From Tridacna crocea (taxonomy: Eukaryota; Mollusca; Bivalvia; Cardiida; Cardiidae), in NCBI GenBank assembly GCA_943736015.1, contig OX031070.1:20667673-20731672 (forward strand): a stretch of 64,000 nucleotides of DNA. Direction: 5' to 3'. Positions within the stretch are counted from its first letter, which is position 1. Each line of letters begins with the position of its first letter. The position numbers were made by a program, and so were the translations under genes. Below, piece after piece: positions 1 through 64,000 of the stretch. Below the pieces are notes generated by a model. That model was given only the letters and a program-made list of their open reading frames with translations, was not told the origin of the DNA and made no database searches.

Positions 1-195
1 GAAAAACCGTGAAGAAAAATAGGCAGTTGCTTGTGAGGTTACTTTTCATTAAATGTCAAACCACAAAAAGGTACAATATTTGTATTCATATTATTAGTAA
101 TACAATATTTATATTTAAGTATCTTTAACATCTTTCTTTTTTTTTTTTAAATAATAATAATAATTCCTCCTCATATTGAGAGTTAGAGACTCCAT
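1..195. other. AT-rich unique sequence
   Basis: No gene or repeat seen apart from short T and ATA runs near 137-165. Confidence 0.4.
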
Positions 196-295
196 TAGGC
201 TACCAGACGTGACTCGTTGCGCTTTTGTGGAGAGTGTAGATCCAAGATCAGACTGTACAGAACGTCCGATATGTGTTTGCTAAAGAGTTAAGACA
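196..295 (-). mobile_element. Family C MITE, degenerate half copy
   Basis: Contains a palindrome arm related to CCAAGATCAGACTG followed by the outer sequence of family C (reference copy at 43836). The matching arm is weak and the ends are decayed. A second family C copy starts just downstream at 323. Confidence 0.45.
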
Positions 296-322
296 AGGGT
301 GTCAAAAAATGGCCGTGACAAG

Positions 323-468
323 TTAATGCTTATCCTGCAAAGTAACTAACGTGAAATCTTCAATTCGAAAGTGAAAACCAAATACTGTTATTTCAACGTT
401 CTGTGCAGTCTGATCTTGATCTAAACTTTCCGCCAATGGTCAGTGAGTCGCGTTTAGCATTGTAAGAG
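323..468 (+). mobile_element. Family C MITE, one hairpin arm missing
   Basis: Starts TTAATGCTTATCCTGC, matching the TTAA-plus-CCCTTATCCTGC terminus of family C. It ends at the GAGTCGCGTTTAGCA subterminal block. Only the right palindrome arm (TGCAGTCTGATCTTGATC) is present, so it is an arm-deleted copy. Confidence 0.6.
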
Positions 469-1032
469 TGAAGGAAAAGGAAAGGGTTTGCGACTCGGCG
501 GCATCAGTCTTCGCTCAGGTTCTTGAACAGTAAATTTAATCAGGCAACTTGATGTATGGTACTTGCAGTATAGTTTTTCTTCGAAAATAAAATGAGACAC
601 GTCTCGGTAACGATACGTTATGTTGTCATGTCTTCTTTTATTTTGTTGCTTAGTTCCCATTTTGAGGGTTTTTTTTTTTTGCGGTCCCTCTCCCTCTCTC
701 TCTCTCTCTCTCAATAACGCGAGTTACAGGTTACAGGGAATGTCTAAAATGTACATGCAATTTAGCTTGCCTTATCTTGCGGCTTGTTGCGTGAGTAAGC
801 TTTCAAATATATACCAATAATTGTTTCGTTATCTGACAGTTTTACAACAATCTATACTGGAGAAAAAAATAAGATCGTGATCACTCTGTTGCTTAATATA
901 ACCAAAAAGTGTGCGTTACGAAAATTGCAGAATTACTTGTTGTAGATAACTACTCCCGGCTTTTCCAGCAATATTTATAAATTTTGTCATCGTCAGGGCT
1001 CTGACACCTCGTAATTCTTTGGTACTAATTTG
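469..1032. repeat. CT microsatellite in otherwise unique DNA
   Basis: A T run at about 668-680 is followed by a (CT)n tract at about 687-712. Nothing else is recognisable; the short ORFs crossing this tract are composition artefacts. Confidence 0.6.
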
Positions 1033-1273
1033 ATACCCTTTACTGCACAATAGCGACCCTTTAACGACACTGGGATAGAAGCCTTTTGAAAAAATAGTAG
1101 GACAAGGGCCGGGACAAGGAGAAAATGCTGTTGACCAGCCTTTTCTCCTTTTCCCACAATGTTTTCTAACCTATCCAAGAAAAATCGTCTCAGTTTAATT
1201 TAGTGAAATTGTCGTCTGCAAATAATTTCATTTTGGACAAGGCTAAAATTTTGTCATCGGGTAAGGAGTTAAA
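1033..1273 (+). mobile_element. Family A MITE, diverged
   Basis: The left end resembles ACCCTTTACTGCACAAT and the right end is GGGTAAGGAGTTAA. The right hairpin arm (CTCCTTTTCCCACAATG) is well kept, while the left arm is degraded by small insertions. The order of blocks is that of family A (reference copy at 20090). Confidence 0.75.
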
Positions 1274-1815
1274 GGCACCTCTATCATTATCAAAAACTCG
1301 ATGACATAATTTAATTTGTGTGTGACAATATCGCTTTTTGAACACAGACAACTTTCGTTTTCTGGCAAAAGGTCACGTGACCGGCTCGAGAACTTTAACG
1401 GATATCAAGTTAGGGACAAAATATGCGTAGTGCACGCGAAAAAGCCCATCTGGGAAGCAGATGCATGGCTCACGTCCAAGTTCGAAATATGCTTTTAAAA
1501 TAGATCCCTTGGTGATAGTGCGTTACGAGCATGCACGTACCTTGTCTTGAAGCCTGATTTTTGCGAGGGGAATGATCTTTGTTGATCGCATGCCATAGTA
1601 TGGCCATATTATTGCATTATTGTAAAATATTTCTGATTCAATTAATGTTGAAAACGAGGGGAAAATGGGCAATAACGGTCGATTATTTTTAACTTTGAAG
1701 TCTGTTTTTATTTTTGGTTATTCCCGGTTTTCTTTTTCTATACTTCCGACTTTGCATGCTAACACAAACGATATCCGTTCAATGAAACAACATTTTCCTG
1801 ATGATAAAACCATTA
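1274..1815. other. Unique AT-rich sequence
   Basis: No repeat or coding signal recognised. Confidence 0.35.
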
Positions 1816-1895
1816 CAGCCCAGCTGGCGGCTCAGTCGGTTACCCACAGGACGAGAAGCCATAGGGTCGTTGGAACGAATCCCATGCTCGGCTGA
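1816..1895 (+). repeat. tRNA-like SINE head candidate
   Basis: Reads like a tRNA-derived RNA polymerase III promoter. A box A-like GGCTCAGTCGGTTA lies near 1829-1842, a box B-like TTGGAACGAATCCC near 1870-1883, and the outer CAGCC and GGCTG could pair as an acceptor-like stem. The anticodon region does not fold cleanly, so it is more likely a SINE head or relic than a working tRNA gene. Confidence 0.4.
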
Positions 1896-1984
1896 TTTCT
1901 TTCAGTATCAATGAAAGTCGCTGTGACAGGATTCATTCCTCTTTCACCACAAACTCAGCAGTATATTGTTTCGACAATGGTTAT

Positions 1985-2335
1985 CTGGGAAAGCTGCAAG
2001 CGGGCATGGAAAGAAAATTAGGGTTATGGAAACTTAGGAAAAGCATGGATATCTGCACTAGCTGCTGTGATATTAACCCATTACCACTCAATCCCTAATT
2101 TTGACGCCCCTGAGAAAGAAGCCTTTTGAAAACACTGTGGGAAAAGGAGAAAATGCTGGTAACCAGCATTTTCTCCTTTTCCCACAGTGTTTTCTACCCT
2201 TTCCAGAAAAAAAATTCTATTTTTCAGTCACCTTTTTTTTTGTCATCTGCAAATGCTTTCAATTTGGACCAGTCCAAAATTTTCTCGTGTGGTAATGAGT
2301 TAATGAGATAATGTTGAAAACGGCTTTTAAACACT
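1985..2335 (+). repeat. Family G dispersed repeat, split by a MITE
   Basis: The left part (GAAAGCTGCAAGCGGGCATGG ... AAGCATGGATATCTGCACTAG) and the right part (ATAATGTTGAAAACGGC) flank the MITE at 2073-2303. The same blocks lie uninterrupted at 37113-37270 and 44577-44720. The origin of this repeat is unknown. Confidence 0.6.
2073..2303 (+). mobile_element. Family A MITE, intact, C/G-arm subfamily
   Basis: A TTAA-bounded element of 231 bp. Its left end is TTAACCCATTACCACTCAAT and its right end GTGGTAATGAGTTAA, which form imperfect terminal inverted repeats. The central palindrome has CACTGTGGG on the left arm and CCCACAGTG on the right, where most copies have CATTGTGGG and CCCACAATG. It lies inside a family G repeat. 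Confidence 0.88.
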
Positions 2336-2576
2336 ATGGAAACAAACGAAATCATTTCACTACTCTCTTACGTGCTAAAGCACAATATTTCCAGGTATTG
2401 CGCCATATGTATGTCTCAGAATAGTGTGAAATAATCTCTGGTCCCACCTTTATTGTCAGTTCATTGCGTGCTCGGTGGACGCCAAGTGGTCACGTGACAG
2501 TCCGTGTTGATTAATTGCTCTGCCCATCTGTCCATCTCATCAACTTATTGGACATTTGAGATGGACAATCCACACT

Positions 2577-2766
2577 TATCCCTTTACCAAACAGGTCCAT
2601 GCTTAACGATCATGATGTCGACGATTTTTCAAAATGTTGCGAGAAATGTTGGTACCATTTTATTTATTCGTTTATTTCTTTCCAAAAAAAGCCATTCTAG
2701 ATTTGTCGTCTGCAAATGCTTTCAATATGAACGAGTTTTACATTTTGTTGTCTGGTAAAGAGTTAA
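2577..2766 (+). mobile_element. Family A MITE lacking its palindrome
   Basis: Both ends are recognisable: TATCCCTTTACCAAACAGG on the left, and GTCGTCTGCAAATGCTTTCA to GGTAAAGAGTTAA on the right. The central hairpin is reduced to a short remnant around 2630-2660. Confidence 0.65.
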
Positions 2767-2849
2767 TATTTATTAGAATCGGAATAACTATAAATGTATC
2801 TCAATAACACCAAACAAAGCCCCCTTCAGCAGATCATACGTATTTTTTT

Positions 2850-3003
2850 TCATTGCACTTGCAACAGTGTTTTGGAAAACGAGCCATGCTGTGGCCAATC
2901 ATGAGGAATAATGGATCACAGGATAGTATCATCCTCATACAAGCAGAAAATGGTTTGAATTTAGACTTTAATCTAAAATTTCGTCGTTTGGTAAAGAGTT
3001 CAA
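2850..3003 (+). mobile_element. Family A MITE, badly decayed right part
   Basis: The end AAATTTCGTCGTTTGGTAAAGAGTT at 2978-3001 matches the family A right terminus. A remnant CAGTGTTTTGGAAAAC is visible on the left; the rest is too diverged to align by eye. Confidence 0.4.
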
Positions 3004-3259
3004 TTGTGTACCAAACTGCAAACTTCAGACTCGCTAAATTAAATTCATATGTCCACAACATATTTAGTGTTGCCCAAAGCACGAGTTCTGTCTTTAATTA
3101 AAGCAGTACTTTAAAGATATGGAAATAGAAAGACAATGTGGCTAGCAGTAATTTTCTCCTTTTCGTACGATGATATTAAAATGCCTTTTTTTCTTCGGGG
3201 TCGTTACAACGGTACGTTTTGGTTGAGAGTTAACCTCGGCTCGTGTATATGCCAAGCCT

Positions 3260-3393
3260 GGGTCCGTATTCACCAACCATTCTTAAGAACATTCTCTGTC
3301 TTATTCTCCATACATAAGTTGTGTTATTTTCAAACTTGGGAAGTCTTTGAGAATACGACAAAGAACGTTTTAAGGATGGTTGGTGAATACAGG
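3260..3393. mobile_element. Family D foldback MITE, short copy
   Basis: Bounded by GGGTCCGTATTCACCAACC and its reverse complement (GGTTGGTGAATAC, ending with CAGG). Interior arms contain ATTCTTAAGAACATTC and its partner. It is shorter than the copy at 61341 and lacks the TGATTGGCT central palindrome. Confidence 0.75.
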
Positions 3394-3854
3394 TAGGCGT
3401 ATATATCAGACTCGTGACCTGGCGGTTCCAGACACGATACCCAGATGAGACAAACTTTCTTTCCTGCGATTTTGCACTTCTAACCTCTCATCCATGTGGA
3501 AAAAAGTAGTGGCTAGCTTGGAGAGAGAGTTATTTCACTTACTGGTGTGAGAAAGCCAGGAAACTCATGCATAAGTGCACTGATGCCAGAATAATTGCTC
3601 TTAAGACTTAAAAAAAAAACGTTTCACTGTAAAACGTCATGACAACAATCGAGGCTTTTACCCAGGTAAGGGTAAAAACAATCACGATAGAACGTAATTG
3701 CCCATGACGAGTACCCCTATCCTGTCCATTTCCTTAAAAGTCTCAATTTCTGATCAGAAAGTGAGGCAGGAAGTTTACTGACTGGTAAGCCCGGTGTCAC
3801 GTGTTGTTACCAATCACGTGATACGCTTGAAACATGATGACTCGTATATGAGCC
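3394..3854. other. Unique sequence
   Basis: No gene or repeat recognised in this gap. Confidence 0.35.
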
Positions 3855-3960
3855 ACGCTCCGTGAAAAGGGCATAATGCATATTCAAAAAGTATCGACCC
3901 AGATCAGCCTGCGCATATGCGCAGGCTGATCTGGTACGAAACTTTTTGCTATCTATATTT
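3855..3960. mobile_element. Family E GC-core palindrome
   Basis: A central palindrome AGATCAGCCTGCGC / GCGCAGGCTGATCT lies between GTATCGACCC and ACTTTTTGC flanks. The same plan (AAAAAGT, core, ACTTTTTGC, GCAT) appears at 25089, 27418, 28595, 45614 and 63538. Here the core spacer is ATAT rather than AGTCC. Confidence 0.7.
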
Positions 3961-4087
3961 GTTTCTACGTCAGAAAGGACCAGTGTACCACGTGATTCTG
4001 TCAGTTATTTGACAAGGTGGATTTTATGGATCCAAAATTACACAATGAACTGCTTGACTGCTTGATGTGATGCATTACGGAGATGTA

Positions 4088-4316
4088 TTAACCCTCCCCA
4101 AATGGCAAATTTTGGACCAGACCAAATTGAAAGCATTTTGCAGATGACAAATTAACAAATTGCTAAAAAGATGATTTTTCTATATGAAAGGGTAGAAAAC
4201 ATTGTGGGAAAAGGAGAAAATGCTGGTTACCAGCATTTTCTTCTTTTTCCACAATGTTTTCAAAAGGCTTCTATTCCTGACCCGCAAAAACCAGGGACTG
4301 TTTTGGAAAGGGTTAA
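4088..4316 (-). mobile_element. Family A MITE, intact
   Basis: TTAA at both ends and 229 bp in length, in the reverse of the 2073 orientation. The central palindrome is near perfect; the right arm has TTCTTTTTCC in place of TCCTTTTCCC. Confidence 0.88.
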
Positions 4317-4395
4317 GTCCTCTTTTGCTAGAGCTATTTTTACCGCCTGATAAATATTTTATCTCTGTAGCTGACAAAATTTCAGATATATCCAT

Positions 4396-4611
4396 TTTAG
4401 CCCGTAGGCTGCCAAGCCCGACTCGCTTACCTTTTGCGGACCGTGCAGATCAAGATCAGACTGCACAGAACGTGCAGTCTGATCTTGGATCTACACTGTC
4501 CGATAAGTAGATATTTTTCTTCAAAAAATAAGTTTGAGGTAGCATTATTCGTTTTTTTTATACTGCCTGTTTGAAAGTTTGTGTTAAGTTATTCAGCTAG
4601 GAAAGGGTTTA
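4396..4611 (-). mobile_element. Family C MITE, near full length
   Basis: The left end carries TTAGCCCGTAGGCTGCC and the subterminal GACTCGCTTACCTTTTGCGG. The palindrome reads GATCAAGATCAGACTGCAC with its partner GTGCAGTCTGATCTTG, and the right end is CAGCTAGGAAAGGGTTTAA. It lies about 80 bp from a family A element. Confidence 0.75.
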
Positions 4612-4659
4612 AACCAGTTTAGACGACGGATAAGATGTAATTCAGATGAACGGACTTGT

Positions 4660-4765
4660 ATCGGAAATGGTAGAAAACATTGTGGGAAAAAGAAAAAAAT
4701 GCTTGTCACCAGGCAACATTTCTATTTTTTGAACCACTATGTGTTCCAAAACGGTCTCTTCCAGA
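4660..4765 (-). mobile_element. Family A hairpin remnant
   Basis: TAGAAAACATTGTGGGAAAA and a degraded loop and right arm. Outer parts are not recognisable. Confidence 0.55.
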
Positions 4766-4849
4766 TAAAAGCCTACAGATATCTAAAACCCTTGGAAATT
4801 TTGCAACAGGTGACCTTTGGAAGAATAAAAGCGTATAGAACATGAGTAC

Positions 4850-4935
4850 AAATGAAAACATTTCGGCGAGTAGGAGAAATTGCTCGTTTAGAGCTTTTTC
4901 TCCGTTTGCCCAAATGTTTGCAAAAGTGATCCGCT
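4850..4935. mobile_element. Family B-like hairpin remnant
   Basis: AGGAGAAATTGCTCG followed by GAGCTTTTTCTCC gives a degraded hairpin whose tip (AAATTGCTCG) is of the family B type, seen intact at 18770 and 36436. Confidence 0.4.
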
Positions 4936-5154
4936 ACAACTATCATGCGTCGTTTAATACTAATTTTAAGTCGAGTTCGTTTATTCAAAGCACTGAGAGC
5001 ACTGAAAGCTAAATTTCAGTGCTCTTAAAACCATTGTTACTGTAGACCTATTACATCACTTTAAATCGCGCTGGACAAACTCCACGTCTTTCTATGGCTT
5101 GAAACACTATCCACAGGAACTAAGAAAGATTTTCTTTCTTGATAGGCTTAACAA

Positions 5155-5240
5155 AAAATATTCAAGACCAGACTGAACATTTAATGCAGTCTGATCTTGA
5201 TCTGTGCTTTTTCCACTTATAGCGCCGACACGGCTGATTT
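5155..5240 (+). mobile_element. Family C palindrome remnant
   Basis: CAAGACCAGACTGAACATT and TGCAGTCTGATCTTGATC form the family C stem; outer ends are lost. Confidence 0.5.
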
Positions 5241-5600
5241 AAGTTTCTCCCTCCCTTGTAGGGAAGTACGTAGAATGATCCCGGCGACAAAATTTTAGAA
5301 TAATTCAAATTGTAAGTGCGTCATATGATGGTAAAGAAAATGTTTTCCTTTTCGGATATATTTTAGCAATGGTCAGGGAAAGGGATTATCAATATATCAC
5401 GTCACGCATTATACCAAGCAAACCAGCAGTTATTTTGATAACAAAGGTCAGCCTAGGCTCACCTAGCTCGATACCTTTTGCAGATGAATGAATCGCCTGT
5501 CCACTTAGCATGGTTCAAGGTTAAGAACCTTTGTCTTCAGGTTAGTGCACATACCAGATTTTCAAACGGGGTCATCTCGTAACAAAACAACAAAATTTTA
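5241..5600. other. Unique sequence
   Basis: Nothing recognisable. Confidence 0.3.
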
Positions 5601-5620
5601 CACTTTTCTCACCTGAAAAA

Positions 5621-5750
5621 TATTCGCAGACAACAAATTGAATATGACTTTAAAATAGTTCTTTGGAAGCATGGAAAAACGTTGTTGAAAAAGAGAGAAA
5701 AAAAACTGGTTATCGGCATTTTCTCCTTTCCCGAAAATGCCTTCTCGACA
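5621..5750 (-). mobile_element. Family A MITE remnant
   Basis: GCAGACAACAAATTGAATATG followed by a degraded hairpin with GGCATTTTCTCCTTTCCC on the right arm. Both ends are lost. Confidence 0.45.
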
Positions 5751-5841
5751 AAAATTTGTTGTTTGTTGGTATAAAATTTTGCAACACTTTCAACGAAATT
5801 TAATCGTATTACTGCGAAGAGTCTCGAAAAACACAAAATTT

Positions 5842-5925
5842 TGGGTGAGGATCGAAACCCGAAACCCCCAAGTCACAAACCCGACTGCTTCACCAATGAG
5901 CAACGAAGGAACCCTGATTTGATCG
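5842..5925 (-). repeat. tRNA-like SINE head candidate
   Basis: On the minus strand a box A-like GTTGCTCATTGGTGAAGC (5887-5904) and a box B-like GGGTTTCGATCCTC (5847-5860) are spaced as in a tRNA. The middle could form an anticodon-like arm (GTCGGGTTTGTGACTTGG). No clean acceptor stem is seen, so a tRNA-derived SINE relic is preferred over a tRNA gene. Confidence 0.45.
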
Positions 5926-6760
5926 TAAGGGCAATCACCCTCAGTAGAAGTGGTCCGACGCCAGTTGTGAGGGGTGGTAATGATAAGGAGCCTTTGTCTT
6001 CGGAATAATTATCTATCTAGTGACCACAACAGACTGTTCTGTTCTGTACAATTGTCTTTGAGGCGCAATCATAGTCCCACACCCTTGACGCTAGCTACAG
6101 TAGGCACTAGTAATACTTTTTTTACAATGTGATTATAAAGAATTTGAATGCAATTTAGAAGCCTATAAAATATCTATTCTGTATCCAAGTCGGGTATAGA
6201 ATACGAGCTTTATAGTTCCTCTATTCGATCTGCACATATACTTAAAGTAAACATAGAATGCATTGTAATCGAAATTGGGAAAATAGAGATCATTGTTTAA
6301 TCACGTGCCAGGCGCACGAGGACAGATTTGTGGCATTTTCGATCAAATATTTATATAACGTAGGGATCTAACAAAACCGCAGCCGTAATTTTCACAATTT
6401 TTATCTTTTTTTTTTTCGTCGTTAAGTTCTTTAGTATTTCCACATATGAAGCATTTATACTCTGTTGTGAGCTCATTTTTTTTTGCTTTAAATTATTTAC
6501 TGAGAAAAAAAGTTCCAAGCCAATGTGTAGCTAATCCCCCACTTCTGTTTTTTTATCAATTTCAAAAGTCTTTTTGGATATGACAGCTAATCTGGCTGAT
6601 TATCACATGGAATAATGTCATAATCATTCTTGATGGATATTTGACGCCACTTAGAATTTAGACAAAAGTACATGTGAAAACGTTATAACGATTGGAAATG
6701 CATTGCACTGTGCTTCATTTGGCATTGAAAATGATAATGAATCACAATTGGTCTTCTAAA
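5926..6760. other. Unique AT-rich sequence
   Basis: About 0.8 kb with no gene or repeat recognised. Confidence 0.35.
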
Positions 6761-6989
6761 TTAACCCATTACCACTCAGTCCCTACTTTTGACGCCCCTG
6801 AGACAGAAGCCTGTTGAAAACACTGTGGGAAAAGGAGAAAATGCTGGTAACCACCATTTTCTCCTTTTCCCACAGTGTTTTCTACCCTTCCCAGAACAAA
6901 TTTCAATTTTAGAGTCACCTTTATTTTGTCGTCTGCAAATGCTATCAATTTGGACCAGTCTAAAATTTCCTAGTGTGGGAATGGGTTAA
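6761..6989 (+). mobile_element. Family A MITE, intact, C/G-arm subfamily
   Basis: TTAACCCATTACCACTCAGT to GTGTGGGAATGGGTTAA, 229 bp. The hairpin carries CACTGTGGG and CCCACAGTG on opposite arms. Its right TTAA is also the left TTAA of the next family C element. Confidence 0.88.
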
Positions 6990-7172
6990 ATGAAACTTTC
7001 AGGCCGATATTAAAAACCAAAATGATGCTACTTCAGACTTTTTTTGTGAGAATAATATCTGCATATCGGAGAGTGAAGATCCAAGATGAGACAGCACGTT
7101 CTGTGCAGTCTGATCTTGATCCACACTGTTCGCAAAAGGTCAGAAAGTCACGCTCAGCAGCCTAAGGGTTAA
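6986..7172 (+). mobile_element. Family C MITE abutting family A
   Basis: Starts at the shared TTAA, lacks the usual CCCTTATCCTGC block, and has ATGAAACTTTCAGGCCGATA, the hairpin (AGCACGTTCTGTGCAGTC) and the end CAGCAGCCTAAGGGTTAA. Confidence 0.78.
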
Positions 7173-7930
7173 CATGGAGACAGGAAAATTCTATTGTTGC
7201 TTTCTCTTTGGTACAGTAACGAAGGGGAAAAATCAATAATTTGATTCCACAACGGAATATTTAAACAATCAATCTGGGAACAAGCCCAGTTTAAGTCTGA
7301 ATACCCGGGAGTAAACAAAATTGTTTTCAAAATCGATACATCACATATTTGAATTTAAAATTTCTTCCTTTTCACCTTTGATCAATTCATAGTAGAACAG
7401 ATTGATTCATGTTTCATGAAAAGGCTTAATGACTAAATTACTTGTAACTCACTGAGGGCAAAAGAATTCCAAGAAAATTTTATAAAAAAAAAATTTAGTT
7501 TATGGTAAGTATATATGTTTTTGATCTATATGCTTTTGAGAAAATTAGAAGTAAGAAAATATATGATCGTCGTAGCCCGAATAAAAGTTAATCATTAAGG
7601 TGTTTATCTCTTTTACTCCAATGACATAAAAAGAGGCAATTTGCAGGTTGACCGCTAGGACCTCACAAAGAGCATAATAAAAGTGCAATTCTATGTTAGC
7701 TAAAAAAGAAAAAGTTTCGTTCAGTGTTTAAAATTATTAGGCATATAACTGTTTTTGTTGCTTTATTAACTTTCTGTGAGTAGTACACATGTTTAAGGGT
7801 GTCGTTTAATTGCTCAATCACGATTCTTTCGTCAAATATTAGATATAGTGAAACGTTTAACTTTGTAAACAATGGCATGTAAATGAATCCTTTAAGTACT
7901 AAACAAACCTTTGATTGCTATTCTGGCCAA
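7173..7930. other. Unique AT-rich sequence
   Basis: No coding or repeat signal recognised. Confidence 0.35.
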
Positions 7931-7939
7931 TGTGAATCA

Positions 7940-8043
7940 AAGATTAGACAGCAGACAGCATTCACTCTGATCTTGGATCTTTACATGTCAAGTCTACTTT
8001 GATTTAAAATGGCATTGAAAATAAATTGCGGTACGAAAGGGTA
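7940..8043 (+). mobile_element. Family C remnant
   Basis: A shortened palindrome around CACTCTGATCTTGGATC and a terminal GAAAGGGTAAG. Most of the interior is decayed. Confidence 0.4.
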
Positions 8044-8089
8044 AGGTTTGTTGCTTTCTGAAAATGTCGTTTGATTTATTTAGTACTTG

Positions 8090-8331
8090 AAGAGTTTTAC
8101 CGTTTACCGAACTGCTCTGAATTTAACAAACATGAAGAAGACAGTTTTAGAAAGTATTTTGGGGAAAGGAGAAAATGCAAGTGAGCAGCATTTTCTTCCT
8201 ATTCCCTGCAATGTTTTCTGTATTGTAAAAGATTGGCTACATTTTTTAAGTAACACTTAATTGTCATAAAAAATACTCTTCTGATTTGAACAAAGCTAAC
8301 ATTTTTGTTTTCATTTTTGTAAAGAGTTTAA
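8090..8331 (+). mobile_element. Family A MITE, diverged
   Basis: The hairpin GGGGAAAGGAGAAAATGC / GCAGCATTTTCTTCCTATTCCC is preceded by a decayed left end and followed by TTTTGTAAAGAGTTTAA. Confidence 0.6.
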
Positions 8332-9808
8332 TGTTTGATCTATAGCCAACGATCAATATTTTATTGATTTCCTGATTTAAGGACCCATCAGCTCCCAGAA
8401 AAAGGACATTTTTGGTATTGACATATTTGTAATGAAATTGATACTGTACAGTTTCGATTAAGATTGTCATTTAATAGATATCTAACTTAATGGTGTTGGA
8501 TATGCAGCAAGGTTTTTGTCGTATCCAAACAGAAATGTGGTCAAGTTGTCAGATCCACCAGACATGATTCTTGAAGTCAAAGTTATTGGCCAAAAATATA
8601 TCGATTGTACCTGTAGAATGTGAAATTTTCCCATAACTTGGCTATTTTTTGTCATACAAAAATTTTGCAACATAATTATATACCACTAATACTGACGTCA
8701 ACGTGAACTCAGGTCGTGCGCCGATTGTGTGCATGTTTTTTTTTTTAATTGTAAAGTTTTATTCATTTATTGTATTTTGATTGTAATATGTATCATTAAT
8801 ATATCTAATGATATGTATGTCGAGTCATGAGAAAAGTGTGTGTACATCTGGGAGAATCCTCGTATGAAAAACATGTACGTCCCTCCTCCTCAATTTCAGA
8901 CATGGGCTGTTTACAACGTAATTTCCGTAAACAAGTAAAAACACATTTTCACTTTGCTATGACCGATTTGTTAGATTCCTTTTCAATTAATCAAGATGAT
9001 TTCTACCCTCTTAATGAGAATTGAGGAAAGACAAATTCGAGAAGGTATGGTGCCCTAGCATCTTAAAACATTATTTTTACGTTCGGAATCCATAAACTCA
9101 CCTTGCACCATTGTATGCAAATTTTGTATCGTAGTTACAAGACAATTACTAGTATTTCGTTTTTAACAGAATGTCCTTTTGTGTTTATTTTCTGAAAGAA
9201 TTAGGCAAATTGATCAGTTTTATATGGCGATAGAGCTTATGCAGCACTGGAAATGGCTGTTATTCTGTAGGTACATTGGAACGATGAGCAAAAATTAGAC
9301 TCGGTTAACCAACCGCATATTGCGTTATTTTCAAATTCATAAAATTCGAGAATTATTCAAGACGGACATCAGGTATGGCCCTGTTGTAAATTATACTATC
9401 TACAATATTGTGTAATAAAGATCCAATAGTTTCTACACATGAAATTACCTGTGTGAAAACGAAATAATTATTTCTTTAATACAAAGCATCATTTTGTAAA
9501 GATGAAATAACACTTTCGTATATACAAACTACTATTGCATAAGTACGAAAACACACGATGATGATTCTGTTAACATAATAACAATACTGGTATTTCTTTC
9601 CCAATCAGTTTGGGACCTAGTAATTTTGAAAAGACTCTGAGATTGAATGTTGACCTATTTCGCAATATTGAAATTATCAACGCAAGAAAATATTGCTCAT
9701 GATCCACATTTTGATTTGAGAAGGCAGGAGGAGGTTACAACAACTTGAAACAGTTAGTTGATCGAGGCAGAGAGTATACAGAGATCTACACTAAAATTCA
9801 TGCAAATA
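8332..9808. other. Unique AT-rich sequence
   Basis: About 1.5 kb. Short ORFs here show no recognisable protein signature. Confidence 0.35.
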
Positions 9809-9960
9809 GGGTCCGTATCCATCCAACCATTCAAGATTGAGAAAATTCTTAGTCCTTGTACCATAAAGTTTCACCGTTCAGAAGTTGTTTTACCTTAAAA
9901 TTTAGAGAATCTTAGATAAGAGGACTAAAATGTCCTAAGAATAGTAGTTGAATACAGCCC
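9809..9960. mobile_element. Family D foldback, old copy
   Basis: GGGTCCGTATCCATCCAACC at the left and TAGTTGAATACAGCCCC at the right, with CAGAAGTTGTTTTACC inside, match the family D plan with many changes. Confidence 0.55.
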
Positions 9961-11096
9961 CACAAAACTGGTACTCTCTCTTCAAAAAGAACGGAAGATT
10001 TAGTAGTTTACAGAAGCAGCAAGACAAGAAGTTGCCATTTCAAAACAGGAAATTGTGACGAAAGACAAACATGCTGAATTTCCTCTGATACTACATACAA
10101 ACTCACGTAGAGTACACTTCCGATACTTCATTTCCATTCATAGCCCGTTTGCAAACTAATTGCTCTAGTTTTATTAGATTAATGAGATAGTTTTAACGCA
10201 AGATAATTCCTCGAAAATCAGGCGAAACACTGGTTTTGTCCCCTAATTCTTAGCGGAGGAATAAAATTTGTGTAATAATATATAACAGACATATGCTGTA
10301 TAAATAATTCACAAACGTGAGAACTGCACGCTCGTGAAATTCACGTCGTCCATAATTGCATGAATAATAGATAGCAAGCGTATGACATCTCAGAAACGTT
10401 TCTGTGAACGGTGATACTATAGGAAGAAAGACCTCACTTTTTCAGTGCTTGTGTGTTGTCATGTTGTCATTTAGATGGATAGCACACTCAGCAATAAACC
10501 TGGCCTTGAATTATGGTGCCCCTGGTCATAAAACAGCTCGACTCATTTTACACACAAAAGTGGTCTCTTCGTATTGCAGGAAACTATTAGACTGTTATTT
10601 TGCTTTTAATTTTCATGTTCTGTCTTGAACAAGTCAAGCAAACGGACGATGCCTTTCCTCAAACGTTTGTTATCAAACCCTAAAGAAGGTTCAGTTTATT
10701 CCCCTGACGTTTTTCCTTTGCTTATTTTAAACGTATCTTATTGCCGAAATTACATATCAATAAAAATCAATAAAAGTTTTGGCCACTTTGAGAATTAAGT
10801 TTCATTTCTAATTCACTTCGTAATATTCAAGTGTGCAACGACAAATTGAGACATTTTTTTCGAATCTTACGGTTCTTTGTGTGAAATATTTGAGTCCCCT
10901 CCCTCTCTCCCTCTCTCTCTCTCTCTCTCAGGATATGATAACAATAGCATAAAACGCTTGGCATTGCGCTGATGCGCTTTCTTGGTATAATTTGATGCCT
11001 CTAGTGATAAAATCTATAAATTAAAACCAACAGATTTGTCTAGGTTTGATGTATCCTGTTACATTTCTGAGTCGTTGTCAACGACTCCTATTCTTC
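9961..11096. repeat. Unique AT-rich DNA with a CT microsatellite
   Basis: The (CT)n tract lies at about 10896-10929. Elsewhere no gene or dispersed repeat was recognised. Confidence 0.5.
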
Positions 11097-11298
11097 AACC
11101 CTGAGGGAGAAAGCTCTTGAAAATGTCAAGAAAAGTAATAAAATGTGATAACAAGAAGTTTTTCCTTCTTCAACAACCAACAATTTTTACTACCCGTTCA
11201 CATAAAACATACAACAGATGTGCCTCTTACGGATGCTGTCACCAGGAGTTTTCATGTAGGGAAGATTTTAAATTTGGTCGTCTGGTAAAGAGTTAATG
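11097..11298 (+). mobile_element. Family A MITE, strongly diverged
   Basis: AACCCTGAGGGAGAAAGCTC and GAAAATGTCAAGAAAAG mark the left half, and TTTGGTCGTCTGGTAAAGAGTTAA marks the right end at 11273-11297. The hairpin is mostly lost. Confidence 0.55.
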
Positions 11299-12103
11299 AG
11301 AAAACCAAACAAATCTGTGGCCAAACATTTCAGACCGAAATGAAAGATATTTCACTGAAAATGTAATAATCTAACGGAAACGACAAATAAACCCAGTGTT
11401 ACATGACCTTTCTTTTCATTTCTCCTCATTTCTTCTCATTGGGGCCAATAAATAACAGGGAAATTAATAAAGAAGAAATCATGTTTGTTTTATATCAACG
11501 GCTGTCCATTACTAGGGCCATTTTCTTCATAGAATCCTCCTTGCGGCTTCTAAATTTTCTGGCTTAAAAATGTGAGATGCTGGCATAGTGACAGAGTGGA
11601 TTAAATAGTAACAAATGCATAATTGCAGTGATTAGAAAATTCTTGGGCCAAAGAGTAGTTTAGGAGGGAAAGAAAACTCAGATGAGGGAAACTGTATTGA
11701 TAAAGACAGAGTTTTACATTCTTTGCTTCCTAAAAATATAGAGAAAAATCCTAGAATCCAAACAAACAATAGAATGAAGACATCCCTAATTTGAAGGGAA
11801 TAGAGCGAAAGTGCTGTGAATATCATACACAAACCATTCTTTTATCTTCCAGATAAATCATACATGTAATTTGTTTCTCCCGCGTTATTGTCGCTATTGC
11901 AAACTGCTTGTACTCGTGAATCTGATATAAAAAGGGGAAAAATGAAAACAGAACTTAATGCATACATTTGCTGACCTTTGCACTCATCGGCTTCTTAAAC
12001 AAATTAACGGTGGGAATTCAAAGGTCATAAAAAACTTTCTTGCAGAATACGACTCGTCATAATGAATTAGAATTTGATAAACGTTTAATCGTTATACCGA
12101 GAT
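11299..12103. other. Unique AT-rich sequence
   Basis: Nothing recognised. Confidence 0.3.
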
Positions 12104-12140
12104 CTGCCTTGGTCTAGCGGTTCAGGTTTTTGTCTGTTGA
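12104..12140 (+). repeat. tRNA 5'-half-like fragment
   Basis: CCTTGGTCTAGCGGTTCAGG resembles a tRNA D-arm/box A. No box B follows at tRNA spacing, so it is at most a SINE fragment. Confidence 0.25.
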
Positions 12141-13149
12141 AAAATATAGCTCAGTTCTTGCTTTTTATAGCTACTTATGGCTGTCCTTGGAAAATACAAA
12201 TGCTTGTACTCTGCTAAAGCCCTGGGCCAGGCAAAAATGTAACAAAATGTAACCAAGAAATGTTTTTTCGGGCGGCGATCTGCTTTCGACTTCGATTTAA
12301 TTCCTGCTTTGCGCTGGCATTTAATGCCATGAGTCTGGCATTCTGTCAAATTTTACATTTTGATAACAGAATATGGACGTAACAACAGTTGGCTGTGCTT
12401 ACAGAAAAATAGGCGCCTCGGACAGCACCTGCTGGCATGTCCCTCGAAAATTGTTACATTTGCTATGCCATGTACTAGCAAAGTCTCGGGAATCTAAAAT
12501 GTGATGAACATGAATTTGTCAAGAAATGAATGAAGATGCGTTTATAACGACAAACGCTTGACAAAAAGCTATGAAGACAACAGGTTAAATACCTGTTTGG
12601 GTAAAATAAAATGTTTAGAAAAGATATAATTGCATCCACCGGTACATTGGGATTATCGGACGAGCATTACTACCATTTCGTGAGTTTCAGAATGATATAT
12701 ATAGCATCTTGTACTAGTTTTTTATAGCTCCTGACCAGAATCGAGTTCGTTTTTAAAAACTTGCAACGTTGAGTTTCACTGCCTTTCATTTTTCTGTTAT
12801 TTTACATCATTCTATTGTATTTCACCTCGATTCATTTTAACGGCAGATCTAGTAACTGATAATCTGTTTTATGAATTCGGCACAAAATTAACACACAAAA
12901 TGCTGCGAAACGATACTGATGTAATGATGAGTAATACAGCTGTAAAAATCGAACAGTGAATGGATGTGTTTGATACTCTTTGGTATTGATAATACCTGCC
13001 CTCTCTATAAAATGCTTGTATTTTCAAGACAGAACGTAAAATACCAGTCTATTTTTCTACATGGAAGACACCGACTTCTCTTGTATCAAACAATGGTGCT
13101 GTAGATTCATTGAAGTTTCTTGAAATAGAAAGAAAAAAAATCCATCTAG
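12141..13149. other. Unique AT-rich sequence
   Basis: About 1 kb without a recognisable gene or repeat. Confidence 0.3.
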
Positions 13150-15040
13150 GATATAACATAGTTTAGGACCAATTTATTACTGTTGAATTTTATTTATTTA
13201 CCGTCATTTATTATTCACATATTTATTCAGGTACTGTCATTGTCCAAGATTTACTTATTTATTTAAGAATTATCATTGATAATAATGGGTTCTCTAAACA
13301 TCGTTGTTTATGACACACTTATTCGTTCATGAAATATTCTTAATAGGACCATCATATTCACTTAGGACTTATCACTGTTAGGGACCGATCCATTCCCCAA
13401 TGAATCATCACTGTCCAGGAATCATGTCTTCATTTGGAAATAGGGGCCATTCTTCATTTATTTCCCTTGATTCCTCTCCAATACTATATTGGTCCTGATA
13501 AAGTGATTACTTCTTTTTTATCCTTAGTATTCTCGCTACACAGATATGTTCTTTTGATGATATTTCATCTCCACTTAATCTAGTTAAATTGTTTTACCAA
13601 TCGATATTTATGCATTTTTCTGATGGTTGCCAGCAGAACTTCCCTAAAATTCACATTGGGACCTTGCACATAGTCATATATCCATCTGTAATCATCGCAA
13701 CATTTTCAAGGGAATCAAGGATAAACTCAGACGAATACAGGTGAAATGGCCGAATTGTTATTCAGTTACCTTTATTCTCTATCTAGCAAGAGAGATGATT
13801 TGATTAAAGGAAATACCCCTATCATATTTGTTGAGGACCCACCTATCTTAAGGCATAATAAAGTATGGAACCAGTATATATTGTAGTTATCTTTATCATT
13901 TTAAGGCCAGTTGTTTTATTGAGTATTTTATGTTTATGGGATTTAAAACTCTTAAGAGCTAACATATCTATTGAGGAGTTGTTGTAGCTCTGGATCAACG
14001 TACTCACGTAAAGTTTATCGTATTTTAGGTCAAACATTGTAATTTAAGACCTTAACCAGAATCAACCACCTTATCTTTTTCGCATTCATCATCGTTTAGA
14101 GTACACTTTTTTCATCAAAGGTGAGGTCATCATTAAGGGCCAATATATTCACTCATGGCTTATCGTTGTTGAGGCTCACTTTTTTTTTGTGAACCACTTT
14201 ATCATCAGTGGCTTATCATTATCTAATAGCCACGTATTTATATTGTACTTACCTTTATTCAACCCTTTCGCAAACGGCAAATTTTAGACCAGATCAAAAT
14301 GAAAGCATTTTGCAGATAAAAAATTAACAGTTGTAAAAAAGATTATTTTTCTATATGATGGGGTAGAAAACATTGTGGGAAAAGGAGAAAATGCTGGTTA
14401 CCAGCATTTTCTCCTTTTCTTACAATGTTTTCAAAAGGCTTCTATTACAGACCCGTAAAAACCAGGGATTGTTTGGGAAAGGGTTAAGACTTACTTATTT
14501 ATTCAAGGATTATCGTTGTTTGTTAATCGCTTAAACGAGTATATCAAAGACTTGTGGCCTTTGGAAATACATTTGTTCATTTAGACTCATTGTTAATTGT
14601 TTGAAAACGAAAATTAATTAAAGACTTTTTTTTTTCATAGTTACTAGTACATGCATCTGTTTATTTTTATTTTTTTTTTTTTTTTTAAACCAGCTTCTGT
14701 ATCGAGAAATATCTCTAATTTTGACCCTCTAAATCATTGAGGACTTATTACCGTTTTTGGTCCCATATCTCCACTGAGTAGATAGGATTGTTCTCTGTTT
14801 AAGACCAACTCATACATTTAGGAAGAATCTTTGTTTGCGACTGGCTTATTCATTTCGGACCTTTCTGTTTTCAATTCTTAAAACTTTCTTGTTTGTATAG
14901 GGCTCATTAATCAAGATATGTCATTGTTTAGGTTCCATTCATCATTTACGAGTTTTAATTGTTTCAAATAAAAACTCACCCACCTAAATATAACCTCACC
15001 TTGTTTATAACTGACTTATTTATTTTATTAAGTAGAATAT
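13150..15040 (+). repeat. Diverged ~35-bp minisatellite array
   Basis: A loose unit recurs across about 1.9 kb: TTATCATTGTTTAGGACC, then CTTATTCATTTAGGAC. Anchor words TCATTG/TCACTG/TCGTTG occur at about 13238, 13273, 13301, 13372 and 13408 (steps near 28-36, or double), then near 14130, 14163, 14202 and 14513. Units are heavily mutated and no two neighbours are identical. A family A MITE at 14259-14487 interrupts the array. Confidence 0.55.
14259..14487 (-). mobile_element. Family A MITE inside the minisatellite
   Basis: The left boundary is TCAACCCTTTCGCAAACGG (a mutated TTAA) and the right is GGGAAAGGGTTAA; 229 bp with a good hairpin. The 35-bp-period sequence resumes immediately at ACTTACTTATTTATTC. 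Confidence 0.87.
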
Positions 15041-15354
15041 ACTGACAGACAGACCGATGTAGTTGGTGAATTTAGTATATCCATCGGATTTATTTTGACC
15101 CATTTTACGAAATCCATGGGGCATGTAAGCTGTCGAAAGATGATTTTCCTGTTGCATTTACTACATTATAACTATTCAATTCAGTTCTATAAACAACTCA
15201 GAAAATCATTATAGCAAAGACTATATGTATTTTCCAAGAAAAGTATCGTATCACATTTGTTAAGAGGTTTTGTGATTCATTTGATTGCCTACTTCAGAGA
15301 CTTAATTCTGCTTTTCACAGAATTGCTTCTCTATACTCAGTGAGAGGTTGTCTT
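15041..15354. other. Unique AT-rich sequence
   Basis: Nothing recognised. Confidence 0.3.
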
Positions 15355-15575
15355 TTAAACCTTTAAAACACAGCACAGTGTTTTTAGGAAATCTGAGAAA
15401 ATACAAACCTGGTGAAAACATTATGGCAAAAAGGAGAAAATGCTGTTAACCAGCATTTCCCCCTTTCCCTCAACGTTTTCTACGCTTTTATAGAAAAAAA
15501 AAACATCATTTTACCTGAATTTACCTTGACAAATGCTTCAAATTAGGTAAGTCATTTTGTCACTTGGTAAAGAGT
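15355..15575 (+). mobile_element. Family A MITE, diverged
   Basis: The hairpin GAAAACATTATGGCAAAAAG ... CCCTTTCCCTCAACGTTTTC is still visible, with TTTTGTCACTTGGTAAAGAG at the right end. The left third is decayed. Confidence 0.65.
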
Positions 15576-15924
15576 GGACTCAACCATTACAGCAGGCAAG
15601 TGCTTTTATCTTATAACAGACCCATTTTGAGAATTTTATGACCGAAGAAAAAAAGTCGCTCATCAACCGCTCATATGTGAACTTTAGGTCATTTCGAGCA
15701 TCCAAATCTCACAAAGATATTTTCAAAAAAGTCAACTGCAGATGTGTTTCGGATGAAAAGGATCTAATCATTTTTACAAACATTCTCAGTCATATCCTCA
15801 ATGGTTTTCTAAATTTGAAAGTAATGCTCTTATTGGTTGAACTGTATGTTTTGGCCAATAAGGAATTGTGTTTCTTTCTAAAGATAGAATTATATTTAAC
15901 CGCACAATTGGGATGATAGGTGAT

Positions 15925-16172
15925 ACGGCCCCTAGGTTTTGTCGAAAAAGCACACATGGAATGGATTTGGAAAAAGGGGAAACCGGATACTGTGTTGGGA
16001 AAAAAAACTGTTAACATCACTTTGTCACTTTGGCTTGCGAAGATGGGGAACGGAGAAAACGCTTGTAACAGCAGAACCCTTTCCAGGACAAATTTCATCA
16101 ATCATTTAATTTGTAGTATGTTAATGCTTTCTGTTTTGACCAGTTTAAAATTCGTTCGACTGTTAAAGGTGT
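15925..16172 (+). mobile_element. Possible decayed family A copies
   Basis: GGTTTTGTCGAAAAAGCAC, GTTGGGAAAAAAAACTG, ACGGAGAAAACGCTTGTAAC and AATTCGTTCGACTGTTAAAG follow family A block order only loosely. It could be two overlapping relics. Confidence 0.3.
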
Positions 16173-16302
16173 AAAGTCACCTAATGACACAGAAAAAAAA
16201 GAAGAAAAAATCATACATGGCAAAGAATAAACGAGAGTGATAAATTCATTCATATTATCCAATATTTCGAATATTTCCACAGTTTGGCTAAAGGATTGAT
16301 TA

Positions 16303-17535
16303 TTAGCTCAGCTGAGCACAGTGTGCTTAACAGGAGCTTTTAGGATCACCCGGTGTCCGTCGTCCGTCGTGCGTCGTCAACAATTCTTTAAACATAAACT
16401 CATCCTAAACCGCTGAGCCTATTTGGACCAAACTTGGCTGGAATGTTCCTTGGGATGTCCTCTTTGAAAAGTGATCACAGAATTTGATTCCGTCAAAAAT
16501 TCTGATTGCCATGGCAACCAAATGGAATTTTCTAAGAAATTCTTTAAAAATCTTCTCTGAAACCGTTGGCCAGATTTTAAAATAATTTCACAGAGATGTT
16601 CTTTTGGTGACTCTTCAAAAATTGTTCGCGAAATTTTGATCCGTCTAGAAACATGGCTCTGGTGAATGGGGGCTACTTGCAGTATACAGAAATGAAGAAA
16701 TTTTTAAAAATTATTCTTCTCTGAAACAGCTAGTCAGATTTTGAAATAGTTTCACAGAAATGTTCCTTGAATGACCCATTTAAAAAGTTGTTCGCGAAAA
16801 TTTGATCCGTCTAGAACCATGGCTCTAGTGAATGGGGACTACTTGCACTACAGGAAAATTAAGAAATTCTTAAAAATTCTTCTTCTCTGAAACCCCTGAT
16901 CAGATTTTGAAATTATACACAGATGTTCCTTGGGTGACCCTTTTCAAAAATAGTTCGTGAAATTTTTTTTCGTCAAGAAACATGGCTCTGGTGAATGGGG
17001 GCTACTTGCACTATATGGAAATGAAGAAATTCTTGAACATTCTTCTTCTCTGAAACCAGTTGTCAGATTTTAAAATAATTTTACAGCAATTTTCCTTGGG
17101 TGACCCTTTTCAAAACCTTTTCCCAAATATTGATCAGTCAAGAAACATGGCTCTGGTGAATGGGGGCTACTTGCACTATAAGGACATGAAGGAATTCTTG
17201 AAAATTCTTCTTCTCTGAAACGGCTGGTCAGATTTTAAAATATTTTCACAGAGATGTTCCTTGGGTGACCCTTTTCAAAAATTGTTCGCGAAATTTTGAT
17301 CCATCAGGAAACATGGCTCTGGTGAATGGGGGCTACTTGCACTATACAGAAATTAAGACACTCCTAAAAATTATTTTCTGAAACTGCTGGCCAGATTTTG
17401 AAAGGACTTTTACGGATGACCTTTTGAAAATTGCTTGGCAAAATAATGATTTTGTTTCCAGTGTTTCAATACCGAAAAGAATGGCCCTCTCAAGAATTCA
17501 GGTGAGCGATCCAGGGCGATCTTGGCCCTCTTGTT
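16303..17535 (+). mobile_element. Pearl/Helentron-like element P1
   Basis: The head AGCTCAGCTGAGCAC and a hairpin with GTGTGCTTA are followed by TTTAGGATCACCCGGTGTCC and a GTCC/GTCGT microsatellite. At least five core units of about 155 bp then follow; each holds AGAAACATGGCTCTGGTGAA and a CAGATTTT block. The 3' end is CAGGTGAGCGATCC, a hairpin (AGGGCGATCTTGGCCCT) and CTTGTT. The CAGGTGAGC block is inverted relative to the head. The plan matches bivalve pearl elements and non-autonomous Helentrons. No Rep/helicase gene is present. Confidence 0.8.
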
Positions 17536-18500
17536 GTTTTTTTACGAACCGCCTTTATCTATTGTCACATATACTGGTAACTGTACAGAAATCTGTATAC
17601 TTCGATAGACGGTAATAAATTTCAACTAAAGTGATTGATATCTCAGCAACTGCACTTTTTCGGTTGACAGTTGTTGAAGGGCAGACGCAGTGCTAGAAGG
17701 AGAAACATGAAATATTTTAACTATTGTAGTAATCACTTATTGACAAGCTATCTTTGGAACTTGTTGTTGAATTAGCAGCTGTCAATTTAATGGGCATTAC
17801 GTTATTGAAAGTTAACAAAACGTGAAATATACCAGGGTTCGTGTCATTTTCTAACTGACAGCCACTGAATCAAGTTAATAAAGTGGATTGCGGAAGAATT
17901 GGTTGAACGAGAGTTGTTTGTTGATAGTTGCGTTTGATATATAGCCGTGGACGGTGATGATTAGTACAAGTGTTATGTTGAAAAAAGTTCAAATCAGCTA
18001 AATAGATGATGCCAATTAAGTAGCAATGCTCCAAGACCACTATGTTCTCCTTATGTACATATATTCTGACGTTGATTTTTCAAAAATGGCTACGGAACTT
18101 ATGAACAGTTTTGACACAAATTTATTCAGGCCATGAAAGAAGACTGCAATTGAGTGATTGAAAAAATACATATATATATAATGTTACCGCCCTCGGCGCC
18201 TTGGCCCAGCTAGGTACCCGGTTGTTATCTGTTCATCATACTAATTCTGGCTATTGATCTAAAGTTCCTTGATCACTATTTTATCACACAACCTCCCTTA
18301 GTTTCAGTGTAATATACCCAAAACGAATTTTCTTATCTTAAACACGTTTGCTATCACATTTGTGTGATGTTATTTTTGACGTCATTTTGTAGATATTACA
18401 TAGAAATGAATGGGTCTTATGGATATCACCGCGGGTGCATTTGTGAATGTTTTTGCATCACTTAATCTATATTGTGTAAAATGCCGTTACGTGATAAAAA
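17536..18500. other. Unique AT-rich sequence
   Basis: About 1 kb with no gene or repeat recognised; a short TA run lies near 18166-18180. Confidence 0.3.
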
Positions 18501-18648
18501 GAATCTGACATTCGAGGTCATTTGAGAGAAAACTTTATTAAATTCGTCAAGGAAAATGTTATTAAGCTCGCCAATGGCTCGCTTAATAACATTTCCTAAG
18601 ACTCGTTTAATAAAATCTTATCTCAAAAGCCCACTCATGTCAGATTCT
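18501..18648. mobile_element. Foldback element with long inverted repeat
   Basis: The left arm GAATCTGACAT ... GGAAAATGTTATTAAGCTCG is matched in inverse order by CTCGCTTAATAACATTTCC ... ATGTCAGATTC, with an AATGG-type centre. No other copy was seen in the window. Confidence 0.7.
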
Positions 18649-18769
18649 ATATTTCTCAAACTATATGTACATTATCTTGTTTGCTTCAAGTCAGCACTCT
18701 CCTTCAACCAGTATCTTAATCAGTATTCCTTTGTATTCATATATTTGCCTTTGCATTACTTCACCCTTT

Positions 18770-18986
18770 ACCCCATACGGCATTTCTATGGTATCTCTAA
18801 TTGACCCTAAATGACAGCAAGGATGAAGCCATTTCTTATGTGTATATGACACCTTCCGACAGCATAGAAAACATTGTGACAAAAGGTGAAATTGCTCGTG
18901 ACGAGCAATTTCAGCTTTTGTCACAATGTTTTCCAAAGGCTCCTACGCAATGCGTAGAATTGAGTACTTATGGAGTAAAGGGTTAA
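18770..18986 (+). mobile_element. Family B MITE
   Basis: TTCACCCTTTACCCCATACGG at the left and GGAGTAAAGGGTTAA at the right. The centre is a hairpin: GAAAACATTGTGACAAAAGG on the left arm and CTTTTGTCACAATGTTTTC on the right, with tip GCTCGTGACGAGC. Outer sequences (ATTGACCCTAAAT, GGATGAAGCC) are unlike family A, but the termini and outer stem are shared. Confidence 0.85.
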
Positions 18987-19496
18987 GGCCGCAGAATGAC
19001 ATCATATTCGTCTACCATTTTGTATTGCATTGTGTTTTGTATTGTACAAGACGATGTGCATAGGTATTGTGCGATTCTTATTCAGTTCTGTATTCCCTTG
19101 AATACAAGAATCCTAGTTTTTGTACATTTTTTTGGTTTGCATTAGTTTTCCAAGGTAGTTCCAAGCAATGTGTGCAGAAAAAACTGCCCCAGGGAAGCTT
19201 AAGAAAGATCATAAAAGAGAGATAACACGGCAAAATGTTATATGGTTCAATTTTTTTGAAAAACGATAAAACTTTATCTGCAACAAGGTATTGTCCCCTT
19301 TCCCTTTTTCTTCTTTCCGAAGGATGCTGTCGAATCTTTAAAAAATAAAACTATTTTTGTTGAATGTCTTCAAAGGGGAAAAGAAACACCCTGCACTGGC
19401 GGATCCAGGGGGGTGGGGGTTCGGACGAACCGCCCTAAATTTCCAGATTTTTCCCACAATGTAATTTACTCTTGAATTGTAATCCGAGACAAATCC
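18987..19496. other. Unique sequence
   Basis: No recognisable feature; a short G-rich stretch (GGGGGGTGGGGGTT) lies near 19408-19421. Confidence 0.3.
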
Positions 19497-19575
19497 CAGC
19501 TTTTTGCCAGCATTTAGTAACGTACAAATGCTTTCAATTTGGCTATATCTAAAATTTTGCCGTTTGGCGAAATGA
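19497..19575 (+). mobile_element. Family A right-end fragment
   Basis: ACAAATGCTTTCAATTTGGC and AAAATTTTGCCGTTTGGCG match the family A right flank; the hairpin is absent apart from TTGCCAGCATTTAG. Confidence 0.5.
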
Positions 19576-19644
19576 TGAAGTCGACTACTGCAAGCTTGAT
19601 TCAGATAGATAAGACTTAAATCTTTACTAGATGAAAAAAATTTA

Positions 19645-19850
19645 AACCTGTCCAAATCGAAATAATGTGCTGACGGTAAATTAGAAGTTGCTGAAAAAAT
19701 ATCAGTGGTTTTTGAAAGGGTAGAAAGCTTTCAGAGAAAAAGAGGAAATGCTGGTTCTCAGTCTTTTCTCCTTTTTGTCTACGCTAAAGCTATTCTATAG
19801 GGCTGTGAATAAACGGGATTGTGTTTTAAAGGGTTTGTACAAAAGAGATT
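19645..19850 (-). mobile_element. Family A MITE, diverged
   Basis: CCTGTCCAAATCGAAATAATG, the hairpin AGAGGAAATGCTGGTTCTCAG / TTTTCTCCTTTTTG and GGGATTGTGTTTTAAAGGGTT follow family A order in reverse. Confidence 0.6.
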
Positions 19851-20089
19851 GTTTGTGTTGATAGGTAAAAAGCTTTTAACTTTGAGTGCCTTAACCCCAC
19901 CCAAACCCCCGAAAAATATTATTTGAAGATCTAAATCGCAGGAAAAAAAACAGTCACTAGTCTATTATTGTCACTTGGTTTCCTTAAAATGTGGGACAAT
20001 GCAGTTGGAACGTGAACAGAATGTATGGTCTGGTCATAATCTATATCGTTCGGGAAAAAAAGCAGCCAGTACAGTTGATGCATTTTATC

Positions 20090-20317
20090 TTAACTCTTTA
20101 CCACACGAGAAAATTTTAGACTGGTCCAAATTGAAAGCATTTGCAGACGACAAAATAAAAGTGATTGAAAATTTGAAATTTGTTTTCTGAAGGGTAGAAA
20201 ACATTGTGGGAAAAGGAGAAAATGCTGGTTACCAGCATTTTCTCCTTTTCCCACAATGTTTTCTAAAGGCTTCTTTCTCAGGGTGTCAAAAGTAGGGATT
20301 GTGTGGTAATGGGTTAA
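20090..20317 (-). mobile_element. Family A MITE, reference copy
   Basis: A 228-bp element with TTAA at both ends. Terminal inverted repeats are TTAACTCTTTACCACACG and GTGTGGTAATGGGTTAA. Blocks in order: GGTCCAAATTGAAAGC, GCAGACGACAAAATAAAAG, GAAGGGTAGAAAACATTG, the central palindrome of about 66 bp (20199-20264), AAAGGCTTC, AAAAGTAGGGATTG. No ORF of its own. TTAA target duplication with short inverted ends is typical of piggyBac-superfamily MITEs. Confidence 0.92.
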
Positions 20318-20748
20318 GGGTAAAATGTCTCTTGTATTGATTTGATCTGTATCTATATTGTAACATTCAGTTAACCAGACTGTTTTCCCGGGATCATGTA
20401 AAAGCGGTCTCAATCATCTATTAATTACAAAGTTCTCTATCAACACAATATATCGCAGTGTTCCATTAAACATTCATAATTCTCTAAAATTCCATTGAAA
20501 ATACCCTTTACTTTTCAATAAACATTTCCAAATTATCTTTTTTCCCCAGAAAGCCAGCGAGAATAGTATACGTCGGCATTGTCTGAGAAGCAATTTTAAG
20601 CATCTTTGTCGTGTTGGTATGTAAGGACCACAATGGAAATAAGGGGATTCTTTCCCTTTTTAGTGATATCTTTGATTCCGATGTGCCTAATATGGTTCTA
20701 TGCATTTCCGTAATATTCAACTTCATTTAAATATGTCGTGTACCACTG
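20318..20748. other. Unique AT-rich sequence
   Basis: Nothing recognised. Confidence 0.3.
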
Positions 20749-20977
20749 TTAACCCTTTCCTCCATAAGGCATTCCTATGGCATCTCTAATTGACCCTAAA
20801 TAACGACAAGGATGAAGCCGTTCCTTATGAGTAAATGACACCTTTTGATAGCATAGAAAACATTGTGACAAAAGGTGAAATTGCTCGTCACGAGCAATTT
20901 CACCTTTTGCCACAATGTTTTCCAAAGGCTCCTACAAGCAATGCGTAGAAATGAGTATCTATGGAGTAAAGGGTTAA
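20749..20977 (+). mobile_element. Family B MITE, mismatched stem
   Basis: TTAACCCTTTCCTCCATAAGG to GGAGTAAAGGGTTAA, 229 bp. The left arm reads GTGACAAAAGG but the right arm CCTTTTGCCAC, a single mismatch in an otherwise paired stem. Confidence 0.9.
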
Positions 20978-21352
20978 AACCTATGATGTAAAGTCAGTGT
21001 TAAATAAAGATATCGCCAAAAGTGAATTTGGTATAAAGCCGGAAGTGTAGAACATTGTACCAACAACTAAATTGATTCCCACGAGGGAAAATTGTAAACC
21101 CTGAAACCATACGTGAAATTTGGTTATTGCTATCTGTAATTTGTCTATTCTTTTTTTTTATACCAGAAGGAAATTTTATCTAAAGTTCGGTGATGTACTT
21201 CAATATCTATACTCGCATATACATGCAAATGTACGGAGTACAATTACGATGTAATTAGAAACGTCTCTTTATATTTGACTTTTTACCGACCATTTGATAA
21301 AGATCTATTGACTTACTGTATTCTCGACTTTTTCCTTAGAAATAGATTATGA
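20978..21352. other. Unique AT-rich sequence
   Basis: Nothing recognised. Confidence 0.3.
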
Positions 21353-21472
21353 ATTATTATTATTATTATCATTATTATTATTATTATTATTACTATATTT
21401 TTTTAAATCAAATATATGTATTCATTTATTTATCTATTTATCAAATCTATTTATCTATTTATTTATCACGAT
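21353..21472. repeat. TTA and ATTT/ATCT microsatellites
   Basis: (TTA)n runs from about 21353 to 21394, followed by mixed ATTT/ATCT tetranucleotides to about 21472. Confidence 0.85.
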
Positions 21473-21794
21473 TTTTTTAACATCTAGATACGTGTATAAT
21501 ATTTAGGAGAAAAAAATAGTAATTGGTTAATATACAGTCTTTCATTTATTCTTCAAAGTTTTTATTTCACCTGTTGCATATGGAATACAACCATGTCTTT
21601 ACCTTTAAAGGCCGTGTTTAAACTATCCATTTATTTTCATGTCTCTGACCTTCCCTTTGGAAGTTATTATTTTATCTGTAGTGCACATGCCTGATAACAT
21701 ATAAACGTTTTAATGATAAAAGAAAATTGACAACCGGTTTTAATTATCCAAATATAGAGCTTTCGCCAGAATAAAAAGCTCACCGTATTGATCA

Positions 21795-21835
21795 ATGTAA
21801 ATCCAAGATCAGACTGCATGCCTTATAACTCTTAA
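21795..21835 (+). mobile_element. Family C fragment
   Basis: AATCCAAGATCAGACTGCATG is one arm of the family C palindrome; the other arm is missing. Confidence 0.5.
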
Positions 21836-21857
21836 AAGGCAAGGGGTTCATTCAGTT

Positions 21858-22086
21858 TTAGCCCTTTACCAAACAATCCCTGGTTTTGACGACCCTCAGA
21901 AGGAAGCCTTTAGAAAACATTGTGGGGAAAGGAGAAAATGCTGGTAACCAGCATTTTCTCCTTTTCCCACAATGTTTTCTACCCTTCACAAAACAAATTT
22001 CAAATTTTCAGTCACTTTTATTTTGTCGTCTGCAAATGCTTTCGATTTGGGCAAGCCTAAAATAATGTCGTTTGATAATGAGTTAA
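21858..22086 (+). mobile_element. Family A MITE, first of a tandem pair
   Basis: TTAGCCCTTTACCAAACAAT at the left (TTAA mutated) to GATAATGAGTTAA at the right; the hairpin is complete. With its flank AAAAGGCAAGGGG it is repeated at 22109. Confidence 0.9.
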
Positions 22087-22108
22087 AAGGCAAAGGGTTA
22101 ATTCAGTA

Positions 22109-22337
22109 TTAACCCTTTACTAAACAATTCCTGGTTTTTACGACCTTGAGATAGAAGCCTTTTGAAAACATGGTAGGAAAAAGGAGAAAATGCTGGTAAC
22201 CAGCATTTTCTCTTTTCCCACAATATTTTTTATCCTGCTGGAAACGAATTTCAAATTTTGAATTTCGTTTATTTTGTCGTCTGCAGGTGCTTTTAATTTG
22301 GACAAGCCTAAAATTTTGTCGTTTGGTAAAGAGTTAA
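22109..22337 (+). mobile_element. Family A MITE, second of a tandem pair
   Basis: TTAACCCTTTACTAAACAAT to TTTGGTAAAGAGTTAA. The upstream AAAAGGCAAAGGGTTAATTC matches the flank of the first copy, so the pair looks like a 251-bp tandem duplication. Confidence 0.9.
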
Positions 22338-22388
22338 AGTCTTTCAACGCCAAATTATACCCTTGACATCTTTCTGTGCCTGAACATA

Positions 22389-22994
22389 TAATTATGCACC
22401 CCTTCGAAGAAGTGGGGGTATATTGCTTTGCACTCGTCGGTCGGTCGGTCCGTCGGTCGGTCGGTCCGTAGACCACATTTTTGTCCGGAGCATAACTCAA
22501 AAAGTAGTTCAGGTATCATCTTGAAACTTCATAGGTGGATAGATCTCATTAAGGAGAAGTGCAGTGCACAAGTACCATAACTCTGCCATCATATTTTTGG
22601 AGTTATTGCCCTTTGCTGATTTTCATACTAAATTTTTGTCCGGAGCATAATTCAAAAAGTATTTCAGGTATCATCTTGAAACTACATAGGTGGATAGATC
22701 TCATTAAGGAGAAGTGCAATGCACAAGTACCATAACCCTGCCCATCATATTTTTGGAGTTATTGCCCTTTGTTGATTTTCATACTTAATTTTTGTCCGGA
22801 GCATAACTCAAAAAGTATTTCAGGTATCACCTTGAAACCTCATAGGTGGATATATCTCATTAAGGAGAAGTGCAGTTCACAAGAATCATAACTCTGCCCA
22901 TCATATTTTGAACTTAACAGTTTATAATCACATGTTATATTTAGAATTGGATGCCATTAGGGGGGGCATACATGTTTCACAAACATCTCTTGTT
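22389..22994 (+). mobile_element. Pearl/Helentron-like element P6
   Basis: The head TTATGCACCCCTTCGAAG is followed by a (GGTC)n microsatellite (about 22436-22470). Three core units with TTTTTGTCCGGAGCATAA at about 22481, 22635 and 22792 (steps 154-157) follow. The 3' end has GGGGGGGCATA, inverted to the head, a hairpin ATGTTTCACAAACAT and CTCTTGTT. The core is related to that of P5 at 51047. Confidence 0.82.
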
Positions 22995-23034
22995 CACTTA
23001 TACCCGGGAAAGATTTCGTGTTAGAAGCTTGACT

Positions 23035-23150
23035 ACGCCAATGGACCACGTGAAAACAAGACCAGAATGCTTGTTCTGTGCAGTTTGATCGGGATCTGTG
23101 ATGTCCGCAGAACCCCATTTTTCACATATGGAGTGGAAATGGTTAAAGTC
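23035..23150 (+). mobile_element. Family C remnant
   Basis: AAGACCAGAATGCTTGTTCTG and GCAGTTTGATCGGGATCTG form a weak family C stem; the right end is GGAAATGGTTAAAG. Confidence 0.5.
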
Positions 23151-23224
23151 TAAATAAATGTAGCCTAAAGTTGCGTAAAAAGGCCGGTTTTGTCATAATA
23201 TCTCGTAGAAGTTTGAAGTTGTAG

Positions 23225-23290
23225 ATTCAGAATCAGACTGCACAGAAACTGCAGTCTTATTTTGATTTAGATAGCTGCAATCATAAGACA
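23225..23290. mobile_element. Family C palindrome remnant
   Basis: GATTCAGAATCAGACTGCAC and ACTGCAGTCTTATTTTGATT pair as a degraded stem. Confidence 0.45.
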
Positions 23291-23562
23291 TATATCGGCC
23301 GTATTTACTGGCTTTTTACAAACACAAATTTTAACAGCTTTATTAAATTTGGGATACCACCATTATCAATAAGAAAGTTTCGTATAAATATCTTTTTTTT
23401 TTTCATTAAAAAAACTTGCTCTGTATCGAAATATTGAAAAAGGGAAGAAAAGACGGTTGAATGTAAATGTTTTATTTCTAAATTGTAGACTTTTCTGCTG
23501 GTGCTTGGAAATATACGATGCCTTACGTATCGTACATAAAGCATAAAGTACCGGGGTCTGTA

Positions 23563-23700
23563 TTTACCAACCGTTCTTTATTTCATTCTATATTTAATAA
23601 CAGATTTATACAGTAACAAATTTTCAGATTTGTTAAACCAATCAGATATTTTGTATATATAGATCAGATATATATTGTAATTTAGACAAATCTTGAAAAT
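23563..23700. mobile_element. Possible family D relic
   Basis: GGGGTCTGTATTTACCAACCG at the left matches the family D end; the right side is not convincingly preserved. Confidence 0.35.
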
Positions 23701-24149
23701 ACGTAAATGCGGAAGAGTGAAAAGATTGTTGCAAATGGAGAGATTGCTCGTTGATAGTTATTTCCACCACCCCCCCCCCCCCCCCTTTACCCTTCGTCCT
23801 CCCAATGTTTTGCATTCATGGTCTGTTTCCGACACAGAAAGTCGCATGCAAAAGGGAGTAAGTAAATATTACCCCGATCTGTAATCAAAGGAACCATCTG
23901 TGCTTTCTTATATTATCAGCGACTGATTGTCACCTAACAGACAGAAAAACTGTCATCATTGATCAATAACCAATCAATATCGATCAATAATCATTAATAT
24001 TCTGATTGGCCAGTATCTGGACCTCAAATTGGTTTTGTACACGACATACAATTTACCTTTTATGACCTGTTGAGACACTTGGCTGTGTCCAAATGGGTTT
24101 TTTCTTTATTGTCTATCTTATCAAGGTGCTTGTCAATGTATTTTGACGT
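23701..24149. other. Unique sequence with a poly-C tract
   Basis: A run of about 16 C residues lies at 23770-23785. Nothing else recognised. Confidence 0.5.
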
Positions 24150-24370
24150 ATTAAACTCTATCCCAATAATCCCTTGTTTTCACGACCCTGACAAAGAGGT
24201 CTTTTGAAAACATTGTAGGAAAAGGAGAAAATGCTGGTAACCAGCATTTTCTCCTTTTCCCACAATGTTTTCTGTCCTATCAAAGACTAATTTCATTTTA
24301 GCCACGTTTTATATTTTTGTATGCAAATGTTTTCAATTTTGGCAAGTCCAAAATTTTGTCGTTTGTAAAC
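24150..24370 (+). mobile_element. Family A MITE
   Basis: TTAAACTCTATCCCAATAAT at the left, a well-kept hairpin (GAAAACATTGTAGGAAAAGG), and TTTTGTCGTTTGTAAACTC at the right. It runs directly into an inverted second copy. Confidence 0.85.
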
Positions 24371-24580
24371 TCTTTACTAGATGACAATTTTAGGCTTGTC
24401 AAAATTTAAAGCAGTTGCAGACGACAACTATTGTGGCTTAAATTATGGAAATTGTTTCTGAAAAGCCAGAAAATAGTGTTGTAAACGGAAAAAAAATGCT
24501 GGTCACCAACATTTTCTTCTTTTCCCAAATGCTTTCGAAGGCTTTCTTCCTCAGGGTTGTTAAAAAAGGATGGCAATTTG
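24366..24580 (-). mobile_element. Family A MITE, inverted neighbour
   Basis: AACTCTTTACTAGATGACAA begins within the end of the previous copy. The hairpin AAAAAATGCTGGTCACCAAC / CATTTTCTTCTTTTCCC is partly decayed, and the far end at about 24578 is not clear. Confidence 0.72.
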
Positions 24581-25088
24581 CATAAAAAAAATAGAAATTG
24601 ATTGTAATTCAAGTAATTCTTTCCTGCGCTTTTTTTGTTTCAAAGTCAATAATTTTCCGTAAGCCAATCACTTTTTTATTGTAATAGTTTGACAGTTTCT
24701 TCGACGCATATATCACACTAAAAGCCAAGTATAATTCAAGTAGATTTTGAGTAGAATTTGTGTAAAGTAAAGATTGTGATCAGACTACTAAAGAAAGGAA
24801 AAAAAAAACTTGTGGGCTATTTTTGAGAAATTTTAAAAATTTGCATGTAAATCGCTAAAGTTTAGTCAATTCACCGCAATGAACATGTTCAAATTAGGTA
24901 GGACCAATAAAAGGGGAAGGCTTTGGATTTCAAATTTAATTTTGTCATGCTCTTGCGAGAAAGGGGCTTAGTGCAGTTCCGTGATCCATCTGGTACAAAG
25001 CAAGCCATCATATACTTATGGATCCGTAATGTCTTTGGTTTTGTTTTTGTTTGTTTGTTTGTTTTAATAGCCGACATATTCACGAGAT
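24581..25088. other. Unique AT-rich sequence
   Basis: Contains a short GTTT-rich tract near 25036-25063. No gene recognised. Confidence 0.3.
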
Positions 25089-25222
25089 TGGTCCTTGTAC
25101 ATACAGAAAATTATCAATAGCGAAAAGTTTCTACCCAAGTCAGCCGGCGCGGACTGCGTGGGCTGACCATGTTCAAAACTTTTTCGCAAATGCATTAAGC
25201 CCCCTTTTCCAAGAGCATGGCT
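25089..25222. mobile_element. Family E GC-core MITE
   Basis: TTGGTCCTTGTACATACAGAA, GAAAAGTTTCTACCCAAG, the core CAGCCGGCGCGGACTGCGT, then AACTTTTTCGCAAATGCATT and AGAGCATGGCTC. Same order as the copy at 28595. Confidence 0.72.
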
Positions 25223-25489
25223 CAAATATTTATTGTATAGATCAACTGATTATGGGATTATTGTTAGTAAAAGCAATTTTAGGCTGTAGTATGTCTAATC
25301 ATTTCAGCCAAAGCGCTCTTCCTTTTGTCCTATGACAAGAAGACATTTAAATATGTGAAAGACATGTAAGGCTTACTAGCAATTTCTCGGTCGACAAAAT
25401 GCTAACGTCATCATTTGACCATTTAACAAAAATCTCGGATTTTAACGGACACGAGGAAGAAATTAATTGAAAATTTAGTTGAACGGTAG

Positions 25490-25605
25490 CAATTAGGGCA
25501 TAAGACAAGCTTTTTTAAAACATTGTGAGAAAAATAGAAAATGCCGCTAACCAGTATTTTCTTCTTTCCCATAATGCTTTCTACCGTTTCCCACTTCCTT
25601 GGAGG
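25490..25605 (+). mobile_element. Family A hairpin remnant
   Basis: AAACATTGTGAGAAAAATAG, ATGCCGCTAACCAGTATTTTC and CCATAATGCTTTCTACCG: hairpin plus a short flank. Confidence 0.6.
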
Positions 25606-25664
25606 TCTGAAAGTAGATTTCATGTACATTAAAGACGATATTTGCCAACGTTTAGCAACACTGA

Positions 25665-25765
25665 ACGAGTAGTGTGTATCCAAGATACAACTGCACGTTC
25701 TGTGCATTCTGGTCTTCATATATGTCACCCCTAAAAATATTGAAGAAAAAGAGAGTTAAGCACAG
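25665..25765 (+). mobile_element. Family C remnant
   Basis: CAAGATACAACTGCACGTTC and TGTGCATTCTGGTCTTC form a diverged family C hairpin. Confidence 0.5.
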
Positions 25766-26661
25766 CTGCAGTAAAACGGTAAAAAGTCAGCAAATAGAAA
25801 AAGCCATTGAACTATTGCATGTGAAACAGTTGAAGAAACGTCATAAATGTAACATAAATGTTTTTCAGGCTATCAAAAACTTATAAAACTTTATTATAAA
25901 ATTGCTTCTTACCAATGGTTAGGTCCACTTAAAAAAGAGACAAAAGTCTCCTTTGATTAACTTCCAAAATTTCCTTCCATAAATCCACCTTTGTTTTTCG
26001 GTTCTTTTCCAGTTACTACATTTACATCGAATTTATGAATCTATAAATACGAGTTTCATGCACGCGAAACCTTTCCTGTTATTTAGCAACTTTCATACTT
26101 TATAGATCACTTGCTAAATTATTAAACAACTCATAAGATGTATTTGTGTTTTACAATTGCAACTTTTCAAATATAGATCCAATATTTTCACGACCTAGTA
26201 GTTCTTATCTGAGAAACGAATGGTCACTACAACTTTCCCTAAAGTACAAAAAGTTTGCATTAGGTGGTCTTAACACAGCATCAATATGAGAACGCAGAGT
26301 GCGCATTGATACAACTATGTTAATACGCGCTGTAATATAGTTCACTCCTTTAATTAAAGACTTGATGTAAATGTCAATTTACATGGGACAAGTTGATCCA
26401 ACAGGAGAAAAAAAGTAAACCCACGCAACAGGCTAGAGACACACCTGGTACCAGTATGAACTCTTTAGTTATCAGATACAAGCTTTTTGTTCTCGGGAAC
26501 GGAGGAGAGTCGACGTGCAATTTTCGATATCCGATAATACTTTAATAGTTCCAGCATATAAGTGACTGGACCAAACTTAGTGTAAATTTCGTCATAATTT
26601 ATGGGATTTCCTGTCACAACAAGTGCATTTACATAAATTGTATTTCTCATAATTCATAGAG
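25766..26661. other. Unique AT-rich sequence
   Basis: About 0.9 kb, nothing recognised. Confidence 0.3.
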
Positions 26662-27014
26662 GATAATCAACTGGATGTTTTTGATATGAAAAATATATCA
26701 CGAGGATGCGTTGTTAGGCGTTGAAAAAACGAGTGCGCAGCACGAGTTTTTTTAACGCCTTAATACGCGTCCGAGTGAGATATTTTTCATATCAAAAATA
26801 ACCAGTTGATTATTCTATTTATTATATACCTTATTAACATCATTATTTGTAATTTTGCGTTTGAAAGTCGAAAAAAATGTAGTCGAAAAAAAAAAGTAGT
26901 TCCCAAATTACGGTAGGAAGTGAAAGTGAAAGTTGATAACGTCACTAGTGATGATATCAAAATTTATTACACTGGGAAATTTCAGGATTTCACTGCTAGG
27001 TATATAATAAACTA
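26662..27014. mobile_element. Two adjacent inverted-repeat structures
   Basis: At 26662-26815, AATCAACTGG ... TTTTTGATATGAAAAATAT is mirrored by ATATTTTTCATATCAAAAAT ... CCAGTTGATT around a GC-rich centre (GTGCGCAGCAC). At 26816-27014, TTTATTATATACC pairs with GGTATATAATAAA over about 200 bp. They may be one composite foldback element. Confidence 0.65.
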
Positions 27015-27164
27015 AATTTTCAACCTATTGTTGTTGTTCTTTTTGTTGTAAAGTAGTTATTTATGTCCACCAGTTAATCTAAATGATCGTATTTATTTTG
27101 ATTTCTTTTTTGTATGCTCGTCGTAACATTTGAATAAAAAATGTATGGATAGTGGTAAATATGA

Positions 27165-27260
27165 ACCATGCTCTGCCAAACAGGGATATAGAGCATCTGC
27201 AAAAAGTATGGACCCATGTGAGACTGCGCGATAATCGCAAACCTTATTACTATAAGTAAA
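27165..27260. mobile_element. Family E remnant
   Basis: CATGCTCTGCCAAACAGGG and GCAAAAAGTATGGACCCATG are followed by a degraded core, AGACTGCGCGATAATCGC. Confidence 0.45.
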
Positions 27261-27417
27261 TTGTCTGTCTGTCCAAGGACTACGCTACGGCTATCGTACA
27301 CAATAGAACTGTAAACTGTCACACTTCCCCCCGAACTTTTCCAGACATAATGACCTGGTTAACCCTCACACTGCTGAAAAATTTACGGGAATTTTCCAGC
27401 TAGAAGTAAAAACCCCG

Positions 27418-27545
27418 ATACATTTGATCCGTGCTCTGAAGAAAAGGCGACTAAATGCATGCGCAAAAAGTATCAAACCATGTCAGCTACGGAGTCCGCG
27501 CAGGCTGACATTGTTCGAAACCCGTTGCTATCGATAAATTTTCTG
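27418..27545. mobile_element. Family E GC-core MITE
   Basis: GTGCTCTGAAGAAAAGG, GCGCAAAAAGTATCAAACC, the core GTCAGCTACGGAGTCCGCGC / AGGCTGAC, then CGAAACCCGTTGCTATCG. Confidence 0.65.
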
Positions 27546-27549
27546 CGTG

Positions 27550-27716
27550 CAGAGCTCCAGATAGAGGGAGTATTAAAAGTATTAATTATTCTCCACTAAA
27601 TCCTATGTTATGGGTACTCGTTAGAATCGTCTCATCGAGACAATTCTAAGGAGTACCCACAACAAAGGGTTTGGAAGAGAGAAAATGGATTTAGAATACC
27701 ATCACCCCCTCTTATC
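27550..27716. mobile_element. Family H foldback
   Basis: AGAGCTCCAGATAGAGGGAG at the left and TCACCCCCTCTTATC at the right are inverted. The centre contains GGGTACTCGTTAGAATCG and CAATTCTAAGGAGTACCC. A half copy lies at 34743. Confidence 0.7.
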
Positions 27717-27800
27717 ACACTGCAGTCTAATCTTGATCTTGAGTGTCAGAGAAAAAGCTAATTTAGCTGCAAATAGCAGCCTTATGGCTGAGAATTTTAC
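27717..27800. mobile_element. Family C remnant
   Basis: CACTGCAGTCTAATCTTGATC and AGCAGCCTTATGGCTGAG; one arm only. Confidence 0.4.
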
Positions 27801-27865
27801 CTTGAGTGCGAGATGCTACGTATAGCTATGTACGAGGGACAGAGTATGTCCGTCACCTCAACGTT

Positions 27866-28255
27866 CTTGCCTTCGATTTGGTGTCATTCACGTGTGTGTA
27901 ATCAGCTTCTTTTGCACCATTTTTTAAATGAGTATCTATTCAGTTATTTGTTTGAAGAATAATACCTTATAGCTTATGTTTGAGTGTTTACTATTTCCAT
28001 TTTTATGTTGCTTTGTAGTATCTCAGTGCCCAGCTTATTTTCCTTTTCCCATAATGTTTTCTTGCCTTCGATTGGGTGTCATTCACGTGTGGGTAATCAG
28101 CTTCTATTGCACCATATTTTAAATAATTCATTCAGTTACATTTGTTTGAAGAATAAGACCTTACAGACTTATGTTTTGAGTGTTTACTGTTTCCATTTTT
28201 ATGTTGCTTGGTAGTATTATAGTACCCAGCTTATTTTCCTTTTCCCACGGTGTTT
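27866..28255 (+). repeat. Tandem duplication, 195-bp unit
   Basis: CTTGCCTTCGATTTGGTGTC at 27866 recurs as CTTGCCTTCGATTGGGTGTC at 28061. Both units end in TTTTCCTTTTCCCA and TGTTTTC, which is a family A right hairpin arm. The downstream sequence continues as a family A right half. Confidence 0.85.
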
Positions 28256-28367
28256 TCTGTGTCTTTACACACAAGTCCTGTCAGTTTAACCATAATTCTC
28301 GTATTATCCGCAAATTCTTTGAAAGGGGACATTTTTAAAAAGTTGTTATGGGGTAAAGAGTTAAACC
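28238..28367 (+). mobile_element. Family A right half
   Basis: CCTTTTCCCACGGTGTTTTC, ATCCGCAAATTCTTTGAAAG and GGGGTAAAGAGTTAA: right arm and right end only. The left half is replaced by the tandem duplication. Confidence 0.7.
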
Positions 28368-28594
28368 ACGTCTTCGCTGTTCCCTATTCTGTTGATGTTC
28401 TCTGAACGCCTACTAGATCCAATCCTCCCTTTGAGCCTGGGTCTTTCAGGTCTTCATTTGGCAAGGCACGCTATGCTATTGATGAGGGAAGCACAAGTAT
28501 CTCCTTTATGCATTATGCCAAGCAAGTCATCACTTAATCATGAATCAATTAAGCCCATTTTGACAAACAGCTGAAGATAATTATGTGTTAGAAC

Positions 28595-28730
28595 AGTCCT
28601 TGGGCATGCAGAAAATATATAAATAGCAAAAAGTAACGACTCATGTCAGCCTGCGCGGACTGCGCAGGCTGACATGAGTCGATACTTTTTGCGGATGCAT
28701 TTATCACCCTTTTCAAAGAGCATGGCTGAA
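28595..28730. mobile_element. Family E GC-core MITE, best copy
   Basis: AGTCCTTGGGCATGCAG, AGCAAAAAGTAACGACTC, then a near-perfect palindrome: ATGTCAGCCTGCGCGGACTG on the left and CGCAGGCTGACAT on the right. It is followed by ACTTTTTGCGGATGCATTTA and AAGAGCATGGCTG. Confidence 0.85.
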
Positions 28731-29017
28731 TCTACATTCTTTGACATGCAAACCGAGTACCTGAAACAAAATGCCTCAACCAATAATACGGTTCGTCTTA
28801 AAAATTAGTCAGGCTAATTTAAAGAATCTTGGTGAAGAGGGGGCGGTTATGGTCAGACTGAAGTTATATGACGCACCTTTTGATCGCATGAAGTCAATCC
28901 TGTCTTGGTTCCTTCAATGGTTCCCTTACGAAAAAATTTTTCTATATGTCAACCGATCATTTCACCTCAGATTCAGCTGCTTGTAAGACAAAATGACTTA
29001 TTCCATTATAATATGGC

Positions 29018-29250
29018 CTGCAACACGCGTAAAGGGGCATTTGGATATTTGTGTAAAGTGTCGTCTCGGATCAGCCTGCGCAGTCCGAGCAGGCTAATCC
29101 AAGACGGCACTTTGCGTGTACGTTAGATTGTGTTGGTCAATAGACTTGCCTAAAACAGAAAATTACATAAAACAGAGATTTTCGTTTCGGATTAGCCTGC
29201 ACGGACTTTGCAGGCTGATGTGAGACGACAGTGTACGCAAATTCCCGAAT
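29018..29250. mobile_element. Family F nested palindrome, diverged
   Basis: AACACGCGTAAAGGGGCATT, then a first core (CAGCCTGCGCAGTCCGAGC) and a second core (TTAGCCTGCACGGACTTTGC), ending CGAATGCCTCTTTTCCC. Confidence 0.75.
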
Positions 29251-30475
29251 GCCTCTTTTCCCAACCCAATTATGATGATTGCTTGCTTACTTGCTTTGAT
29301 GCATCAGGGAGGTGTAGCTTAGCTTAGGCCTATCCGTCTGAATCACAGAAATAGCATGTCTCAGTCAATTAGGTGGCTAATTATCGAATGAGGACAGAGT
29401 TACACAATGTTTCGGTGAAAACAGCCCCTAACGATCCAGGTGAAGCTACGCACCTTTTGTTCGCATAAAGTCGATCACCTCTGTGTAACATCAATGGGTC
29501 CCTTATGGCAGACTGGGCCACTTGACGTAACGACTGATGCAATTATTGTAACATTACTTCATCAAACATTTAGAACCATTCGAACACTCAAGGGCATTAT
29601 CAGAAGAAACAATTTGAAGTCCCCCAGGACTCATTGCTAAATACAATATCCGAAATTCAATAAGAGCGAGTACAACACTGACACGAAATCCCATGACATC
29701 TGTCACCGGTTTCACTTCCGGTTCTGTATCTTGATGTCACTGTCTTTAAGACGATTTTATTTAAGTTGATGCCTCAAAATTTCATTCTCATTTAATAAAC
29801 TCTGTTGTGCTTTCAACACATTACCGCCTGCTGTCATTTTATAGCAGTTTGATATGATAATGACAAAAGGAGTAAAAACACGTGGGCATTTTATATTTTT
29901 GACGCAATTTTATCCTAAATAAAATCCTAACGTATGAGAACGTACCCTGCAACATCCCCCCTCCCTCGAAATATGACTAAAACAGTATAGAAACGGTTTC
30001 ATAATCATATGTAGTCACAATAATAGAGGTATTGTCTGGGGTTTCTTTGCTGTCTGTGTAGTAATTCAGCTTGTATAGCTTATATCATTAGTCAATGATA
30101 ATTAACTAATTTTATTACAAGCTCAGCTTTTCGATTTTTCTTTTCTCAGTTCTCACTCGGGCCTACTAAGAGCTGCTGAGGTCAAGACAGACAACAATCG
30201 AATTACGTTTATTGGTCCTAGATTTAACGATGAAGTATAGTTTGCAATTTCGCTGAGCGCATAAAACTCGTTACAAGCTGTAGTTACGAGGTTTTGGAGG
30301 TACACCGACGACATGCGAAATAATACGCGTGTATAAACTTTTTACTCAGTTCTTGACAGAATTTCTGTTACATCATGGAGACAGCTCGCGAATTTATGCA
30401 TTTCTGGGTTTCAAAGGTATCCCCGAACTGTAGGTTTACAGGGACTTGTTCACCGGCATTTCAGTATATAATCAT
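29251..30475. other. Unique sequence
   Basis: About 1.2 kb without a recognised gene or repeat. Confidence 0.3.
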
Positions 30476-30556
30476 CGCCGCCAGTGGGTATCGAACCAGG
30501 ATTTTCTTACAACAGAAAATCGAACACCTTGATCACTCAGCCACGAGGGCAACTCC
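30476..30556 (-). repeat. tRNA-like SINE head
   Basis: On the minus strand, GTGGCTGAGTGATCAAGG (box A/D-arm) is followed about 30 bases later by GGTTCGATACCC (box B/T-arm, 30486-30497). A GATTTTC/GAAAATC stem encloses an 8-base loop. The canonical box B makes a tRNA ancestry convincing; the over-long anticodon stem and absent 3' end argue for a SINE or pseudo-tRNA. Confidence 0.6.
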
Positions 30557-30567
30557 CACGTCAATTT

Positions 30568-30692
30568 ATAACGCTTTTGACTGGCTTTAGTCAGATCTCT
30601 CGAGGGACTCAATGTATTTTATATAATTATATTTCCAATGGACTTGAATAGTTTTTGATGGTTTTGTGGTAGACTATCAGAATATCATTATT
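30568..30692 (+). repeat. Family J dispersed repeat, copy 1
   Basis: CTTTTGACTGGCTTTAG, CAGATCTCTCGAGGGACT, ATTTCCAATGGACTTG and TTGATGGTTTTG are shared in order with 47881-48001. Nature unknown; it sits next to the tRNA-like head, but the second copy does not. Confidence 0.75.
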
Positions 30693-30810
30693 CCTGTGTG
30701 TAAAAAATATTTCTTCTGTGAAAAGACAGTTTGATGCATCTGTAAAAAGCATCTTATTCAGTCGGTTTGTAGACATAATTGATTTTATGGATTCATGTAT
30801 ATGATGGTTA

Positions 30811-31082
30811 TATATGGTGTGCAACACACGAAAAGGGACATTCGGACATCTGCGTAAAGTGTCGTCTCGGATCAGCCTGCGCAGTCCGCGCAGGCTAATC
30901 CGAGACGGCACTTTCCGTTTTAATGCCATTTTCTGTTTTGCGCATGTCTACTGTAGCACAAAATCTAATGTAGTCGTAAAGTGCCGTCTCGGATTAGCCT
31001 GCGCGGACTGCGCAGGCTGATCCGAGACGACACTTTACGCAGATGTCCGAATGTCCTTTTTCGCGTGTTGCACACCATATAG
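30811..31082. mobile_element. Family F nested palindrome, complete
   Basis: The whole 272 bp is an inverted repeat: TATATGGTGTGCAACAC on the left and GTGTTGCACACCATATA on the right. Each arm itself contains a smaller palindrome, with a core CAGCCTGCGCAGTCCGCGC and GTCTCGGAT/ATCCGAGAC shoulders. No ORF of its own. Confidence 0.92.
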
Positions 31083-31087
31083 TTGGC

Positions 31088-31183
31088 CAGCCACACGCGG
31101 AAAGGGGCATTCGGACATTTGCGTAAAGTGTCATCTCAGATCAGCCTGCGCAGTCCGAATGCCCCTGTTCGTGTGTTGCATGC
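31088..31183. mobile_element. Family F copy, collapsed
   Basis: CACACGCGGAAAGGGGCATT to CAGCCTGCGCAGTCC joined directly to GAATGCCCCTGTTCGTGTG. The sequence between the first core and the right outer arm is deleted. Confidence 0.8.
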
Positions 31184-31259
31184 CAATGATGACTTGCTTG
31201 GTATAAATCATCATAGACATGCTCGAAACTCCACAGCAGAGCAACGCTTATAAAATATA

Positions 31260-31369
31260 ATACACGCGAAAAGGGACATACGGACATTTGCGTAAAGTGT
31301 CGTCTCGGATCAGCCTGCGCATGCTGATCTGAGACGGCATTTTCCGTTTTATGATTTTTTAGCTCCACT
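31260..31369. mobile_element. Family F left half
   Basis: ACACGCGAAAAGGGACATAC, CAGCCTGCGCATGCTGATC, GACGGCATTTTCCGTTTTATG. The element stops where pearl-like element P3 begins. Confidence 0.8.
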
Positions 31370-31859
31370 GGCCGAAGGCCAGCGAGCTATTGTCATGGCG
31401 TCATGTCCGTCGTGCGTCCGTCCGTCCGTCCGTTCGTCCGTCCGTCCGGCCGTTCGCCCGTGCATGCGTCCGTAAACTTTTTCTTTAAAAAACTTCTCCT
31501 CAGAAACTTTTGACTGGATTTTTACCAAATTTCACAGGAATGTTCCTTAGGTGGTCCTCTTTCAAATTCCTGCAAATAATTGTGTTCCATAAAGAATTCT
31601 GGCAACCAAAGTAAAAAACCTTTAAAAATCTTCTCCTCCCAAACCGCTAATTTGATAGCATTATTTTTTTGCAGGAATGTTCTTTAGATAGAGGTCTACA
31701 GAATTCCTTATAAAAAAAAGATCCGTCAAAAAACATGGCTTTTATGGGAGACTCATTTTCCTTGTATGGAATAAAGTAGAATCTTTGAAAAATTAAATTT
31801 CTTCTCTAAAACTACTTGTTTTGATTTCATTGTTGTATTGCAGGTTAGTTCCTATGGTG

Positions 31860-32088
31860 GTAAGTCTTTACCATACAATCTTGACTTTTAACTACCCTAA
31901 AGAAGAAGTTTTTAGAAAACACTCTTGGAAAAGGAGAAAATTATGGTAATCAGCATTTTCTCCTTTTCCCTCAGTGTTTTCTACTCTATCAAAGAGAGAA
32001 ATCATCATTTCATCAATGTTTAATTTGTTGTCTGCAAATGCTTTCAGTTTGGTCACATCCCAAATTTTGTCGTTTGGTAAAGAGTTAA
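31860..32088 (+). mobile_element. Family A MITE in P3
   Basis: GTAAGTCTTTACCATACAAT to CGTTTGGTAAAGAGTTAA. The hairpin is complete with a changed tip (AAATTATGGTAATCAGC). The left TTAA is mutated. Confidence 0.85.
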
Positions 32089-32227
32089 AGGTGGTTGCTT
32101 TATATAATCTATAATCCTTTTCATATAAAACAAGAGAACCTCTGCACTTTGATTAGTTCTGGTAAAGGTTTGTTGACCTACTGGTGACCTGGTACAAAGA
32201 GGGACAGGGCTTTACTGTTGTGATAAG

Positions 32228-32434
32228 GCATTTGTTATCCAGTCAAACTGATCCCTGACAAGGAAGACTTTAGAAAACATTGTGGGAAAAGGAGAAAATG
32301 CTGGTAACCTTTCCCCACAATGTTATCTACCCTTCACAAAACAACTTTCAAATTTCCAGTCACTTTTATTTTTTCATCTACAAATGCTTTCCATTTGGAC
32401 AACCCTAAAATATTGTCGTTTGGTAATAAGTTAA
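32228..32434 (+). mobile_element. Family A MITE, arm deleted
   Basis: The left arm GAAAATGCTGGTAACC is followed directly by TTTCCCCACAATG, so about 16 bases of the right arm are missing. It ends GGTAATAAGTTAA, sharing that TTAA with the next copy. Confidence 0.8.
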
Positions 32435-32657
32435 CTATAACCAGAAGACAAAATTTTTATAACTGGCCATAATTGAAAGATGTTGCAGACAACATAATAA
32501 ATCTTCAAATTAGTAAAACTTGTATCAAAAAGGATAGAAATTATTGTGTAAAACTAAGAAAATGCAGATTACTTTTATTTTCTTCTTTTCTCACAATGTT
32601 TTTCATCGCTTTTTTTCTTTAGTGACCTAAAATGCAGGAATGAATGGTAATTGTTAA
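32431..32657 (-). mobile_element. Family A MITE abutting the previous
   Basis: TTAACTATAACCAGAAGACA to AATGGTAATTGTTAA. The hairpin is decayed (AAGAAAATGCAGATTAC). It begins on the TTAA that ends the preceding copy. Confidence 0.75.
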
Positions 32658-32726
32658 AAACTTCTCTTCACTGTTGCAGAAAAATCAGGCCTGTGGGGCG
32701 ATACAAGCGCTAAAACGCCTCTAGTT

Positions 32727-34374
32727 CACTGAGTTATGGCCCTTTCATGAAATTTCTTGTCCGCTCTTTTTCTCATCAACTATTGGACAGATTTGGTTCA
32801 AACTACACAAATAGACTCAGTATCAAGCAGAGATGTGCATATCCTATTTTGGTTATTGTTTATTTAGGTGTCATGGAGTTATGGCCCTTTGATGATTCTG
32901 GACAAATTTCTTTCAAACTTCATGGATAGACTTTGCACTCAGTAAAGATGTGCATATCATAAATTGTTCTTAGTTAATTAAATAAAATTTCCAAGAGCTA
33001 AGCCCTTTTTTGTCGTTCTCTTTATGATGGTGCCCTTGCTGAATTGATGAAAATAAATTATACTTTTGATAGAATACTTTTAACACAGCTGTCCGTCCGT
33101 CCGTCGGTCTGTAGCTTTTTGTCCGCTCTATTTCTCATGAACTATTGGACGAATTTTATTCAAACTTCAGTAGACTCAGTATCAAGCAGAGATGTGCATA
33201 TGAAATGTTGGTTATGGTGCATTGATTTTTCACTGAGTTATGGCCCTTTCATGAAATTTCTTGTCTGCTCCTTTTCTCATCAACTATTGGACAGATTTGG
33301 TTCAAACTATACAAATAGACTCAGTATCAAGCAGAGATGTGCATATCCTATTTTGGTTATGGTTTATTCAGGTTTCATGGAGTTATTGCCCTTTGATGAT
33401 TCAGGACAAATTTCTTTTTTTTTTTGTCTGCTCTATTTCTCAGTATCTACAGGATGGATTTCAGTCAAACTTCATGGGAAGTTTCATTATGAAGTCAAGA
33501 CGTGCATATTGTAATTTAGTTACAGCTGAATGATTGTCAAAGGAGTTACTGCTTTTTCATGGATGTTTTTGTCTGCTCTGTTTCTCAATAACTGCCGGAC
33601 AGATTTCAGCCAAACTTAATGGGAAGTTTAATTATGAGGTAAAGATGCGCATATTATAATTTAGTTACAGTTGAATGATTTTCAAAGGAGTTATGGCCCT
33701 TTTATGAATTTTTTTTCTCTTCTCAATTTTTCAGTATGTATTGGATGGGTTGCAGTTAAACTTCATGGGAAGTTTAAGCATGAAGCTAAGATGTGCATAT
33801 TATTATTTGGTTATGGTTGAATGATTTTCAAAGCAATTATGGCTCTTTCATACATTTTTTTGTCCACTCTATTTCTTAATAACTACTCAACAGATTTCAA
33901 TTGTCAGCTCTATTTCTCAGTATCTACTGGACAGATTCCAGTCAAACTTCATGCGAAATTTCATTATGAAATGAAGATGTATTAGTATAATGTGTTATGG
34001 TTGAATTTTCAGTCTGAGGTCAAGATGTGCATATTACAATTTGTTTATGCTTGAATGATTTTCCAATTACTTACGGCCCTTTTATATTTTTTTGTCCACT
34101 CCATTTTGCAATAACTGCTTAGCAAATTTCTAACAAACCTCAAAGGAAGTTACCCTATAAAATAAATACATGTATGTGCATATTATAAATTGTTTACAGT
34201 TTAATAATTTTCCATTGACCGGTTTCCCTTTATTTCTCTTTTTTTCCAAATAGTCTTTTTTTTTTTTAAATCTTTCTTTTATACTAAACCATGCTGCATT
34301 CTGTTACAAAGATATGTTTTGTGACAAGGAGCTGGTGGGGGGTATGATCACGTTTAGTTTATAGCTCTAGTTTT
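32727..34374 (+). mobile_element. Pearl-like tandem core array P4
   Basis: Repeated blocks TCAACTATTGGACAGATTTG, AAGCAGAGATGTGCATAT and GAGTTATGGCCCTTT recur at irregular steps. A (GTCC)n stretch is at about 33092-33107. The array ends GGGGGGTATGATCACG, TTTAGTTTATAG, CTCTAGTT, a pearl-type 3' end. A matching head was not found, so it is 5' truncated or rearranged. ORFs of up to 156 codons are by-products of the repeat units. Confidence 0.7.
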
Positions 34375-34384
34375 TGCGGTAAAG

Positions 34385-34545
34385 GCTTTACTATTTACCA
34401 GATAAACCCTCGGGTTTTTCAAAACCAGTATTTTCCTCTTTTTACACAGTGTTTTGTATCTTTTCAAAAGAAGGAGCCTTTTGAAAACCTTATGGGAAAA
34501 GGAGAAAATGCTGGAAACTCTTTAGCAGACAATTACCATCATTTC
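34385..34545 (+). mobile_element. Family A remnants
   Basis: Two hairpin fragments: AACCAGTATTTTCCTCTTTTT (right arm) and GAAAACCTTATGGGAAAAGG (left arm). They are not in their normal order, suggesting a rearranged copy. Confidence 0.5.
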
Positions 34546-34574
34546 AGCTATGGATTAATGCTTTCTCAAACAAA

Positions 34575-34728
34575 TTAGCCCTTGTTTTTACGTGTCTGCA
34601 GTACAAGTCTTTTGAAAACACTGTGGGAAAAGCAGAAATTGCTCGCAGTCAGCAATTTCTCCTTTTCCCGCAGTGTTTTCTACCCATTTGGAAAACTTTC
34701 TGTCATTTGAACAAGCGTTAAAAAACCA
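34575..34728 (+). mobile_element. A/B chimeric hairpin MITE
   Basis: Outer stem GAAAACACTGTGGGAAAAG is family A, while the inner stem AGAAATTGCTCGCAG / AGCAATTTCT is family B. The left flank TTGTTTTTACG is family A-like; the right end is decayed. Confidence 0.7.
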
Positions 34729-34742
34729 TCTCTGTGTTTTAT

Positions 34743-34846
34743 AGAGTTCCCATTGAGAGGATTCTAATGAGTACCCAAAACATAGGGTTTAGAAGAGAAA
34801 TAATGATTTTAGAACATCATCACTCCCTCTTATCTGGAGCTCTGAA
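34743..34846. mobile_element. Family H half copy
   Basis: GGATTCTAATGAGTACCC, ATAGGGTTTAGAAGAG, CATCATCACTCCCTCTTATC, GGAGCTCT: the right half of the foldback at 27550. Confidence 0.7.
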
Positions 34847-34892
34847 TTGGATGGCGACAAGATGATTTTTGGGCCATTGGAGAGCCATTAAC

Positions 34893-35164
34893 TCATTGTC
34901 CAGGCTCCGTCATCGTAAGGCGACTGCTTGGTGACCAGCCGGCAGCTGGCACAAAGTCGGAGGGATGTCTGTAAGATGTCAGTACAGGCACCTTCCCATT
35001 TGTTGCTGACCGATGTATGTTTATTGGCCACCCTGTGCCTACCTGAACTGAAAAGTGCACGCACACTTGCACAGCATTTCCGAAGAAACTGCCCTCTGGT
35101 GCCCATTTGATTTGTGACTGGTTTAGCAAAATGTCTTAAAATTGTAGGCGCCTGGACAATGACT
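34893..35164. mobile_element. GC-richer element with 11-bp terminal inverted repeats
   Basis: CATTGTCCAGGC at 34895 and GCCTGGACAATG at 35150 are inverted ends. They are flanked by ACT on both sides (TAACT and ACTCA), consistent with a short target duplication. The interior (about 34910-35110) is GC-richer than its surroundings and unlike the other families. One copy only, so mobility is inferred. Confidence 0.5.
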
Positions 35165-35350
35165 CAAATCTTTGAATCGGCAAAGTTGAAAGAAATAGTC
35201 TGCCGCCCATTTTATTTGTGACCTAGGCATTACTGTAGTACGAGTACAGAATGGCAGGAAGACAAGTAAGAATTCTGAATTTTTTTGGACCCTGTACAGG
35301 ATCTGAAAATTTAGCATCCTGGAATAGAAAGGGTAGAGAACATTAGTGCA

Positions 35351-35577
35351 ATTAACCCTTAGCACACATTCCAGACTTTTAAATGTCTGAAGTAAGAAAG
35401 CATTTTAAAACATTGTGGGGAAAGAAAGAACATGCTGGAAGCTAGCATTTTCTCCTGTACAACAATGTTTTCAACCCTGTCATTGCCTATAATCATAAAT
35501 CAAGCCACATCCAAAATGCAGTTTGCAAATGCTTGCAGTTTTGATGACTCCAAATTTTTGTTGTTTGCTTAAAAGTA
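35351..35577 (+). mobile_element. Family A MITE, diverged
   Basis: TTAACCCTTAGCACACATTCC at the left, the hairpin AAACATTGTGGGGAAAGAAAG ... CTAGCATTTTCTCCTG, and TTTGTTGTTTGC at the right; the right TTAA is lost. Confidence 0.7.
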
Positions 35578-35715
35578 AATATGTTATAATTCTCACATGC
35601 AATTTCAAAAGACATGCGCTGCGGAGTTTGTGAAGTGCAGCACATGACGATTAGTATTCAATTGTTTCCAGATGTTAGCTATTTACTAAACATCAAAATG
35701 TTCGACTTGTCCAAA

Positions 35716-35938
35716 TTAACCTATTACCTTCCTATCCATACTTTTGACAACCCTGAGAAAGAAGCGTTTGGAAAATATTATGGGAAAAGGAAAAACTGCT
35801 GATAACCATCATTTACTTTTTTCCTTCAATGTTTTCTACCCTTCACAAAACATATTTCAAATTTTCAGTTACTTTTATGTTGTCATCTGCAAATGCTTCC
35901 GATTTGTACAAGCCTAAAATGTTGTTGTTTGGTAATGT
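35716..35938 (+). mobile_element. Family A MITE, diverged
   Basis: TTAACCTATTACCTTCCTAT to TGTTGTTTGGTAATG. The tip of the hairpin reads AACTGCTGATAACCATC. Confidence 0.75.
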
Positions 35939-36036
35939 CCAAAGAAATTGGATGGTGTAGGTCAGAGTGCATGTTCTAAGTCATCTGATCATGATTTACA
36001 AAGGCTCCAAAGGCAGGCAACAAGAGTTGTGAAAGG

Positions 36037-36268
36037 CACTTTACCCTTTACTAAACAGTCCCTGGTTTTTATGACCCAGAGGAAGAAGCCTTCTGAAAAT
36101 ATTGTGCGAAAAAGAGGAAATGATGGTAACCACCATTTTCTATTTTTCCTACAATGTTTTCCTCTCTTCTAAAGTCAAGTTTCAATTTTTGAGTCATGTT
36201 TATTTTGTCGTCTGCAAATGCTTTCAGTTTGGATGGGTCTAAAATTCTGTCATTTGGTAAAGAGTTAC
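36037..36268 (+). mobile_element. Family A MITE
   Basis: TTTACCCTTTACTAAACAGT to TTTGGTAAAGAGTTA; the hairpin has GATGGTAACCACCAT at the tip. It runs into an inverted copy. Confidence 0.82.
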
Positions 36269-36439
36269 GACAAAATAAACATGACCTAAAAAAAATTGAA
36301 ATTTGTTCTTGAATCTTAGAAAACATTGTGGGAAAAGGAGAAAATGCTGCTTACCAGCCTTTCTCCATTTCTTACGATGTTTTCAAGAGGCTTCTTTTGC
36401 AGGGCCGTGAAAATTAGGGATTATTAGGTTAAGAGTTAA
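36265..36439 (-). mobile_element. Family A MITE, 5' shortened
   Basis: Begins GTTACGACAAAATAAACATG, without the outer block GGTCCAAATTGAAAGC. The hairpin is kept, and it ends GGGATTATTAGGTTAAGAG at the TTAA that starts family B. Confidence 0.75.
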
Positions 36440-36663
36440 CCCTTTACTCCATAGATACTCATTTCTACGCATTGCTTGTTGGAGCCTTTGGAAAACATTG
36501 TGGCAAAAGGAGAAATTGCTCGTGACGAGCAATTTCACCTTTTGCCACAATGTTTTCTATGCTATCAAAAGATTTCATATACACATAAGAACGGCTTCAT
36601 CCTTGCTGTTATTTAGGGTCAATTAGAGATACCATAGAAATGCCTTATGAGGTAAAGGGTTAA
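36436..36663 (-). mobile_element. Family B MITE, intact
   Basis: 228 bp with TTAA at both ends. Terminal inverted repeats are TTAACCCTTTACTCCATAG and TGAGGTAAAGGGTTAA. The stem carries GTGGCAAAAGG and CCTTTTGCCAC, both arms changed relative to the copy at 18770. Confidence 0.92.
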
Positions 36664-36749
36664 GGAGAAGGATTATGTAGAAGAATGTTTTGTTAGATGT
36701 GTACTTTGTCTCATTATCTTCTGCAAAATAATAAGTGTTTTAGTTTTTC

Positions 36750-36840
36750 TGCATGCAGACTGTTTAAGAACATTGCATAAAATAGCAATTGCTATTAACA
36801 AGAAAATTTTTCTTTGTTTACAATGTTTTTGTGGAATTTG
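36750..36840. mobile_element. Decayed hairpin remnant
   Basis: AAGAACATTGCATAAAATAGC and TCTTTGTTTACAATGTTTTTG suggest an old A/B-type stem. Confidence 0.35.
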
Positions 36841-36904
36841 CCGAAAACAATACCACTGAGTTCAATATTGAATTTTGAAGATCATGCATTGTATTTTATG
36901 CAAA

Positions 36905-37110
36905 CTGAATGAAATAAACCTAATCGGTCTTATTTTTCTCTGACAAAATGAATTTTTATAGCACATGAAATTTCTAGTGGGAAGGGAAAAAAACATTGTG
37001 GGAAAAGGAGAAAATGCCGGTTACCGGCATTTTCTCCTTTTCCCACAATGTTTTCAAATCGGTTGTTTCTTAGGGTCGTTAAAAGTTCGGATTGTGTGGT
37101 GAAAGGTTAA
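36905..37110 (-). mobile_element. Family A MITE with recoded hairpin tip
   Basis: The hairpin tip is GCCGGT / ACCGGC instead of GCTGGT / ACCAGC, both arms changed together. The right end is GTGTGGTGAAAGGTTAA; the left side is diverged. Confidence 0.8.
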
Positions 37111-37112
37111 TG

Positions 37113-37270
37113 ATGGTGATGTGGGAAAGCAGCCAGTAGCGTGGAAAGAATATAGTGCAAAGCACTGGTAAAAGAAACTCCAGGAAAGCATGGATAGGTG
37201 CAGTGGCTACTGGGATATAACTGAAATAAAGTTGAAAACAGCTTTAAACACCATTTAATCAGTCACTCAG
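37113..37270 (+). repeat. Family G dispersed repeat, uninterrupted
   Basis: GGAAAGAATATAGTGC, CTCCAGGAAAGCATGGATAG, GGGATATAACTGAAATAAAG, TTGAAAACAGC. It provides the unfilled version of the site occupied at 2073. Confidence 0.65.
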
Positions 37271-37350
37271 AAAACAGTGGGAAAATAAGGAAATGCTGGT
37301 AACTAGCATTTGCTCCTATTCTTGTCAGACTTTCTATAATTTCATGGAGT
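37270..37350 (+). mobile_element. Family A hairpin remnant
   Basis: AGAAAACAGTGGGAAAATAAG, GGAAATGCTGGTAACTAGC and CTCCTATTCTTG. Confidence 0.5.
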
Positions 37351-37357
37351 TCTGAAG

Positions 37358-37384
37358 TAAAGGGTGTCCATAAAGTCTTGGCAC
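37358..37384 (+). repeat. Possible mariner-type terminal repeat
   Basis: GGGTGTCCATAAAGTCTTGG has the look of a mariner-family terminal inverted repeat. No partner end was found, and P3 copy 2 begins 40 bp further on. Confidence 0.25.
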
Positions 37385-37423
37385 ATGGTCAAAAACGCAT
37401 GCTTTTTCAAACAAAACAATTTT

Positions 37424-38015
37424 TAGCTCCACTGGCCAAAGGCCAGCGAGCTATTGTCATGGCGTTGTGTCCGTCGTGCGTCCGTCCGTTCGTCTGTGCG
37501 TGCGTCCGTAAACTTTTTCTTCAAAAAACTTCTCCTCAGAAACTAGTCATTGGATTTTTACCAAATTTCACAGGAATGTTCCTTAGGCGGTCCTCTTTTA
37601 AATTCCTTCAAATAATTGTGTTCCATGAAGAATTCTGGTTGGCATGGCAACCAAAGTAAAAAACCTTTAAAAATCTTCTCCTCCCCAACCGCTTATTGGA
37701 TAGCATTATTATTTTGCAGGAATGTTCATTAGATAGAGGTTTATAGAATTCCTTTTTTTAAAAAAAGATCGATCAAAAAACATGGCTTTTATGGGAGACT
37801 CATTTTCCTTTTATGGTATAAAGTAAAATCTTTGAAAAATTTCTTCTCTCAAATTATTCGTTGGATTTCATTGTTGTATTGTAGGTAAGTTCCTTTGGTG
37901 GCAAGTCTCTACCACACAATCCCAACTTTTAACGATCAAACTTGTAAAACTTCTCTTCACCGTTACAGAAAAATCAGGCCTGTGGAGCGATACAGGCGCT
38001 CAAGCGCCTCTAGTT
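37424..38015 (+). mobile_element. Pearl/Helentron-like element P3, copy 2
   Basis: Same head (AGCTCCACTGGCC), GTCC microsatellite and core as at 31370. The 3' end is GGCCTGTGGAGCGATACAGG, hairpin GGCGCTCAAGCGCC and CTCTAGTT. At about 37905-37942 it keeps TACCACACAATCCCAACTTT, a fragment of a family A left end. Confidence 0.85.
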
Positions 38016-38163
38016 ATGTATTGCGGAAGTCTACTGAGGATCAAAATCTAATGTAATCGTAAAGTTCCGTCTCGGATTAGCCTGCGCGGACTGCACAGGC
38101 TGATCTGAGACGACACTTTACGCAAATGTTCGAACGCCCCTTTTCGTGTGTTGCAAGCCAATT
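38016..38163. mobile_element. Family F right half
   Basis: ATGTATTGCGGAAGTCTACTG, AATCTAATGTAATCGTAAAG, core TTAGCCTGCGCGGACTGC, ending CGTGTGTTGCAAGCC. It starts exactly where P3 copy 2 ends. Confidence 0.8.
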
Positions 38164-38269
38164 ATAATGTAGACCTTTTTAATTCCTCTAAAACGTAGGG
38201 ACCTTTTTCGACAGCTAACGATTCAATCCTCTGAAACACAGACATATTATCATCTTATAAGCGTGACTG

Positions 38270-38335
38270 AATAGGCATACGGAATAGATTCGAGATCAGA
38301 CTGCACACTCTGTGCAATGTAATTTGACTTATACC
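38270..38335. mobile_element. Family C palindrome remnant
   Basis: GAGATCAGACTGCACACTC followed by GTGCAATGTAATTTGAC. Confidence 0.45.
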
Positions 38336-38449
38336 TTCGATTTAGTCCTTGTTATCGCCTGATACAGTAAAAGGGTTTTAAACAAAGAACGATACGTTTT
38401 CTCTTTGATGGATCAACGTTTCCGTTAACGAAATTACCAAAGTCGCTGA

Positions 38450-38637
38450 TAATCAACACCTGTCGAATTTGATAGAATTTATTACAGACGACAAAATAAT
38501 GCAACTCAAAATTTAAAATGTCTTTTGGAAAGGTAGAAAACACATCAGCATTTTCTCCTTTACCTACAATGTTTTGAAAGCCTTTTTCTTCAGGGACTTT
38601 AGAACTTCGGATTGGCCTGTACGTGGCAAAGGATAAG
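38450..38637 (-). mobile_element. Family A MITE, left arm deleted
   Basis: TTACAGACGACAAAATAATG, GGTAGAAAACAC joined directly to ATCAGCATTTTCTCCTTT, then TCGGATTGGCC at the end. Most of the left arm is missing. Confidence 0.7.
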
Positions 38638-38835
38638 AACCGTATATTTGCTTGATATGGCCATATGCACAAAGTAATTACCAAACGATAAGCGAAAATG
38701 CACTTGCCCACACAAGAAATTATCAAATCAATACCAGAAATACATTTTAGACGCGTCCTTTCATCTTTTCTGATAACATAATGTAGCATACTTACCCGAT
38801 ATCAAATTTTCAAACGGAACTTCTTTGAATCCTTC

Positions 38836-39053
38836 ACTTTTTACCAAACGACAAAATTCTAAACTGGTCCAAATTGAAAGCACTTGCAGACGACAAAATA
38901 AATGTAACTCAAAAATTGAAATTTGTTTCTAGCAGAGTTGAAAACATTGTGAGAAAGGAGAAAATGCTACCAGCATTTTCTCCTTTTCTCACAATGTTTT
39001 TAAAAGGCTTCTATATCAGGGTCGTAAAAACAGGGATTGTTTGGTAAAGGGTT
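38836..39053 (-). mobile_element. Family A MITE, symmetric G>A stem
   Basis: CACTTTTTACCAAACGACAAA to TTTGGTAAAGGGTTA. The stem has GTGAGA on the left and TCTCAC on the right; the tip is shortened to GCTACCAGC. Confidence 0.85.
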
Positions 39054-39256
39054 AGGCAGCTAAGGGCAACTCAATGGCTTTTTGCGGACATTGCAGATTC
39101 AGATCAGACTGCACAGAACGTGCAATCTGATTTTGGATCTAGTCTGTCCGATCAGGGGATGTTTTTCTCAAAAATATTATTTAAATAGCAACATCAAGAT
39201 TTCTTTACCATCGGTTTGGAAAGTTCATTTAATTTATTTAGCAAGATAAGGGTTAA
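39050..39256 (-). mobile_element. Family C MITE abutting family A
   Basis: TTAGGCAGCTAAGGGC at the shared boundary, stem GATCAGACTGCACAGAAC / GTGCAATCTGATTTTGGATC, and AGCAAGATAAGGGTTAA at the far end. Confidence 0.8.
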
Positions 39257-39400
39257 CTTTGTGACCCTGAAACATTCCGTTCCGGTCTTATTCCAAAGGT
39301 CTTGAGTAAGGTATTACTTGGCTTTTATCAATGATATTCTTTGCAATGTCTAGAGTTCTTCAATTAGAAATATCTCCATCGAAAGTCTACAGATCAGAGC

Positions 39401-39595
39401 TGATATTCACCAACCATTCTTAAGAACGTTCTTTGTCTTATTCTGCAGAATTTTCTCCATTTGTAAGTAAAACAACTTCTGATTGGCTAAACCATTCGGT
39501 TTAGCCAATCAGAAATTGTATTACTTACAAACTTAGAAAATCTTGGAGAATAAGACTAAGAATATTCATAAGAATGGTTGGTGAATACGGACCCA
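39401..39595. mobile_element. Family D foldback, near full length
   Basis: ATTCACCAACCATTCTTAAG at the left and TTGGTGAATACGGACCC at the right. The centre holds CTGATTGGCTAAACC / GGTTTAGCCAATCAG. Only the left GGGTCCGT is lost. Confidence 0.88.
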
Positions 39596-39649
39596 GGATT
39601 TCAACACTTTACTCATTTGATGCATTTTAGCGATGATTGTGTCTTTTTT

Positions 39650-41274
39650 AGCTCACCTGAGCACAACGTGCTCAAGGGGAGCTTTTAGGATCACCCGGTG
39701 TCCGTCGTCCGTCGTCCGTCGTGCGTCGTGCGTCGTCCGTCGTGCGTCAGTGCGTCGTGCGTCGTCAACAATTCTTTAAACATCAACTCCTCCTAAACCG
39801 CTGGGCGGATTTGGACCAAACTTGGCTGGAATGTTCCTTGGGAGGTCCTCTTTAAAAATTGTTCACAGAATTTGATTCCGTCTAAAACTCTGGTTGCCAT
39901 GGCAACGAAATGGAATTTTTTAGCAAATTCTTTAAAAATCTTCTTCTCTAAAACCGCTGACCAGATTTTAAAATAATTTCACACAGATGTTCCTTGGGTG
40001 ACCCTTTTCAAAAATTGTTCGCGAAAATTTGATCCGTCAAGAAACATGGCTCTGGTGAATGGGGGCTTCTTGCACTATACAGAAATGATGAAATTCTTAA
40101 AAATTCTTCTTCTCTGAAACCGCTGGCCAGATTTTAAAATAATTTCACACAGATGCTCCTTAGGTGACCCTTTTCAAAAATTGTTCGTGAAATTTTGATC
40201 CGTCAAGAAACATGGCTCTGGTGAATGGGGGCTTCTTGCACTGTACAGAAATGAAGAAATTCTTAAAAATTCTTCTTCCCTGTAACAGCTGGTCAGATTT
40301 TAAAATAATTTCACAGAGATGTTCCTTGGATGACCCTTTTCAAAAAATGTTCGCGAAATTTTGATCTGTCAAGAAACATGGCTCTGGTGAATGGGGGCTT
40401 CTTGCACTATACAGAAATGAAGAAATTCTTAAAAATTCTTCTTCTCAGAAACCGCTGGTTAGATTTTGAAATAATTTCACAGACTTGTTCCTTGGGTTAC
40501 CCTTTTCAAAAATTGTTAGCGAAATTTTGATTGGTCAAGAAACATGGTTCTGGTGAATGGGGGCTACTTGCACTATATAGAAATGAAGAAATTCTTGAAA
40601 ATTCTTCTTCTCTGAAATGGCTGGACAGATTTTGAAATAATTTCACAGAGTTGTTCCTTGGGTGACCCTTTTCTAAAATTGTTCGCAAAATTTTGATTGG
40701 CCAAGAAACATGGCTCTAGTGAATGGGGGCTACTTGCACTATATGGAAATGAAGAAATTCTTGAAAATTCTTCTTCTCTGAAACCTGTGGTCAGATTTTA
40801 AAATAATTTGACAGAGATGTTCCTTGTGGGACTCTTTCCAAAAGCTGTACATATAATTTTGATCCATCAAGAAACATGGTCTTGTGAATGGGGGCTACTT
40901 GCACTATATGGACATGATGAAATTCTTTAAAATTCTCTTTCTCTGAAACCCCTGGTCAGATTTTGAAATTATTTCAGAGAGATGTTCCTTGGGTGACCCT
41001 TTTCAAAACTTGTTTGTAAATTTTGATCCATCAAGAAACATGGCTCTCATGGATGGGGGCTACTTGCTCTTATACAGAAATGAAGAATTCTTAAAAACTC
41101 TTCTTTTTGAAACTGATGGTCAGATTTCGAAATGATTTTTACAGGTGACCTTTTGAAAATTGCTTGGCAAAATTATAAATTTGGTTCCAATGTTTGAATA
41201 CCTAAAAAAAAAATAGACTATGGTCATCTCAAAAATTCAGGTGAGCGATCCAGGGCCATCTTGGCCCTCTTGTT
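39650..41274 (+). mobile_element. Pearl/Helentron-like element P2
   Basis: The head AGCTCACCTGAGCAC and hairpin GCACAACGTGC lead to GATCACCCGGTGTCC and a GTCC/GTGC microsatellite (39699-39765). About eight core units of about 170 bp follow, each with AAGAAACATGGCTCTGGTG and CTACTTGCACTATA. The 3' end is TCAGGTGAGCGATCC, hairpin AGGGCCATCTTGGCCCT and CTTGTT. Same family as P1 with more core units. Confidence 0.85.
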
Positions 41275-42158
41275 TTAAGGTAGATAGCATGCAAGTCTTG
41301 CCTATGAATCACTAACTAAATTATAACTATGGCAACTTCTTTACGTGGAAACAGGGATAAAGGGGACTCTCTTACAGTTTGGTCCTCCGGCCGAGTTGTG
41401 ACGAATGGCGGTCGGGTTTCTTCGATTTCTCTAACAAGGGAGATAATTCGAATTTCAGCATTTCCTGTCGCTAAATTTCCAGACCATAGTCTTTTAGAAA
41501 ATGGGAAGATCTAACAAGTTTTTGAAAGAGTAATCATTTCTAGCTATCGAATCAGACAGGTTGCACTAATATAGGCTGGCTATACGTAAGCAGTTATCAA
41601 GATAAACCAGGGGAAATCTTATTATAGATAAATCCAGTCAGTTTGTATTTGTTGGTGAATGACTCCAAATGCAAATTTATCTATTATGCATGGAATGAAT
41701 TAAATTTCTTCCGTGAATGTCGTTTCTTCATTGGCGACACGAGTGGGTGGCATAGCGCGCTCAGACAGATCGGCACTGTCATGTTCAGTAGACTCTGGTC
41801 TCTGAGAAAGTCGATACCGCCGAAAACTTTTCTGTATTCTTCTGATCTTTTCCCCTTTAGATCTCTTTGCAAAACGTCCGTTAAGTCGATATTGTAGACT
41901 CATTCTTCGTTTCGAAACGTACCGTATCAAAAATTCAAAGAATTCGTCCGAACATTATTCAAGTACCTTCTTTGAGAAGAGTTACTGTCTGTTATTGTCT
42001 CCCTTGAAATGGCAAAAATGATGCGCAGAAATTACTATCGATAACGTCATTAAGTTGCATGGCGTTGTCTGAATTGCATGGCGTAGACTTACCACGTGGC
42101 TAGAGTAAAAAAAGAAAATCCTCCTAGTGACAAACTGACCAGTGGTATCAACAGTACG
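41275..42158. other. Unique sequence
   Basis: About 0.9 kb. Short overlapping ORFs near 41640-41930 show no recognisable protein family. Confidence 0.3.
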
Positions 42159-42159
42159 T

Positions 42160-42345
42160 TTAATCCTGAACCTGCTAATTAACTAAAATAAGATTTTCAA
42201 TTCGACAGTAAAATTATGATATTGCAGAAAATACGTTATTTCAATAATATGTTTTGGGGAGTGATACTACCTTCCCGGACAATGCAGAACCAAGATGAGA
42301 CTGTACATTCTGTCAAGGAATCGCTCTGATCAGCTTAACAGCTTA
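42160..42345 (+). mobile_element. Family C MITE, diverged
   Basis: TTTAATCCTGAACCTGCTAA, AACTAAAATAAGATTTTC, stem AAGATGAGACTGTACATTC, and GATCAGCTTAAC at the end; the right arm is decayed. Confidence 0.65.
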
Positions 42346-42503
42346 TATACAATATAATATCGGTTTATGAAAAGATCATAGAAAATGGAGGGGTTTTTTT
42401 CCATAAAATTTGGATAAAAGCAATTCTGATTGTTCAGACGAGTCGGAGCTGGTGTAAGTGTCGCTGTACTGTTTTGCAGTCAAAGCCTAAAAGGATAAAT
42501 ATC

Positions 42504-42719
42504 TTAACTTATTACCACACAATCCCCACTTTTTACGACCCTGAGAAAGAAGCCTTTAGAAAACATTGTGGGAAAAGGAGAAAATGCTGGTAACCAGCAT
42601 TTTCTCCTATTCCCACAATGTTTTCTACCCTTCACAAGACAAAGTCACTTTTATTTTGTCGCCTGTAAATACTTTCGATATGAACAAACCTAAAATTTTG
42701 TCGTTTGGTGATGAGTTAA
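42504..42719 (+). mobile_element. Family A MITE, intact
   Basis: TTAACTTATTACCACACAAT to TTTGGTGATGAGTTAA, 216 bp, with a small deletion right of the hairpin (CACAAGACAAAGTCAC). Confidence 0.9.
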
Positions 42720-43002
42720 CTCTTTAACAGACGACAGAACACTAGAGATGTCCAAATTAAGGTATATACAGACGAAGAAGTTTGGCTTAAGGATTACGAC
42801 CTCCGACTCACCGGTAAATATCGTGTGACATCAACGTTTTCGTAAAGACTTTTGGCCATTCAGGCTCGGCAGCTTCCGTCTTTTAATATGAGTATTAGGG
42901 ACCGTAGACCTTGTCATTTAAAAGAAGGGTTGCCAGCATTTACTGCTTTTCCGACATTGTATCCAAGTGTTTCCAAGAAATTGTGCGGTAATTGGTTTAA
43001 CA
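42716..43002 (-). mobile_element. Family A MITE, strongly diverged
   Basis: Starts TTAACTCTTTAACAGACGAC on the TTAA of the previous copy. It contains TGCCAGCATTTACTGCTTTT and ends near GGTAATTGGTTTAAC. The middle is not alignable by eye. Confidence 0.45.
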
Positions 43003-43049
43003 GTACTTATATATAATTAGGTTTATGCATATTTGTGACGGTGGTGGTG

Positions 43050-43225
43050 TTTTGTGAGAAGAGGGGAAATTTATTGTTAAAGGCACATTCTCTTTTTGTC
43101 TCATTGTTTTCAAAAGACGAAACAAAAGATGGCCAACAGTTCACTTATACAGTTTACTCTTTACCATATGGGAAAAAATTAGATTTGTTTAAACTGAAAG
43201 CATTTGCGTAGGACAAATCAATTGG
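43050..43225. mobile_element. Family A fragments
   Basis: GTGAGAAGAGGGGAAATTT / ACATTCTCTTTTTGTCTC is a decayed hairpin. TACTCTTTACCATATGGG followed by AACTGAAAGCATTTGCG is an end fragment. Confidence 0.45.
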
Positions 43226-43247
43226 GATTCAAATTGGCAAAATTAAC

Positions 43248-43495
43248 TTAACCCTTTCCCAAACAACAAAATTTTAGACTGGTCCAAATTGAAAGCACTT
43301 GCTAAGTTTTTTTCGCAGACGACAAAAAAAAACTTAACTCAAAAATTGAAATTTGTTTCCAATCCAACAGGATAGAAAACATTGTGGGAAAGGAGAAAAT
43401 GCTGGTTACCACCATTTTCTCCTTTTCCCACAGTGTTTTCAAAAGGTTTCTATTTCAGGGTCGTAAAAACCAGGGATTGTTTGGTAAAGGGTTAA
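43248..43495 (-). mobile_element. Family A MITE, arm-mismatched
   Basis: TTAACCCTTTCCCAAACAAC to TTTGGTAAAGGGTTAA. The left arm is CATTGTGGG but the right arm CCCACAGTG, an intermediate between the two stem subfamilies. Confidence 0.9.
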
Positions 43496-43496
43496 A

Positions 43497-43690
43497 GATA
43501 GGGTACCCTGGTGGTATTCGTGTAACCTCGCCTTTCATCGCCGAAAAACCTACGGATTCGGCTAACACTCGGGTAATCCGTAATCGATGCGAGGTACCAG
43601 CGTCTATCGGCTGATCATATACGGATCTATACGGATAACCCGAGTTACCAGAATGCGGACGTTTCTTTTGCGATGTTACACAAATCCTAT
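43497..43690. mobile_element. Family I foldback
   Basis: GTGTAACCTCGCCTTTCATCG, CTACGGATTCGGC and GGGTAATCCGTAATCGAT match, in inverse orientation, the element at 54783. The right arm holds GCGATGTTACACAAATCC. Confidence 0.7.
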
Positions 43691-43699
43691 TAGGATACC

Positions 43700-43839
43700 G
43701 TATCCTTAAAAGGTTAGAAAACTTTGTGGGAAAAGTAAGAAAATGGTGTTTACCAGCATTTTCTCCTCCTCCTGCCATGTTTTCAGAAGCCATATTTCTA
43801 AGGATCGTCAAATCAAGGAATTGCTTGGTGAATGTTTAA
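43700..43839 (-). mobile_element. Family A MITE, short
   Basis: GTTAGAAAACTTTGTGGGAA, CAGCATTTTCTCCTCCTCC, and an end AATTGCTTGGTGAATGTTTAA whose TTAA starts family C. Confidence 0.7.
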
Positions 43840-44051
43840 CCCTTATCCTGCTGAATAACTAAAATGAAACTTTCAGTTTGATAGGAGAAACCCAAATATT
43901 GCTACGTATTTCAACGTTATGTTTTGGGGACTGATACCCCCATATCTGACAGTGTAGATCTAAAATCAGACTGCACGTTCTGTGCAGTCTGATCTTCATC
44001 TACACTGTCCGCTTAAGGTCCGTGATTCGCGCTTAGCAGTCTAGGGGTTGA
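43836..44051 (+). mobile_element. Family C MITE, reference copy
   Basis: TTAACCCTTATCCTGCTGAAT at the left and AGCAGTCTAGGGGTTGA at the right; 216 bp. The central stem reads CAGACTGCACGTTCTGTGC and continues TCTGATCTTC, between ACAGTGTAGATC and CTACACTGTCC. Subterminal block GATTCGCGCTTAGCAG. No ORF of its own. Confidence 0.9.
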
Positions 44052-44207
44052 GATAGAGCAAGCTATCTATTCGACGGTTACTGGAACAATTTATCAACCA
44101 GTCTTTTTTTTTCCATGTACGCTGATAAAATTGGAGACGAGTTTTAGAACAAAATAGGTCCCATCTGCCTGTCCCGGGGGACGTTTATATGAGATCCTGA
44201 AATGTGT

Positions 44208-44435
44208 TTAACCCATTACCACACAATCCCTACTTTTGACGCCCCTGAGAAAGAAGACTTTTGAAACACTGTGGGAAAAGGAGAAAATGCTGGTAACCAG
44301 CATTTTCTCCTTTTCCCACAGTGTTTTCTACCCTTCCCAGCAAAAAATTCAAATTTTCAGTCACCTTTATTTTGTCGTCTGCAAATGCTTTCAATTTGGA
44401 CCAGTCTAAAATTTTCTCATGTGGTAAAGAGTTAA
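44208..44435 (+). mobile_element. Family A MITE, intact, C/G-arm subfamily
   Basis: TTAACCCATTACCACACAAT to ATGTGGTAAAGAGTTAA, 228 bp; stem CACTGTGGG / CCCACAGTG. Confidence 0.92.
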
Positions 44436-44576
44436 TAGGTTGAAAACCATTTTTGTCAGGCAGACTAATGTCGTTCGTGGAAGCGGCGTTGGTCTGTAAT
44501 TTTGTCCTAAGATCCTGAAGGAATAAGGGCAAAAAAGGATTTAAAAAAATTCAGCACGATAACGGTAGCTCAGTTT

Positions 44577-44720
44577 AGATAGTGTGGGATGGCTTTGAAA
44601 GAATATATAGTGCTGAGTTCTGATGAAAGAGTCTCCAGGAAAGCATGGATAGGCGGGCTGACCGCCGCAATATAAGTGAAATAATGTTGAAAACTGCATT
44701 ACACATCATTCAGTCAATCA
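44577..44720 (+). repeat. Family G dispersed repeat, uninterrupted
   Basis: GATAGTGTGGGATGGC, AAGAATATATAGTGCTGAG, CTCCAGGAAAGCATGGATAG, AATATAAGTGAAATAATG, TTGAAAACTGC. Confidence 0.7.
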
Positions 44721-45060
44721 ACCAGTTTAGATAGTAGTCAGCATGACGTTGTTTACGACATGAACGAATAAAAAACAAGACGTAATAAAATTGGAGAAAG
44801 TTCATAGCAAACTTGGCGCCATCTAAGGTTGAAGACTCGCGTTACGCGCTCTGTTGGTACATTTCTAGAGCGTTTTTCCACTTTGCCACATACCGATTTA
44901 ATCACGAATTCTTTTTACCAAGATTGTAAAATAAGACTTGTTTAAAAAACGGAAAAATATATTAAACGCCCATGCTAAAGTAGTATTTCATATTTAAGAA
45001 ATTATACTATTGTTTACGTCATGTGACTTTATGACTAAGCAGTATTCTGTCAAAAGGGGC
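44721..45060. other. Unique sequence
   Basis: Nothing recognised. Confidence 0.3.
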
Positions 45061-45290
45061 TTAACCCTTTACCACACAATGACGACTTTTAACACCCCTG
45101 AAAGAGAAGGCTTTTGAAAACATTGTGGGAAAAGGAGAAAATGCTGGTCACCAGCATTTTCTCCTTTTCACACAATGTTTTCTTCCCTATCAAAGAAAAA
45201 TCATTTTATATGAGTCACATTGAAAATGTCATCAGCAAATGCTGTCAATTCGGAAAGGTCTGAAATCTTGACGTGTGGTAAAGGGTTTAC
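45061..45290 (+). mobile_element. Family A MITE, intact
   Basis: TTAACCCTTTACCACACAAT to GTGTGGTAAAGGGTTTA; the right TTAA has one change. The hairpin tip is CTGGTCACCAG. Confidence 0.9.
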
Positions 45291-45331
45291 TGCATTAATA
45301 TAATGTATTACACCAAGCAAGTTATCGTAAT

Positions 45332-45563
45332 TGGGCTGCAACACTCGAAAAATAGGCATTCGGACATATGCGTAAAGTGTCTTCTCGGATCAGTCTGCGC
45401 AGTCCGCACAGGCCAATCCGAAACAACATTTCTCGTTTTTATGTAATTTTCTGTGTTGCACAAGTCTACTGTATCACAAAATCTAATGTAATCGTAAAGT
45501 GTCGTCTCGGATTAGCCTGCGCGGACTGCGCGAATGCCCCTTTTCGCGTGTTGCAAGCCATAT
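45332..45563. mobile_element. Family F, collapsed right core
   Basis: GCTGCAACACTCGAAAAATA at the left and CGTGTTGCAAGCCATATG at the right. The first core is present (GCGCAGTCCGCACAGG). The second core goes from GCCTGCGCGGACTGCGC directly to GAATGCCCC. Confidence 0.82.
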
Positions 45564-45613
45564 GACCATGGATCTGTAAAATTTATTTTGTCTAATATCT
45601 GACAGAATCATGA

Positions 45614-45740
45614 TGTACACTGGTCCTTGGACATGCAGAAATAGACCAATAGCATAACCTTTTGATTCAGGTCAGCCTGCACAGGTTAGCCAGGTTTGAA
45701 ACTGTTTGCAAATACTGTTTGCAAATGCACACCCTCCCCC
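45614..45740. mobile_element. Family E copy
   Basis: ACTGGTCCTTGGACATGCAG, GGTCAGCCTGCACAGG, GAAACTGTTTGCAAAT; the second half of the core is decayed. A C run follows at 45727-45737. Confidence 0.6.
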
Positions 45741-46599
45741 CCCCCCTTTTATGGCTCATTTCATAGAAACTTGTAATATAAAGAAACCATAAATGGAAGT
45801 TTGTAGTCAGAAATATAATACTGAATAATAAGTAATACCATGTCACCTTTAAAACTTTAAACGATATAGAGATATTTTCTGTATTAGACACCTGCTCCAA
45901 CCTTTTACTGACATACGTATGGCTAGTGGCCTGTATCATCTGTATTTTGTTATGTTGTAAATATACGGACTTAATTTTGATATTCCAGTACTAGCCATCT
46001 AATTGACTGAGACAGCTCGATCTATAGCCAATCTAATGGCTAGTCTTTTAAGATCAGAAAAACACATTTGAATAAAGAATGGTCTGTATATTTTAAACTG
46101 ATATCGCTCTTTTATGTAAGACGAAGTACCCATCTTTGATAAAAATAGAACAAAGTTGCACTACCTTTCGAATAGAAGGTAAACATGGAAACCCACGTGG
46201 ATGTCCTTTCTATCAATTCATGTGTAGATTCGTAAGCGGTTTGTAAAACGATATTTCATTTGCTTTTAGAAATATGATTTAAAGGGGGATAATAACCAGC
46301 ATCCAATAGAGGGCGCATCGCAGGAATCTCGGAATCGGGCTCAATCAGCCAAGGTAAGATCCACGTAGTGATCGTAAACTTGGCTCGCGAAGATGGGGTA
46401 CAATACCTAGTTTATTTGATGATTACACCGCAGATGCAGTGTATATTTTGAATCTCGTAAGTTTAAGAAATGGAGATATTCCTCATACTACTATTTACTG
46501 CAATTTAAATATTCTGTCTAGCCCGCTTGCGGTTATATATAGTGAAGCATAGTTGTTACAGTTTCATCCGGTGTACATGCCCAAGTGCCCTCGAAAACA
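45741..46599. other. Unique sequence
   Basis: About 0.85 kb. TTGGCTCGCGAAGATGGGG near 46380 resembles a string at about 16031; otherwise nothing recognised. Confidence 0.3.
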
Positions 46600-47460
46600 T
46601 TTGTTTTTGGGAAAGGTCACACTATGAGGTCAAATGATAAATTGTCATAAATGTGCTTCTTCGAGATATAACCTCAATGTTTATGGGTGCATTTAAAGAT
46701 AATTTGGCAAAATTATTCTTCTTTACCGATTGAAGTGTTCTTTGTATAATTTGTTCAGGTAGATCCAAGGCCAAGGTCACACTTATAAGTCAAATAATTA
46801 AATGTAGACCTTGCCCGAGCCAGGAATTCTACATTTGAAGATAATTTGGCGCAATTATTCCCCTTTATGAGTAGATGTACTGTTTAAAATACTTGATCAT
46901 ACACGTGAAACGCCAAAATCATCTTTTCAGGTCAACTGAGTCTTGACCGAATCACAACATCTACACATATGAATGGATTTCAAAATGAATTTGCACAAGT
47001 GTTCTACATTATGTACAGATGTGCCATTCCAAGAGGATTTTTTTCAGGAGGTTCAAGATCAAGGTAACACTTGATGGTCAAATGAGAATTTTTTTTACAC
47101 CTTTTCTACTTGGCTGATAACAGACGAAAAGGAGCATTAGGACATTTGCTTCCATGCAGGCTAATCTGAGGCTAATCTGAAACGACACTTTTCGTTTTCA
47201 TATAATTTTCTGTTTTGCAAAAGTCTACTGTAGCACAAAAACTAATGAAGTCGTAAAGTGCTGTTCCGAATTAGCCTGCGCGGACTGCGTAAGTTTATCC
47301 GAGACGAAACTTTACGCAAATGTTTGAATGCCCCCTTTTACGTGTTGCACGCCACTTAATGAGTATGCAAATGTCTCTCTGAATTATTTACTTCACTAGT
47401 TTCAAGGTCGAGGTCATACTTGAATATCATAAATTGTCCATTTTCGTTTTCATATATAGG
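46600..47460 (+). repeat. Degenerate ~158-bp tandem core repeat rich in GGTCA
   Basis: AGGTCACACTATGAGGTCAAA near 46616, CAAGGTCACACTTATAAGTC near 46771, CAGGTCAACTGAGTC near 46930, CAAGGTAACACTTGATGGTC near 47060 and TCAAGGTCGAGGTCATAC near 47402 are spaced by about 115-160 bp once the inserted family F element is removed. It looks like the core of another pearl-like element whose ends were not found. Confidence 0.55.
47115..47352. mobile_element. Family F inside the tandem array
   Basis: GACGAAAAGGAGCATTAGGAC, a shortened first core (CATGCAGGCTAATCTGAGG), second core TTAGCCTGCGCGGACTGCG, and ACGTGTTGCACGCC. Confidence 0.75.
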
Positions 47461-47880
47461 AAATACTCCTATAAGCCAAATGCAAATTTGAAACTTAGGG
47501 GACTTGAAATAGGATAGATGTGCTTTAAGAGATTGGTTACATTTTTCCCCAAGCACACTGTTTACTTACTAAACTGTGGCAGGCTCGACATGTTCCTCCT
47601 ATGCAGTCTTGTAGTTTGAGGTGCAAATGTTTCACAACCACCCCATTTTCTTACCTCAATCTTAACATTCTTTTAATTGCAAGTATTTCACTCTGCACTT
47701 CTTTTTACTAAATGCTGGTATCTAAATATAAGCCGAGTTTCGCTACAAGAGGTTAGACTACAACAACAAAAGTTTTGATTTCCCAAGTTGCCTGTGTCTG
47801 GTCGGTATCCCAGTGAACAAACTATTGAAACATTTCAAACTATTTACGCTGGATCTCTCTCCACAATCATATCCGATTCA
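47461..47880. other. Unique sequence
   Basis: Nothing recognised. Confidence 0.3.
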
Positions 47881-48001
47881 TAACTCTTTTGACTGGCTTT
47901 AGACAGATCTCTCGAGGGACTGTATTTTGTATTAATTGTATTTCCAATGGACTTGTATAAGCTATTGATGGTTTTGATGGTCGACTCTATCGAGGCATTA
48001 T
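47881..48001 (+). repeat. Family J dispersed repeat, copy 2
   Basis: CTTTTGACTGGCTTTAGAC, AGATCTCTCGAGGGACTG and TTTCCAATGGACTTG match 30568-30692. Confidence 0.75.
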
Positions 48002-48109
48002 GAAATAAACGATATATATTTTTTAATCTGTTGTGCTGCCACGTATGAGTGTGCCACCAGCGTTTTGTTGTTTATTATAACTATACCATTCATGAGAAAT
48101 TCTCATTGA

Positions 48110-48265
48110 CGGGGTAGGATGTAGAACAAGATCAAGCGGCACAAAACTTATAGTCTGATCTCTCTGCAACCTAATGCTAAACCTTGGCCAGGATCAATTA
48201 TCTTCAATCGTAGGGGAACTCCTCTTTTAAACTATTAAACACTTTTAGTTGGTAGCGAAAGAGTT
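48110..48265. mobile_element. Possible family C relic
   Basis: ACAAGATCAAGCGGCACAAAA and TAGTCTGATCTCTCTGC form a poor stem; ends lost. Confidence 0.3.
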
Positions 48266-48425
48266 AAGATTGAAGCGTCTCGAGTGATCTTTTCTTTTGA
48301 AATCTCGTTGAAGACGAGAGTGTCATTTCCATCGATATTTCGATGTTTTCAGACTCTCTAAAGACCTCTAGAAGATTTGGTCTACTAACCGTATTTCTAT
48401 ACAAATATGAATTCCCAAAACTTTC

Positions 48426-48660
48426 TTAACCCTTTACCACACAATCCAGGGTTTGAACGACCCCCGAGAATGAAGGCTTTTGAAAACATTGTTTCAAAAG
48501 AAGAAAATGCTGGTAACCAACATTTTCTTCTTTTCCCACAAATGTTTACTATCGTTTAAAAGACAACTTATATGTTTTGAGCCACATTTATAATTATTGT
48601 CGTCTGTAAAAGCTTTCAATTTGAACAGATCTGCATTTTTGTTCTCTGGTAAAGGATCCA
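48426..48660 (+). mobile_element. Family A MITE, symmetric stem change
   Basis: TTAACCCTTTACCACACAAT to TTCTCTGGTAAAGGATCC. The inner stem reads AAGAAGAAAATG and CATTTTCTTCTT, both arms changed from GGAG and CTCC. Confidence 0.8.
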
Positions 48661-48997
48661 AACCTAGATTTTGACCAGAGAGTTCAAACTTCGTAAGATT
48701 TGTGCTCGATGGGTCCCCACCTATTAACAGATTAACAATCGTGTAAAAATGGCCCAAAGTCTTTTTAAAAAGTACAAAAATCGTGACAAACACAGAATAT
48801 CAGAACTGTTCACAGATAATGAAAGCTGGGTTTATTGTTTTGAGCCATAGAGACGTGTCAGTGATAAACAGTGACTGCGCAAATACCAAGCTAAGGACGT
48901 TCACAAAAAATAAATAAACAAAACAGCTATAATATTATAGCTGTACATGTATATGCAATATTTTCCTTAAATCAGAAGGTCCAATAATTATTACTCA
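48661..48997. other. Unique sequence
   Basis: Nothing recognised. Confidence 0.3.
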
Positions 48998-49402
48998 GGA
49001 TCATGTACAGAAGGGCCGAACTGTTACAGGCAGAACAATTTCTTACAAAAGTGAAGAAACACTATGAAAAACGGAGACCTAAACCGGGTTTAGGCGCTTT
49101 TGCCTTATCCATGCTCAATTATCCGCAATCGTTCAGAATTTCTTGGAAACGGAAAAGATAGTACAACTTCACCATCCACCTTATTCTTCCTACCTTAGTC
49201 CATGTAACTTTCTCTTTTCCTATATAAGAGAAAAACTCTCTCTGAACGTCGATACGACTCTGAAAATGCTTTGGGAAGTGTCATTTTGTAGTGTCTGCTG
49301 GGCTTTTCCAAATAAGCCTATTTTGCTGCTTTCACAGAATGGATTTCCAGATTTGAAAAAAAAAGTATTTCTGTCAAGGGAGAGTATTCTGAAAGGATGA
49401 AA
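48998..49402 (+). pseudogene. mariner-like transposase C-terminal relic
   Basis: A decayed DNA transposase, the only recognisable protein remnant here. In the frame running from about 49101 to 49400 the translation contains AIVQNFLETEKIV, HHPPYSSYLSPCNF and REKLS, the classic mariner pattern (HHPPYSPDLAPCDFFLF-type box and downstream K-E-L block). It stops at TGA after SILKG. Upstream, KHYEKRRPKPGLGAF lies in a different frame and GRTVTG in a third, so at least two frameshifts separate the pieces. The catalytic D of the PCDF box is N, and the HDNA box reads IHAQ. The N-terminal half and terminal repeats were not found, so it is inactive. Confidence 0.85.
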
Positions 49403-51046
49403 TGAATGCAATATAATTATGCATGTAATTTAATGCGTCTCATAGACACCCAGTGACAGTTAAATGAACGACTCTCTTGCAACTGTTTGTTCTTAAAATT
49501 GAAGACAGGTATTTTTAATTTAGTATTAGGGGTATTGTATTTTAACATGTGAGAACAAGACATTTATCTTCGGATTTTTTTCTTAGATAATAAAACAAGG
49601 AATACGTCTAAATGTAGTTTAATAAGATATCAATTTTCCTTCAATTCCACCATTCTTTCATTGTTTGCATTGACTGTAGTTGCATAAAAATTGCTAAAGT
49701 CATACCTGAGGGAAATTCAGACATCAGGTAGGCGAAGCAATTCATTATTTGTTATGATGTCTCCCCAGGAGGCAATCATAAATCGTTACACATTTTTTTC
49801 ACATCCTGATGTATTACAATCACGATTGGTGTCCATTTAATATAATAATAAGGTATCTCGGGAATAATCGTTTTGATCAAACCTGGCCTGTAGTGACCGG
49901 TATCTCGCGTCATATACTGTTCATAATTTCAAGCCCTGACAATCATATAAGAACGTGCCTAGAGGATTCGGTAGGCGACGGCAAAGGACGCAAACAGTGC
50001 CGATACCACACACACCAGATACTACAAATATGGAAATAAATAACTGTATTTTTATCTCAAGCTATTGATTGTTTTCTACCGTGTTCTAGGCTAACGTAAA
50101 AGTAATAACTATGGATATATAATTATATTTCCCTAAAGAGAAGTAGAGCAATTAAATGCTTTTGAAGTTACTTGTAGGCTATATTGATATATACACGTAC
50201 TAAGCTAAATATGGCCATGATTTCTACAGGTATCTTCTTTTAGGTCACCCTTCTTGAAATTTGCCAATACAGACCCTCACCGTCCCTCTCTACGACTGTC
50301 TGTCCTCCCGTTCCTAAATGATTAAATATCTTCTCGTAAGAATCCTATTTTTCAACAGATTAAGTAAGAGCAGCCATCTTTGATCACACGATAAACAGCA
50401 TTCTTTTCTCATATAGTTAAGTGCCTTACATAAACTTTCATTTTCGTCTCCAGTCTCGACTGTTATTCTACTGAATGTCTCTTAAGTATTCTGCATACAA
50501 CTCAAATTTCAGGCGTATCTATGATATACTTTTGAATAGATCGGAGTTTACACAGCATTTGTTTTAGGTTTTTGCAGAGGAAACAGTCTAACCCTCTTGC
50601 CTCGAAGCTCGAGACCTCGAGTTTTCCTATCTTGCATGTTAACATGATGGAATACCTCACAAAAGATGTCATGTAATGTCTGTTTGGTAAAAGACGAATC
50701 GTCTCCTAGGTTCATATATTCAAGATTTATTGCCAAGAAACTTTTGGAAGCGTAGTTTCATGGAACCACAAAACTGATTGTGTAGAATGGATATATTATG
50801 ACTTTCGAGTATTTTATTCTGACAGAGATATTTACTTCATATCCCTGGCTCAGAAATCGTACAATCATGGAGGTAACCACAGGGTCAACAGGCTTAATAT
50901 TATTTTCATAGCATCATGTGGCTTGTCTCAGTCAAAATTGTTTAAACTCTGTACTTTATTTTAAAAAGAGAGCCCATGCGCATCTGTTTCGCTTAAACCA
51001 GTACAGAGAAACTCAAGCAATTTTTGTCCACAAGGCTTGCATATAA
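49403..51046. other. Unique AT-rich sequence
   Basis: About 1.6 kb without a recognised gene or repeat. Short ORFs are unsupported. Confidence 0.35.
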
Positions 51047-52813
51047 TTATACGCCCGAAGGGTCGTATTATGTTATACCCACGGTCGTCTGTCCGTCCGT
51101 TAGCAATTTCTTGTGTGCGCAACTCCTACAGTTTCCATCGGAATTATTTGAAAGCTGCCACACTCTATGGTGTTTAGTTATGCACCTGACTCTTAGAATT
51201 TGGATCGCTGTTTGATTTCTAAAATTATCTGCCCTTTATTTCTGAAATAACCAACTTTTCACTTTGAATTTTTGTCTAGGCCATACCTTCCAAACGATAA
51301 AAGGTATCAACTTGAAACTACATACACTGATATAACACATTATGAAGAAGTGCAGTGCACATGAACCATAACTCTGCCCTCTTTATTTTATGAGTTACTG
51401 CCCTTTGCTAATTTTCAGTTTGAATTTTTGTCCAGGCCATAATTTCCAAACTGTAAAAGCTATTAACTTGGAACTTCATACACTGATAGAACCCATTATG
51501 GAGAAGTGTTTTGCTCATGAACCATAACTCTGCCACCTTTATTTTTTAGTTGTTGCCCTTTGTTATTTTTCAGTTTGAATTTTTGTCCAGGCCATAACTT
51601 CCAAACTATAGAAGCTATTAACTCGGAACTTCATACACTGATAGAACCAACCCATTATGGAAAAGTGTAGTGCACTATGGAGAAGTGTTCCGTCAAGAAA
51701 TGTGGAAGGAGTTGCCTTCACAAGAAATGGAATGAAATATAACATGAAACCCCCTTTTTCCATGATACCTTATTACAAAAAGAAGGGCAAATAACTGTGG
51801 TGTTGCACGCTCAATGTAGGTGAAACTTTTTTTTCCTGCATTTCCTAATGGGGGTTGACAGATGTGACAAGTTCAATGTAAAAACTTTGTATAGTTTTGA
51901 AGACAAGACTCCAAACATCAAAAGTGTACTTGAGTGTAACTTAAGTGAAACTTTAAATCGCTCTCAGTCGGCCATTTTGCCTCGAATCAAAAATACAAAA
52001 AAATTGTCTCGGGAGAATGGGTCATTGTACATGTGTATAAAGTTTCACGAAATTCCGTCAAATGGTATTGGAGATATTTGCCGGGACGGTACACGGACGG
52101 AGGGACGGACGGACGGACAACGCTAAAACTATATCCCACCGCCTACGGCGGGGAATAAAAAGCATTGTGGGAATGTCAAGTGATTAGCATTCTCTGTCAC
52201 CTTTATTTTTTTGAGTTATTGCCCTTTGTTAATTTTCAGTTTGAATTTTTGTCCAGGCCAAAACTTCCAAACTATAAAAGCTATTTACTTGGAACTTCTT
52301 ACACTGATAGAACCCACTATGGAGAAGTGTAGTGCACATGAACCATAACTCTGCCACCTCTATTTTTTAAGTTATTGCCCTTTGTTAATTTTCAATTTGA
52401 ATTTTTGTAAAGACCATTACTTCCAAACATCAAAAGCAATCATCTTGAAACTTCAAAGACGAATAGAACGCATTATGTAGAAGTGCATTGCATAAGAAGC
52501 ATAACTCTGCCTTACTTCTTTTTGAGTTCTTGCCTTTTGTTAGTTTTCACTTTGATTTTTCGTCTAGGCCATAATTTCTAAAATATAAAAGCTATGATCT
52601 CAAACCTTTAAAGACTGATAGAACACATTGTGGATAAGAGCAATTCACAAAATTTGTAACTGTGCCACCCTTATTCTTTTAGTTGTTGTCCTTTAATATT
52701 ATTCACATATCATGGTGAATAACTACTCCTCATTCATGGCCCATCCGTCATTTCAACTCATTTCACTGACAAGCCCCTTCGGGCGTATATGCGCCGCTCT
52801 GCGAGGCTCTTGT
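51047..52813 (+). mobile_element. Pearl/Helentron-like element P5
   Basis: The head is ATACGCCCGAAGGG. GTCTGTCCGTCCGT and then core units with TTTTTGTC..GGCCATA at about 51270, 51425, 51578, 52244, 52403 and 52556 follow (steps 153-159 outside the insertion). The 3' end has CCCTTCGGGCGTAT, an exact inverted copy of the head, then a hairpin (GCCGCTCTGCGAGGC) and CTCTTGTT. Element Q is nested at 51689-52185. It is the clearest example of the shared architecture. Confidence 0.88.
51689..52185 (-). mobile_element. Element Q nested in P5
   Basis: Reverse-complement match to 56150-56680: CCGTCAAGAAATGTGG, ACATGAAACCCCC, ACTGTGGTGTTGCAC, the (GGAC)n tract near 52096-52120, CCGCCTACGGCGGGG hairpin and AGCATTGTGGGAATGTCAAG. 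P5 core units resume on both sides. Confidence 0.87.
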
Positions 52814-53555
52814 TGATTTATATCTCGACCATGTAGTTTATGTTTTTACATGACGTATAAGGTCCAGAAACCCAGAAAGTGTTAAGCATCAGCAATGAGT
52901 CATTTATTCATTTCTAGCGGAGATGTTCCATCGTTTCAATATGTGCAGACTTTTCGTATTTGTACTTCATACCCAGATGTGTAATGGTGAAGCAAGGTTG
53001 ACCCCTGCTTCTGTGTATGTTTCGATTTTTTTTTTCTCCTTGTTTGTCGCACATCCATGTTTGTTTCATCTTACTCAATTACAGTTTACATACATATCAT
53101 ACCCAGAACACAAGAATCACTAACGCACTCTATTACTTTTTCAATTGTAACCTATTCCTATCGCTGAGACAGAGAGGAAGAATCTGCCTGGTCATATCTC
53201 AAAGGAACCACACCTTCTGTGGACTAACTTTTTTCTTCATAGATTTCAATCCTATTATTCTTTTTTATACTTCTCTACAGAAAAGGATATTTGCGCTAAA
53301 ATCTTTGCCTTCGACAATAACGCCTTTCTAACACAGGTCTACAACCATAAATCAAGGAAAATTTGACACATTTTGAAAATAAAGGCACCCTGGAGGGGCT
53401 GTGTCAACTTGGATCATGTTTCAGTAGACAGTCAGAATACTTCATGAGATTATCTTGACCAGATAGGAGCCTCCCAATGGAAGCATCATTTGTGGAGAGA
53501 AAACTTGTCTGTAACGGTGGTGAGATAGAGTTCTGACTTCAGCTTGTAGTAGATT
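52814..53555. other. Unique AT-rich sequence
   Basis: Two overlapping ORFs near 52923-53331 have no recognisable domain. Confidence 0.3.
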
Positions 53556-53559
53556 TTTG

Positions 53560-53709
53560 GTGTATAATGTGCATCAAGATTAGACTACAAAAAATTGCAT
53601 TTTGATCTTGGATCTTAACAACTGATAAGATGGTGTGGTATTTTTCCCAATAAATAATCTTGAAAAAGCAACGCTGGATTATTGCTATCGGCTGGAAAGT
53701 TTCATTTAA
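53560..53709 (-). mobile_element. Family C relic abutting family A
   Basis: AAGATTAGACTACAAAAAATTG / TTTGATCTTGGATCTTAAC is a decayed stem; TCGGCTGGAAAGTTTCATTTAA ends on the TTAA that starts the next MITE. Confidence 0.5.
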
Positions 53710-53934
53710 CTCATTACCACACAGCAAAATTTTGGGCTGATCCAAATTGAAAGCATTTACAGACAACAAAATAAAAGTGGCGGAATATTTGAAATTTGTT
53801 TTGTGAAGGGTAGAAAACATTGTGGGAAAAGGAGAAAATGCTGGTTACCAGCATTTTCTCCTTTTCCCTCAATGTTTACTAAAGGCTTCTTTCTCAGGGG
53901 CATCAAAAGTAGGGATTGTATGGTAATGGGTTAA
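53706..53934 (-). mobile_element. Family A MITE, intact
   Basis: TTAACTCATTACCACACAGC to TATGGTAATGGGTTAA, 229 bp, full hairpin with one changed base in the right arm (CCCTCAATG). Confidence 0.92.
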
Positions 53935-54017
53935 TTCATTTAGCAGGTTATGGGTTAACGAACGAAATATACCTTGATATTACAGTTCAAGCCTTCCTAT
54001 CTTTGACTGAAATAATG

Positions 54018-54233
54018 TTGACCCTTATCCTGCTAAGTAACTAAAATGAAATTTTCAATTTGATAGTAAAGACCCATTTTTCTTTTTTCATTTCAAAGGT
54101 ATAATGTAGGGAATAAAATCTCCGGATCGGACAGCGTAGATCCAAGATCAGACTGCACGTTCTGTGCAGTCTGATCTTGATCTACGCTGTCCGCAAAACG
54201 TCTGTGAGTCGCGATATGCAGCCAAAGGGTTAA
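54018..54233 (+). mobile_element. Family C MITE, intact, in family G
   Basis: TTGACCCTTATCCTGCTAAG to CAGCCAAAGGGTTAA, 216 bp. The stem CAAGATCAGACTGCACGTTC / TGTGCAGTCTGATCTTG is perfect. Flanks ACTGAAATAATG and AAAACGGC belong to family G. Confidence 0.92.
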
Positions 54234-54252
54234 AAACGGCGCAAGGGACCTT

Positions 54253-54287
54253 TCAATCAATCAGTCAATCAATCAATCAATCAAACA
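54253..54287. repeat. CAAT microsatellite
   Basis: (TCAA)n of about eight units, inside the family G tail. Confidence 0.85.
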
Positions 54288-54782
54288 ATTTTCAATTGGG
54301 AAACAGACAACACCACTGTCTCATTAGTTTATAACTTCGATGATTTTCACAGTCGGATTTAGTGTATCAAATGAAAATTAAGCAGCTGAAAAATGTGCTC
54401 CTCTAATGATCTGCTTTGGACAAATTCCATCATTCTAACTTTGTAAACAGAGTAGTGTTTCTCTCTATTTTTCTGTAGTGCTAATGTAAGAAAGGGGAGT
54501 TAACAAATATATGAAATCTAATGTATTTTAAAACCGCAATGATAAACAAACTTCTTGTAAATCGAGGTTTGGCAAAAAGGTGTGTACCTTGCGATGTGTA
54601 ACAATAATTTCTAACTTGCCATACAATCAATTAGAGATGCATGGGCTCTGTTTCTAAACCCTTCCTGGATTCATTATTGCGATTAGCAATATATTATACC
54701 TACAAGCAGAGAATAAAATCCTGAGCATTTTGATACGTTGATTTCCATACGCCATTTTGAATTCAATACTTAATTAAGGCTA
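54288..54782. other. Unique AT-rich sequence
   Basis: Nothing recognised. Confidence 0.3.
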
Positions 54783-54966
54783 GAGCACACTTTTAGGATT
54801 CTTGCAACATTGCCTTTCATCATCGAAGACTCGGCTAATCCGTAACAGATCGGCCGATACACGCTAGGTCCCCGTATCGATTACGGATTACCCGAATCAT
54901 CGCCGAATCCGTACGATTTTGGCGATGAGAGGCGATGTTAAACAGATCCTATTGGGTCCCCTATCC
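54783..54966. mobile_element. Family I foldback
   Basis: CAACATTGCCTTTCATCATCG on the left and GGCGATGAGAGGCGATGTT on the right are inverted arms. The centre has ATCGATTACGGATTACCCG. A second copy is at 43497. Confidence 0.72.
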
Positions 54967-56149
54967 TTAAATGCATTTTGTGGTTCCATAATACTGTAGC
55001 ATATGTTCTGATTGCTCAAGTACCTTCAAGAAATGGTTCATCTGTGATTCATAAAATCTCCATTGCGGTGTATATTCGTTCTGTGCCTGAACATTTTATC
55101 TTACCAAACGGAGCGATTGGTTCGCAATGTAGACGGTCGTTAGCTTCCGAGACAAAATATTACATCTGACTGAAATAATAAATGTTTATTTACAACGACA
55201 AATAGCGCTTGATTTATACATTTTGATATTTGATGTAGAGCCTAATTCGTGTCTATGTAAACATCAAACGGCAATCTTTGGTCAGTGACTCCTCGAATGC
55301 TATGTTTTGGGATTATCTGATACATGTAATTATTTGGAAATTTGGAGATTGAAGGGCATATCATTTTTTACTTCCCGATTTAATATTGAGAAAACAAAGA
55401 TAGCATTCCCACATTTTTGGGGGGTTTGTCGGAGTTTAACGCTGTTTGCAATGATATAAATGTGGAACAGATAGCGGAACAGAAATACAGAAAGAAAAGA
55501 AAACAAATGGAAAAAAGAACCAAACATAATTATCAGACTCGCTATTGAAAAAGGAAAGACAAAAAAAGTAAAAAAAAAGTCATGAAAAATATATCCATAG
55601 AACAGCTACTTACTAACTTCAAATTTTAAACACAAACTTAGAATTAAGAAAGTTAGACTGTTAGTAGGTTGATAAGGAGGGAAGGAAATTCATGCTCTTT
55701 TAAATGCAATCACTTTGTACATAGACTGCTTTTTACGACATGTCATCTATCTATAGCAAATTGGCTGTTATCTTTTCATTAGTTAAACGGCATCTATACG
55801 TTAAACGTGTTCAAAAATAATTAGGTCTGAAAGGTGGTCCTTCACATTTTGGGACGAAAATTTTGCAAAAATACAAAAAAAGACCATCCTTATACTTCCA
55901 AAGCCCTTTCATTTTCATTCATTAAACCCCGGTAGTCGAAAACCATCCGACAAAGCGAGAAATTAGAGATTTACTATGGTCCAGGTCGACATCGACGGGA
56001 AACACGGTCTATTCTTACATGAGCTACTCGCTCATTTATATACGGGAAATACACATAAGAAGCTTCAAACATAGCGTCTGAAGAAGACATTATGGAAAAA
56101 AAAAAAATACACGTTTGTTATATTATGGAATTTAAGCGTCATTAGTCAC
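54967..56149. other. Unique AT-rich sequence
   Basis: About 1.2 kb, nothing recognised. Confidence 0.3.
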
Positions 56150-57860
56150 AAGCCAATCACTTGACATTCCCACAATGCTTTTTATTCCCCGCCGTAGGCG
56201 GATGGATATATTTTTTAGCGTTGTCCGTCCGTCCTTCCTTCCGTACGTCCGTCCGTGTGTCCGTACCGGCAAATATCTCCAGTACCATTAGACGGAATTT
56301 CGTGAACCTTTATACACATATACAATGACCCATTTTCCCGAGACAGTTTTTTTGTTTTTTTGATTCGATGCAAAATGGCCGACTGAGGGCGATTTTAAGT
56401 TTCACTTAAGTTACACTTAAGTACACTTTTGATGTTTGGAGTCTTGTTTTCAAAACTATACAAAGTTTTTACATTGAACTTGTCACATCTGTCAACCTCC
56501 ATTAGGAAATGCAGGAAAAAAAATTCCTACATTGACTGTGCAACACCACAGTTATTTGCCCTTGTTTTTGTAATAAGGTGTCATGGAAAAAGGGGGTTTC
56601 ATGTTATATTTCATTCCATTTCTTGTAAGGCAACTCCTACCACATTTCTTGACGGAATTGAATAGAATTTTGACAGAATATTCCTTGTCGTGTGACCTAT
56701 TGCATATTGTCAACATTTTGCGATTTGTAGCTGCGTCATGAAAAAAGGGGGCTTCATGTTTTATTTCATTTTATTTCTTGTGAATGCAACTCGTCCCATA
56801 TTTTTTGACAGAATTGAAAAAAAAAATCACAGGGTGTTTCTCATCATCTGACCTATCGCATATTCTAAAGGTTTTGCGATTTGTAGCTGCGTCATGAAAA
56901 AAGGGGTCTTCATGTTTTTATTTCATTCTATTTCTTGTAAAGGCAACTCCCCCCACATTTCATAGCAGATTTGGATGGAATTTTCACATGATCATGTGAT
57001 CTACGGCATATTGTCAAGGTTTTGGGATTTTAGGCTGCATCATGGAATAAGGGGGCTTCATGTTATAATTTCATTTTTCACCAGAATCTCTTCAATTAGT
57101 GGACATATCTCAATAGATTTGGATGAGATTTTCACAGATCATGCAACCTAGCACATGTTGTCGGGTTTTGCAATTTATCACTGTATCATGGAAAAAGGGG
57201 ACTTCATGTCAAATTTAATTTTTCATCAGTGTATCTCCAACTTTTGCACATATTTTCATAGAACTTCATATTTTTATTGCTTGATCAAAGCCAGTGACCA
57301 ATGAGTCAATGGTGCATTCGTCTCTCCATGCATCAGTCTGTTTGTAAACCTTTTAGATCACAAGTAATACCATATATCCATTCAGCTACCCAGGCAGGTG
57401 CTACAAATTTCATCACTTTAGTCTCTAGCTACCTGCTTGAAATGGCAGCAGTGTGGTGGCTTATATTGTGAGAAGGATATCGTGTAAAGTCTTTGACAAA
57501 AATTGATGAAACGTCATGCATGTTTTCCATTGGGTAGTCCGTTGATACATTTTTTCCTACATATATGAAATCCTGAAATGAAAAAAGAAAAATAAAGGAA
57601 ATATACATAAAACCCCCTCTTTCCATGACATGTCATTATATATGACATGTCATGGAAAAAGAGGTTTTATGTATATTACCTTTATTTGTTTTCATTTTAT
57701 GAAATGCCAAGTTCTGCAAAAAGGATACTTAATGTATAATCCTGTTATGGACCTCTTTTACATTTTTTATGTAATGAAATCCTCTGCCATGGAACAAGGG
57801 AGCTTAATGTATAATTTCATCATGGACCAAGAACAAAAAGGCCACATGTACATGCAAAAC
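56150..57860 (+). mobile_element. Element Q, long copy with tandem core
   Basis: The head CCCCGCCGTAGGCGG hairpin is preceded by ATTCCCACAATGC and followed by a GTCC microsatellite (56221-56262). Core units with CATGAAAAAAGGGGGCTTC start near 56580, 56738, 56895, 57044 and 57187 (steps 143-158). Farther units are shorter and include a palindrome at 57588-57678. A pearl-type hairpin plus CTCTTGTT end was not located; GGCGGAGGATATC near 57910 may mark the 3' end. Confidence 0.72.
57588..57678. repeat. Long near-perfect palindrome
   Basis: ATATACATAAAACCCCCTC on the left and GAGGTTTTATGTATAT on the right, with CCATGACATGTCATTATATA in the centre. It is made of two core-unit pieces in inverted order. 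Confidence 0.85.
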
Positions 57861-60800
57861 ACAATCACAATACCTCTTAAATACATTTATATCAAAAAAG
57901 GTCTTTTTCGGCGGAGGATATCATTCTAACGAAATTGCTTGGGTTTTTTTTTTTTTTTTTTCTAATTTTTGGCGCGAAATTTAAAAATACCTTAAGAGGC
58001 TACGTAGCCTTTTATGGGAATACCATCGGAAAAAAATTATGCAATTTCATGATTCTTATGATTGATGGTTTGTATTGTTTTTCATATAAATTTCAATGAT
58101 ACATAGATTTTCTTAATTTGATGAGATGTGAAAAATCTAAATAACCACCTTTAATGATAATTACTTTCAGTATCCGTAAATTTAAAAAGAAAAATGTTGA
58201 TTTTTTTTTTTCAAATAAAACTTGTATCATACAGTACTCGGTTATAAAACACAAAGACGGCAGATTTTATTTACCCATAGAGTCATAAGATAACTCAGAG
58301 ACTGGGAATATAAATAAACGAGGACTTCACAAATAAACACATCCGGCACAAATTTATACCTTATATGGGCACACAAGTGACAAAAACAAAAACCTACACT
58401 TAAGATTTATAGTGCATACAGCATTGTCATAAACGTGTTCATAGATGTCCCTTGAGTAATATAAACCTAGTCGGTGCTAGACCTTGGTTTTAAGAGAAGT
58501 TTTTTTTTTTTCTCATGTACTTTTACAAATTAAGATTTAGAAAAAAATAGTCTAGGGATCTTTTAAAAACATAATTCTTTCCAGACTTTTGACGAATTTT
58601 TGACAAAATGTTTCATTGCCCTGTAATTTTGACGTTGCGGAATAGAGTTTTGTTGGTTGACGATTCGATGTCTATATTGTTATTTCTGTCCTGTAAAACA
58701 TTTCGAGAGACTTTTAAAAGAAAAACTCTGAAATCCCTGTTTTTGTTAAACGTTATTGCATTTACTTGCTAATCTATAATTTAGGTATAATAGATACAAA
58801 ATAAAAGTTTATAATTCTAAGGCTTTATGGCATGTTTCATGGGCTACTGGTATTTATGTAAAACAATGACAAATATAACGCTTGTCATAGAATGCAGAGT
58901 TACACTACTATTAGCATGTAAACCGACAGCAAAAACTATAAACAACTTGATGAAACGAGTACACAGTAAAGGATTGATAGGCAACAGGGGGTATGAGCAT
59001 AAATAAACAGGTTAGTCAAAGATGAGTTAAAAGACAGAAATTGATACCTTTTCAGAAGCACAAGTTTTTTATTCTTCTAAAACCTGTTAGATTTATAAAC
59101 ACAACAACGACAAATACCAAACAGTTGCTCGAATGTTTCATTGCAACACATAGACTTATCCGAATTTTTGCAAAATGGCAATAAAGAAAGCCCTACGAAC
59201 TACATCTTGACACGTTTCACATGGAGTATTTTATGTAATATTGTGATGGGACCATAACTATTGAAAATAAAGCAAGAGTTGATTAAGTGGTCATACATCT
59301 TAGCTGTCCATTTTTTTTACACTCAAATAGATATCTTGACAAAAATCATTGAATCGCACTACCTATGTTTTCTTTTTTTCTCATGATTAAAATGTTGCTG
59401 TCGTTGACGTGACAGAAGAGTCAAAGGAGCCGCTTTTTATATAGCTGAGTGTTAGCGTGTTCATTGATTATTTATGTCAAATTGCAAGAGAACTAGTAGA
59501 TAGCATAATTAAAAAGTGTTTAATTAACAAACGCGTCAAAATAAGCGCATTTCGAATAAAATCAACTCTCGTTCAAACAACAAAATATGAAAAAAAACCA
59601 AAATCCTTTATTTATAAGCAACTGTCAGACTTCTTATCGAGGGTTAAATAGACTTTCTCGTGTAAAATTTGATGCCAGTCGGTAAAGAAGTAGAGTTTAA
59701 GACCACTTCTGATGCATCCAAACTGCTTTACTTGCCAAACCCGGTATGTGAAACATCTATCATAGACCTCAAGACCATAAGCATGAAATACTTTACAATC
59801 ACAGGCAAATCAAATCGATACAGAACTGGTTCCAGATATAAATTATCATATAGTGAGGAAGTCTTACTCAAAGAAGCCATTAAAACCATTAGCTGTGTCT
59901 TTCTACATTCAAATATATCCACTTTGTTGATTCTATAGTGAAAACACATTGTCCAGTAAAAATGCAAAATAATTAGAGACATGATGATAAAGTATTTAGA
60001 TGCCACAAAACTTTAACTTTTTTTTTTATTTCCTGGTTTCTTTGGTATAATGTGTGCAAAAATGTAAAACTTACATTACCCGGCATCCAGGGTAAATCAG
60101 TAAACAGTCTTTCCAAAAGCAGAGTGAAAAGAGAGAAAGTCGGGTAAAGCTATCTCTAGAAACACAATTGTAGGACACTCCAACAAATCTTCGAGCGCCG
60201 ACATTTTTAAAGTTGGCTACTGTAAGACGCAAAAAAAAAAAGATGACTCCATGTAGTTGACAGAATACAGGAAACATGAACATCAAAATGATATGTAGAA
60301 GTTCATAAATTTCAATGGCTCTGCGATTTGATAATTTTTTTATTCATGAATTGCAAATTTTCCAAAAATAAGTTAATCTTGGCTTGCTCTTTTGCTATGG
60401 ACAAAGTAAGAAGTCATGATACAAACCATTAAGTGAAAAGATATTTCAAAACGTGGCAAGACTAATAAATATATAAAAGCGCTAAAATCCTATATCATAT
60501 GTTATCTAGCGATATGGAATGGCGACAAACTAGTTTTATGTTCGTATAAGAGAGTAACCTAATATCAGACATATTGTGGAAAAATAAAGGTACAGTACAA
60601 AGTGATAAACCTTCCGCACAAACAAGTCTAAATCATACAAAAACACAGACAGACCCACAATGTCAAAACCGATGTAACATAAATCTGGCATCCTTCCATA
60701 AGTTATTGAGAGAAAAGATTTTACGTACCCATCTGGTACTATTTAACATTTCATCGTAGAGATGAAGAAAAAGATCTGTATACGTTTGCCATATACAGGT

Positions 60801-61340
60801 ACATTTGGCAAATCATATATCGATTAGTTTAAACATATTTTATCGCCATACATATGTACATGTCAACAAAAGCAATACATAAATACAATTTTTAGTACAT
60901 GGAATGACACATGTACATTGGCAAAGGGGCCTGTATCGATTCTATGGCAATACAAAACTAATTATCGATAAAGCGACGTAACAAGCATTTTTTTAGCTTC
61001 TCATTATTATGCTGATAGATTTCCACTAAAGCATCGCCCAACAAAGTAGTGCTGAACGTTAAATTATTGTCAGCGTCTCATATTGCCCTGTAAATAGTTT
61101 CAACTCTTGGTTTAAACATATTTTATTCATCAGTATATAACAACTAGCAACAAACGTTAGTCAAATTACACATATACTCAAGAAATGGATCAGAACGGAA
61201 GCTACAAGTTATAAAGTTCATCTCCAATTTCCAGACAACGGTTATGGTACATGTATTTCATAGTCAATACGATAAAAATAATTTCAGAGTAGAAAGAAGT
61301 AGAAAGAAAACAATATTAAAAAGAACAAAAATAAACATCA
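57861..61340. other. Unique AT-rich sequence
   Basis: About 3.5 kb without a recognised repeat. ORFs of up to 92 codons near 59457-60006 overlap on both strands and show no domain signature. A T run lies at 57945-57960. Confidence 0.4.
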
Positions 61341-61539
61341 GGGCCCGTATTCACCAACCATTCTTAAGAATATTCTTAGTCTTGTTCTTCAAGATTTTGT
61401 GATTGTGAAAGTAACAGAACTTCTGATTGGCTAAACCAATTGGTTTAGCCAGTCAGAAGTTCTGTTACTTTCACATTGACAAAATTTTGAAGAACAAGCC
61501 TAAGAATGTTCTTATGAATGGTTGGTGAATACGGACCCT
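61341..61539. mobile_element. Family D foldback, best copy
   Basis: 199 bp, from AGGGCCCGTATTCACCAACC to GGTTGGTGAATACGGACCC. The two halves pair along almost their whole length; the middle is CTGATTGGCTAAACCAATTG and its complement. Only about ten mismatches were noted by eye. Confidence 0.93.
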
Positions 61540-62180
61540 GAAGTAGAATGAAACAGAATGGTCTGGAGCGTTAATGGTGGAGATTTGTCAATCTATATAG
61601 ATTAAGAACTCTAAAAACTTCCTACTTGACTAACACCTCTTTATTGACATTATAAATTGTGACATAAATTATAATAAATGCCAAAAGTACAAGATTATCT
61701 GATACTGGTCATAAAAGATAATACATGTACACAACTCTTTGCAAAAAAGGAGGAACTTTTGTTTTTTCTTTGGAAGAATATTTTCATTCACGCATTATTC
61801 TGTATAGACTTTGCTTGGACACTTTAAACAGTTCTTGCCATTTGGGTAATTTGTTTTGACGTTTATAAGATTATAAGGTACATTTTATTATTCGCTTTTA
61901 GATCTTACATCAGGATCTTTGTACAAATATCTAGTCTGCTTGGATTTGGTTACTCCGGCTTTTCATTTACCTTTTTGTTAAAGTTTACGGTTAACACTTT
62001 TTTATATTGAGAGAATATGGAACTGCGATCTTTTTTACGACTTAAATCATGGTTGCTTAAGCGTAGACAAATGCCAAACTGCCATCAAGAAACCATTCCC
62101 TGGAAATTTCCTGTGATAATAGCAGCTTGCTTATCTAAGTATAAAGTATCTTTTTCACATGCAAGTCTTTTTTAGAATGG
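61540..62180. other. Unique AT-rich sequence
   Basis: Nothing recognised. Confidence 0.3.
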
Positions 62181-62182
62181 CA

Positions 62183-62342
62183 CTCTCTGACCTTTTGCGG
62201 ATTATGTAGATCAAGATCAGGCTGCACAGAACATGTAGATTGATCGTGGTTCTAAACTGTCCGATAAGGTGATGTGCAGCCTGATCTTGATCTACACAAT
62301 CCGCAAAAGGTCAGAGAGTCGCGCTTAGCAGCTTAAAGGCTA
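62183..62342. mobile_element. Family C derivative with long inverted repeat
   Basis: CTCTGACCTTTTGCGGATT and TGTAGATCAAGATCAGGCTG are mirrored by CAGCCTGATCTTGATCTACA and AATCCGCAAAAGGTCAGAG at 62277-62318, a stem of about 44 bp around about 50 bp. The element ends with GAGTCGCGCTTAGCAGC and a decayed TTAA. Confidence 0.82.
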
Positions 62343-62504
62343 AACATGTTCTTGTACGACAATATTATCATCGTAAATGGGAACGATAAATGAGTACATA
62401 CGAGAACGTCACAAATAAACGTAGTTGACACCGGCTCATACTGTTAGTGACACAAAGGACAAAAACCGAAGCCTTCGATCAAATTTATGAATATTCAGAC
62501 TGCT

Positions 62505-62822
62505 TAACTTTCTCGTCGAGGTGCAAATAGAGGTCCGTCGGGCATTTCACGTCAATTAGATACTAAACTTCATTATCTTGTAGCGTTACTGGCGGCATTA
62601 GCATGTGTTTATTCGCGAGTAAAAGACTGCATTATGGCTGTAGGAATTGAGGACGTGCTAGCTATCTCTACAAAGGTTCAGGTCACGATTCGCATGTTAA
62701 ATGATACAACTTACATTCCATTGAAATGTATTGTTATGGAAGAGGATGTTAAGGGGTCTGTTATTTTCAAAACGTTATTGTATGTCAAAAAAGATATCGT
62801 ATACGTCACTGTGTTGAGCTGA
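62505..62822 (+). other. Open stretch of about 105 codons, coding status unknown
   Basis: One frame is open from just after a TAA at about 62502 to the TGA at 62820. The first ATG at 62634 would give 62 residues, with segments such as YLVALLAALACVYSR upstream of it and TIRMLNDTTYIPLKC after it. An AG with a modest pyrimidine run lies near 62505-62523, so a 3' exon is conceivable. ATTAAA follows the stop at about 62827. No protein family is recognised, and an opening this long is not rare in 64 kb. Confidence 0.2.
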
Positions 62823-63537
62823 CATTGATTAAAGAACAAGATTGAAATAGGCTTATTTAGTATTCCTCATAAACAACCTATAAAACTGTTATAGTGAAGG
62901 CCTATGATATGATATACATTTTTTTCCAAACTTGAATACGATTAAAAAGTTCTCTTGGAAAATATGGTTAAATACATCTTCGTAATGCCTTGTATTAAGC
63001 AGAATATGTCAGATAAGAAAAAAAAATATGTTTCGTAAATAAGAATGGTTATTTTACAAGCAAAAAGTTTACCTACAATTAAATGTATGTACTTCATATT
63101 ATGTTCCTCCAGTTGTATAATCAACTAACACGTTCTCGCATATTATGTCTAGTCTGACAACATGACTTCATCTTTCCTGGAATGAGGAGTAAATTGTTTT
63201 GATAACATATGAAAGTAATGATATATAAATATACTCTATAGACAGAATGCCGAGGTACAACTAAAGTCCATGGGCAAAGCTATACCTTTCCATATTTATT
63301 GTTAGTTCAGTTAACACCACAGTGTCTCGGCTTCTCCCCATGTGCGACTCAGACTTGCCAGACACCAGGTTTCATATTTTGTGAACATACATAATCGAAT
63401 CAATATGATCCATCTTCTGGTAAATGGGTGTTTAAAACATCTCAGTGATAAACTTTGCCATGCAAGTTAGCACATAATTATGGATCGTTAAAATCCACTT
63501 TGTCAAAGATCAGCAGAATCAACAGTTAGACTAAAAT
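62823..63537. other. Unique AT-rich sequence
   Basis: Nothing recognised. Confidence 0.3.
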
Positions 63538-63650
63538 GGTCCCTGAATATGCAGGAAAATTTACAAAAAGCAAACGGTTTAGATTCATGTCAATCTGCGC
63601 GGACTGTGCAGGCTGACTTTACTGTTTGCAGATGCATTAAATTCTCATTT
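63538..63650. mobile_element. Family E copy
   Basis: GGTCCCTGAATATGCAGG, AAAAGCAAACGGTTTAG, the core TCAATCTGCGCGGACTGTGC / AGGCTGAC, and TGTTTGCAGATGCATTAA. Confidence 0.7.
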
Positions 63651-63753
63651 CACCGAAAATGACTTATATTTGTTTCATAAATCCATTCTTGGCTGATCCA
63701 AATTTTTGCTTTAAACTTCAGATGTTTTTGTTTGTTTGATTTTGTTTTATATT

Positions 63754-63789
63754 TGTGTGGGTGTGTGGGTGTGTGTTTGTGTGTGTGTG
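63754..63789. repeat. GT microsatellite
   Basis: Imperfect (GT)n with GGG interruptions; it accounts for the Cys/Val-rich ORF at this place. Confidence 0.85.
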
Positions 63790-64000
63790 ACCGTTGTTGT
63801 AGTGGTGGTAGCTTTTTTTGGGGGGTGGTGCTATGGTATCAATATTTTCACACCAATGTTTCGCAAAATTACCAGAAAAAGTTAAGGAGTTGCCTTATAG
63901 AAATGTATATTTTTGATTGAACAAGTTTCTAGTGTGTGATGGAGAACATAAGTTCCTATACATAATTAAACGCCTTAAAAAAACAAGTTTGTAAAAAATG

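Follow-up and report, generated by a model that had tools for sequence, protein, structure and literature searches.

The element at positions 51048 to 52814 of the window, the 64,000-nucleotide stretch of Tridacna crocea DNA analysed here, raises the question of what it shares with three other pearl-like families in the same stretch and of what moves them. The first-pass annotation had read the four families (P2, P3, P5 and P6) as one architecture, in which a head at the 5´ end recurs inverted close to the 3´ end and is followed there by a hairpin and CTCTWGTT, and had taken them all for non-autonomous Helentrons. Head, inverse, hairpin and CTCTWGTT are present in P2, P3, P5 and P6, and we consider it highly probable that all of them belong to the Helitron2/Helentron group as non-autonomous Helentrons (HINEs) driven by the Rep/helicase of a full-length Helentron. 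For P2, this reading is supported by a partner element with a GSPHIH-type Rep; five filled sites, from P5-family copies and the partner, fit insertion at TTTT^C. The class of P3, P5 and P6 is read from the shared architecture only. The parts of P5 are as follows.

51048 to 52814, plus strand: P5, very probably a non-autonomous Helentron-type element, 1,767 bp, with ATIRs matching at 15/15 bases, a hairpin and CTCTTGTT
51048 to 51068, plus strand: P5 5´ head, the 5´ ATIR in a predicted bulged hairpin, ATACGCCC-GAA-GGGtCGTAT (fold -4.9 kcal/mol)
51084 to 51100, plus strand: GTCC-type microsatellite
51256 to 51648, plus strand: core array, 156-bp unit, 2.5 copies (Tandem Repeats Finder)
51688 to 52161 (left border approximate), minus strand: P7 fragment, from another HINE-like family, inside P5, with its head at the right, TTTTTATTCCCCGCC...
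52192 to 52694, plus strand: continuation of the core array, 156-bp unit, 3.2 copies (Tandem Repeats Finder)
52775 to 52789, plus strand: 3´ ATIR, the inverse of the head
52790 to 52814, plus strand: weak 3´ hairpin and terminal CTCTTGTT

Both borders of P5, earlier placed at 51047 and 52813, shift by one base. The element begins with TATACGCCCGAAGGG, and the inverse CCCTTCGGGCGTATA starts at 52775, such that the head (51048-51062) and its inverse (52775-52789) are complementary at 15/15 bases; the terminal CTCTTGTT starts at 52807. The P7 fragment (head TTTTTATTCCCCGCCGTAGGCGG..., GTCC microsatellite) is one of two P7 copies in the window and is the one nested in P5. The second, at about 56175-56657 and beyond, is 91.6% identical to it, and no CTCTWGTT end was seen in the window copies of P7.

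The other three families are represented by the following elements.

39649 to 41274, plus strand: P2, with head, GTC-type microsatellite, 166-bp core in 7.3 copies, 3´ ATIR, hairpin and CTCTTGTT
16304 to 17535, plus strand: second P2 copy, without a T-run ahead of the head
37424 to 38015, plus strand: P3, 592 bp, with only a decayed 165-bp repeat and terminus CTCTAGTT
31360 to 32726, plus strand: second P3 copy, terminus CTCTAGTT
22393 to 22994, plus strand: P6, 602 bp, with a 156-bp core in 2.8 copies, homologous to the P5 core

The P2 head (GCTCACCTGA at 39651) pairs with TCAGGTGAGC at 41237 at 10/10 positions and the P3 head (GCTCCACTGGCC at 37426) with GGCCTGTGGAGC at 37977 at 11/12, with a single mismatch. 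Pairing is imperfect between the P6 head (TATGCACCCC at 22393) and its inverse (GGGGGGGCATA at 22960). The CTCTTGTT or CTCTAGTT termini start at 41267 in P2, 38008 in P3 and 22987 in P6. CTCTWGTT occurs 10 times in the window, counting both strands, and at least six of these occurrences terminate elements of this kind. Directly after the second P3 copy, we also noted arrays of a 145-bp unit (32727-34372), in which CTCTAGTT lies at 34365. They probably represent a further HINE-like family, the head of which was not found. A 196-bp tandem unit, present in two copies at 27864-28258 (Tandem Repeats Finder), could be linked to neither a head nor a 3´ code.

For a search across the genome (1.05 Gb in 31 contigs), the 3´ code was defined as the inverse head and, after a gap of 6-36 bases, CTCTWGTT, with the pattern read backwards as the control. 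This search returned 11,698, 1,441, 3,982 and 729 sites for P2, P3, P5 and P6, respectively, compared to 1, 2, 2 and 0 for the reversed controls, which is more than expected by chance; CTCTWGTT alone is found 111,860 times, versus 60,620 times reversed. Heads of the form T5+ATACGCCCG are present at 3,293 sites, versus a single control site. We rejected the idea that CATATAATTAT belongs to the 5´ end of P5 and P6, since it has 7 genome sites and a control count of 1. We also tried to define families by structure alone (T-run, head, local hairpin and ATIR), a scan that proved too strict, with 0/10 window motifs passing. Elsewhere, it passed 1/34 motifs in L001-L038 and L069-L079 and 11/41 in the loci picked by P5; the corresponding counts for the reversed motif were 0/4 in the window, 0/13 in L001-L038 and L069-L079, and 0/6 in the P5-picked loci.

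The hairpin that had been described after the inverse head is clear in P2, P3 and P6 but weak in P5 (-2.6 kcal/mol, DNA fold). The P6 hairpin is also at -2.6 kcal/mol, yet its stem is 6 bp long and perfect. Among 100 of the 11,698 P2 3´ ends, all from contig C1 and counted as sequences rather than as independent events, 73 can form a stem of 5 bp or more without mismatch, compared to 8 of 2,000 shuffles; the other 27 lack a perfect 5-bp stem. The stems listed for these 100 ends include GGGCCA/TGGCCC (49), GGACCA/TGGTCC (20), GGGCTA/TAGCCC (1) and GGGCCC/GGGCCC (1), several of which differ on both sides. The P2 3´ hairpin has been kept up.

A predicted hairpin in the 5´ head is an addition to the first-pass annotation, which had omitted it. 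The head itself folds in all five termini tested, at -4.1 to -11.3 kcal/mol and always with a bulge or mismatch. In 5/5 termini, the model gives the duplex between the two ATIRs a lower energy than it gives the bulged hairpin of the head: -13.1 versus -11.3 kcal/mol for P2, -15.6 versus -8.2 for P3, -20.2 versus -4.9 for P5, -11.0 versus -4.1 for P6 and -15.8 versus -9.5 for the P5 sister family of L040, all being model values for isolated pieces; G-T pairs were disallowed in the hairpin folds, and the duplexes were computed by a separate routine. These predicted energies are consistent with, though short of proving, the endpoint switch suggested by Bao and Jurka.

The families had been called unrelated-looking, which is half right. 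The P2/P3 group and the P5/P6 group are not homologous to each other: scores between P2 or P3 cores and P5 or P6 cores were below the shuffle maxima. Within each pair, however, the cores are homologous, with scores of 82 and 102 for P2 against two P3 copies (maxima over 60 shuffles, 35 and 38) and of 149 for P5 against P6 (shuffle maximum, 29). The claim that all four combine a microsatellite with tandem units holds for P2, P5 and P6, which have an array, but P3 retains only a decayed repeat. Tandem Repeats Finder reported no array in the P3 core, and P3 aligned to itself by BLAST gave no off-diagonal match; counting matches by lag, we found 41/60 at lag 165 (maximum in 30 shuffles, 32) and, for the second P3 copy, 39/60 at lag 137 (maximum in 30 shuffles, 34).

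Insertion between T residues, as expected of such elements, was examined by comparing filled and empty sites. We fetched 30 genome sites carrying the P5 3´ code (L039-L068), and P5-family heads were seen in 23 of them, preceded by at least five T in 22/23 (the exception is L044). At least four of the 30 copies (L048, L054, L055 and L065) occupy one and the same site of an abundant palindromic repeat. The common empty form of this repeat is AGCATTTTCTCCTTTTCCCACAATG, and the filled form consists of CTCCTTTTT, then the element (A...CTCTTGTT), then CCCACAATG, or a near form. Once the flanks were joined and the T-run was fixed at four residues, 22, 77, 87 and 73 BLAST matches crossed the junction for the four copies, these being counts of matches and not of distinct copies, in which one copy may count twice because the repeat is palindromic. 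Together with the 15-kb unit described below, this makes five filled/empty comparisons, all of which fit TTTT^C and none of which has a target duplication.

The hotspot repeat is very abundant and MITE-like, with dozens of copies in the window (for example at 20234, 21950 and 31952). It consists of arms X and Y around GGTTACCAGCATTTTCTCC, and Helentron-type insertions recur at its TTTT^C, which makes this position a hotspot. In the 20 most frequent classes listed, the arm order is rcX-GGTTA-Y in 24 cases and rcX-GGTTA-X in 2. For the elements of the window, no match spanning an empty site of P2, P3, P5, P6 or the second P3 copy was found in the retrieved sequence, and a genome search with the joined flanks of P5 gave no empty site because those flanks are unique in the genome. 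The heads of P5 and P6 are not preceded by a T-run; instead, CATATAATT precedes both P5 (at 51040-51056) and P6 (at 22385-22401). The string CATATAATTATRCRCCC has only 7 matches genome-wide, two of them in the window and 28 kb apart.

Searching the genome with the Helitron_like_N profile gave at least 32 matches. Of 14 long Rep frames, seven carry GSPHIH, six carry HWHG and one has the motif outside the displayed part. GSPHxH is diagnostic of the Helentron-type Rep (PMC4067079), and the Rep of L010, L016 and L019, FYRVEFQQRGSPHIH, agrees with (V/I)ExQxRGSPHxH with F/Y-x-R ahead. For seven Rep loci, the 6-8 kb that follow the frame were examined (stretches L069-L073, L077 and L078), six of GSPHIH type (L009, L010, L011, L015, L016 and L019) and one of HWHG type (L020). 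The P2 3´ code is present in sense, 2.0-3.6 kb past the Rep frame, in 3/7 stretches (those of L010, L016 and L019), where the 11,698 sites lead one to expect about 0.045 on either strand of 8 kb; none carries the code in antisense. No sense P2 head within two substitutions was found in L070, L071 or L073. None of the four 3´ codes lies downstream of L009, L011, L015 or L020, and P2 3´ ends were seen in antisense near two further Rep loci, L027 and L037. The full-length Rep/helicase element that the earlier annotation had called for thus exists with the P2 3´ code, but the seven stretches hold none for P3, P5 or P6. Seven Rep/helicase proteins compared by tblastn with the window, L001-L008 and L039-L068 gave no match.

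The HWHG frames form a second Rep/helicase lineage with the motif YRxEFAxSxGMxHWHG (L020, L023, L025, L026, L028 and L029), to which L022 and L032 are joined by 97-99.9% DNA identity to L020. Over 3,597 bases, L025 (contig C2) shows 100% identity to L026 (contig C13), and L020 and L023 are 99.8% identical, suggesting recent spread. No P-type end was found within 6 kb downstream of L020.

For one of the three loci with a P2 3´ code, we could assemble a unit with P2 sequence at both ends. EL016, the joined reverse complements of L075, L016 and L071 (contig C11, minus strand), holds a unit of 15.0 kb, with a P2 head (GCTC) at 1130 and a P2 3´ end at 16124. Its first 680 bases are 91% identical to P2, including microsatellite and core, and its last 40 bases 97.5%. 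A second P2 head lies within the core, at 1807, without a 3´ end of its own. The single frame, open from stop to stop at 4529-12712 (2,728 aa), contains Herpes_teg_N (deubiquitinase-like), DUF6570, Helitron_like_N and PIF1 domains. PIF1 was detected in both elements scanned for it, EL010 and EL016, and the Exo_endo_phos endonuclease scores above the Pfam cut-off in EL010 and below threshold in EL016 and EL019. At the start of the frame, 4306-4547 of EL016 (within the reverse complement of L075) resembles, in degenerate form, the microsatellite and 3´ end of P5, CATTTCATTGACAAGCCGCTCTGGGTTTATATTTGC...TTTGCGAAGCCTTTGTT. The related Helentrons EL010 and EL019 carry a sister P2 code, GATATAGGACC, at the 3´ end. 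EL010 would be 15.4 kb if a head at 834 is right, although its flanks give no empty site, and the 5´ end of EL019 was looked for but not found; both partner ends are present in EL016, and the 3´ end alone is certain in EL010 and EL019. The EL010-type 3´ end, sought as a 28-base pattern that takes in eight bases, perhaps partly ATIR, ahead of CAGGTGAGC, was found at 4,903 genome sites with at most two mismatches, compared to 0 for the control. The sequence just before the EL016 3´ ATIR is unique, with 1 genome site, leaving EL016 itself as only a candidate direct parent of the P2 copies.

The P2 module may be the 5´ end of EL016 itself or a HINE nested in it. Under the nested reading, the true 5´ end would lie further inside, at about 2,300-4,500, and only the 3´ end would be common with P2. 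Nesting is frequent among HINEs, at least 4/30 P5-family copies have hit the target repeat, such that a second hit in this hotspot by chance is conceivable, and a degenerate P5-like piece stands directly ahead of the EL016 frame. On the other hand, the EL016 flanks look like two halves that rejoin into one complete hotspot repeat whose arms have the canonical order, rcX-GGTTACC-Y, and the joined site has 57 spanning BLAST matches (matches, not distinct copies), the best 80.8% identical. L017, which is 94% identical to L016 over 3,588 bases, has a P2 array and a nested head at about the same upstream distance (L079), its own 5´ end not being seen, and the inner P2 head of EL016 lacks a 3´ end of its own. 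Given the rejoining flanks and the similarly placed array of L017, the P2 module most likely is the element's own 5´ end, and we regard the nested reading as unlikely, at roughly one chance in a handful.

Two other kinds of driver were weighed against a Helentron. Canonical Helitrons (Helitron1, with TC...CTRR ends and A/T insertion) are also rolling-circle elements with a 3´ hairpin, and a second type of Rep (HWHG) is indeed present in this genome. Instead of 5´ TC and 3´ CTRR, however, the elements here have T(A)...CTCTWGTT ends that include ATIRs and a 5´ hairpin, the five filled sites fit TTTT^C and not A^T, and GSPHIH is the motif of the Rep adjoining the P2 code, making Helitron1 a highly improbable source. 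An older reading of pearl elements, recounted in PMC7492417, is that of MITE-like elements, here moved by a cut-and-paste transposase, as might be thought from the short inverted repeats near both ends and from copies without a long frame. Since the 3´ inverted repeat is subterminal rather than terminal, no target duplication appeared in five filled/empty comparisons, and the same ends were found on a Rep/helicase element, we judge this reading a shade more improbable still. Both were dropped as drivers because the ends and insertion sites misfit.

Non-autonomous Helentrons remain the preferred reading, in which the driver of P2 is likely encoded by a Helentron with the same ends. A full-length Helentron is the presumed driver of P3, P5 and P6 as well; P2 copies would use the partner protein, and the elements may be active at present. 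In the mechanism that we envisage, HINEs would retain only the parts that a transposase recognises, namely the hairpin-forming 5´ head and, at the 3´ end, the inverse head, second hairpin and CTCTWGTT. The Rep of a full-length Helentron would nick at these ends and start rolling-circle copying, with unwinding presumably by PIF1. Copying probably ends where the 3´ ATIR pairs with the 5´ ATIR, which may open the hairpin of the 5´ head, and the copy would then insert at TTTT^C or a similar T-rich site without target duplication.

EL016 has two heads but only one 3´ end, which suggests that the 3´ end of an inner element can serve an outer head: the outer head, part of its core, the inner head and core, the protein-coding frame and the one 3´ end seem to have moved together. 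A bolder proposal, to which we give slightly less than even odds, is that the satellite array belongs to the 15-kb Helentron and that P2 heads can combine freely with P2 3´ ends downstream of them. Bivalve satellites would in that case be built, swapped and spread by elements that insert into the T-rich core of another and are then read out from the outer head. Rolling-circle elements are held to spread satellites (PMC11136912) and are reported to make up on average 12% of Crassostrea genomes (PMC10294476).

The end design is already in print, as Helitron2 (PMC3627910) and as 11 oyster HINEs (PMC7492417). In Helitron2 (Bao and Jurka 2013), the 5´ ATIR lies 0-2 bp from the end, which is a 5´ T, and is folded in a 5´ hairpin, and the 3´ ATIR lies about 20-30 bp from the other end, just ahead of a hairpin. 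Helitron-1N1_CRe of Chlamydomonas inserts between TTTT and T/C without duplication, and compensatory changes in two related elements accompany the endpoint-switch idea (PMC3627910). The ATIRs, both hairpins and the T-site are alike here, whereas Chlamydomonas CRe-1,2,3 have target duplications, unlike the five sites here, and a satellite core is absent from the description in the corresponding sections of PMC3627910; Helitron2 is also without the endonuclease, according to the part of PMC4067079 that treats it. Helentrons and HINEs/DINE-1 (Thomas et al. 2014), as far as PMC4067079 was available, agree in having subTIRs, an inverted repeat beside the 5´ subTIR, a microsatellite, central repeats, a 3´ palindrome, a TT preference and a Rep/helicase/endonuclease partner with GSPHxH. 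Those are mite and Drosophila families, and EL016 differs in having a satellite module inside the protein-coding unit. Rep/helicase proteins with a herpes-tegument-like deubiquitinase and a C-terminal endonuclease occur in Helentrons, including those of molluscs, and the deubiquitinase-like domain is the one seen in EL016; HINE ends lie outside that account, in the portion available (PMC9741609).

Pearl elements of bivalves are described by a microsatellite and a tandem core of about 160 bp; such a core is present in P2, P5 and P6 and decayed in P3, and the families may be of that kind. In the Pacific oyster, Cg_HINE (Vojvoda Zeljko et al. 2020) has a subTIR, an inverted repeat, a satellite-like core, a microsatellite (GTCC/GTCY/GTCK in several), a palindrome in the last 60 bp and oligo-T insertion, a likeness by description and not by sequence (PMC7492417). 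In the open literature accessible to us, including PMC12628747, PMC11136912 and PMC10294476 and leaving aside subscription papers and Repbase, we found no later report of an autonomous partner for such elements in a bivalve; the P2 partner thus goes beyond what is in print as far as seen, though we make no claim of first discovery. The 11 oyster HINE elements differ in flanks and core, and none of the ten autonomous oyster Helentrons could be related to them, according to the part of PMC7492417 available, whereas one Helentron here is related to P2. A HINE group with 11,698 3´ code matches in one genome is now tied to long-frame Helentrons, a tie that makes the working of the ends and the entry and exit of tandem arrays directly testable.
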